NCBI GenBank assembly: GCA_947561715.1 | Contig: OX387200.1 | Coordinates: 560,501-624,500 of the forward strand | Length of the DNA stretch: 64,000 nt | Direction of reading: 5' to 3' | DNA from: Ascidia mentula | Lineage: Eukaryota > Chordata > Ascidiacea > Phlebobranchia > Ascidiidae | Shown: positions 1-64,000 of the stretch, piece after piece | How positions within the stretch are numbered: position 1 is the first letter of the stretch | Layout: each line of letters opens with the position of its first letter | Made by a program: the position numbers and the translations under genes | The notes under the pieces: model-generated | What the model was told of the DNA's origin: nothing | Databases searched by the model: none | The model's input: the letters and a program-made list of their open reading frames with translations, nothing else

Positions 1-867
1 AGTATGTTAGGTTTTCCACTACATTGCAAGGGCGGTTTTAATTAGTGTGTAAATAAATATGCGAGATACGGAAGTCAATTGTTCCACTTTCCCGAATCTG
101 GTAAAGTTGGTGACTCATTGGTAACGTTTTTAAAGTCTTAATTCACACCTGACTGAAACATTTTCTGGGTTTCAGGACAAAGTGTTTTTATTACATGTAT
201 CATTGCTCAAGTCGTTCATCAGGCGACCTTGCAACGACCTTGTAATTACCAAGCTGAATTATAAATCCTGTTTTTCCCATGTAAACGGTTAAATGCTAGC
301 TCATGTGCCAGCGTATACCTGTGTTGCAGTTGGTCATTCTAGTCTACTACTATCGCTTGACAAGTGCACGGTTTGCATGCCTCGGTCCACCGCAAGAACC
401 GGGGTAGGGCATTCTATTCTATACTCTATTGGTTGCTACTTAAACTGTTGATGTAAAAAGGATGGAAGTTAACATTGCATGCCTTATGTCTTCACATTGC
501 CACTTGGTAAGAATAATAATTGGAAGATTGATTATTTCGAAACCAAAACAAAGGAGATGCCAAATTCTATCCCCAAGGCTCATGCCCTGCAACGTCGGCC
601 GCAATAGGTAGCGTTTAGTTTCAGATGGGAACTCTGGCAATCTAACTTGTGTTGTCCCAAACGATCGCGAACTTTTATCGTATAAGCGCAAACTAGTGAA
701 CACATGTTTGTGTTGGTTGAACTATGCAGTAAATAAAATCACTGCAAATTTCAAACTGAACTGCTGCGATACCAGGGGAACCTCGACCCAGAATGTCGAT
801 AAAAGTGTTGCGCATCCTGCACCTAAATTACAACAGTGAACCTGTAGAGAGTGTCGTTGTTCGTTTC
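1..867. other. Left flank of the tandem array, no gene seen
   Basis: No open frame here has the length, splice signals or family motifs of a gene. The array begins near 868, where a GA-rich stretch and the sequence that recurs at about 5740, 10413 and 15090 first appear. The DNA before that has no counterpart elsewhere in the window. Confidence 0.5.
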
Positions 868-1895
868 GTACCCGACTTGTCTGCGTGAGAGAGAGAAAAA
901 AGAGAAAAAAGCAAATCGTACCCGACTTGTCTAGGTAAGTTTTCTTTTTTTTCAAGGCCCAAAACCGCACAATAATCTCCACCCCAAGATTTATATAACA
1001 TTGATATCATAAGTTAAAGTCCTCGTATATCCTTGTAGAAGGCTTGGTGCAAGTTATGCAGAACACTGGTTTTGGAAAACCAACTGTGTATTTCATAATC
1101 ACTGTGTCTGTTGATTTTGTGAGCAAACTAATGTAATTTTTTTAATATAGTGCTCTGTAAAAACAAGTAAACCCGAGGTTGTCATTCAAATGTTGGTCAT
1201 TTCTTCTGCGAAACTATTTCGATCCACCTAGGGGAAAGGATTACATGAAAAATAACTTTCAGAAAAAATCAAGTTCCATTTCCAGCATTTGAATGCAAGT
1301 TTGAAAGTCGACGATGACGCGTGTGGTTAAAAATTGACAGCATGCTGATGAAATAACTGTATTTATAAAGTCAGTCAAGTAGTTGCGCTTCGGTGTCGCA
1401 ACGATCCTGAACAAATGGTTCCTCTTTTTACATAAAGGTAAACTGACACGCGGCGTCGCACTCATTGTTATAGTGGGAAAGGAAAACATACAGGTAAGGT
1501 TATGAGATTTTAAAGATCGTAAAAAGGACGATGTATTTCACACCCAGTTTGGTGAGCGTTTGTATGACGAGTAGGGTTGTGCCGTTATGCGCTTTTGATA
1601 CTATTACTCCTGATGGTCGTCGGTGGGTTTTTGACATTATTAGGAGCAATTAGCAAACGATATAACGGTAGATGACAGTTTACTTTTCAAAATATTCTGA
1701 TAAGTTTAGTAACAGATATGTCATAAGTCCCAAGTCGTCGGTTTCATTTGTTACGTTTTTGTTGGTGCTTGCAAAGGACAGGGACGAAGGTTTGGGTTAT
1801 AATGTTCGTGCTTGCAAACACAAAAGACACTTATTAAACCCCCCTTTTGTCCAGCAGTTAAAAAACAAAGGACACTATTTTCCCTGACGGAAAAT

Positions 1896-3884
1896 ATGCC
1901 ACAAGAAAATAACGCTGATGGTGTTTCGGTCGGTCAAGCTTTACTTTACACATTGGTAAGTTCGTTACCGCGTGATAATCACGATTAGTTTGTGCGAACA
2001 TCCTCAATGCTCGCAATGTAACTAGGCTTGTTTTTGACTAAAACCAAAAGTTTCAAGACAGAGAATAGTCAGTATGGTGCATTTAGTCCAGTGATTTTAA
2101 ATTTGCTTTAGCTGGATATTTTCAATTGAACTCATTATATTTTCGTCATTATCCACAAACAATGGAAACAACGCAGAGGTAACAACGATAAATCTAACAG
2201 ATTGGATTGTGACTAGGGGTCGGTTCACGGTAGCATTATTTACGCAATTGTGTCAATGGACTAGAAACTGCATACACAAGAATTCCGATTGTTGTATGCA
2301 AATATCGCTCACATGGCAACAAACCACACATAGCGCAGACTTTCTCCCAACTGAAATTGTGATCGTTTTATTTCAGGGTATCCTCCTGTTGGGGGTTTTC
2401 TTCCTTGTGGCGAAACAAAGGGCAACAGAAGGTGAGTTATAATTAAAGTTGTGTGACCCAAAACTCATTTATAATTGTGTTAACCTACCTTACATTTTGT
2501 GCGTATACAACACACAGCTATTAGGAAGTCTTGCGATGTTAGCATAAATTTCACACATAATTGTCACCTCAACTTGTTTTCTTTCATTTAAATAACAATT
2601 TTCAACGTTTCATTGTTTACTATTCTTGCCTTCACGGAACCAACACCCATGCAAGTAAAACTGACCTTTGTTGTCAACTTATCTCAAAGCACATCCGTAA
2701 ACTTTACTTTGTATTTTTGCTTTGTTTAATTCGTCTTATTCTACTTTATCAAAAGTTCTTTTTGAATATTGGAAATCATTTATTTGAAGTAAAGAGAAAA
2801 CCATCATGTACGTGTAACTGTTTATACTGCCAGACAAATATATTCCCAAAACTACTGTGGTTGAGGAGTCAAAAACCCACAATAAAGAGGAATTGGAACG
2901 ATTCGAAACATTGATCGACGAGGTCGGCTCACCGGATGTTCGGAGCAAACTTTCTACAATTGCCGAAAACTTGGGGGATGGTCATCAGGTGATGGCCGCG
3001 CTCTACGACTACGCAAAAATGTCCGCTATGTACCACGGCAGGTTGGTTAAAATAAATATATGCGTTTGTTGCTCTTGTGTCAACAAAGAACGAATGATGT
3101 AAAATCTCGGGCTATTACATATAGGGTCAACCATAAAGACTGGAACTTAGATGAATGGACCCAGTACGAACGGCTCAACGAAATGATGGCCAACGCACCA
3201 GCTTTACACAAACTGGATTTGGACGGGGTTTTTGATCACGCAGTGAAATTGCTCGAAGAAAACAAAACAATCGAATCCTTCTTCTTCACGAGGATCTGTT
3301 CCCACTTTTACAAGAACAAGGGACAGAACAAAATAGCGGTAGCGGGTTTGGAGCTTTGCGCAAAAATTGACCACCTTCTTGTTGAGAGAATGATGAAAAT
3401 TGATCCGACCCGTTTTAAACCGATCATTCAACACGTGGTGATTCCCCTAATGCGTTCCCAGCTTGCCGTCTTGCAGAACATAAAGATCGTGGACTACGAG
3501 TACAGGTTCGAGGCTGATATCACGTGTATGCATTACATTGGCCTGTGTCAGTCCGAAATAGACCAAATGTGGACTCAATCAAAGACCCTCGAGGCAGCCA
3601 TCAAATACTTTGAGGGAAAATTGGGAAAATCTGCCTTCAAATATCAAATTCACGCAATCAACCTCTTCAATTACGGTCTGCGATTAAAAGGTAGGGGAGA
3701 ATACCGCGAAGCACTTCCCATATTCGAGAAGGCGTTGAGCGTTTACGAGAACGCCGGGGACTTCAGTGATGAAAAGGATCGAAGAAATCACATCGCGGCG
3801 ACTGAGAAAAAGTTGAAAGAAGTTCGAGAAGTGGTTCGACTTCTGAATGAACAAGAAATAAAAAAGAAGAAGTCTGATCTGTGA
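1896..3884 (+). CDS. Membrane-anchored TPR-like protein, array copy 1
   Basis: Four coding exons: 1896-1955, 2377-2431, 2834-3041 and 3125-3884, all with GT-AG introns, giving 360 aa. The start is the ATG of MPQENNADG; the frame stays open across every junction. Residues about 14-33 (LLYTL joined to GILLLGVFFLV) form one hydrophobic segment followed by KQR, so an N-terminal membrane anchor with the body in the cytosol is likely. The rest is helical; a TPR-like helix pair lies near the C-terminus (YGLRLKGRGEYREALPIFEKAL) and the protein ends in a basic tail, KKKKSDL. A 5' non-coding exon ending at 1493 (CAG/GTAAGG) and joining at 1855 is plausible and conserved in the other copies. I do not recognise the family; protein binding through the helical repeats is only an inference. 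Confidence 0.82.
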
Positions 3885-4051
3885 GCGCTGTGGGATGGAA
3901 TACATTTTATGTTAATTATGTTTTTAAATTGTTTTCGAAGCTCCTTCATTTACATCACGAGGTTTCCAACCGTGGTGCTGTTTGAAACCTTCATATATGC
4001 CACGAGCTTTCCTTGATACTCACTCTGGTAATCTATCCAATTATCGTTCAC

Positions 4052-4190
4052 CAGTGGTATAATGCCATATCGAGAGCATAACTTATTAATAATATTAGAT
4101 CCCCATTAAGAGTCAGACAGAATGTTTGTTTGCAGCATTCGTGGCGGACGTTCATTGGTTTGCAGCCACTGGGTGCTGCTATACCTTTAT
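4052..4190 (+). mobile_element. hAT-like MITE remnant, unit 1
   Basis: The stretch starts with CAGTGGT, the typical outer bases of hAT-type inverted repeats. It carries the same inner sequence (a GGCGGACG block, then a CACTGGGTGCTGCTATACC block) as the complete element at 18099-18211. Its far end is missing and the LINE fragment follows directly. Equivalent remnants lie at about 8725-8863 and 13398-13540. Confidence 0.4.
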
Positions 4191-4257
4191 TCATTCCGCT
4201 GGGGCTTGCAATTGCAAAATATTCTACCCATAGCACGCGTAGTGTGGGGACGTGCCA

Positions 4258-4302
4258 GAAATGGCGGACGAGCCAAAAGTTACGCGCAAGTAGCATATAA
4301 AA
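4258..4302 (+). promoter_or_regulatory. LINE promoter-like head: YY1-like site and TATA box
   Basis: GAAATGGCGGAC at 4258-4269 matches the YY1 core (AAnATGGCGnC), a site known at the 5' end of L1-type elements. TATAAAA follows at 4296-4302, 11 bp before the ATG at 4313. The same block recurs in units 2 (offset 4673) and 3 (about 13594-13640). Activity is not shown by the sequence. Confidence 0.4.
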
Positions 4303-4312
4303 AGTCGGCCGA

Positions 4313-5600
4313 ATGGAGAATGCCAAACTGTCTAAGTTTCAAGGCGGAAGGCATTTTGAAAAGAGAAAATGCGTAAGAAACTCTTTATAATCTAAAGTAC
4401 TTAGTCAAAAAGCTTACTGGAATTGCTGAAATGAGGGGAAACTCTTTTGACATCACCTGTACATCCAGAGAACATGTGCTCGACCTATATGCAAAGCTTA
4501 GTACCCTTGAAGGGATAAAACACCTACGACTTTACGAAAGCGACAAAGTTAATGTCGCTGTAGGATGGGTTTTAGTGCCTTTCCAAACCAGGCAATAGCA
4601 GAAGAGTTGACAAAAAACATGGAAATGTCTCCAAGATGATACATCGTAAAGGAAGAGAAGGTTTGCTTTCAGGCATGCGTATCGCCACAATGAACGTATC
4701 CGACCTAGAAGATAACCCAATCCCAAGCTACATCAGAATAATGGACTGCGAATTTTATGTTACATACCATGGTCAGGTAGCAACCTGTAAATACTGCGGG
4801 GAAAACGGTAACAAACAATTCGTTTGCCCAAAACGTAAATTGGATTTCCCAGAGCTTGCAAACATTCAGTCACCAAAACGTTCAAACACAGAACTAAATC
4901 AAAAGCATGGTAACAAAAACCCTAGAGCGTCAGGTGAAACTTCGGAGCAACCTCTTAGGAAAAGGTGCGACTACAACTGATAAGAGTCCAAAGGGCGATG
5001 GTGCCAAAGTGCCAGACACAATTGCTGATCATAACTTAACCGATGAGTTCCAAGCCACGGAATCACCTCACGCAGTCACGCCCATTGATAACCACCAGAA
5101 AACGACCAACAAAAAACCCTGAAGACCTGCCTAAAAGTTAATTAGTCACTGCGAAAGTGATTTCTTTGAACTGTCCAGAATGTGAGGAGGAAATCTTGGT
5201 TTCCTCCAAATCTAAATCAACACGCTGCTGGGGATGCTCGAAAGAATGGACTGCAGCGGTACAATGTTGCAGAGATGAACTGTTCCTTGTGGAAGTGGGG
5301 AGTAAAGTCTGCAAATATCCGACATGTGGAAGCACAATGCGGCTTATGCCATGTTGCCAGGACTTCCAACCGGAATTCCGAAAGGAGGACGGCACCTTCG
5401 AATGTATCCAATGCGAAAGGTACTCTACCATATGTGTCTGTAACTCGATGAATCGCGTTCCTAAGTCAACGATGAGCATTGAGTGTTGTAATGCTGTGTG
5501 TAAACATAAAATAATTAACTGTGACTGTGGCAAAGTATTTGCGCAGCTTATAAACCCTGGCGAACGCTTTCGTTGTCCGTGCGGCATTGAATTTGAGTAG
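4313..5600 (+). pseudogene. LINE ORF1 remnant: zinc knuckle plus cysteine-rich end, unit 1
   Basis: The product resembles ORF1 proteins of the zinc-knuckle kind. An RRM-like front part is followed by the signature GLLSGMRI...IPSYIRI...YVTYHGQVATCKYCGENGN...C. The knuckle histidine seen in unit 3 (CKYCGEKGHEQLVC) is replaced by asparagine here, so zinc binding is probably lost. After a polar linker comes a separate region (about 5157-5600) with many paired cysteines (CPEC, CWGC, CKHK, CDCGK, FRCPCG). The reading frame is interrupted several times, so no full ORF1 is made. The cysteine-rich region alone is open for 147 codons. Confidence 0.65.
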
Positions 5601-6634
5601 GACATCGATATTGGACTGAAAAAATATTAAATAATGTTATAATTACGTCCCATATTGTTTCCTTTATTGTCAGGGGGCTAAACAAGACTATTAAACGAAA
5701 ATCTGTGTTTAACTTTCGCAATCCAGCTTGTGTAGCAAGAGAAAAAAGCAAATCGTCCCCCACCTGTCTATGTAAATTTTCTTTTTTTTTCAAGACCCAA
5801 AACCGCACAATAATTTCCACCCCAATATTTATATAACATTGATATCATAAGTTAAAGTACCCGTATAACCTTGTAGAAGGCTTGGTGCAAGTTATACAGA
5901 GCACTGGTTGTGGAAAACCAGCTGTGCATTTCATAATCACTGTGTCTGTTGATTTTGAGATCAAACTAATGTGATTCTTTTAATATAGTGCTCTGCAAAA
6001 ACAAGTAAACCCGAGGTTGTCATTCAAATGTTGGTTATTTGTTCTGCGAAACTATTTCGATCCACCCGGGCAGAAAGGATTACATAAACAATAACTTTCA
6101 GAAAAAATCAAGTTCCATCTCCAGCATTTGAATGCAAGTTTGAAAGTCGACGATGACGCATGTGGTTAAAAATTTACAGCATGCTGATGAAATAACTGTA
6201 TTTATAAAGTCAGTCAAGTAGTTTCGCTTCTCTGTCGCAACGATCCTGAACAAATGGTTCCTTTTTTACACACGGCGTCACACTCATTGTTATAGTGGGA
6301 AAGGAAAACATACGGGTAAGGTTATGAGATTTTAAAGATCGTTAAAAGGACGATGTGCCCCACATCCAGTTTGGTGAGGGTTTGTAATTAGGAAACAGTG
6401 TAACGGGAGATGACAGTTTACTTGTTCAAAATATTCTGTTAAGTTTAGTAGCAGATATATAATAAACACCAAGTCGTTGGTTTCATTTGTTACGTGGTTG
6501 TTGGTGCTTGTAAAGGACAGGGACGAAGGTTTGGGATATAACGTTCGTGCTCACAAACACAAAAGACACTTATTAAACCTCTGTTTTGTGCAGCAGTTAA
6601 AAAACAAAGGACACTATTTTCCCTGACGGAAAAT

Positions 6635-8556
6635 ATGCCACAAGAAAATAACGCTGATGGTGTTTCGGTCGGTCAAGCTTTACTTTACACATTGGTAAGT
6701 TCGTTACCGCGTGATAATCACGATTAGTTTGTGCGAACATCTCTAACGCTCGCAATGTAACTAGGCTTGTTTTTGACTGAAACCAAAAGTTTCAAGACAG
6801 AGAATAGTCAGTATGGTGCATTCAGTCCAGTGATTTTAAATTTGCTTTAGCTGGATATTTTCAATTGAACTCATTATATTTTCGTCATTATCCACAAACA
6901 ATGGAAACTTCGCAGAGGTAACAACGATAAATCTAACAGATTGGATAGGGACTAGGGGTCGGTTCACGGTAGCATTACTTACGGAATTGTGTGGCCACAA
7001 ACTGCATACAAAAGCATTCCGATTGTTGTATGCAAATATTGCTTACCTGGCAACAGACCGCACAGAGCGCAAACTTTCCCCTAACTGCAATTTTGTTATC
7101 GTTTTATTTCAGGGTATCCTCCTGTTGGGCGTTTTCTTCCTTGTGGCGAAACAAAGGGCAACAGAAGGTGAGTTATAATTAAAGTTGTGTGACCTAAAGC
7201 TCATTTATAATTGTGTTAACCTACCCTACGTTGTGTACGTATACAACAACACACAGCTATTAGAATTTGTCTCGCAATGTTAGCATAAATTTCACACATA
7301 ATTGTCACCTCAACTTGTTTTCTTTCATTTAAATAACAATTTTCAACGTTTAATTGTTTACTATTCTTGCCTTCACGGAACCAACACCCATGCAAGTAAA
7401 ACTGACCTTTGTTGTCAACTTATCTCAAAGCACATCAGTAAACTTTACTTTATTTTTGCTTTGTTTAATTCGTCTTTTCCTACTTCATCAAAATTTATTT
7501 TCGCCAGACAAATATATTCCCAAAAAAACGTTGGTTGAGAAGCCAAAAACCCACAATGAAGAGGAATTGGAACGATTCGAAACATTGATCGACGAGGTCG
7601 GCTCACCGGATGTTCGGAGCAAACTTTCTACAATTGCCGAAAACTTGGGGGATGGTCATCCGGTGATGGCCGCGCTCTACGACTACGCAAAAATGTCCGC
7701 TATGTATCACGACAGGTTGGTTAAAATAAATACATGCGTATGTTTCCCTTGTGTCAAGAAAGAACGAATGATGTAAAATCCCGGGCTATTATATAGGGTC
7801 AACCATAAAGACTGGAACTTAGATGAATGGACCCAGTACGAACGGCTCAACGCAATGATGGCCAACGCACCAGCTTTACACAAACTGAATTTGGAAGGGG
7901 TTTATGATCACGCAGTGAAATTGCTCGAAGAAAACAAAACAATCGAATCCTTCTTCTTCACAAGGATCTGTTCCCACTTTTACAAGAACAAGGGACAGAA
8001 CAAAATAGCGGTAGCGGGTTTGGAGCTTTGCGCAGAGATTGGCCGCCTTCTTGTTGAGAGAATGATGGAAATTGATCCGACCCGTTTTAAACCGATCATT
8101 CAACACGTGATGATTCCCCTAATGCGTTCCCAGCTTGCCGTCTTGCAGAACATAAAGATCGTAGACTACGAGTACAGGTTCGAGGCTGATGTCACGTGTA
8201 TGCATTACATTGGCCTGTGTCAGTCCGAAATACACCAAATGTGGACTCAATCAAAGACCCTCGAGGCAGCCATAAAATACTTTGAGGAAAAATTGGGAAA
8301 ATCTGCCTTCAAATATCAAATCCACGCAATTAATCTCTCCAATTACGGTCTGCGAGTAAAAGATAGGGGGGAATACCGCGAAGCACTTCCGATATTCGAG
8401 AAGGCGTTGAGCGTTTACGAGAACGCCGGAGACTACATTGATGAAAAGGATCGAAGAAATCACATCGCGACGACTGAGAAAAAGTTGAAAGAAGTTCGAG
8501 AAGTTGTTCGACTTCTGAATGAACAAGAAATGAAAAAGAAGAAGTCTGATCTGTGA
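6635..8556 (+). CDS. Membrane-anchored TPR-like protein, array copy 2
   Basis: Exons 6635-6694, 7113-7167, 7508-7715 and 7797-8556 encode 360 aa, with the same phases and boundaries as copy 1. The anchor (GILLLGVFFLVAKQR) and the C-terminal TPR-like pair are intact. Exon 4 belongs to the type-B sequence class shared with copy 4 (LNLEGV, FEEKLGK, LSNYGLRVKDRG), not to that of copy 1. The 5' region, exons 1 to 3, introns and the first part of exon 4 are identical to copy 3. No stop or frameshift is seen, so the copy is likely functional unless the array is an assembly product. Confidence 0.82.
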
Positions 8557-8862
8557 GCGCTGTGGGATGGAGATACATTTTGTGTTAATTATGTTTTTAA
8601 ATTGTTTTCGAAGCTCCTTCATTTACATCACGAGGTTTCCAACCGTGGTGCTGTTTGAAACCTTCATATATGCCACGAGCTTTCCTTGATGCTCACTCTG
8701 GTAATCTATCCAATTATCGTTCACCAGTGGTATAATGCCATATCGAGAGCATAACTTATTAATAATATTAGATCCCCATTAAGAGTCAGACAGAATGTTT
8801 GTTTGCAGCATTCGTGGCGGACGTTCATTGGTTTGCAGCCACTGGGTGCTGCTATACCTTTA

Positions 8863-10403
8863 TTCATTCCGCTGGGGCTTGCAATTGCAAAATATTCTAC
8901 CCATAGCACGCGTAGTGTGGGGACGTGCCAGAAATGGCGGACGAGCCAAAAGTTACGCGCAAGTAGCATATAAAAAGTCGGCCGAATGGAGAATGCCAAA
9001 CTGTCTAAGTTTCAAGGCGGAAGGCATTTTGAAAAGAGAAAATGCGTAAGAAACTCTTTATAATCTAAAGTACTTAGTCAAAAAGCTTACTGGAATTGCT
9101 GAAATGAGGGGAAACTCTTTTGACATCACCTGTACATCCAGAGAACATGTGCTCGACCTATATGCAAAGCTTAGTACCCTTGAAGGGATAAAACACCTAC
9201 GACTTTACGAAAGCGACAAAGTTAATGTCGCTGTAGGATGGGTTTTAGTGCCTTTCCAAACCAGGCAATAGCAGAAGAGTTGACAAAAAACATGGAAATG
9301 TCTCCAAGATGATACATCGTAAAGGAAGAGAAGGTTTGCTTTCAGGCATGCGTATCGCCACAATGAACGTATCCGACCTAGAAGATAACCCAATCCCAAG
9401 CTACATCAGAATAATGGACTGCGAATTTTATGTTACATACCATGGTCAGGTAGCAACCTGTAAATACTGCGGGGAAAACGGTAACAAACAATTCGTTTGC
9501 CCAAAACGTAAATTGGATTTCCCAGAGCTTGCAAACATTCAGTCACCAAAACGTTCAAACACAGAACTAAATCAAAAGCATGGTAACAAAAACCCTAGAG
9601 CGTCAGGTGAAACTTCGGAGCAACCTCTTAGGAAAAGGTGCGACTACAACTGATAAGAGTCCAAAGGGCGATGGTGCCAAAGTGCCAGACACAATTGCTG
9701 ATCATAACTTAACCGATGAGTTCCAAGCCACGGAATCACCTCACGCAGTCACGCCCATTGATAACCACCAGAAAACGACCAACAAAAAACCCTGAAGACC
9801 TGCCTAAAAGTTAATTAGTCACTGCGAAAGTGATTTCTTTGAACTGTCCAGAATGTGAGGAGGAAATCTTGGTTTCCTCCAAATCTAAATCAACACGCTG
9901 CTGGGGATGCTCGAAAGAATGGACTGCAGCGGTACAATGTTGCAGAGATGAACTGTTCCTTGTGGAAGTGGGGAGTAAAGTCTGCAAATATCCGACATGT
10001 GGAAGCACAATGCGGCTTATGCCATGTTGCCAGGACTTCCAACCGGAATTCCGAAAGGAGGACGGCACCTTCGAATGTATCCAATGCGAAAGGTACTCTA
10101 CCATATGTGTCTGTAACTCGATGAATCGCGTTCCTAAGTCAACGATGAGCATTGAGTGTTGTAATGCTGTGTGTAAACATAAAATAATTAACTGTGACTG
10201 TGGCAAAGTATTTGCGCAGCTTATAAACCCTGGCGAACGCTTTCGTTGTCCGTGCGGCATTGAATTTGAGTAGGACATCGATATTGGACTGAAAAAATAT
10301 TAAATAATGTTATAATTACGTCCCATATTGTTTCCTTTATTGTCAGGGGGCTAAACAAGACTATTAAACGAAAATCTGTGTTTAACTTTCGCAATCCAGC
10401 TTG
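8863..10403 (+). mobile_element. LINE fragment (Tx1/L1-like), unit 2, identical to unit 1
   Basis: By eye this copy matches the unit-1 fragment base for base at an offset of 4673. It has the same promoter-like head, ORF1 decay and ORF2 stub. The match includes every interruption, so both copies derive from an already broken element amplified with the array, not from two insertions. Confidence 0.75.
8986..10273 (+). pseudogene. LINE ORF1 remnant, unit 2
   Basis: Same content as the unit-1 remnant: RRM-like front, zinc knuckle with its histidine replaced, polar linker and a cysteine-rich end open from 9830 to 10273. The copy is non-coding as a whole because of the shared interruptions. Confidence 0.62.
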
Positions 10404-11307
10404 TGTAGCAAGAGAAAAAAGCAAATCGTCCCCCACCTGTCTATGTAAATTTTCTTTTTTTTTCAAGACCCAAAACCGCACAATAATTTCCACCCCAATA
10501 TTTATATAACATTGATATCATAAGTTAAAGTACCCGTATAACCTTGTAGAAGGCTTGGTGCAAGTTATACAGAGCACTGGTTGTGGAAAACCAGCTGTGC
10601 ATTTCATAATCACTGTGTCTGTTGATTTTGAGATCAAACTAATGTGATTCTTTTAATATAGTGCTCTGCAAAAACAAGTAAACCCGAGGTTGTCATTCAA
10701 ATGTTGGTTATTTGTTCTGCGAAACTATTTCGATCCACCCGGGCAGAAAGGATTACATAAACAATAACTTTCAGAAAAAATCAAGTTCCATCTCCAGCAT
10801 TTGAATGCAAGTTTGAAAGTCGACGATGACGCATGTGGTTAAAAATTTACAGCATGCTGATGAAATAACTGTATTTATAAAGTCAGTCAAGTAGTTTCGC
10901 TTCTCTGTCGCAACGATCCTGAACAAATGGTTCCTTTTTTACACACGGCGTCACACTCATTGTTATAGTGGGAAAGGAAAACATACGGGTAAGGTTATGA
11001 GATTTTAAAGATCGTTAAAAGGACGATGTGCCCCACATCCAGTTTGGTGAGGGTTTGTAATTAGGAAACAGTGTAACGGGAGATGACAGTTTACTTGTTC
11101 AAAATATTCTGTTAAGTTTAGTAGCAGATATATAATAAACACCAAGTCGTTGGTTTCATTTGTTACGTGGTTGTTGGTGCTTGTAAAGGACAGGGACGAA
11201 GGTTTGGGATATAACGTTCGTGCTCACAAACACAAAAGACACTTATTAAACCTCTGTTTTGTGCAGCAGTTAAAAAACAAAGGACACTATTTTCCCTGAC
11301 GGAAAAT

Positions 11308-13226
11308 ATGCCACAAGAAAATAACGCTGATGGTGTTTCGGTCGGTCAAGCTTTACTTTACACATTGGTAAGTTCGTTACCGCGTGATAATCACGATTAG
11401 TTTGTGCGAACATCTCTAACGCTCGCAATGTAACTAGGCTTGTTTTTGACTGAAACCAAAAGTTTCAAGACAGAGAATAGTCAGTATGGTGCATTCAGTC
11501 CAGTGATTTTAAATTTGCTTTAGCTGGATATTTTCAATTGAACTCATTATATTTTCGTCATTATCCACAAACAATGGAAACTTCGCAGAGGTAACAACGA
11601 TAAATCTAACAGATTGGATAGGGACTAGGGGTCGGTTCACGGTAGCATTACTTACGGAATTGTGTGGCCACAAACTGCATACAAAAGCATTCCGATTGTT
11701 GTATGCAAATATTGCTTACCTGGCAACAGACCGCACAGAGCGCAAACTTTCCCCTAACTGCAATTTTGTTATCGTTTTATTTCAGGGTATCCTCCTGTTG
11801 GGCGTTTTCTTCCTTGTGGCGAAACAAAGGGCAACAGAAGGTGAGTTATAATTAAAGTTGTGTGACCTAAAGCTCATTTATAATTGTGTTAACCTACCCT
11901 ACGTTGTGTACGTATACAACAACACACAGCTATTAGAATTTGTCTCGCAATGTTAGCATAAATTTCACACATAATTGTCACCTCAACTTGTTTTCTTTCA
12001 TTTAAATAACAATTTTCAACGTTTAATTGTTTACTATTCTTGCCTTCACGGAACCAACACCCATGCAAGTAAAACTGACCTTTGTTGTCAACTTATCTCA
12101 AAGCACATCAGTAAACTTTACTTTATTTTTGCTTTGTTTAATTCGTCTTTTCCTACTTCATCAAAATTTATTTTCGCCAGACAAATATATTCCCAAAAAA
12201 ACGTTGGTTGAGAAGCCAAAAACCCACAATGAAGAGGAATTGGAACGATTCGAAACATTGATCGACGAGGTCGGCTCACCGGATGTTCGGAGCAAACTTT
12301 CTACAATTGCCGAAAACTTGGGGGATGGTCATCCGGTGATGGCCGCGCTCTACGACTACGCAAAAATGTCCGCTATGTATCACGACAGGTTGGTTAAAAT
12401 AAATACATGCGTATGTTTCCCTTGTGTCAAGAAAGAACGAATGATGTAAAATCCCGGGCTATTATATAGGGTCAACCATAAAGACTGGAACTTAGATGAA
12501 TGGACCCAGTACGAACGGCTCAACGCAATGATGGCCAACGCACCAGCTTTACACAAACTGGATTTGGACGGGGTTTTTGATCACGCAGTGAAATTGCTCA
12601 AAGAAAACAAAACAATCGAATCCTTCTTCTTCACAAGGATCTGTTCCCACTTTTACAAGAACAAGGGACAGAACAAAATAGCGGTAGCGGGTTTGGAGCT
12701 TTGCGCAAAAATTGACCACCTTCTCGTTGAGAGAATGATGAAAATTGATCCGACCCGTTTTAAACCGATCATTCAACACGTGGCGATTCCCCTAATGCGT
12801 TCCCAGCTTGCCGTCTTGCAGAACATAAAGATCGTAGACTACGAGTACAGGTTCAAGGCTGATATCACGTGTATGCATTACATTGGCCTGTGTCAGTCCG
12901 AAATAGACCAAATGTGGACTCAATCAAAGACCCTCGAGGCAGCCATCAAATACTTTGAGGGAAAATTGGGAAAATCTGCCTTCAAATATCAAATTCACGC
13001 AATCAACCTCTTCAATTACGGTCTGCGATTAAAAGGTAGGGGAGAATACCGCGAAGCACTTCCCATATTCGAGAAGGCGTTGAGCGTTCACAAAAACGCC
13101 GGAGACTACATTGATGAAAAGGATCGAAGAAAAGACATCGCGACGACTGAGAAAAAGTTGGAAGAAGTTCGAGAAGTTGTTCGACTTCTGAATGAACAAG
13201 AAATAAAAGAGAAGTCTGATCTGTGA
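11308..13226 (+). CDS. Membrane-anchored TPR-like protein, array copy 3
   Basis: Exons 11308-11367, 11786-11840, 12181-12388 and 12470-13226 encode 359 aa, one residue shorter than the others because of a codon deletion in the basic tail (IKEKSDL). Exons 1 to 3 are identical to copy 2. After about position 12561 exon 4 switches to the type-A class of copy 1 (LDLDGVFDHAV, KIDHLLVERMMK, FEGKLGK, LFNYGLRLKGRG). Near the end it again has copy-2-like residues (GDYIDEKDRR). The gene is therefore a mosaic of two sequence classes. The frame is open throughout. Confidence 0.82.
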
Positions 13227-13539
13227 GCGCTGTGGGATGGAGATACATTTTGTGTTAATTATGTTTTTAAATTGTTTTCGAAGCTCCTTCATTGACAACA
13301 CGAGGTTTCCAACCGTGGTGCTGTTTGAAACCTTCATATATGCCACGAGCTTTCCTTGATGCTCACTCTGGTAATGTTTCCAATTATCGTTCACCAGTGG
13401 TGTAATTCCATATCGAGAGCATAACTTTTTAATGGTATTTAACCCCCATTAAAAATCAGACTGAGAGGCAGCATTTGTGGCGGACGCTCATTGGTTTGTC
13501 GCCACTGGGTGCTGCTATACCTTTATTCATTCCGCTGGG

Positions 13540-15068
13540 GCATTGCAATTGCAAAATATTCTGCTCATAGCACGCGTAGTGTGGGGACGTGCCAGAAATG
13601 GCGGATAAGCCAAAAGTTACGCGCAAGTAGCATATAAAAAGTCGGCCAAATGGAGAATGCCAAACTGTCTAAGTTTCAAGGCGGAAGGCATTTTGAAAAG
13701 AGAAAATGCGTAAGAAACTCTTTATAATCTAAAGTACTTAGTCAAAAGCTTACTGTAATTGCTGAAATGAGAGGAAACTCTTTTGACATCACCTGTACAT
13801 CCAGAGAACATGTGCTCGACCTATATGCAAAGCTTAGTACCCTTTAAGGGGTAAAACACCTTCGACTTTACGAAAGTGAAAAAGTTAATGTCGCTGTAGG
13901 ATGGGTTTTAATGCCCTTTCCAAACCAGGCAATAGCAGAAGAGTTGACAAAAAAAATATGGGAATGTTTCCAAGATGATGCATCGTAAAGGAAGAGAAGG
14001 TTTGCTTTCAGGCATGCGTATCGCCACAATGAACGTATCCGACCTAGAAGATAACCCAATCCCAAGCTACGTCAGAATAATGGACTGCGAATTTTATGTT
14101 ACCTACCATGGACAGGTAGCAATCTGTAAATACTGCGGGGAAAAGGGCCACGAACAATTAGTTTGCCCAAAACGTAAATTGGATTTCCCAGAGCTTGCAA
14201 ATATTCAGTCACTAAAACGTTCAAACACAGAACTAAAGCATTTGCATGCTGGAGCGATAGGTGCAACTCTGGAGCAACCTGATAGGAAAAGGTGCGACTA
14301 CAACTGATAAGAGTCCAAAGGGCGAGAGTGCCAAAGTGCCAAACACAATTGTTGATCACAACTTGAACGATGAGTTCCAAGCCACGGAATCACCTCACGC
14401 AAGCACGCCCATCGATAAGCGGACCACCAGAAAACGACCAACAAGAAGCCCTGAACACCTGCCTAAAAGCAAGTCAATTAGTCTTTGCGAAAGTGTGATT
14501 TCTTTGAACTGTCCAGAATGTAAAGAGGAAATCTTGGCTTCCTCCAAATCTAAATCAACACGCTGCTGGGGATGCTCGAAAGAATGGACTGTGGCGGTAC
14601 AATGTTGCAGAGATGAACTGTTCTTTGTGGAAGTGGGGAGTAAAGTCTGCAAATGTCCGACATGTCAAAGCACAATGCGACTTACGCCATGTTGCCAGGA
14701 CTTTCAACCGTAATTCCGAAAGGAGGACGGCACCTTCGAATGTAACCAATGCGAAAGGTACTCTATCATATGTGTCTGTAACTCGATGAATCGTTTTCCT
14801 AAGACAACGATGAGCATTGAGTGTTGTAATGCTGTGTGTAAACATAAAATAATTAACTGTGACTGTGGTCAAGTATTTGCGCAGCTTATAAACCCTGGCG
14901 AACACTTTCGTTGTCCGTGCGGCATGGAATTCGAGTGGGATATGGATATTGGACTGAAAAAATATTAAATAATGTTATAATGACGTCCCATATTGTTTCC
15001 TTTATTGTCAGGGGGCTAAACAAGACTATTAAACGAAAATCTGTGTTTAACTTTCGCAATCCAGCTTG
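13540..15068 (+). mobile_element. LINE fragment (Tx1/L1-like), unit 3, diverged
   Basis: Same structure as in units 1 and 2, but with many point and small length differences, so it separated earlier. Here ORF1 ends with a TAA at 14966-14968 and the ORF2 ATG follows at 14980, an 11-base gap that shows the two-ORF order of the parent LINE. ORF2 again stops being recognisable after about 25 codons. A GA-rich simple repeat (about 15109-15148) follows. Confidence 0.73.
13650..14968 (+). pseudogene. LINE ORF1 remnant, unit 3, best preserved
   Basis: This copy keeps an intact CCHC zinc knuckle (CKYCGEKGHEQLVC, near 14130). The linker and the first half of the cysteine-rich region run in one frame (14261-14713), which shows that knuckle and cysteine-rich end once belonged to one protein. 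It still has several frame interruptions and cannot encode a full ORF1. The C-terminus (FEWDMDIGLKKY) is longer than in units 1 and 2. Confidence 0.65.
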
Positions 15069-16049
15069 TATAGCAAGAGAAAAAAGCAAATCGTACCCGA
15101 CTTGTCTGCGTGAGAGAGAGAGAAAGAAAGAGAGAGAAAAGAGAAAAAAGCAAATCGTACCCGACCTGTCTATGTAAATTTTCTTTTTTTTTCCAAGACC
15201 CAAAACCGCACAATAATCTCAACCTCAAGATTTCTATAACATTGAAATCAAACGTTACAGTACTCGTATAACCTTGTAGAAGGCTTGGTGCAAGTTATGC
15301 AGAGCGCTGGTTTTGGAAAACCAGCTGTGCATTTCATAATCACTGTGTCTGTTGATTTTGTGAGCAAACTAATGTGATTCTTTTAATATAGTTCTCTGGA
15401 AAAACAAGGGCGTATTAAACCCGAGGTTGTCATTCAAATGTTGGTTATTTCTTCTGCGAAACTATTTCGAACCACCCAGGCGAAAGGATTACAAGGAAAA
15501 TAACCTTTGCAGGAAAGATAACAAATCAAGTTCCATCTCCAGCATTTGAATGCAAGTTTGAAAGTCGACGATGACGCATGTGGTTAAAAATTTACAGCAT
15601 GCTGATGAAATAACTGTATTTATAAAGTCAGTCAAGTAGTTTCGCTTCTCTGTCGCAACGATCCTGAACAAATGGTTCCTATTTTACACACGGCGTCACA
15701 CTCATTGTTATAGTGGGAAAGGAAAACATACGGGTAAGGTTATGAGATTTTAAAGATCGTTAAAAGGACGATGTGCCCCACATCCAGTTTGGTGAGGGTT
15801 TGTAATTAGAAAACGGTATAACGGGAGATGACAGTTTACTTGTTCAAAATATTCTGATAAGTTTAGTAACAGATATGTAATAAATCCCAAGTCGTTGGTT
15901 TCATTTGTTATGTGGTTGGTGCTTGTAAAGGAAAGGGACGAAGGTTTGGGTTATAATGCTCGTGCTCACAAACACAAAAGACACTTATTAAATCCCTCTT
16001 TTGTGCAGCAGTTAAAAAACAAAGAACACTATTTTCCCTGGCGGAAAAT

Positions 16050-17931
16050 ATGCCACAAGAAAATAACGCTGATGGTGTTTCGGTCGGTCAAGCTTTACTT
16101 TACACATTGGTAAGTTCGTAACCGCGTGATAATCACCATTAGTTTGTGCGAACATCTCTAACGCTCGCAATGTAACTAGGCTTGTTTTTGACTGAAACCA
16201 AAAGTTTCAAGACAGAGAATAGTCAGTATGGTGCATTCAGTCCAGTGATTTTAAATTTGCTTTAGCTGGATATTTTCAATTGAACTCATTATATTTTCGT
16301 CATTATCCACAAACAATGGAAACTTCGCAGAGGTAACAACGATAAATCTAACAGATTGGATAGGCACTGTAGGGGTCGGTTCACGGTAGCATTATTTACG
16401 CAATTGTGTCAATGGACTAGAAACTGCATTCAAAAGCATTTCGACTGGTTTGTGCAAATATTGCTTACCGGGCAACAGACCGCACAGAGCGCAAACTTTC
16501 CCCCAACTGAAATTGTGATCGTTTTACGTTCAGGGTATTCTCCTGTTGGGGGTTTTCTTGCTTGTGGCGAAACAAAGGGCAACAGAAGGTGAGTTAACCT
16601 ACCTTACATTTTGTGCGTATACAACACACAGCTATTAGGAAGTCTTGCGATGTTAGCATAAATTTCACACATAATTGTCACCTCAACTTGTTTTCTTTCA
16701 TTTAAATAACAATTTTCAACGTTTCATTGTTTACTATTCTTGCCTTCACGGAACCAACACCCATGCAAGTAAAACTGACCTTTGTTGTCAACTTATCTCA
16801 AACCACATCAGTAAACTTTACTTTGTATTTTTGCTTTGTTTAATTCGTCTTATCCTACTTTATCAAAATTTCTTTTCGCCAGACAAATATATTCCCAAAA
16901 AAACGTTGGTTGAGGAGCCAAAAACCCACAATGAAGAGGAATTGAAACGATTCGAAACATTGATCGACGAGGTCGGCTCACCGGATGTTCGAAGCAAACT
17001 TTCTACAATTGCCGAAAACTTGGGGGATGGTCATCCGGTGATGGCCGCGCTCTACGACTACGCAAAAATGTCCGCTATGTATCACGGCAGGTTGGTTAAA
17101 ATAAATATATGCGTATGTTTCCCTTGTGTCAACAAAGAACGAATTATGTAAAATCTCGGGCTATTATATAGGGTCAACCATAAAGACTGGAACTTAAATG
17201 AATGGACCCAGCACGAACGGCTCAACGAAATGATGGCCAACGCACCAGCTTTACACAAACTGAATTTGGAAGGGGTTTTTGATCACGCAGTGAAATTGCT
17301 CGAAGAAAACAAAACAATCGAATCCTTCTTCTTCACAAGGATCTGTTCCCACTTTCACAAGAACAAGGGGCAGAACAAAATAGCGGTAGCGGGTTTGGAG
17401 CTTTGCACAAAGATTGACCGCCTTATCGTTGAGAGAATGATGGAAATTGATCCGACCCGTTTTAAACCGATCATTCAACACGTGGTGATTCCCCTAATGC
17501 GTTCCCAGCTTGCCGTCTTGCAGAACATAAAGATCGTAGACTACGAGTACAGGTTCGAGGCTGATGTCACGTGTATGCATTACATTGGCCTGTGTCAGTC
17601 CGAAATAGACCAAATGTGGACTCAATCAAAGACCCTCGAGGCAGCCATCAAATACTTTGAGGAAAAATTGGGAAAATCTGCCTTCAAATATCAAATCCAC
17701 GCAATTAATCTCTCCAATTACGGTCTGCGAGTAAAAGATAGGGGGGAATACCGCGAAGCGCTTCCGATATTCGAGAAGGCGTTGAGCGTTTACGAGAACG
17801 CCGGAGACTTCAGTGATGAAAAGGAACGAAGAATTCACATCGCGACGACTGAGAAACTGTTGAAAGAAGTTCGAGAAGTTGTTCGACTTCTGAATGAACA
17901 AGAAATGAAAAAGAAGAAGTCTGATCTGTGA
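16050..17931 (+). CDS. Membrane-anchored TPR-like protein, array copy 4
   Basis: Exons 16050-16109, 16534-16588, 16883-17090 and 17172-17931 encode 360 aa. The membrane segment has one conservative change (GVFLLV for GVFFLV). Exon 4 is type B, like copy 2. Private changes include QHERLNEM for QYERLNEM, HFHKNKGQ for HFYKNKGQ and TEKLLKEV for TEKKLKEV. This last unit lacks the LINE fragment, so its 3' flank differs from those of the other copies. All splice sites are canonical GT-AG. Confidence 0.82.
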
Positions 17932-18098
17932 GCGCTGTGGGATGGAATACATTTTGTGTTAATTATGTTTTTAAATTGTTTTCGAAGCTCCTTCATTTAC
18001 ATCACGAGTTCTCCAACCGTGGTGCTGTTTGAAACCTTCATATATGCCACGAGCTTTCCTTGATGCTCACTCTGGTAATGTTTCCAATTAGCGTTCAC

Positions 18099-18211
18099 CA
18101 GTGGTGTAATTCGTTCGTGGCGGACGCTTATTGGTTTGCCGTCACTGGGTGCTGCTATACCTGTATTCATTCCGCTGGGGTGCGTACGCCCAGAACGGTT
18201 GGGAACCACTG
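18099..18211 (+). mobile_element. Short hAT-like MITE at the end of the array
   Basis: A 113-bp element bounded by CAGTGG on the left and CCACTG on the right. Read from the right, the end is CAGTGGTTCCCAACCGTTC, a typical hAT non-autonomous terminus. I see no matching 8-bp target duplication at the edges. Units 1 to 3 carry only its left part. Sequence beyond 18211 is unrelated to the array. Confidence 0.5.
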
Positions 18212-18474
18212 CACTACTACTGCCTATTTAAACCACAAACATCATCCATTTTAATCAATATTCAAACACTGTTTAAAAGTTCTTTAATTTGTCTGCATTT
18301 TCCTATATTTTTTCGCATGTCATTTGTTGATGATGAATTGCAAATGTTCAATTTTTACGATAAGATTCGCTGGAATCGGAGCCATGACAAACTTCGGCAT
18401 CGCAGCCATGACATTTGCAGTCGAGCTGAATCAAAGTCACTTTTAAGTCGGATAGAGAAAAAACAAAATTTCCC

Positions 18475-18535
18475 GGTGAGGTTTGAACTCGCGACCCTGA
18501 GCTAATTTGCGCAATGAGTTACGAAAACTCATTGC
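18475..18535 (-). repeat. tRNA-like (SINE-type) fragment with adjacent hairpin
   Basis: Read on the minus strand, GGGTCGCGAGTTCAAACCTC resembles a tRNA T-arm with the pol III B box (GTTCAAACC). Next to it, GCAATGAGTT (18511-18520) and AACTCATTGC (18526-18535) form a perfect 10-bp stem with a 5-base loop. No A box or cloverleaf can be drawn, so this is not a tRNA gene. Confidence 0.35.
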
Positions 18536-18911
18536 TTAAGAGGGGATGTATTGTGGTCAAGATGCATTTATGCACATGGGTATCGTGGGGCCCTTTATAC
18601 TGCGAAGGACTTTACTTTCTAAATTTAATGAACGCTTACCGTACTGAATCGTAGACAAATGTTCAGTTTAACAAAACAATAATGTTGCGTAAGCATATTT
18701 GCTTGGCGAATGTGTATGCATCAAAAGAATTAAATCAAGTTCAGTATGCTGGGCTACTAACAGAATTCGAGCCTGACACAAAAAAATCAGACAATAAGAA
18801 TAAATATCAAGAAAAATAAGAAAATGTGGAAATCACTGCAGTCTTTAAGCAAATTATTGAAGTAAAAGTTCATCTTTCCTTTCTGAGTGTTGGTGTGGAA
18901 TTAATTTTGAC

Positions 18912-18995
18912 CACAACCGGGATTCGAACCCATGTTATCCTGGCCATGAATCCAGAACAGGTTTCCTCGCCCACCTCAAATCAACCACTCGTTGT
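18912..18995 (-). repeat. tRNA-derived SINE-like fragment
   Basis: On the minus strand GGGTTCGAATCCCGG is a perfect T-arm. About 60 bases upstream GAGTGGTTGATTTGAGG resembles a Ser/Leu-type A-box region. The 5' and 3' ends do not pair as an acceptor stem, so I read it as a tRNA-derived repeat or tRNA pseudogene. Confidence 0.4.
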
Positions 18996-19475
18996 TACAT
19001 TTTAAAATATTTGAAATGGAGAGCATAGCCCTCTCGTGGTCATTTTATTTATAAACCCTCATGCGAGATAGAAATGTGAACATGCTCTTACGAAATCACA
19101 CAATTGATAACCACGGAAGTATTTTCACTGTAATACAAATAATGCAAGCCGCAATTATATTAGTTGCGACTTATAACATATTAAAAACACAAAGGAACAA
19201 ATAAGAAATTGGATATTTCAATGACTTGATTGTTGTTATATGTAAACGTGTTGTGCCGTGTTTGCCACCCGCATATCACAAAGTAGTGGCGTTAACAGTA
19301 AACACATGGAATTATTTAACTGTATATTAAACAGGTTGGATGTCCGCTTGTGACAGTCACGTGTTAAACAGTCTGGCTTGCGTCATCTCCCCACGTGGAT
19401 CTCCCGTTGTAGAAATTCCACCGTCACAAATGACCCGGGACTCTCTCGGGCCCAGAACATGACTCGTTCCTCGGT

Positions 19476-32987
<13,512 letters not shown>

Positions 32988-35214
32988 TTAGATAATCAAA
33001 AACTATCAGAATTTGTGATCTATGGCTTATTTTCTAAACCTAAACATCTGCAAAATATCAATTGATTAAAACGTTTTTCAACACTACAACATGCGCATAA
33101 TATATAGTTCAACGTTCACTATTCGGTGGCAACGAAGGCTTCATATTATTTTGCTGGATTACCTTCGCAAAACCAACCAGGGGAACTAATTGCGAGTGGA
33201 CCGAGGTATTGATTTTTAGAACAAAACATTTCTTGCTCTTAATTCGCCCGTTATTACCTCGCAATACGGACAGGACACAAAAAGGTTGAAAATAGCAAAC
33301 TCGCAAAACACATGTACAAAACACTTGTCTATCATATGTTTCTCCTATAGCAATGAACACGCCCCGTCCATATACACAATCAGCAAATACAACTGCTGCC
33401 ATGTTGATAACACGAGGAACAGTTCGACTTTGATAAGCTGACTCACATCTGCTGTCGTGTGAAAGTGGTCGTTGCGATTAACAACTTGATAACGGCAGCA
33501 GTGGGTTAGGCACAATAGAGTCGCCACTAAAGGCCACTTCTCCCAGCAAACAAACGCCTGACGCACACACAAGAGTTGAAGCACCTGGACCTGGGTCTAA
33601 GGGCTGCTCTGTCGCTAACTAGGGGGCCGATGTACTCGAGTCTGATACGACCCCGGGATAAGAAGTAGCAAGAACCGCTCCAGTATTGTCCGACAGCACT
33701 CAGTATGTGACGCCCACCCTCTTATCGCTACTCCACCACATGTGAGCCGTGCAGAACTTTAACTGTAGCCACCGTGTTAACACCAAGCCTACAGGGAGGT
33801 ATTGCAAGTTGCGTTTATTTTGTGCCGCCTGTAACACTTTGACGTGGCGTCGTTGTTTAAACTACAACACGAAAACACAAACACTTTCCCACAAGCCTGG
33901 TAGGTTTACACAGACGCAAACGACTGAACAAATTGTTAACGATGTAAGCGTTGTACAACACTCTTCTAATTGCGAAATCAACTCGCGCCTTTAATGTAAA
34001 AGCGTTGGAAGAGATTTATCAGAAGCGATTGTTGAAACTCCCCTTCCTGGTTGAGCTCATCCGTTTCCAGCATGATACGAGTGACTGAACGCATTAAACT
34101 CGTCTGGATCCATGAATAACCTCCATTCATAATCAAGACACTGTAAATTAGTTTTTGTACAGTTTGAACGCAACATTGCATTTGTATCAGAACTGCTTTG
34201 GTCACTGCGACCGCTGGCGTCCGGAAAACTACTTCTCAAACACGAACTTACTCATCGTTAAACATTAACGTAGTACGCGCTACACATAAACCCTTTAAAC
34301 TTGCATCTACAGACTCAACGCATTAATTGGAAACATCACATGTTATTTATGTGGTAAATATTATATTCAGTTCAAAACAAACATCTCGAACCTCGCGCGA
34401 GAACAACCTTCTTCTACAATACCAAATATTGTGACGTCACGTTACGCACTATTCCACCCAGAAGTTACCAGCAACCAATTGTTGATTGCACGATTTTCTG
34501 TACGGGTGAATACATATTTTTCTGAACAATATTAGGCACTAACTCGTGTTAAATATAAAACCACGGACTCATAATAACGCCGTTCATCCCCACGCGTAAG
34601 ACCGTCTGGTGATGGTTGTAATATGAATCTCACTGGCGTCAGAATTGCCTTCTTCCTTTCGACGCCTTTTCACGCGGCGGGAAATCTGCAGCGCCTACCC
34701 ACTGTTTCGTCACAAACGATCCCTTGTGATTGATCGCGCGCGTCGAACGTCGCGATTGTTACTTTAACAGAACAAACACAAAGGGTTGGTGAATGGGGGA
34801 TTATGATGATTTATTGTTTAAGTTCTAATTTGACTCATCTGTTATTTGTTGTTTCAAAGGAAAAGTTGTTTGTTCCAGCTAGTTGGTAATTTAGTTGAAC
34901 AACTCCTTCGATGTTAATTCATATATTTGTTAATGTGTTCATGGCCACCCTCCAATTTCCAATTGCCGTTCACAGGTTATATTTCAAGCAAAAAAGTGTA
35001 CTTTTACCAAAAACACAACTGTAATATTTTAAGTAAAAAAGGTATAATTTCAAGACAGCTCTTCTGGCAATCATACTTATAAACACCAACGTTTCAGTTG
35101 CTATGCAGCAGCCCAGGATGTACCAGTGTGAATGTCAATGTTATAATATTATACTTTCACAAAACTCATGGTATGTGAAAAGGTGATTTGAAATATGGGT
35201 TGCGCCTCTTATAA

Positions 35215-35970
35215 GATTAAATAGGAACTCTTCTCCATAAAACTAAAGGAAAAAATACAAATCTGTCATCAATATCAACAGTTGCCGAAGAAATTGCGAA
35301 AATTAGTGGGAGTTGTTTATGACATCATAGAGGGGGTTTTGTCTCCAAGTAGTTGTTGACAATTTGCAAGGATGCAAAACAAACAGCCCCAAGGACGAAT
35401 CACGTGGTTTCTGGATCCGCACAAACAGGTTTCGTGCTGGTTGCCACGGGAACCTGCGCGGTGTTTCCGCTGTCTCTGTATTTGCGTTCGAGATTTGTTC
35501 GAATCGGAGAATACGGAAGTGACGAAACACCGACGGAAAACAGTTTGCGAAGTAATTTTTGAAAGTTAGGGTTTTAAAATACCTTTAGTTGAAAACTTTG
35601 ATGAAATGTGATTTTCCATTCGAAGTGCAGTTGTGTCTGGACGTGGTAAATTGTACACGATATCCATGATCTGTGTGTGCTTTTATCTCAAGTTCACAAA
35701 TGTGAGAAATTAATGAGGTTTTGACCTCAATCCATAGAAATTATATTTGTGCTGGTCATAATCTGCATAAAGAAAAAATAAACTGTCGCGTTTTACGTGG
35801 TTTATGGGTGCAACTACACCGGGACTCGAACCGTCGCTCTTCTGCGCACGACTCGGTTTCACAACGGAAAATGTTCACCCAAGAGCGCGACCTAGCGGAC
35901 ATTAACATAAGCCCAAACATGGCGCCTTGACACAGTGACAGCAACTCGCTTCTAATTTTCAGTTTCTTTA
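35215..35970 (+). repeat. Tandem duplication, copy A
   Basis: Blocks from here recur in copy B in the same order: GTAGTTGTTGACAATTTGC (near 35350 and 36345), GTACACGATATCCA (near 35653 and 36429), and the tRNA-like block (35818 and 36600). The offset is about 995 bp in the first half and about 780 in the second, because copy A has roughly 215 bp (about 35425-35640) that copy B lacks. Confidence 0.7.
35805..35905 (-). repeat. tRNA-derived SINE-like segment, copy A
   Basis: On the minus strand GCTAGGTCGCGCTCTTGGGT resembles an A box and GACGGTTCGAGTCCCGG a B box, about 50 bases apart, as in tRNA-headed SINEs. The ends do not pair. A second copy is at about 36590-36685. Confidence 0.45.
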
Positions 35971-36211
35971 CTTTCAACATAAAATTGCAGTGCGTTTATG
36001 TTTGCATGAACTGATGATATCTTCAGCATGTTTCTCTAGTTGGGGCGGTTATACTATCCTAAACTTATAGTAACGCATTAATGACGATTTTGGTGCCAGG
36101 TGATTTGCTGTTTCACAATCTTACCTCGGATGTAACAATTAAACCACAAGTTTCTTGCAAAAGGTACAAGTGCACATAAAGTGTTTCGAAACATAAGCTT
36201 TACTTCATTAG

Positions 36212-36750
36212 GATTAAATAAGATAACACTTAACTTTAAAAAATTAAATAAAAAAACTATCATCAATGCCAACCGTGACCCAAGATATTGCGAAAATTAT
36301 GAGAAGATGTTTATGACATCATAGAGGTGATTTTGACACCAAGTAGTTGTTGACAATTTGCAAGGATGCAAAACAAACAGGCCCCAGGACGAATCACGTG
36401 GTTTCTGGATCTGTTCACAGGTGTGACACTAAATTGTACACGATATCCAGGATCTGCATGCTTTTATCTCAAGTTCACAAATGTGAGAAATTTATGAGGT
36501 TTTGACCTTAATCCATAGAAATTATATTTGTGCTGGTCATAATGTGCATAAAGAAAAATAAACTGTCGCGTTTTACGTGGTTTAAGGGTGTTACTGCACC
36601 GGGACTCGAACCGTCGCTCTTCTGTGCACGACCCGGTTTGACTTCGTAAAATGTTTACCCAGTAGCGCAACCTAGCGGAAATCAAACTATGCTCAAACAT
36701 GGAGTCGTGACAGCAACTTGCTTCTACGTTTCAGTTTACCAATTTTTGAC
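36212..36750 (+). repeat. Tandem duplication, copy B
   Basis: Counterpart of 35215-35970 with scattered substitutions and a shorter middle. Both copies keep the tRNA-like segment, so the duplication arose after that repeat had inserted. Confidence 0.7.
36590..36685 (-). repeat. tRNA-derived SINE-like segment, copy B
   Basis: Same segment as 35805-35905, with an intact B box (CGGTTCGAGTCCCGG) and a weaker A-box region (GCTAGGTTGCGCTACTGGGT). It was duplicated together with its flanks. Confidence 0.45.
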
Positions 36751-37472
36751 GATACAAGAAGACAACATTCCAAATGCATAGTTTTAATTTATGACATCAC
36801 AATCACAACAACACAAAAAACAATCAGATTATTAGACAAACAATGAAAACACACTTTAATTGTTTGTTTCGAAACACTGCATGGATTTTAAATCTGAGGT
36901 GGAGTCTTGTTTAATTTTTGTTACTCTGACACAAAAGTGCATTCTACAGAAAAATAAATATGACAAACCCTGAACACACGTTTTATCTTCAAAATTTGGT
37001 TCCACAACAGTCATTGCTCAAACAATCCAAGCAATAATATTGAGGTGTGAGAAAACCAATACAATGTATTAACTTCAACAAATATTTTTTGTTTAAAAAT
37101 ATGCTGATCTTGCAACAAAGACTTTTTCAAAACTCACCAAGTTAAAAAATAAAAACACAGCTTTAAGTCCAACAACAATGTTTTGCGTACAGGGCCTAAA
37201 ACGAACTTGAAAATCTCCAAGGACATATTTCATGTAGAAGTATGTTGAAAGTGTTAAGCATTTCACCTAATACTTGGGTAAGTTGAAGAGAGATTAAAAA
37301 AATCACAGCAAACGTAAATCATAAAATTTTCTACGCTTCAAGTTAAATCACACGGAAACAGATTTTTTTTACTTTTATGGAAGACGCCATGGTGGTTACT
37401 ATAAATACTTTTCTTATGGAGACAATTTCCACACATTATCTAAAAACATAATTCCACAATAAAATTATTTGC

Positions 37473-40400
37473 TTATAACTTGGCAAGCAGGTCTTCTGAG
37501 TCTGCGTGTGCATCGCGGTCATCCTTGTTGTTGCATGGCAACTTGAGGGCGCTCTCGAGCCACTTTCGGCAATTCGCATAATCGCTCATTTCATAAAAAC
37601 ACTGTAATGGAAATGGTTTTTATTATACATGTTCATTTGAGTAATTTAATAATTGTTCTCTTCAAAGACAAAATGTCACTGGCATTAACAGTTTTGAGTG
37701 TTTGGTTTTGACATTTTTAAATTATGAAATTTGCTTCTGGAAGTTAAAAACATTCGTTGCTTGAAGAGTTTGAAATAAAAGTAATTGACAATTTTTTTGA
37801 CCAATAACTGAGCCCAATCACATTTCCACAAGAAAACATAAGCAACCTTGGCTATATAATACTGGTTGGACTTGTAAAACCCAGGTTGTATCCGTTCAGC
37901 TTTATCGAAAGATTCAAGAGCATCTTGTACAGTAGCAGTAGGTGGAGTAGCGAACAAGGTGGCAGCTAATTTGCGCTCAATCCACGTCAACATGTAAACA
38001 CCTGAACAAATAACATTATAACTAGAAATTACGTTCTATCCAACTTTATGAATCTAAAAGCAACATAGCCAATAATAGTTTTGAGCTGCAGACAGGGCCA
38101 CTTCGATTTAAGATGTCTCAACAGGGCAGCTTTGGTGTAAGTTGTAACATCTTGTAAGCTAAATATCCAAGCCAGACTTCAGCAGTCTTCGTGAGCCACA
38201 CCAAGGCTGCACTGATGTAATCTATTAGGTTGAAACTATGGCCCTGTCTGCAGTCCATTATAAGAAATATACCATCCGTACATAACAATATATCAACAAC
38301 AATTTGTAGCATTTGAACTTTCAAGGATGCCCAGTCACGTTTTAGCAAGTTGCACTTATTTATGGCAACAGTAATAGACCATGACCATAATGAACTGCTG
38401 ATGATTTTGCTCCTCACCCCAACACCATCTCCCTTTCATAAAGTGCAGTGTAGGATCATCTGGGCACAACTCAAGTGCTCTGTCAATGTGTTCTTTCAAC
38501 TCATAACCGATTTCAATCTTTTCTTTGGTTCCCACAAAATCTGTGTTAGCTCCTAAACTAATCACATACCTGAGAACAAAGTCGGTCATCACAATGTTTG
38601 CTTACATGAAAAGGGTATTTACTGGTAAAAGTGAAAAAACAATTAACAAATATTTTGTTCGACCATTAGCGATAATTTTTAAACTTTATTTTTGGAATTA
38701 ATTTTAAAGAATATTGATAACATTACACTGTGGGAATCACAAAAATGTATTTACACAAAATTTGATGTTAATAGAATGATTTCCCCAGCCTAAGATAAGT
38801 TTAGGTCTGGCACTCAATGGGTTTATGCAAAGAATATGAAATAAAGTGCCAGAGCTTTCTTGCAATCATTAGAATTTGTTATGTTTTAAACCCCAGTAGA
38901 AATCCCATGATATAAGTAATGTTACTTCTATATTAACCACAAGTATGAAACACATTACATAAAGTTAATGAGTTGCCCAGACATCAAAAGTTGACCTTAA
39001 TCTTATCTCCTATGTCAGCTGGCTACAAAGGTTATGACACTTTGAGCAGCCCTTGATCCTTTGTGAATGATAAACAAACTATTTTACACAACAACAACGA
39101 ATTCTACTTACTAACCGCACCTCTGACATGAATTTTTTAATCAAATATTTACAGTAGCTAACTCACCATTTATGAACGTCAGCTGATTCTTCACAAAGTT
39201 CAAGTGCTTGCTTTGCATACTCCACTGCAGTAGTGGCATGAAGACAACGTTCGTCGTATGCTGTCCTGACATCGTAAGCTCCAACATGGGAGCGACTCAA
39301 TCGCCAAAGTAGTTGCCAAGAATTTTTATGCTGTAACAAAAAGTTGGGATAAAAACGGATGCACAGAATATCTTGAATCAAGTTTAGTTGACAATAAAAT
39401 CCCACAAAAGTTTACAATGCACATTAATACAATTAATACAAACTTTATTGTATAAACAAATAAAGATGCAGACCTTTCAAAAAACTATGTTTTCTTGCAA
39501 ATATATTAAAATCCACAACAAAAAGTAGACTAATACTAACTGTAAGTGTAGACACATAAAAAATAATGGTTTTTACATTAACATTCATTTCATTATCCTG
39601 AAGTATCCTCATTGCTTCTTCTTGATCTTCCTCTGTTCCTTCACTGAGATAATCAACCTTCACACAAATTGCATCAAGCTCTTCTTTGGAACCAGGGGCT
39701 GGTTGGTTAGAATTTGCATCAACGTTGTTTTCCAAATGATCCAAAGCAATGCTGGAAATCAAACCAAGTTTTCAAGCAAAGTTAGGAATTATGATTCCAA
39801 ATGCTAACATGCTCCAGATTAAATAATTTAAACAGATTGTTTCAAGATTGTTTATCTTGGTTCTATGACCAAGTATATTCACATCTATATATCAAACTGT
39901 AATTGTGAAAACAAGATTAAACACTATTTTAAATTTTTCAAAACCTTATGAAACCCAAATGCAAGGAATTTCTGTGGTTGGCAGTATTAGTAACATTTGA
40001 AAAACACCTAATTGGACATACTCAAAATCCCCATCGGAAAGATCGTCATCGTCATAGTCACTGTAGGCTGTTTGATAACTTCCAGTTGTCCTAGTTGATG
40101 CAACCGAACGTGTTGTGTGTGTTGATCTGCTTCGACGTACTCTGTGGCACCAACATAACATGAAGTACTCCTATCAAACTACATTTTCAGTTCTGCATGA
40201 AATAACCTTTTTGAATCAACCAGCCCTTGTATTCCACCAAGTTCTTTGCGGAGCTCTGTTACAGCATTTGACAGATTGTTTTTAAGCGCCACAATTTCCT
40301 GTTTCAACTCCTGGATTTGTCGCAACAATTCCTCGTCAGTTTGTCTGGCTGTTGGACGAGTTAAATGCCAGTAGCTGCACAAAAATAAGTGTTCACTCTA

Positions 40401-41034
40401 TCTTATCACATATATACTTTATATGTATGTATATAAATATTTTAAATAATCATACCTCAATTCGAAGTGAAAAGGTAACATTCAATACAAACTGATACTA
40501 TTAACAGACAAGCCCTACCATGCGCAAAAGAGCCATAATAGTCAATGAGAGCTGCAGACAGGTGAACACACTGTTTTGAACTGTAAGGTCTCATCAGTGC
40601 AGCTGGTGACCGTGGCGCATGCTACCTGGTAGACTAGCAGGCATACCAAGTTGGTATATACCTAGTTTGGTACCCAACATATCGACGATTGACCGAAAGG
40701 TGCCACAAAGTGGAAATCTGTGTGCCTGCTAATCTACCAGGTAGCACAGTGCCACATCAACAGCTGCACTGATGAGACGTTACAGGTTAAAACCATTATG
40801 GCTCTTTTGCGCATATAATATGATTTGGGTGAAAGCCGAACCGATAGCGCTATTCGATCTCCAACCCTAATATAAGTATATTTCCCAACAAGACAGTTTA
40901 AATGCAGGTAATAACTTGTAACAAACTTACCGTATCACTGCACATGTTGCCACACCACCTCCTACAAAAACAGTTAATCCAATCCCGATGTACTTCAAAG
41001 TGCTCCGATCTGATAAGCTCATAATAGAAGACAT
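37473..41034 (-). CDS. RMDN3: Regulator of microtubule dynamics protein 3 (PTPIP51-like)
   Basis: Eight coding exons on the minus strand: 41034-40931, 40374-40207, 40141-40022, 39751-39577, 39330-39167, 38569-38418, 38001-37847 and 37601-37473; 388 aa, phases consistent. Residues about 15-34 form an N-terminal membrane segment, 45-85 a coiled coil, 112-118 (SYQTAYS, followed by an acidic run) a possible phospho-FFAT motif, and about 190-385 TPR-type helices. Diagnostic matches to human RMDN3 are ESADVHKWY, GRWCW, ATVQDALESF and IQPGF. Human RMDN3 sits in the outer mitochondrial membrane and binds ER VAP proteins, making contact sites for lipid and calcium exchange. It lies downstream of YEATS4 on the same strand, 291 bp away. 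RMDN1/2 are less likely because of the anchor and acidic insert. Confidence 0.92.
38086..38253. repeat. Foldback (hairpin) element in an RMDN3 intron
   Basis: CTGCAGACAGGGCCA (38086-38100) is the exact reverse complement of 38239-38253. Inside, GCAGCTTTGGTGT (38126-38138) pairs with 38198-38210 with one mismatch. The arms are about 55 bases and imperfect, the loop about 60. It shares the CTGCACTGATG core with two other sites in the window (40520-40814 and 46049-46108). Confidence 0.7.
40520..40814. repeat. Foldback (hairpin) element in the first RMDN3 intron
   Basis: The outer 20 bases, 40520-40539, are the perfect reverse complement of 40795-40814. A second perfect pair of 16 bases is 40590-40605 with 40761-40776 (CAGCTGCACTGATGAG). 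A third arm pair around CTACCTGGTAGA lies further in. The result is a long hairpin of about 295 bp, typical of a foldback MITE; no transposase is present. Confidence 0.75.
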
Positions 41035-41325
41035 TGTGACACATAAACTTAAAGGAAAAGAACGGTTCCTATTTATACATGTTTCTGCCTAGTTGAATAA
41101 CTAGATGCAGTGCTTACCTGTATGACAAAAAGCAGATTAATCTAAAAAATGTAGCAGTGCAGAAATAACTCATGCAGTTCTTAAAAAAAAAAAAAAAAAA
41201 ATTGGCCATTTTCTGCACAATCAGAAATAAAGGTGCAATTTTAGCATGTTTTAACATCAGTTTAGCACACAAAGGCAGTAAAGATTACCAATGACAAAGA
41301 TTTAACTAAATCACATAAGAAAATT
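41035..41325 (-). other. Short spacer between YEATS4 and RMDN3
   Basis: 291 bp between the YEATS4 stop and the RMDN3 start. I find no AATAAA on the minus strand here. A T-run (an A-run of about 18 on the plus strand, near 41180) and a pyrimidine stretch ending in CAG near 41119 could be a splice or trans-splice acceptor for the downstream message. Confidence 0.4.
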
Positions 41326-42015
41326 TCAGGTCATTTCAGAATTGTCTTGTTCTTGTTCAAGTTTCTTAATTTCCTCCCGAAAACTTTTGATGTTGTCCCT
41401 GCTTTGCTTCAATCTTTCTTTAAGGTCCTTTATTTCCAACTGAATCTTCTGTTTTGCGCTCGTAAGTTGCTTGATAGTTTGCTGTTCCTTCTCATCAAAG
41501 TCTGTCTCATGCTTGTGTGCTCCAAGAGTAAGTTGTCGACAGCTTGTCAAGAGGGAATGCATCATTACAGAGGGGTCTTGGAAAATCATTTCATCATAGT
41601 TTTCCGATACAACAGTTTTCTTGCTCAATAGCAAGGTGCTTTCAGTTTGAAAAAGCCGCAATGGATGATATATAGTTAGTGGCCTTTCACCAGTATCATG
41701 AAAAAATATTTTGATGACAACATCAAACTGACCCCAACCTGTTTCTGTGACCTCATAAGGAGGCTTTGTGACGACACGCAAAGGGTTTGCGTAGCTTTCG
41801 TGCAGTTTAAACTGAATTTTCTTCACATACACAGAGATGTCCTCATTGTGGTACGGTTTTAAATAGACCGTCCATGAATGCGTATGGCCGTCTTCTTCAC
41901 GCTTTTTACCGAAATAGCGAGCTGAATTTCCATAAACAATCGGTTTTACGATGCATATTCCTTTCATGCGACCCCCGCTCTCTGTCACAAATTCGCCACC
42001 AGTATTTCTATTCAT
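41326..42015 (-). CDS. YEATS4: YEATS domain-containing protein 4 (GAS41), intronless
   Basis: A single exon of 229 aa (human protein 227). The YEATS domain runs from about residue 10 to 140, with [41 protein letters not shown] and ETGWG, almost as in human. The C-terminal third (about 165-229) is a charged coiled coil. The protein reads acetylated or crotonylated histone tails and belongs to the TIP60/p400 and SRCAP complexes that deposit H2A.Z. The frame stays open 38 codons upstream, to 42129, but that extension matches nothing in the family. I chose the ATG of MNRNTGG at 42015 because it gives the family length. The gene may be co-transcribed with RMDN3. Confidence 0.95.
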
Positions 42016-42284
42016 GGTGTTGTCGTAAACTTCTTCACAACAAACGTGCAAAACCACAAACCTTTGAAACTTACCGGCGTTTTGGAAGCGATTTCTATTG
42101 TACAAAACACGAAAATAATAGTTAAACATTTTTGTCTGTTTTGTATTTTGTATTATTACAATCGTTGTTAATGGCCCAACGATTTCATAATTGTTATTGT
42201 GCTAGTAAAATACTCCTCAAATAAGTAGTATTTTTTGTTTTACTTTATTCCGCTTGTTGAATTCACGCAAGAACGCACACGACA

Positions 42285-42296
42285 TGCGCATGCGCA
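42285..42296. promoter_or_regulatory. NRF1-type palindrome upstream of YEATS4
   Basis: TGCGCATGCGCA is the full dyad recognised by NRF1, common in promoters of housekeeping genes. It lies 270 bp before the chosen YEATS4 start, in GC-richer sequence than its surroundings, so it probably marks the promoter. Confidence 0.55.
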
Positions 42297-45200
42297 GAGT
42301 GGTAGCAGATAACACGTTTTTCGAAGTCGGTGTATGTAATTGTTGTTTTTTTGGGGGTTGTTTACCGGCATACTTATACATAAGAAAGAGGTAAAACCAA
42401 AGAAAATTTGTTCCGAAATGACTTTTGTTCTAACAATTTTCCCGACAAGTCATTTTCATCATATAAATGTTTCAAACGACTCCAGTGTCAAACAGTCACA
42501 ACGTACGACGGTTCCAAAGGGCCAATAAACGTTTGCGCGAGAATTCAAAAAGTTATGATTAACATAAACATGTTTTTTCCCCAATGCTTCTCAGGTTTTG
42601 TCAGTCATTATATGAACAACAACGTGACAAACACCTGGGCCTTGGCAGGTTTTTTCATTTTATTAAACCAATGACATTACTGTAGAAATTGTCAAAGTGG
42701 AAAAGCAGCCTTTACTATAGAATTGGATAAAGATTATTCTGACAATTTACAGCAATCGTAGCACATATGATGTGGACGAAAACTGTGCAAGTTACCTTAC
42801 AATATGATCAGTTTGTTTTGTGTTTTTACTAGTTGGAGTCTAGGTATAAGATGTGATTTAGAAGCCGTTTTTGTGTGTTATTGCAATTTTGTGCTGTGTT
42901 GATATATCCTTTTGTGTTGAAATGTGGTGATTTCATGCAAAGACCAAGTATTTTCAAGATATGGTTTGGCTGAGGAAATGGATGTGTGGAGAGAAGTTCA
43001 AAAACATGATCCCAGTAGTTGATGCTACCTTTCCTGTAACAAGTAAGTCCACAAATGTAAAGAAAATAACTAATACACATTACTAATGCTTATAAGATTG
43101 CTGTCAATACACAGTACACAGATAGGATAAAATGGCTCAGGTCAAGCATTGGTTGTCATAACAACCACAAATTGGACTGACCAACCTTGAAAACAGCGGC
43201 TTTAAATGACAAGATGAAAATGTCAGGCGTTTCAATGTTAACATGACCATTTAATTTCCATTGGTACAATGATATCTGTATATCTCATTAAATACAAAAT
43301 TTGTTGGTAACTTCTATGTATGATGCCTAAATTCCACTTGAATGTGAACTATTCTGTTTTTATTGTCAGTAATGCTTAAGAATATTTATTCCCCATTTTA
43401 TTGTGCTGCAAACTATTCTTAGGATTTCATGTTTAATAAATTCTGTGTTATAATCAAATAGAAAGCTAACAGCTCCATATAAATTAAAAGAACAAATGAG
43501 TTTTGTGCAAAATTATTGGAAATAACTTTCAGAATTTGAAGGTGTATTGCAGGGGTGGCCAATACAGGGCTCAAATGCAAAATTTAGCGCACCGATGGAT
43601 TTGAATGGCACATTGGCTCAACATCTTAGAAAATATTATTACTTACATTTCTATGTGTTGTTATTATTTTCATGTTGGTTTTGATCCAACAATGTTAAAT
43701 CAAACTTTTTTTTCTGTCCCTTACAAAACGACCTTATAATTACCATTTGCATATTAATATTTCTATAAAATCATCCTACAGGGACGTGGTGTAGCAGATA
43801 ACCAGATACTGAAAACAACCATGGCAACGTATGACCGTTTGAGTTGTACACCCTTTATGCAGTGGCCGGCCTGGAACATTTATGTAATGCGGTGATTATA
43901 GAGCCAAATGCAAGTGAAAACGTGATAGCTTTGGTTTACACATATATGGTTAAATATCCTTTGTAATACGTAATATGTTGCACAATTGGTAAATACATTT
44001 TCTACATTGAAGGTTTAAGGAGACAGCGCGTGGCCTTTTGCGCTGTAGGGCGGTGGAGAGGCAGCAGAAGATAACCGCTCTATTTCAGTACAGTCGGGTT
44101 TCATGTCTTGATGAAAAAGATAGTTTTGAATGTTGTAACGAAATACGTTTCTTCCAAGATAAATATATATTATTCACACTGATGCTGATCGTCAATCAGT
44201 CTTTGTGGGCAATTTTGGATACGTTGTTTCCATTCACACTTATCTCAATGAACACGAACCAATCTGAAGCAACATTTGTTTTGCAGGTGTGGAAAGTTAC
44301 AAGGAGGTGGTTTTCAACACCGCAGACAATTCTGGGGTACTTCGGACAAGCAAAAATTATGGTTAGCTCTGGATCTGCTTCTGGTTTAAATTTGCAGGTC
44401 AGTCGGTTTTTGATTGAGAAAGTATTTATGAATGCAGTTCATACGTTTCCGTTGCTGCTCTGTTCACTGGGTTTGCTTGAAATGTTCGGTAAATTGTTCA
44501 TTCATTGTGTCGACAAGTTACAACACCCCTGAGGCCTGTTTGTCGTTGTTGTTTTTTTTTCTGTCTTGTGGTTAAATTTATTTGTGACTCGTGTTTGCAA
44601 GGCAAAATCAACATTATGACAAATCCTCATTCCAGGATCTGCACTGACGCGTAACTATCCTTCCCTCTTGCCACAAGACGCGCGATGTACGCCCAGTATC
44701 GACTCTTAATCGCTTGTTAAGTGTTTGTTTTGCGTCACGAGGCTCCACACCTGCTGTCAAAAGCAATTTATTAACTTGTTGAAATCTCTTAAGCAAGAAC
44801 CTTCGCGTGCACACCGTTGTTACGTCATATACAGGATACACACACACACCTCTACGACCTCATCCTTTACCGCAGGAGGCCTTTGTCAACACAAGAACGC
44901 ATTCGCGCTCATCGCGACCCTTGCAGCTATCGAGTTTAAATACCGATGTTACGACGACGTTTTAACGAGCTGATAGCTTGGTACGGGAGCCTGGCATGCA
45001 TTGAACACTTATTTATCCTCTCTTGCAAGTTGTGAGAGCCATGAAAGAGTCAAAGGTTGAAACTTCAAACATTATTTGCGCTGCTCGACGGTTCAGGGGG
45101 AAAGACTTTTGCAAGGACGAGGTTTATCGCTCTTTCGTGGGACGCACTCGCATAATTGGCCAATAAACCTATCCCCTGCATGAGGCACCGGTTTTACTGC

Positions 45201-45493
45201 TACCCTTTCTTTTCTTTGGACCTGGACCTAAATTGCGCAACTTAATACTTTTTTAGGAAACTGACTTCACAACGCAAAGTTGACTCAAAATTTAAAGCCA
45301 AGGATCTTTCTACTAAGTTGGTCATCAATGAATTAGAATTTCCGTCAAATTTTCATCCACTTAAAACATGCACAGATCTGTGCGAATGTACAAACACCTG
45401 GGCCTGATGGTTTGATCAAACCATGCTTAAATAATTTTATTGTCTGTTTTTGTGGCAGTTTTTCTTTCTTGTTTACAATTACATATTTCCGGG

Positions 45494-45598
45494 GGGTCAA
45501 GGTTTAAACAGTGCTAAGGAATCAGCCCGTCACAAAATGTGCATCAGAAACTGTAGAAGTTAAAAGCAAGAGACTGGTTTGGGTCAAGGTTTAAACAG
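45494..45598 (+). repeat. Pair of 18-bp direct repeats
   Basis: GGGTCAAGGTTTAAACAG occurs at 45494-45511 and again at 45581-45598, 87 bp apart, with no similarity between the flanking sequences. TCAAGG is also the core of monomeric nuclear-receptor sites, so a paired binding site is possible. Confidence 0.4.
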
Positions 45599-46048
45599 AA
45601 AAACCCAGGGGCGACTTCCTAAATTTTTCTTCTCAATCAAACGAGGGTTTGCTATGAACCATGCAAATGTTTGTCCGACCCACTTCAATCATTCTCAAAC
45701 GCTTCTGGTTCCTGCTCAAGGTCCATCACCTGTTTACCCCAACCTCTCTTAATTACTTGTTGCGTCACAAAGATCAGCCGAAACAAGTTGAACTTTGATT
45801 CGTAAGTGTCTGCTGGCATGTTTTCAAGAACTTCTGACATTGATTGATTTTTTGAGATGATTGTGGCGCTAAAGTGCTGTATACCCGAAGTAAGTCACCT
45901 TTTAATTTAGATAAGTGGCCTGCAACAATCTATGCAAGTTTATCCACCCATAAATGAAAAATTTAACGATGCTTTGATAGAAAGGACGCAAAACACAAAT
46001 GAAACCAACTTATTTAATGTTTTGGTGTATGTTAAACTATATGAAGAG

Positions 46049-46108
46049 TCACACCAAGCTGCACTGATGATACTATGTAGGTCGAAACAGTGGCCATCTG
46101 TATGCAGC
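46049..46108. repeat. Half copy of the foldback element
   Basis: CACACCAAGCTGCACTGATG and the following bases up to CTGTATGCAGC match the right arm of the RMDN3-intron element (38197-38253). The left arm is absent, so this copy cannot fold into the long hairpin. Confidence 0.5.
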
Positions 46109-49100
46109 TCACAGAAATGATATGCATGTTGTAAGTCACCCCACTGCGCAGTTTGGTCGCTAGATTTACGATTGACGCAAATCCGTAGTTAAAGTGTCGT
46201 TCCCCTGCATGCTTTCTTTGCAATGCAGAGTGCTCAGGTCGCCAACCTGAAGTACTGGGCGCCTCCAGGATGTTGGAGTTAACCACACCTGTGCAACACA
46301 GTGCCTGCCACCGCCCCTCCTTCCACTTTGGCCAACACAACGAAGGTACAAATGCATGGGTTCCGATATACCTCACCGCTTACTCTGCAAACATGCGACA
46401 GGTCTTAAAGCGCCAGCCATGCACGGCTCGGCAAACTTGTAAATCAGTTTGAATGGAGGTTTGCAAGCACCGTGGTGTAATCGGTCACTGCACTTTTAGT
46501 GTTTTCCTTCTTTTGTGTTCCAACTCAATTAGTCCCCCCGCAACAAAAGACCCTTAAACTTTTCGATTTTATAGTTCTGCACTTTGTTGTAAATCTGACT
46601 GCATGAGAAACCTTAAGTGTTCGGTACACATAAGGTGATGGATCTCACCGACACCGATGCAACTTTAACTCTCAATCGGTTCCAATAAGAGTCAGTCCAT
46701 TAAAATGCCGTTGCGTCCTTATTTGGGATAAGTGATTTTTCCAAATAACTCTACGCATGTGTTTGGATGTCTGAACAAAGAACTTACTCGTGTTCTGTTA
46801 CTTTCCTGAATTGCTACCATGGAAACGTACATGCAATTCAACTTCCTTGCAAGTAAAATTTCAAGCTGCGCCTGCTGACTTGCCGTGGTTCAAAATATCT
46901 ATTATTGAAAAAAAATCCGCTCGGTTCGTCAAGTTCGTGTCGAAGGAAGTTAACCTTGGTGGTGGGCGAAGTATTTTGTATTGTTTAGCCTGCTTTAATT
47001 AATACAATTCTTTAACAAAGTTTGTATTTTTTGGGTTCAACGCCAGCGAAACGTTCAAAATTCTCATACCTTTAATTCAGGGGTTAACAGATTCTGTTGT
47101 AAGAGGGCGAACCCTTCACCCAAACCATAAGATGTTAAACCAACAGTTTGTGGTTGGTGTTTGTCTAGCAACACGACTATCCTACTTGTAGCAGGAACAT
47201 GCATGGAACTTTAAGTAAGGGAACGACGACTGCTTGTGGCAACAGAGTCATAACGACGTGGGTCGGTACGAGAACCCACCCCTCTTCAACCAACACTGCT
47301 GTTGATTCAAAACGTGTTCCTTCGTACTTCCCGTTCAACTCATCTTTATTGTTAGTTTTCCGATATTTGAAACTGCAGATGTTCATTTGTCTCTTCTCAC
47401 TGTTGAATGACGTCATAGTTAACTCGAGTACAGATTTGTTTTCCGATACAGAAAGTTCGTCTCAATGTGATGGAACGCACTGAACCAAATTGAGGTTAAA
47501 CTAATGCAGGTGTCAAAGTTTTGCAAAACTGCACATCCCTATCAATATCTGCTTGATTCTGTCCGATGCATTATTGTAGGTTATTTCGACATTATCTTCA
47601 GGTCAATAGATCTTCTTCGAACTATGCGGTATCGTGAGACAAGGAACGGAAACGTAAGTTGGCAGAGCGTTTGTTTCGCTGTTGAGCATCTTAAATGCCG
47701 TCTCTCAAACCAGCGCCGCGTCAAGACTGGAAATCGTTTAGTCGCCGAACAAAGCGGATCGTTGCATTGTTGTCCTACACATCCTACAGTCATCCTATGT
47801 CTTTTGCAGACGTATAGCAGTGTACAGATGTCAACGTGGCATAACTGCAAGGGCGCTGGGGATTGCATGCATTTTATTTTACTCGCAGAAAGTTAAGTTT
47901 TTGCTTCAGGTACCAAGCCGTTAGCTCTGCTCCTGTGAGTACATATGTTGCATTAGGTCCGAACAGCCTTAACTGTGTCTGTGTGAGTTATTGTATATGA
48001 CCGGCAGAAAGTTCAGAGATGTACACTGGTGAGTGTTCTCTGTTGTGACATTTTCTGGTCATCGAGATCGAATGATTGATTTTACCGCAAAGTTGTGATC
48101 CCTACACAATGGTTAGTTACAACCTAGCTTACACCTTACTTTGCCACTGGACTAGCAACAGCTTATTTGTTACATAAAGATTTATATGCAAAACATGTTT
48201 AAATTCTATTCTGTGCAAAAAGAAGGTTTAATTCTCCATGTCTATAGAAGTGTGTTGGCCACAAGTTGTGGACCCAGCACAGCTTGTTACACGAACTTGG
48301 TATAGCTAAAACAATGCGGTTTGTTGGTAATCTTTGTAGCAACCATGGCCTGAATATAAGCATCAATGACATGCCGTTGTGGTGCTTGAGCGGCAAGACC
48401 TCGTAACTCTTGTGCGCTTTCGCAAGATTTTTAATCCGCCGAGTTCTTCGCGTGTTGCTCGAGACGTCTCCGCCGTCGTGGCTCGATAAACAAAAGCACC
48501 TGCGCTTATTTCTACACGGGAATTTTAGCGTGGGCGAAGAGAAGCGGAGGCAGTAGATCTCTACTGTGGATGAAGATTGCTCAGGAAGCTGTAACAAACA
48601 CTATGTTGACAGCACGGAGAAAGCTGTGTTAGTGAAGTGATCAACAGTTAGTTTGTACAGGCAACAGTTGACCAGACGTTTTTTCTCGTCTTTAGGGCGG
48701 CCGTGCAGGGACATGCTTGGGGTTTGTCACATTTGCTTCCTAACATGTTCAATCACTGTTGTTTGCGTTGGCGGATTTATAGCGATACCAGTGAATATTT
48801 GTACACAAGCGGTTATTTGACTGCGAACTTTGCCACAACATTACGTGGTATTCGGTTAAACAGTTACAAGGAAATTGTAAATTCGAAGCAAGCGCGAGCT
48901 CCGTTCCAAGGCGAACTTTTCGCGTGTTGACTATTATAAAAAGTACGTTTGTAGATATGTGGACTTGCCAGAAGTCAGGGTTTTGTCACGTGGTGCAGAA
49001 TAGTTGAGCATTTTTAGTGGATTTTTCAGTTAAACAATGCGGGGCAGAGAACACGCGCGCCGCACTCGCAATATTTTGCATAAAACCTTTGAACAGCACG

Positions 49101-52100
49101 AGTATTGTCTGGGTTACACCCTTGCATGTGATCCCGCCCAACTTTGCTGAACGCAGAACTGTTGTTGTTACTTTACGCGTGTGTAGCAAGAACGCTGCCA
49201 ATATTTATTGTTTAAAATCGATAAATGACTTCAACCTCAGTGCTTGCCTTCCTTGAAAACCTACTCCAGGATGCTTGGAGTGAAATTAAATCGGCTTAAG
49301 ACGTCTGCAATATTAAACTAACGTACAGGTTTCGTATGATTGCATTCATTCCGTGTTCCTTCATCGCGTAAATCGCAAGTTAAGTGGGATTTCCAGTTGA
49401 GTCTTCATTGTTGATAATAAGGATTAGATGTGGCGGAGGCCTCATTCAGTTTGTTAATAAAAAACACATTTTACAATTTCGTAAAAAGTAACTTTGCAGT
49501 TAAATGTAAGTGTATAATGTTGAGCATAAATGTCACATATTTCTGTAGTAGTGAGTTAACAAAATTTTGTCCTTCTTGCGTCACAATCGGCGACGTTCTT
49601 TTGTTTATTGTTGCTACACCACGTCAAAATACGCCCAATTATACTTGAAAATGACATTGTACACGAAGTTTGTAAGTTTTAAACACTTTGTATTGAACTG
49701 AACGAATGTGGTTCTTTCCGGATATTTCGTTCATCCGAAGCCACCCGTTCATAGCCGGCAATTTCATAAGCGCCATGTCATGTGTTTGCAGCTAAAAAAT
49801 ACGTTTTGCAAAACGTTTTTCTCTGCCAGCAGCTGTGGAGGCTCCTGCGCTAAATCGTTGAAACAATTGGCGACTGCGCAAGTTTCCCAAACCTTTTCAC
49901 TTCTAATAGTTCGTTTCCTTTTTGGTAAAAAGACACATTTGCTTCTCATATTATTTCAACCGCATCGTGCGGTATTTCCATTAACTCCTTCCCCTTCTCC
50001 CCCGCCCACTTCGCTGTTGCGATTCAAGTTTTTGACGCATGTTCATCAGGTTTGCTTCCATCAGACAATGGTATGATGCCGTGCTTGCGGCCTCGGCGGT
50101 TTCTTCGCTTTCCTATACGTGACAAATTGTCACATAAAATACAATGTTGTGATGCAGGAAACCCGCAGGTTGAGCCACAAACTGTGATAAGTTGAAGTTA
50201 CCCATCCACCCCTCTAACATAAATGTGGGTTCGGTGTCTCGCTTGAAATCATTTACTATTCTGCTGCCTTCGGTAAATAGGTTGTTATTTTATCTGGGAT
50301 GACAACTTTACAAGCAATTAGCTGAATGTGTCAAAAGGACAAGCACTTCATAGATTCGTGAAGCCTACATTAAAAACTTTCCAATGAAAACTCACTTTTC
50401 GTGGCATTTTTGTTGGTGCCACTTAGGTTAGGCCTCCCCTGACGTAAAAGGTAGACATCCAGTGTTAAGTGTGTTGAAGCCAGTGTGTAGCGTGGTAACA
50501 GGTTTATGTCAGATGTTCACGCACAACCATTTTACTCCAGCAGGCGTTAGTCATCTTGCAGGAACTGACGAGAAAGAGCCGTGGAACAAGTTGTTTGCTA
50601 ATTTTTGAAAGAATGGAAACGCCCACGTTCTGTGAGTTCGGTTGTGAGTCAGTGAAATTCCAAGAGAGTTTCTACCTCACAGTGCAGAACATATGGAAAA
50701 GGTTCCTGGTTGGCGGATTCTTGTTTGTCAGCAAAGATAACATTTGTGATTTTGTTGCCACGTTGTGTTTTGTGATAAGTCGAGGTGGAGTTTTGTGTTT
50801 GGTAAAAGTCGCCCAAGGTTTTATTATTCAGTGAAGCAGAAAGCCTCAGATAAATATCCGGTTTCTGCAAAAACACAGAAAGTAAACCATGTAACAAGTT
50901 CGCCTGAGATTAATCTTCCAGCAAGGGTTCCACAGCCTCCGGGCCACAAGTGAAATATCACTTCCTGTTATATTACTGAATTAGAAAAACTGTTTCGTCT
51001 GAGCAGAATTTCGTGAAAATGTTGTTGTGCGGGTCACGTGACCGGCGTGATGCTCCTCCCCAAAATATGAGACGCATTTTTCGTCAAAACCGAAGGAAAC
51101 GACGCAGTTAGCCGAACTTGACAACGATTGATGACGATTGTTAAACAATTTGATCGAATCGTTGTGGAGGAAACTGTGACAAGACGCAAATTACGCGGTT
51201 CTGAAAACTCGTGCTCTCCGGATTAGCGCGTTCACATTTTATTCCTTCCGTCGTTCGCCGTCTGGAGTGTTTTTGTTTTGTCTCCAGATAAACAATTCCA
51301 ACACTTTCACACAACTGTAAGTTTTCTGCAGAGATGTTGCTTTTCAACCTTGATTCGAAACCACCTTAAAATAACCTGTTTTAAACAAGAAATATACAAA
51401 GTGTGCAAACCAAAGAATTACGTCTTAAAGACGTGCTCGAAAAAGTTGTTGTCTGTATAATGCTTCGCCTAATATGATGTCGGTTGAATGCACAGCGGTC
51501 GTTGCAGAATGTCACGTAGCGTTTGGGTAAAGTGTTTGTCCATAGTTAGTTTTTAGCCGACGGGATTCGCCCACATATGTCCCTCTACCTATTGTAATCG
51601 TTAGGAAAACCCACCAGACTTTCTTGAAGTTTTCTAACGTGTTGTTATTGTGTTTCACTTTCCTGTCTAAGCGTTGCTTCCATCGCGACACAATCGATTG
51701 CTTTGGTCCTCGCAGCTTTACAGAGCCTGCTTACAAGTGTGTGGGTTCATCTTTGCACCTTTTTAGGTAAGAATGGGACACAAATCACCTGTGTTGTTGT
51801 CGTGTGTTTAAAGTCCGAGCTGTCGACAAACCGTTGATTTGTTGCCACAATTATATTCATGCATTACAAAGTTTGTAACCTTGTTTATTACCTACTTTGA
51901 GAATTATCTTAATAATTTCGTAGTATTAGGAGATAGTTGGGGATGTTTCATCAAATTATTTTGAATCTTCTGATTAAAAAATAGCCAGATTATTCCCTGT
52001 TTACTTAAACATGCTTAAGTTTAAAATATATATGAAAATAACGTAAGCTAGATATGTGAATAACCAGTATGCATAGAATGGCGTATGATTGCCAGCCAAT

Positions 52101-55100
52101 CGATGCAAAATGTACATTAGAAGATGCCTCCTTACAATGGTTCAGAATGTAGTCACAATTCATCATAGGACGACAATTTCCGATTCATACATCGCTTCTA
52201 TGAAAAACGTCTCGCATCGTTTATAAATTACCCAGGCAATATACGCGACATTCGTGAGACATCATGCCTCGTCCTAGAAGGGCGGCGTTCAGAGTTGATC
52301 TTACTTCCAGTTAAACTAGTTTGTTAAATGTGGCTTGGTCCTTTGCGGTAAGCTTTTGATTTCTTGAACTGCTTTAGAGAAAGTTAACCTTGCATGGTGC
52401 GTGTTAGCTTAAACAGTTCACTGTTGTTTGTTGAAGTGGATACTTGCGGTTACCTTCAGTTGTATTAACATTCTCCATGATACAATGTAGTTTGCCTGTT
52501 CCCCTACATGCCTTGCAAAGTGGGAGTCAGTTTACTATTATATGGCTCAGGTATTCTTCAGACCTTATGAGAATTAAGTAGTGGCAATTACGTCAAGACG
52601 TTCCACCGCCATTTTTGTGGTCGATGTTAAGGTTTTATCTATGGAAACATAAGATGTGATATTTTTGTAATACGTCTGGAAAGAAGCTCAGGATGGTAAG
52701 CTGTTAAACTTTAGTGATGTCATGTTTAGAAATAAACTTAAAACAAATAAAATGTCCTAATATATGGAGGATTCGCCCATTTTCTTGGTATAAAAAGGCT
52801 ATGAATTTAGACGCGAAAAATTATTTAAGTTCCTCCACAAGTTTCCAGTTACATAAAACCTTATGGAGATCAGCCAACGTCCTGATGAGGATTGCCGCAA
52901 CCTTATGGCCAGGTTTGACTCGTTTGGAATTTTCCAATAAATTCGAAAAGTTGCCGCCAAGCATATTTCACACCGATTCGCCGCGCGCAGTCGCTTTGTT
53001 TATCAGCCCTCCTCGTTGAACCGTTGTGAAATACACGGCTTGTTTTCGTGTAAAAGCTCCGGGATCTCCTGGGTTTCTTGTCTCCTCTGCTGGCCGTTTG
53101 CCCGATGGCGTCGTCGAATTTCAGGGAAAAAGCTTCGCGGGTCGTTCGGCTTCCTCGGTCCCTTCTCCGCTTCGAGCTCGTTTTGTTGAAGGAAGTCGCG
53201 GGCGCTTCTACAATAATTATTGTGAAACGCTTTTAAGAAGTGAGCCTCGTGGACGCAGAAATTTTGAGCATGATTTAACGTGGCGGGAACGTGAGGAATC
53301 AGTTGTGTATCTTATTGTGAAAGCACAAACACTCTGACGTGTCTTAATTCTGCGAGATCATGTGTAAATTCGTGCATAGTTTTGTTCCAACCTGTTTTAT
53401 AACGCAACCTTATGATTTGAAACATTTGGAAGACTTTTTGATTATTAAACCAATCTGCAGATATTTGCAACACACAGTAAGTGTTGAATGGTGACTTACT
53501 GTTTGTCCATTTACTTATTTCCTTCGTAGAGAAACTCCACAGCCTTTTGGAGCTAATTTTTAAACTTGCTGTGTTTTTTGACATGGGCAGTGCAAAGGAT
53601 GTAATGACAGTAAAAAAATCCTTTTGAACCATTCTTGCCACAGCATATGTGAGATATGAGGCCACACTCTCTTTCCCGTCATTGCGTGGAAAGGAGACGG
53701 CTTCGGACCCGCTTACATAAAGACAGTCAATAGTCGCGTGTTTCTCATACAATGACAGCAAAACTGCTTCACAGGCGTCGCATTCTTCAAGCTTAGATCA
53801 CTGCATGTTGTTGCTTGCGTGGCAAAGGCTAGGTTTTGGGTTGGTGTACTGTCCGTTTACGGGGTTTATATACTTCACATTTAGTGGAGTAATATGTTCA
53901 TTTCTTAAACCAGTTATGTTACAAGAAGGCAGTTGTGTTTCTTTCAAGAAGTTGTGTGTGCTGGCAAAGAGAAGTCGGGATTGTGATTGTCGTCAATGCA
54001 AGTGTGTGTGCTTGTTTTAAGAATATGGGGAATTTATGAATTTCAAGAGTACTGATTGTTTGTTGTGTTTATTCACAAGAACATCGTACATACCCTGACA
54101 CTTGCTCAATCATGTTCTACTGGTTTGTGGTTAAACTTTCTTGGAAACGATAGCTGCTGAATTTTTTGATGATTTGCGTCGATTGGAAGCACAGTTTTGA
54201 TATTATTACTTTGACGCTAAACGTGTGCGTCACAAAAATAACCATTATAATAGTTTGCATTAAAAACACGGATAGATTGTAATCTTGTTCAGTGCATAGG
54301 TTCAGTCTATTTTCCTCTACTGTCAGGTTTTCGAGCTAAACACTCTGTAAAACGCTGTTCAAGCACTGTTCATAAAACAAACAAAAACCTGCAGGAAGTT
54401 GACAAGGTTTAAAAACCAATGACTGGAATTATGTGAACTTAGAACCGAACAAACAACTTAGTCGTGACAGCTGTCCAAGAATAGCTGATTTTGGACTTGG
54501 TATTTGGGCAACGGATGCCGCGTAGCCTCGTGCACTTTGATACCGGAATCGCCGGCTCTGAGTTGCTATGAGAATAAAACAAGAGAACGATGATTCGTGA
54601 GAACGACAAGACAGGAAAACTGCTATGAGTTGGCCATCGCAAGCTGCCTACGCAGATGTTGGCTTTAGTTAAAATCCGTTTAGACGTTTGTGAAACTACA
54701 GCAATGGTAAAATAGTTGAACGGTGACAACTCGAGCAACTATGGTCGTTCATTTCACCCTAGTGCCAACATACTATGTGGTGTATTGGTTTGTTTGTCTT
54801 ACAAAGTTTTAAAATGTTCAACATTTTGTCCTCAAGTTGAATTTAATTAGTGCACAGTGCAATGTGAAGGATGTGCAGGAGTTTGCTGCAGAATGCTGTT
54901 TTTGCAGGAAACATTTCATGTGTGTGGTTGGATTTGTTAAAGTTTACTTGATAACCAGTGCATGTTTTCTTGACATATCCAATTAACACAATAAATATTA
55001 AACGAAATAGTTTTAATTGTGCAAACAAAATAGTGTGGGCGCACATTTGACAGCGGTTGTAGAGAAATTCAGTTACACGCAAACGTTAGAGAAGAAGGTC

Positions 55101-55269
55101 GAAAGTTTTACAAATTAGCCGTAAATTTATACGAAGTATTTTGTGCGTGTCAATCCGCTAGATGTCGCTATGAATGTGTTTATTGCGAACTTTTGTTGGT
55201 TGTGGTTTTTGATGACGAGCCCTGGAGTTATCCCAACCATGAAAGCAGTTAAATACATATTGTGTAAAT

Positions 55270-55312
55270 GACCCAGACATCGGGGGTTCAAACCCCAGGA
55301 TGGAAAGTTTTT
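55270..55312 (+). repeat. tRNA T-arm-like fragment
   Basis: GGGGGTTCAAACCCCAGG has the pairing and B-box bases of a tRNA T-arm. No A box or D-arm is found upstream, so it is at most a decayed tRNA-derived repeat. Confidence 0.25.
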
Positions 55313-56159
55313 TTGTGCGATTTATCGTCCTGATATACGACGCTTGTCGTGCTTTTACGATCCTTGCATCGTAAATGCAGCGCGGGCATGTTGCGAGTTT
55401 TACGAAAACTTAATGCTGGCAACTTGCATTTAACGATCGTTGCATTAAACTCACGTTTACTGAACGCGTTGCATGAAACCACACACTCGTAAAAAAGAGA
55501 TCCGCATCATGCTTGTCCTGAAACGAGAGAAACCGAAAGAAAAAGGGGAGCAGGAAAGAGAGAGAACAGGAGCAGAAAAAGGGGCGGAGGTGCGAATGGG
55601 TGGTGTAACGTTACCAGGTTGAGGTGAAACACGTTGGCTCGCGTCCGGTTTTAAGACTTGCCTCTGATAAATTGGTTTCTTCTCTAAATGGTCCCCGAGG
55701 TAAAGGCGCACAGGACAAGTCGCTTAAATTAATTTGATTCGGAAGCGATTCGCCGTCCTTAAGCCGTATCTCTCTTCTGTGACTATATTTTAGTCGCTGA
55801 GCACGAAGACGCCCTGGGTCTGACATTTTCACCGATTATGGTCCATTATTCTGGGATTTTGTTCAATTAAAGTCAAAAGGCAGGTTAACGAGTTAGTCAC
55901 AAACAAACTAATTTATCAATCATTTATTTTTCAACGTTTGTCCTCGTTCTATCACCGTATCGTCCATTGAGTTTCGTCCCATATCTACACAATAAGAAAA
56001 GTATATATTGACCCCCAACGCTTCGAACAACAATTAAACACAATTAGAAACTCATTACGCGACACCTGTTATGTTATAATTATGTGTTTTAAGTTTCCGG
56101 AAACGACCTTCTGTTTATGTTGCGAATGTGGCGTAGTGTAACTTCCTGCCACGTAACAA

Positions 56160-56215
56160 CGTTAAGATTTGAACTCTTCACCTAATCAACCGAGCCAGGT
56201 CGCCCGCGATTAAAC
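56160..56215 (-). repeat. tRNA-derived SINE-like fragment with shortened middle
   Basis: On the minus strand CTGGCTCGGTTGATTAGG resembles a D-arm/A box and GAGTTCAAATCTT a B box. They are too close for a cloverleaf, so the piece is a repeat with an internal deletion. Confidence 0.35.
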
Positions 56216-57168
56216 CTGCAACGTATAGCTTGTTACGTAAATTTAAACATGCATGTTGACTTGCAACACTAGTGACCGATTCACTCATGCTTTCAACTGT
56301 TTCATGGACTCTGTTTGCTGATCTGCAAAACATTGCAACTGCATAAAAAAATCAAGGTGAAAATAGTTTAACCTCCGAGTTGACTCGATGCCCTTTCTTA
56401 CAACCCGTCAGAAAGGGACGGTGTCATCTATAGATAGACATTACAAGTTACTCGATGAACGTGCAACAGAAAATCGCACCAATCAGCATCTAGGAGCATG
56501 CCTTACAGAAACAAACAACAATCTTAGACACGACCAACACGCCATATCATCATGAGTGACCCTGCTGTCCACAATAAGGACAGAGCGAAAGCTGTTACGT
56601 GCTTGAAGGGGACAGTAACTAATTGTTGAAAATTAACGAACGTTCATGATGGTTTAGGGACGTTGTTTTAAGTGGAAGACAGAAAAATTGTGCGTTTTCA
56701 AACCGTTCGTCACATCTTTGGGTGCCAACTTCGGCATATTTGTTTAATTACTTACTTAAACTTTGACCATTTGTATTTCAACATGTTTATTCATAGTTTT
56801 TCAGCCTTTGGAAATTTCAAAGATTTGGGCGTTAAAGAGCGAAAACAATGTGCAAGCAGATACTCGTATGGTTGTGACGAACTTCGGGAAAACTTCGCAA
56901 CGAAATGTTGCAATAATCGTGTGGGTAAAGCTCGAGTCAAGTTGTACTCAAAACTACACCACGATATGTTATACGGCGAGAGGAAAGGCGTTTATCACAA
57001 GCGGGCCTGGCGCGTTAACGTTCATTAATCGTCCGCCACTAATTAACGAGCGGGTATAGCTATCTCATAACCCCGCAGTCGCGTGCTGAGTGCTGTCTTC
57101 TTTGAATACGGCGCTTGCCGCAGTCGTCCCCTCACGACTGCTGTTCTGTCTGAACCACGGGAGAAAAA

Positions 57169-57291
57169 ATGGCGTCGCTCGTTAAGTTGGCGAGAAATAT
57201 CTGCTTTGTTTCACTTCTGGCGATGCATCCGAGGTTGAGGCTCAGACAGACTTTAGTGCAGGACGAACGGTGTGCTCTGAAAAACTTTTGA
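57169..57291 (+). CDS. Small upstream reading frame of 40 aa before PROX
   Basis: ATG GCG TCG opens a 40-codon frame (MASLVKLARNICFVSLLAMH...), ending with TGA at 57289. A strong donor (TAA/GTGAGT, 57395) follows, and the acceptor of the first PROX coding exon is at 57681-57682. The frame may therefore lie in a 5' non-coding exon and act as an upstream reading frame. It could equally be chance; no family is recognised. Confidence 0.25.
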   Translation: MASLVKLARNICFVSLLAMHPRLRLRQTLVQDERCALKNF

Positions 57292-57687
57292 TAATTGTTT
57301 CTTCAGGGGGCGTTTTTGTTCTGCTCCGTTGGAGTTCAGATAACCGCATTTGAAGGTTTTTTGGACTTCAGTTGAATTGAATATTTGAGTATAAGTGAGT
57401 TGGTTGTTGGCTGGGTGCCGAGTATGTTTATAAATTTTTGTCAAAGTAAACTTTGAACCAATTGTGCTCATGTAGGCTGTAAGCCTCAAGAACAGGTTTA
57501 GTCAAAATACGTAGGAATCGAATACTTGCTTTGTATATTTGGCACTTTTTAACATTGAATTACGATTGGAACGTTTATTTGCATGGCAAATTAGGTGTCA
57601 TGTAGGCAAGGTTGAAAATAGTTGATTGTGCGTCAAACAGTTTTGTACTTATTAACGATTTATTTGTTGTTGTCTGTTTTAGTGCTT

Positions 57688-60600
57688 ATGGTGCGCAATA
57701 TTAAAACCTCCAGCACTAATTCTTCATCTGGTAAAAATTTTCTTAAAGTTTACAACTTTGACGCAATGCTGACGTCAAGCCGACGTCACACACCTTCGTA
57801 TCATTCATCGATGTCTGCAGACGGCGAAAACTCATCCGTGGTGCTCATGCCATCCCGGGTAGAAACCGGAGAGCGACGCGGGAACTTGGCGTCTCAAAAC
57901 ACCGCGGAACTGACTCCGAGTCCCCGAAGTTCTGTTGACTGGCAAAGCAACGACGTTCTTGACTTGTCACCTGGCTCAGCGAAACAAGCCGACGACCATC
58001 GCGAATCTCCACAACCCGACAACGACAGCTTCGATAAACGTGACGATGATGACGTCACAAGCGAACACGATCGCGATTCTGACTTATACGACGGAAGTTC
58101 GGATTCGAATTCTTCCCCCGATTGTGACGTCACAGTCGCGCAAGCCAAGCGGGCGCGCGTCGAGAACATCGTGACCAACATACGCGATCGACCAAACAAA
58201 CCACGTTCTGTCAGCGACGACGACGTCATGGCCGATCGCGTTGTGACGTCACCGATCGAAGGTGAAAGTCGGAAGAGGAAGATTGAGGAAAAGTTGAGGG
58301 AGTGGCAGGAGAAGATAGTCCAAGAAGGTGAGTTGGTTTGCTTATGAAACGGAATAAAATAAAGTCTTTAAACATACGATTATGCAGAGCTTTGTTATTC
58401 TTGTTAAAAATAATTAGTTATATCTTAACATTTTATTTGAATAAGACAAAAACTGAAGATGCCAATAGGCAATATTAATATTTCTTTGATAAAGATCTCA
58501 TACTGGTGTGATCGTATTTTACTCCTTTTTAACACCTCGACTTTGTGCTGCTGTGGTCGAGTTTTATGATTTCGATGTTTTCCCTGCAGGGGTGTCCTCC
58601 CCCAGCGAGTTCATACAACAAGCTTTGAACCTGGTCGCGTCAGGATCTGACGTCACCTCCGGTCAGAACTATCTGGAATGTTCCCAACAGCGAAACAGGA
58701 GCCCAGACACCACGACCTGGTCGCCGACGGTGAAGCGATCGAGAATCGACGAAGCTTTAAACAATTCAGCGATGGAGAAAGCTTCCTACCGCGGCGCGAT
58801 CAACGTTTCCATTCCCGGCGATGGCGGTTCTTGGGGGGCGGGCCACGACTCCAACGCTTATGACGTCATACTGGATACTCTGAAGCGTGAATTGTCCTTC
58901 GTGTTTGACAAAGTAACCGAACGGTTGGCACGACGCGTCTGCGAGGAACTTGTCCACACTGGGATCCCCAACCCCTCCCAGTCCACACTGAGGGGGAACG
59001 GAAGTGACGAAGTGTTTCTCATGGGAGGTGGGGGGATCAAGGACCGCCACGGCGGTCGGATGAGCGGTGTGTCTAATGTTGCGAAAGAAACAGAAAGAGA
59101 ATCCAGTTTTGTTGTTGAAGGTGATTATGAAAAATGTTGTAACTGAACTGATTTACAACTTAGATGGTGTGGCTTTTTTAAAGATTACTAAGACTTTTGT
59201 TGTAAAAATATTTGTATTTTGAAATTAGGACTTTTTTTTAATGTGATGAATTAATTATTCATTTTTAAAATGTACTGCTGTGATTAGATGGTGTAGAGCA
59301 CCTCAGGACTTCCAGTCAATCTCAACTCTGCTTCGGCGACGTCGAAGTTCGTCGCGACAATTCTACGGGAAACAGGGATCAGATTGGCCGCAGAGAGGTA
59401 GCTGGTTATACCGAACTTACAAGTAAAGATGATGTCCGAATGGGAAACTCGGTTCCGCATCTAGTGAAGATGGAGGGTGACCCTGAAAGAAAGACGTCTT
59501 CTTGTGATTCTTTTAGGTCAGTAATTGCATAAATTTTGTTGTTACTTATGTTGTTATATTGAAACGGAAATACGTTTATTTTCGTATCAGCGCAACAAGC
59601 TTACAAGTTTTTTTCTTTTTAGACCAAGAATCCCCGACGACGAACAGACGCAAGCCCTTTCCCTGGTGACACGCAAACTATCATCAGTACCGGAAAGGTC
59701 TTCCACGGGCTCCTCATCAGCAGGAAGAGCATTTGTTTCCTTGACTTCCCCAAACTGCAGGGAAGCAAGGAACGCGGATGAGGAATTCAGGTCCAGACGA
59801 CAGACGGACTCTACGGGATCAACCAGGGAGAATAAACAAGACTTACAACCATCCACCAGAAGAGAGGATTCGACCAGCTCCTCCACCAACCGCAACATCC
59901 CCAATCTTGAAAAAGTATCATTTGCTCCTTCCTCCAGGAAGAGTGTCTTCTCATCGTTCTTTCCTGCCCGAGCTCCCACAATGCTCCCGCTACAGGACTC
60001 TTCATCCTTCCCTGCTCCTCCCGGATGGAATCTTTCTGCCGCATCCGGAGCATTCCGCCATCCTGCACGTCAACACAACGGGTATTCCCCAAGTGGTCAT
60101 CACTATTCTTCAATGCATCTCGATGCTCAGCAAAAACTCATCTCCAACCTCTCGCCCTCGGATGCAGGACACGCTAAGAGTCCATCACTCCCATCTCCAT
60201 TCTTCCAGGGAAAGTCCTCTCTCTACTCCCCCCTGCAATCTTCCTACCCGTTCCCATCCGGGCAGATTCCGTTTCCCCTCATTCCCGCGTTCCACCAGGG
60301 GGCGCTCGCAAGCGCACTAGCGTCACGTGACTACGGTAGATTGAGGGAGGGTTTGGATCACGCAAGCTTGCGCCACCTATCGACGAGAACGACAACGCGG
60401 GAAAGCGGGAAAACCAGAGGTGAGCGAAGTTTTGTGAATTAAAATTGCATCGAGTGAGCAATGTGTTTGCTTATAACGTGTTAATATATTGAACTTTCCG
60501 CAGTGTCAGGGTTGATGGGCCACCACATGGATTTGAAATGCGACTCCCCAGATTTCGGTGCCAACTCAACAGATGTAAGTCCATACTCCACGGCATCGAT

Positions 60601-63568
60601 ATCCTTTTCAAAACCATGTGTTATTTATACGTAATGATTTACAGTAGGTATTCACGTACCACAGTAATATCCCCCCAGCTGCTTTGTATTGAATACCAGT
60701 TCGAATAGTGTTTAGTTTGTTTGTTATAATTCTATGATACTTTGTCTAGTTACGTCACAGTTGACGTAATTGGTGGGTTTAATTATATTTTTCCACGTCC
60801 CGAGCAGCAATCCATATTTGATTGTTGCGTCATCGATTTGTCTCGCGTCTTCGAGAAACGGTTCGGGGGTTAATGAATTAGTTTGTGGTCAAAAAATCAA
60901 TTGTGACGTAAGAACTAAAACGTCATCGCGACTTAGGTGAAAAGACAATTGATTTATTTCTCACAGATTCTTCATGAGTTAATAGTAGACATTTGGTAAA
61001 ATGCGAAACCAACCCAACTGTAAAGTTTTCTGATATAATCCCAAAATAATTGTCCTGTAATCTTCTGAAAGCCTTGTGGTAAATGCATTTGATGATTGGG
61101 ACATAATTTTTCACCACTAACAAGTCGTTTGGAGGCAACAAATTGACTAAAATAATTCAAATAACTCAGGAGCATGAACATGTTTCTGTGGACGACACAA
61201 ATTAATTATCTCCACTCCCGCCAAGTTTTTGTTGTGATTTTCGGCGACGGATATGTTTAACAAATCGCTTCGGCTCTTAATCAATAGCAACTAATAACAT
61301 AGGTGATAATTCGTTATACCAGATCACCTTTTCACGAAAACCGGAAAAGATTAGGTTTTCGGAGGAAGGCGTTAAAATTAATCGCTTTCTGTGACGTAAC
61401 AACTATTAATTCTCGATGACTCGAAATGCCTGCATAGGTAATTACTGCGATTCGTCACAAACATTGTTTGTCTGTTGTACAGATTCTTGTTAATACTTCC
61501 CCCTTGTTTAGAGATTTTATTGTGACATCACAGTAGCGCGCTTCGTTAGTTGTCACTCGTTATGACAATTAATGCGTCAATTAGTGGAGATAATCGGACA
61601 AACAACAATTGTCGAATGCATTGTTCGACCTCGACAACAAAGCTAATAGTGACACCTATCTGTGACGTAATAATCTCTCAAAAGAAGTTAATTTTCTGTT
61701 TTTCCGGTGATCAAATCCCCAACGTGCCAAACGAACCAGTATGTCACTGGTGTAGGATTTCGTTTTAACGTTCGTCTGATTAGTTTTAATGTCCATCCCA
61801 CCCACATGTTGCATAGTCGCCTGGGTCTCTCCATATGGGTGCGGTGTCTCGTTACGTTACGTGGCCTTCGATTGCTCTTTGTCTTGTTGTAGTTGAAGGT
61901 ATTTGGCGGTATATGTGTCTGGCCGATTTTGCTGCAGCAGAAAGCTAGCCGATATATCAGTGCAATCCGCGGGGCAAAGCGAGAGCCCACATCGTCGTTC
62001 GTAATTTTGCGCGCACCCAATTCTTTCTACCATCATCGCTAGTGCGTCGCGATTGTTTCGGTGACAAAGGTTTCCGAACAATTGCGATTGAAATGCCGCG
62101 TGATTAAACCGCGATTATGAGACATAAGTTAAAAGTGAAAAGTTTACACCGTGCAGAAAGTTTCTATGAAAAGCTTGGGTTGTTACACCCGCATAACTTG
62201 ATTCACTTCCTCTCTCGGAGCTTCTGTTTATAGAAGGTTTGATGCGTCTGCAGCCGCCGCTACCTAAAAGTGACTAACTTTAAAACGATGTAACGTTAAA
62301 TACAGTTAAACAATACAGTTAAAAGAGTTGTGTCGATGCTGTTAAAACCTCAGCAGACGGCGACTATTTTCGTTTCCGAATGTAAAATGTGTAAATTGCG
62401 AATGTTTTAATACATTTTCCCGCAACAAATTATGTGAAAGTCACACCACAACCGTTTCTCAGAGTGCGGTCATCAAACAACCCCTTTCTAATTGATCTTT
62501 CTACCTAAACCGGGGTTTGGTGACAAATAAAAACGGGTGGACGAGATTTAAACAAACAAGAAAACAACGCGAGCAAATCGCGTTCCCTCAATTCTACGCA
62601 GAAATCCTTCGCCAAACCGGAAGTAGATCGCCCAGTGTTTTCTGTGAACGTCACAAGCCCCTCATTGTGATGCAATAATCAGCACGGCAGCTTCAGGCGT
62701 TCCTCTACGGTTAATTGGAAAGCGCGAGGGAGTCTTTCAATGTCAATCAGATTTCGCCCTGCACTCAATCCGCTGCTCGTATTATACTGAAAAGCAGATC
62801 GCCAATTTGTGGCGAAAGCATTTTATGATGTAGAATTAAGGAAATAAACTTCCACCCAAGCGATCACGCTGATAAATTCGGACAGTTGCCATGTTTTCCA
62901 TGCAATGCGAATGAAGAAGAAACAATTTGCCCATATATAAAAATTATACAGAACTAACCAACGAGAAAAAAGTTTTCGTTAGAACGACTCCAGTAATACT
63001 CAGATTGAATGCCACAAACTTCGAATACATTTATCATGAGTTCTCATGTGTCTCATTACCCAACATTCAACTTCCGTTTTTTCTTAACTCACTACGTCAC
63101 ATCCAGGAGGGCCTCACCCCCCAACATTTGAAGAAAGCAAAGCTGATGTTCTTCTACACTCGCTACCCGAGCGCCAACACCCTGAAAACTTACTTCAGCG
63201 ATGTCAAGGTTCGTAATATTTGTTCGCAATATTTTACAAAATTCTCGATTAGGAAATTGAGTAAATCGATGCAAATTAACAGAGTTGTGCGCGCAAGTTG
63301 ATTTTGTTATTATGACTTTAGCCTGTTTAGTCATATCATGATGTCACTAACGCTATAATTAATGACGTAACAGTTCACGCGGGCCACCACCTCCCAGCTG
63401 ATCAAGTGGTTCAGTAACTTTCGTGAGTTCTACTACATCCAAGTTGAAAAGTTCGCACGTCAGGCTCTCACCGATGGAATCGCTGAAGCGAATCAACTGC
63501 AGGTGTCACGTGACAGCGAAGTTTTCAGGGTTCTCAACCTCCATTACAACAAAAGCAACGATTTTAGG
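57688..63568 (+). CDS. PROX1: PROX/prospero homeodomain transcription factor, C-terminus outside window
   Basis: Seven coding exons: 57688-58327, 58590-59120, 59288-59516, 59623-60419, 60504-60574, 63107-63208 and 63374-63568, giving 855 codons so far; phases fit. I chose ATG 57688, six bases after the acceptor of a presumed 5' intron (57395-57682). Shared with vertebrate PROX1: AKRARVENI (about 170), LDTLKRELSFVFD (helical region), QLCFGDV, a QTQALSLVTRKLSS block, SPLQSS, then the homeo-prospero start EGLTPQHLKKAKLMFFYTRYPS and TSQLIKWFSNFREFYYIQVEKFARQA. The remaining prospero half (about 60 aa) should lie past 64000. PROX proteins direct cell-cycle exit and differentiation in nervous system, lens, liver and lymphatics; the tunicate role is not shown here. 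Vertebrates have PROX1 and PROX2; I take this as the single ancestral type. Confidence 0.94.
60575..63106 (+). other. Large PROX intron (2.5 kb) before the homeodomain exons
   Basis: It separates the DLKCDSPDF exon (60504-60574) from the homeodomain. No further exon with matching phase and PROX similarity was found. It has many CRT-like motifs (TTACGTCA, TGTGACGTAA) and could hold enhancers. Confidence 0.5.
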
Positions 63569-64000
63569 GTGAGTTTAAACTTGAAGTTAATAACACAAAG
63601 TCAAAGCTGCTTAATCGCAATTCACTTGGTTAGTTCACAGCACCGATGATGAACATTTGCTTATAATGGTCAGCATATTAGCTTTGGCTTTTCTGTTACG
63701 TTTATTTCATTTTATTTTCATTGCGCTTTAGAATTTTGTAAATTTTCTGTGATGCTTTTAATGTCAAACTTCTTTTAAATATTTTCTTCGTCCATGGTTT
63801 CTATCGTCTCTGATGCCTTGTCCACCATTTTGTCTTGGCATAGGTTCGCTATTTGTGAGATTCAGGCATGTTATATATCAGTCGCACAATCCATCACGCA
63901 GCTTGTTCACGGGGCTTGTAACACTGACATACACAAAAACATTCCATAGTAAAGTTCACGGGCAGCTGTCAGAGCAATCCGGTTGGCGAATGGTTTTTCC
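63569..64000 (+). other. Start of the last visible PROX intron
   Basis: GTGAGT follows the exon ending SNDFR. None of the remaining bases encodes the expected prospero C-terminus, so the final exon or exons lie to the right of the window. Confidence 0.7.

Follow-up and report, generated by a model that had tools for sequence, protein, structure and literature searches.

In proteins of the RMDN (regulator of microtubule dynamics) family, an anchor at the N-terminus precedes a helical body that resembles TPRs. Receptor-interacting protein kinases (RIPKs) form a duplicated set in amphioxus, with 14 copies in one clade, as stated in the relevant part of one account (PMC9573974). The non-kinase parts named in portions of two accounts of the family are RHIM, death domain, CARD, ankyrin, LRR/Roc-COR and WD40, and those of amphioxus include ZU5 and Zalpha (PMC9573974, PMC11507063). 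The words 'TPR' and 'tetratricopeptide' are absent from the main texts of PMC9573974 and PMC11507063. RIPK2 of Ciona intestinalis is named in part of the second account (PMC11507063). For a placozoan, the consulted sections of one study report NACHT/NB-ARC proteins and no orthologue of RIPK1/2 (PMC6321704). In a literature search, a RIPK-TPR family in ascidians was not found among the matches listed.

The window analysed here is a stretch of 64,000 nucleotides of the Ascidia mentula genome, in which four TPR genes are arranged in tandem at a spacing of 4.67-4.74 kb, spanning 1896-3884, 6635-8556, 11308-13226 and 16050-17931. In copy 1, exon 1 (1896..1955, + strand, as are all exons of the array) encodes the N-terminus and the beginning of a membrane segment, MPQENNADGVSVGQALLYTL, with 0 variable sites in the four copies. 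Exon 2 (2377..2431) encodes the remainder of the segment and then KQR, exon 3 (2834..3041) a linker and an additional N-terminal part, and exon 4 (3125..3884) the TPR domain. Exons 1 to 3 are located at 6635..6694, 7113..7167 and 7508..7715 in copy 2, at 11308..11367, 11786..11840 and 12181..12388 in copy 3, and at 16050..16109, 16534..16588 and 16883..17090 in copy 4; the respective TPR exons 4 are at 7797..8556, 12470..13226 and 17172..17931. Exon lengths are 60, 55, 208 and 760 nt in copies 1, 2 and 4, and exon 4 of copy 3 is shortened in frame by 3 bp to 757 nt. Exon 1 was predicted from conservation and splice sites only. The phases are common to all four copies and every intron is GT-AG; the acceptor of exon 2 is GTTCAG in copy 4 versus TTTCAG in the other copies. 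Counted with the stop, each gene has 361 codons, except copy 3 with 360; none is interrupted by a stop, and the products are 360 residues long, or 359 for copy 3. The tandem array of four genes is real, and the exon structure, phases, membrane segment and approximately 360 uninterrupted codons that the sequence-only reading described are common to all copies. A genome search showed that the spacer, outside the TPR genes, holds a Cys-rich frame of a dispersed repeat (5142..5597, + strand). Further copies of the frame lie at 9815-10270 and 14492-14935, the latter interrupted by one stop, and the repeat has 58 matches in the genome, the three in the array included.

Each array protein likely carries one N-terminal membrane anchor. 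In copy 1 the single strong hydrophobic segment, LLYTLGILLLGVFFLVA, had a 17-residue Kyte-Doolittle mean of 2.59, and the best such mean past residue 45 was 1.53. The acidic N-terminus ahead of the segment and the KQR behind it favour a cytosolic C-terminus. Exons 1-2, which encode the anchor, differed by at most 1 nonsynonymous change in any pair of copies, and their conservation was not significantly different from that of the introns in copies 1-4 (P 0.15). When exons 1-3 were searched as protein, the four array copies were the only matches in the genome. The combination of an anchor and a TPR-like body led us to consider membership of the RMDN family first. At E ≤1, Pfam RMD1-3 matched neither the frame of exon 4 in copy 1 or copy 2 nor the frame containing copy 2 exon 3, and the true RMDN gene of the window is located elsewhere, at about 37.4-41.1 kb of the minus strand (RMD1-3 match 3.5e-13); assignment of the array to this family was therefore rejected. 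Derivation of exons 1-3 from that gene was compared by eye only and was unsupported.

Exon 4 encodes a TPR domain. Pfam TPR_12 scored 26.1 bits on a single copy (copy 2) versus a cut-off of 30.1, and it matched at E ≤0.1 in 25/25 scanned family members, the four copies included; NCBIfam gave no match for the three TPR exons scanned. The AF2 model of exon 4 from copy 2 (the modelled frame begins at 7777 and its first six residues are intron-derived) was all-helical, with pLDDT 86 and pTM 0.81, and contained four helix pairs and a C-terminal helix, in the stack of antiparallel helix pairs by which a TPR is recognized. NASP and KLC1 TPR chains were among the best structural matches, and 14-3-3 chains scored alike. 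In the VIA list 14-3-3 and NASP chains of similar Z prevail, so that it names no one family. The nearest relatives among solved structures by phmmer were the TPRs of kinesin light chain (KLC1, E 3.3e-4). The build proposed from sequence alone, a likely N-terminal anchor and a helical-repeat body, was thus supported by hydropathy, TPR matches and the all-helical model. The body had also been described as an unrecognised family, and there the earlier description does not hold: profile and structure searches place it as a TPR domain, by the family-wide TPR_12 matches at E ≤0.1, KLC-like matches and the helical stack, and exon 4 has at least 143 further homologous matches elsewhere in the Ascidia mentula genome.

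Matched against a TPR profile built without them, the four copies gave E values of 1e-32 to 4e-35, and there is a strong case that the array body is an outlying member of this large genomic family. In the tree the array formed a deep branch, at an identity of only 22-24% and with a long-branch warning. Some relatives elsewhere in the family are broken by stops. The best 147 of 256 TPR candidates and the best 127 of 361 kinase candidates were scored, so kinases may have been missed. Among these 147 TPR exons, a same-strand RIPK-like kinase exon was present within 10 kb upstream of 54, a listed kinase was within 10 kb downstream of 40, and for 42 the 15 kb upstream contained no listed element. 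Within 5 kb the listed kinase was upstream of 39 and downstream of 20 of the same 147 exons; the downstream counts are as expected of tandem clusters. In the cluster C69, 22 of 28 TPR exons among the best candidates scored had a kinase no more than 1.8 kb upstream.

By sequence, the closest solved structures to the kinase exon upstream of a sister TPR exon were RIPK1, RIPK4, RIPK2 and RIPK3, and Pkinase matched the kinases of two sister genes at 4.6e-31 (L039) and 1.2e-27 (L075). The catalytic loop of the C69 kinases was HDD in 15/16 and HYD in 1/16, i.e. non-RD; two kinases outside the cluster had SGD and HGD. RIPK1 and RIPK2 are also non-RD kinases. The linker exons of the sister genes are Q-rich. 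NACHT/NB-ARC gave no match in the kinase and TPR exons scanned. The array shares with the kinase-TPR family its homologous C-terminal TPR exon, but no RIPK-like kinase exon precedes that exon within the array genes; tblastn and profile searches found no kinase for it in the window or 10 kb upstream. Of the C67 TPR exons among the best candidates scored, 0/8 had a listed kinase within 20 kb upstream. Several deep branches seem to be kinase-less, and the kinase link may therefore not be ancestral.

The copies differ by 28-48 coding differences per pair, with 67 variable columns overall: 52/757 in exon 4, 12/208 in exon 3, 3/55 in exon 2 and 0/60 in exon 1. Exon 4 thus varies slightly more than exons 1-3, the difference being small. 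The four coding sequences contain 1 indel (3 bp, in frame) in 1080 ungapped columns and the introns 10 in 789 columns, a contrast that goes beyond chance. When random substitutions were placed on copy 1, the probability of no stop was 0.28 at 31 changes, 0.15 at 45 and 0.047 at 75, which makes the open frames on their own a weaker kind of evidence. Across all six pairs dN/dS was 0.40-0.79, by NG86 averages that ignore recombination, of which the pattern in units 2 and 3 is suggestive. Positions 4019-7887 and 8692-12560 of these units are the same over 3.87 kb with no difference, and their introns show 0 differences over 839 bp. The identity lies only upstream of a differing part of exon 4; in this remaining stretch (7888..8539, + strand) 33 differing sites and one gap separate the two copies. 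The sequence-only reading had taken selection on the protein from open frames set beside changed introns and flanks. For copies 2 and 3 this contrast with introns and flanks breaks down, given their complete identity over the introns and 3.87 kb. Selection itself stands in a weaker form: dN/dS was below 1 in 6/6 pairs, and the synonymous excess was modest, reaching Fisher P <0.05 in 2/6 (1-2 and 1-4). The array proteins are, on the whole, under weak purifying selection.

Change was also compared helix by helix, with helix labels taken from the predicted model of the window exon. In C69 the kinase is conserved (dN/dS 0.27), and the codons of alternate TPR helices, the A-helices, gave a dN/dS of 1.80 (1.10-3.18). 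Most of the diversifying residues fell in A1-A4, every second helix of the TPR domain, or in the final helix. Among the window copies pN was 0.047 for A-helices versus 0.016 for B-helices, and the A-helix change was below pS (0.072); positive selection is thus shown for the C69 relatives and not for the window array. A one-face test, uncorrected for nine helices, reached significance for no helix of the window copies, and in C69 it fell short for A3 (0.061) and A4 (0.19). A conserved kinase with dN/dS above 1 in alternate helices has the pattern of what may be a diversifying recognition surface. A-helices line the concave groove of a TPR, and we infer from this that the family would read varied ligands there.

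For the array we see an even chance that its four genes encode proteins without a kinase that are tethered to a membrane and belong to an ascidian RIPK-TPR repertoire, acting by a mechanism that is inferred. It is possible, and we offer this more tentatively, that Ascidia mentula has a germline-diversified intracellular recognition repertoire of TPR grooves, with well over 100 TPR exons, often connected to RIPK-like non-RD kinases, positively selected groove helices and exchange within the TPR exon, and that the window array is the arm of this repertoire that sits on a membrane and has no kinase. On either reading, the copies would diversify as they duplicate in tandem and exchange sequence within the TPR exon, and the groove would read varied peptide or protein ligands. 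In kinase-bearing members, ligand binding would be passed on as a signal. The array proteins would present the groove at the cytosolic face of a membrane and could serve as co-receptor or decoy, capturing the same class of ligand or pairing with kinase-bearing relatives. The tunicates, as sister group of the vertebrates, bear on the question of how animals other than jawed vertebrates diversify recognition. If the proposal is true, a repeat-based recognition set would be tied to the kinase family that serves vertebrate inflammation and cell death, and the array suggests the same groove moved to the membrane without the kinase.

The main rival, to which we give perhaps half the weight of the tethered-member reading, takes up the organelle-surface adaptor suggested by the sequence-only reading: a housekeeping protein of the mitochondrial or ER surface, Tom70/RMDN-like, amplified by chance and without a role in recognition or immunity. 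Such adaptors carry a short N-terminal signal-anchor, basic residues after it and a cytosolic TPR body. The array resembles them in build, and the dN/dS below 1 in all six pairs and the near absence of nonsynonymous change in exons 1-2 (at most 1 per pair) would suit an adaptor. However, RMD1-3 matched the true RMDN exon in the window and none of the tested array frames, the kin of the array are partly kinase-linked with diversifying TPRs, and exon 4 is slightly more variable than exons 1-3, by a small difference. Constraint might instead be relaxed, the array being young, heading towards pseudogenes and open in frame mostly because the copies are recent. We think this improbable. The upper dN/dS of 0.79, not significantly below 1 in 4/6 pairs, would fit decay, as would the not very rare chance of an open frame (0.15 at 45 changes), the near-identity of copies 2 and 3 outside exon 4 and the stop-bearing relatives in the family; but all splice sites are retained, one in-frame coding indel stands against 10 in introns, and the synonymous excess is significant for 1-2 and 1-4.

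HiFi reads as usually made span a 4.7-kb unit. This bears on an explanation we rate lower still: assembly would have produced copies 2 and 3 in part, through a switch of haplotype or a false duplication where the animal is heterozygous, leaving three true units. The identity of units 2 and 3 over 3.87 kb would be explained by it, and the deposited assembly represents one haplotype, incompletely phased, according to part of its description (PMC11109543). The two units nevertheless differ within exon 4 by 33 sites and a gap, and the same part of the description gives a HiFi coverage of 74-fold (PMC11109543), in reads that would usually be longer than the unit.

Compared with known systems, the array shares a likely anchor and a TPR body with RMDN. 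Kinesin light chain TPR is both the best phmmer and the best Foldseek match of exon 4; however, identity is only 12-16% in the Foldseek KLC1/KLC2 rows, the best profile stretch on KLC chains covers positions 166-221 of 252 only, and the array proteins carry an N-terminal hydrophobic anchor. The likeness to the RIPK1-5 group belongs to relatives of the array's family and not to the array: in sister genes an interaction domain lies C-terminal to the kinase, and the C69 kinases are non-RD, as are RIPK1 and RIPK2, whereas the window proteins are without any protein kinase domain. Placozoan NLRs with C-terminal WD40 or TPR are, in the consulted part of their description, likewise intracellular, with repeat domains and lineage-specific sets (PMC6321704). 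In the ascidian, by contrast, the partner exon is RIPK-like, with no NACHT/NB-ARC match in the scanned exons, and what has diversified is a group of TPR helices showing signs of positive selection.

The window is located on chromosome 4 of A. mentula. The genome copy searched held 195.8 Mb in 79 contigs, with some small pieces of the assembly absent; the accessible text of PMC11109543 gives 197.0 Mb in 95 scaffolds. Four direct repeats spaced 4.67–4.74 kb apart (1896–17931) each carried one plus-strand gene. As the sequence-only reading had described, all four copies had the same structure, with exons of 60, 55, 208 and 760 nt (757 nt in copy 3), shared phases and GT-AG introns, and each was free of internal stops, encoding 360 residues (359 in copy 3). 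Every protein ended in SDL preceded by a basic stretch, consistent with a class I PDZ ligand.

Indels across the array copies set coding apart from non-coding sequence, with one (in frame) in 1080 coding columns versus 10 in 789 intron columns. Variable columns numbered 67/1080 in coding sequence, 69/789 in introns and 66/696 upstream. Selection on the protein, which had been proposed from the same reading, was borne out in part: pairwise NG86 dN/dS between copies was 0.40–0.79, but Fisher's test gave P < 0.05 in only two of the six pairs. The chance that copy 1 would stay open under random substitution was 0.28 for 31 changes, 0.18 for 41, 0.15 for 45 and 0.047 for 75. The array gene is most likely coding, with modest purifying selection.

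The further claim that introns and flanks had changed while the protein was kept was reversed in copies 2 and 3. Their introns did not differ, and a 3.87 kb block ahead of the first difference was identical (4019–7887 and 8692–12560). The remainder of exon 4 (7888–8539) contained 33 differing sites, and codon alignment gave 24 nonsynonymous and 10 synonymous differences, every one in exon 4. An identical block followed by a divergent exon 4 is explained by a single event in which a unit was duplicated in tandem very recently, with exchange or unequal crossover within the TPR exon; less probably, the pattern reflects a haplotype switch in the assembly. Each spacer between array genes contained one Cys-rich frame of a dispersed repeat (5142–5597, 9815–10270 and 14492–14935). 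This repeat had 58 genome matches including these three, some in open frames of 454–466 codons, and is probably a mobile element. Intron 1 held another dispersed repeat of ~100 bp (about 2120–2224), with eight more matches outside the array.

Several other genes were found around the array. On the minus strand were an RMDN gene (37440–41088; Pfam RMD1-3, E 3.5e-13 at 37688–38035), a YEATS domain gene (41329–42201; Pfam E 3.5e-31), which we take to be GAS41-like, and two B-box-type zinc fingers (31686–32633; E about 1e-7), presumably TRIM-like. By eye, the RMDN gene had further exons and an N-terminal hydrophobic exon (40930–41088), together with an acidic stretch near 40011–40170 that may be FFAT-like. 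Long plus-strand open frames lay at 57622–60442, with a possibly PROX-like N-terminal region; Pfam gave no match at E <= 0.01 for the frames at 58493–59143 and 59525–60439. The region immediately before the window (C67:551000–560900) encoded a sushi domain (E 8.4e-6) together with a secretin-type seven-helix match that was weak and under the Pfam cut-off (E 0.0017), and is presumably adhesion-GPCR-like.

Exon 4 had at least 147 matches in its own genome, a lower bound as the best 147 of 256 candidates were scored: the four copies (91–100% identity) and 143 others (21–30%), the weakest E among those listed being 1.7e-8. With 3532 frames searched, a profile built without the window copies recovered all four (E 1e-32 to 4e-35), and the reverse profile, from the four copies only, matched the other tested members (E up to 1.7e-22). 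In the tree the window copies branched deeply (support 100/100, length 3.59), with unsure neighbours (93/40) and a long-branch warning. At C70:9015800–9019600 the same domain, a long branch of its own, closed one extended frame of 772 codons within the stretch fetched and 856 by the genome search; the frame looked disordered ahead of the domain. A second TPR exon cluster on the window's chromosome (L078–L081; C67:19.94–19.97 Mb) was also a deep branch, with no kinase among those listed within 20 kb upstream.

At L039, a locus on contig C69, a protein kinase exon (Pkinase 4.6e-31), whose closest solved relatives were RIPK1, RIPK4, RIPK2 and RIPK3, was followed by a TPR exon. Searching with this kinase exon gave at least 127 kinase places (the best 127 of 361 candidates scored). 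Among the 147 listed TPR exons, a same-strand listed kinase lay within 10 kb upstream of 54 versus downstream of 40, and within 5 kb upstream of 39 and downstream of 20; on C69 a kinase lay 0.8–1.8 kb upstream in 22 of 28. Downstream of the 127 listed kinases, the nearest listed element inside 15 kb was a same-strand TPR exon for 54 and another kinase for 19, and 54 had no such element; it was in no case an opposite-strand TPR exon. At loci L075 and L076 the kinase exon likewise preceded the TPR exon, and the short open frames separating them resembled linker exons. Several short Q-rich frames upstream of the TPR exon at L040 and L076, some with a QTG end, resembled repeated linker exons. DFG and APE were present in 16/16 C69 kinases, and the catalytic loop was HDDLKPEN in 14, HYDLKPEN in one and HDDLKLEN in one. 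No RIPK-like kinase of this kind was found in the window or 10 kb upstream of it; the array is therefore kinase-less.

Pairwise NG86 dN/dS, with recombination ignored, was 0.87 (bootstrap 0.63–1.19) for 19 intact C69 TPR exons versus 0.27 (0.19–0.36) for 16 C69 kinase exons. Variable residues were concentrated in alternate TPR helices. Using helix labels from the window exon model, transferred by alignment and not from coordinates, mean entropy in C69, where the split was first spotted, was 0.632 in A helices versus 0.285 in B (P 5e-5; last helix 0.576). The replication sets gave 1.094 versus 0.599 for 14 C2/C71 sequences (P 5e-5; last helix 1.315) and 0.171 versus 0.060 for the window copies (P 0.012; last helix 0.205). 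Site entropies correlated between the C69 and C2 sets (rho 0.36, P 5e-9); the window copies' site entropies showed a weak correlation with each of these sets (rho 0.16, P 0.014). By codon class, C69 dN/dS was 1.80 (1.10–3.18) in A helices, 0.63 (0.37–1.11) in B, 0.65 (0.31–1.39) in the C-terminal helix and 0.42 (0.20–0.90) elsewhere. In C69, one-sided clustering within helices reached uncorrected P < 0.05 for A1 and A2 but not for A3 (0.061) or A4 (0.19); in C2 it did so for A1–A4 and the C-terminal helix (0.025). No B helix in either set, and no helix of the window copies, reached this level. A-helix codons of the window copies showed no excess of nonsynonymous change (pN 0.047 versus pS 0.072).

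The concave groove of TPR domains is lined by A-helices. A varying groove joined to a conserved signalling kinase would have the build of a recognition receptor. The window proteins would retain the groove; they have no kinase and carry a putative signal-anchor. A cytosolic TPR body is favoured because the N-terminus is acidic and KQR follows the hydrophobic segment. Our preferred reading, that these proteins are membrane co-receptors or decoys, kinase-less with a TPR groove, has an even chance of being right as a whole. The main rival, that they are plain organelle adaptors, appears rather unlikely.

No ascidian RIPK-TPR family was found in the literature searched; as most subscription papers fall outside that search, this is weak evidence of novelty. 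In the accessible main text of two RIPK surveys (PMC9573974, PMC11507063), neither TPR nor tetratricopeptide occurs. The partner domains named there are RHIM, death, CARD, ankyrin, LRR/Roc-COR and WD40, and amphioxus, where RIPKs are duplicated, adds ZU5 and Zalpha, among other domains.
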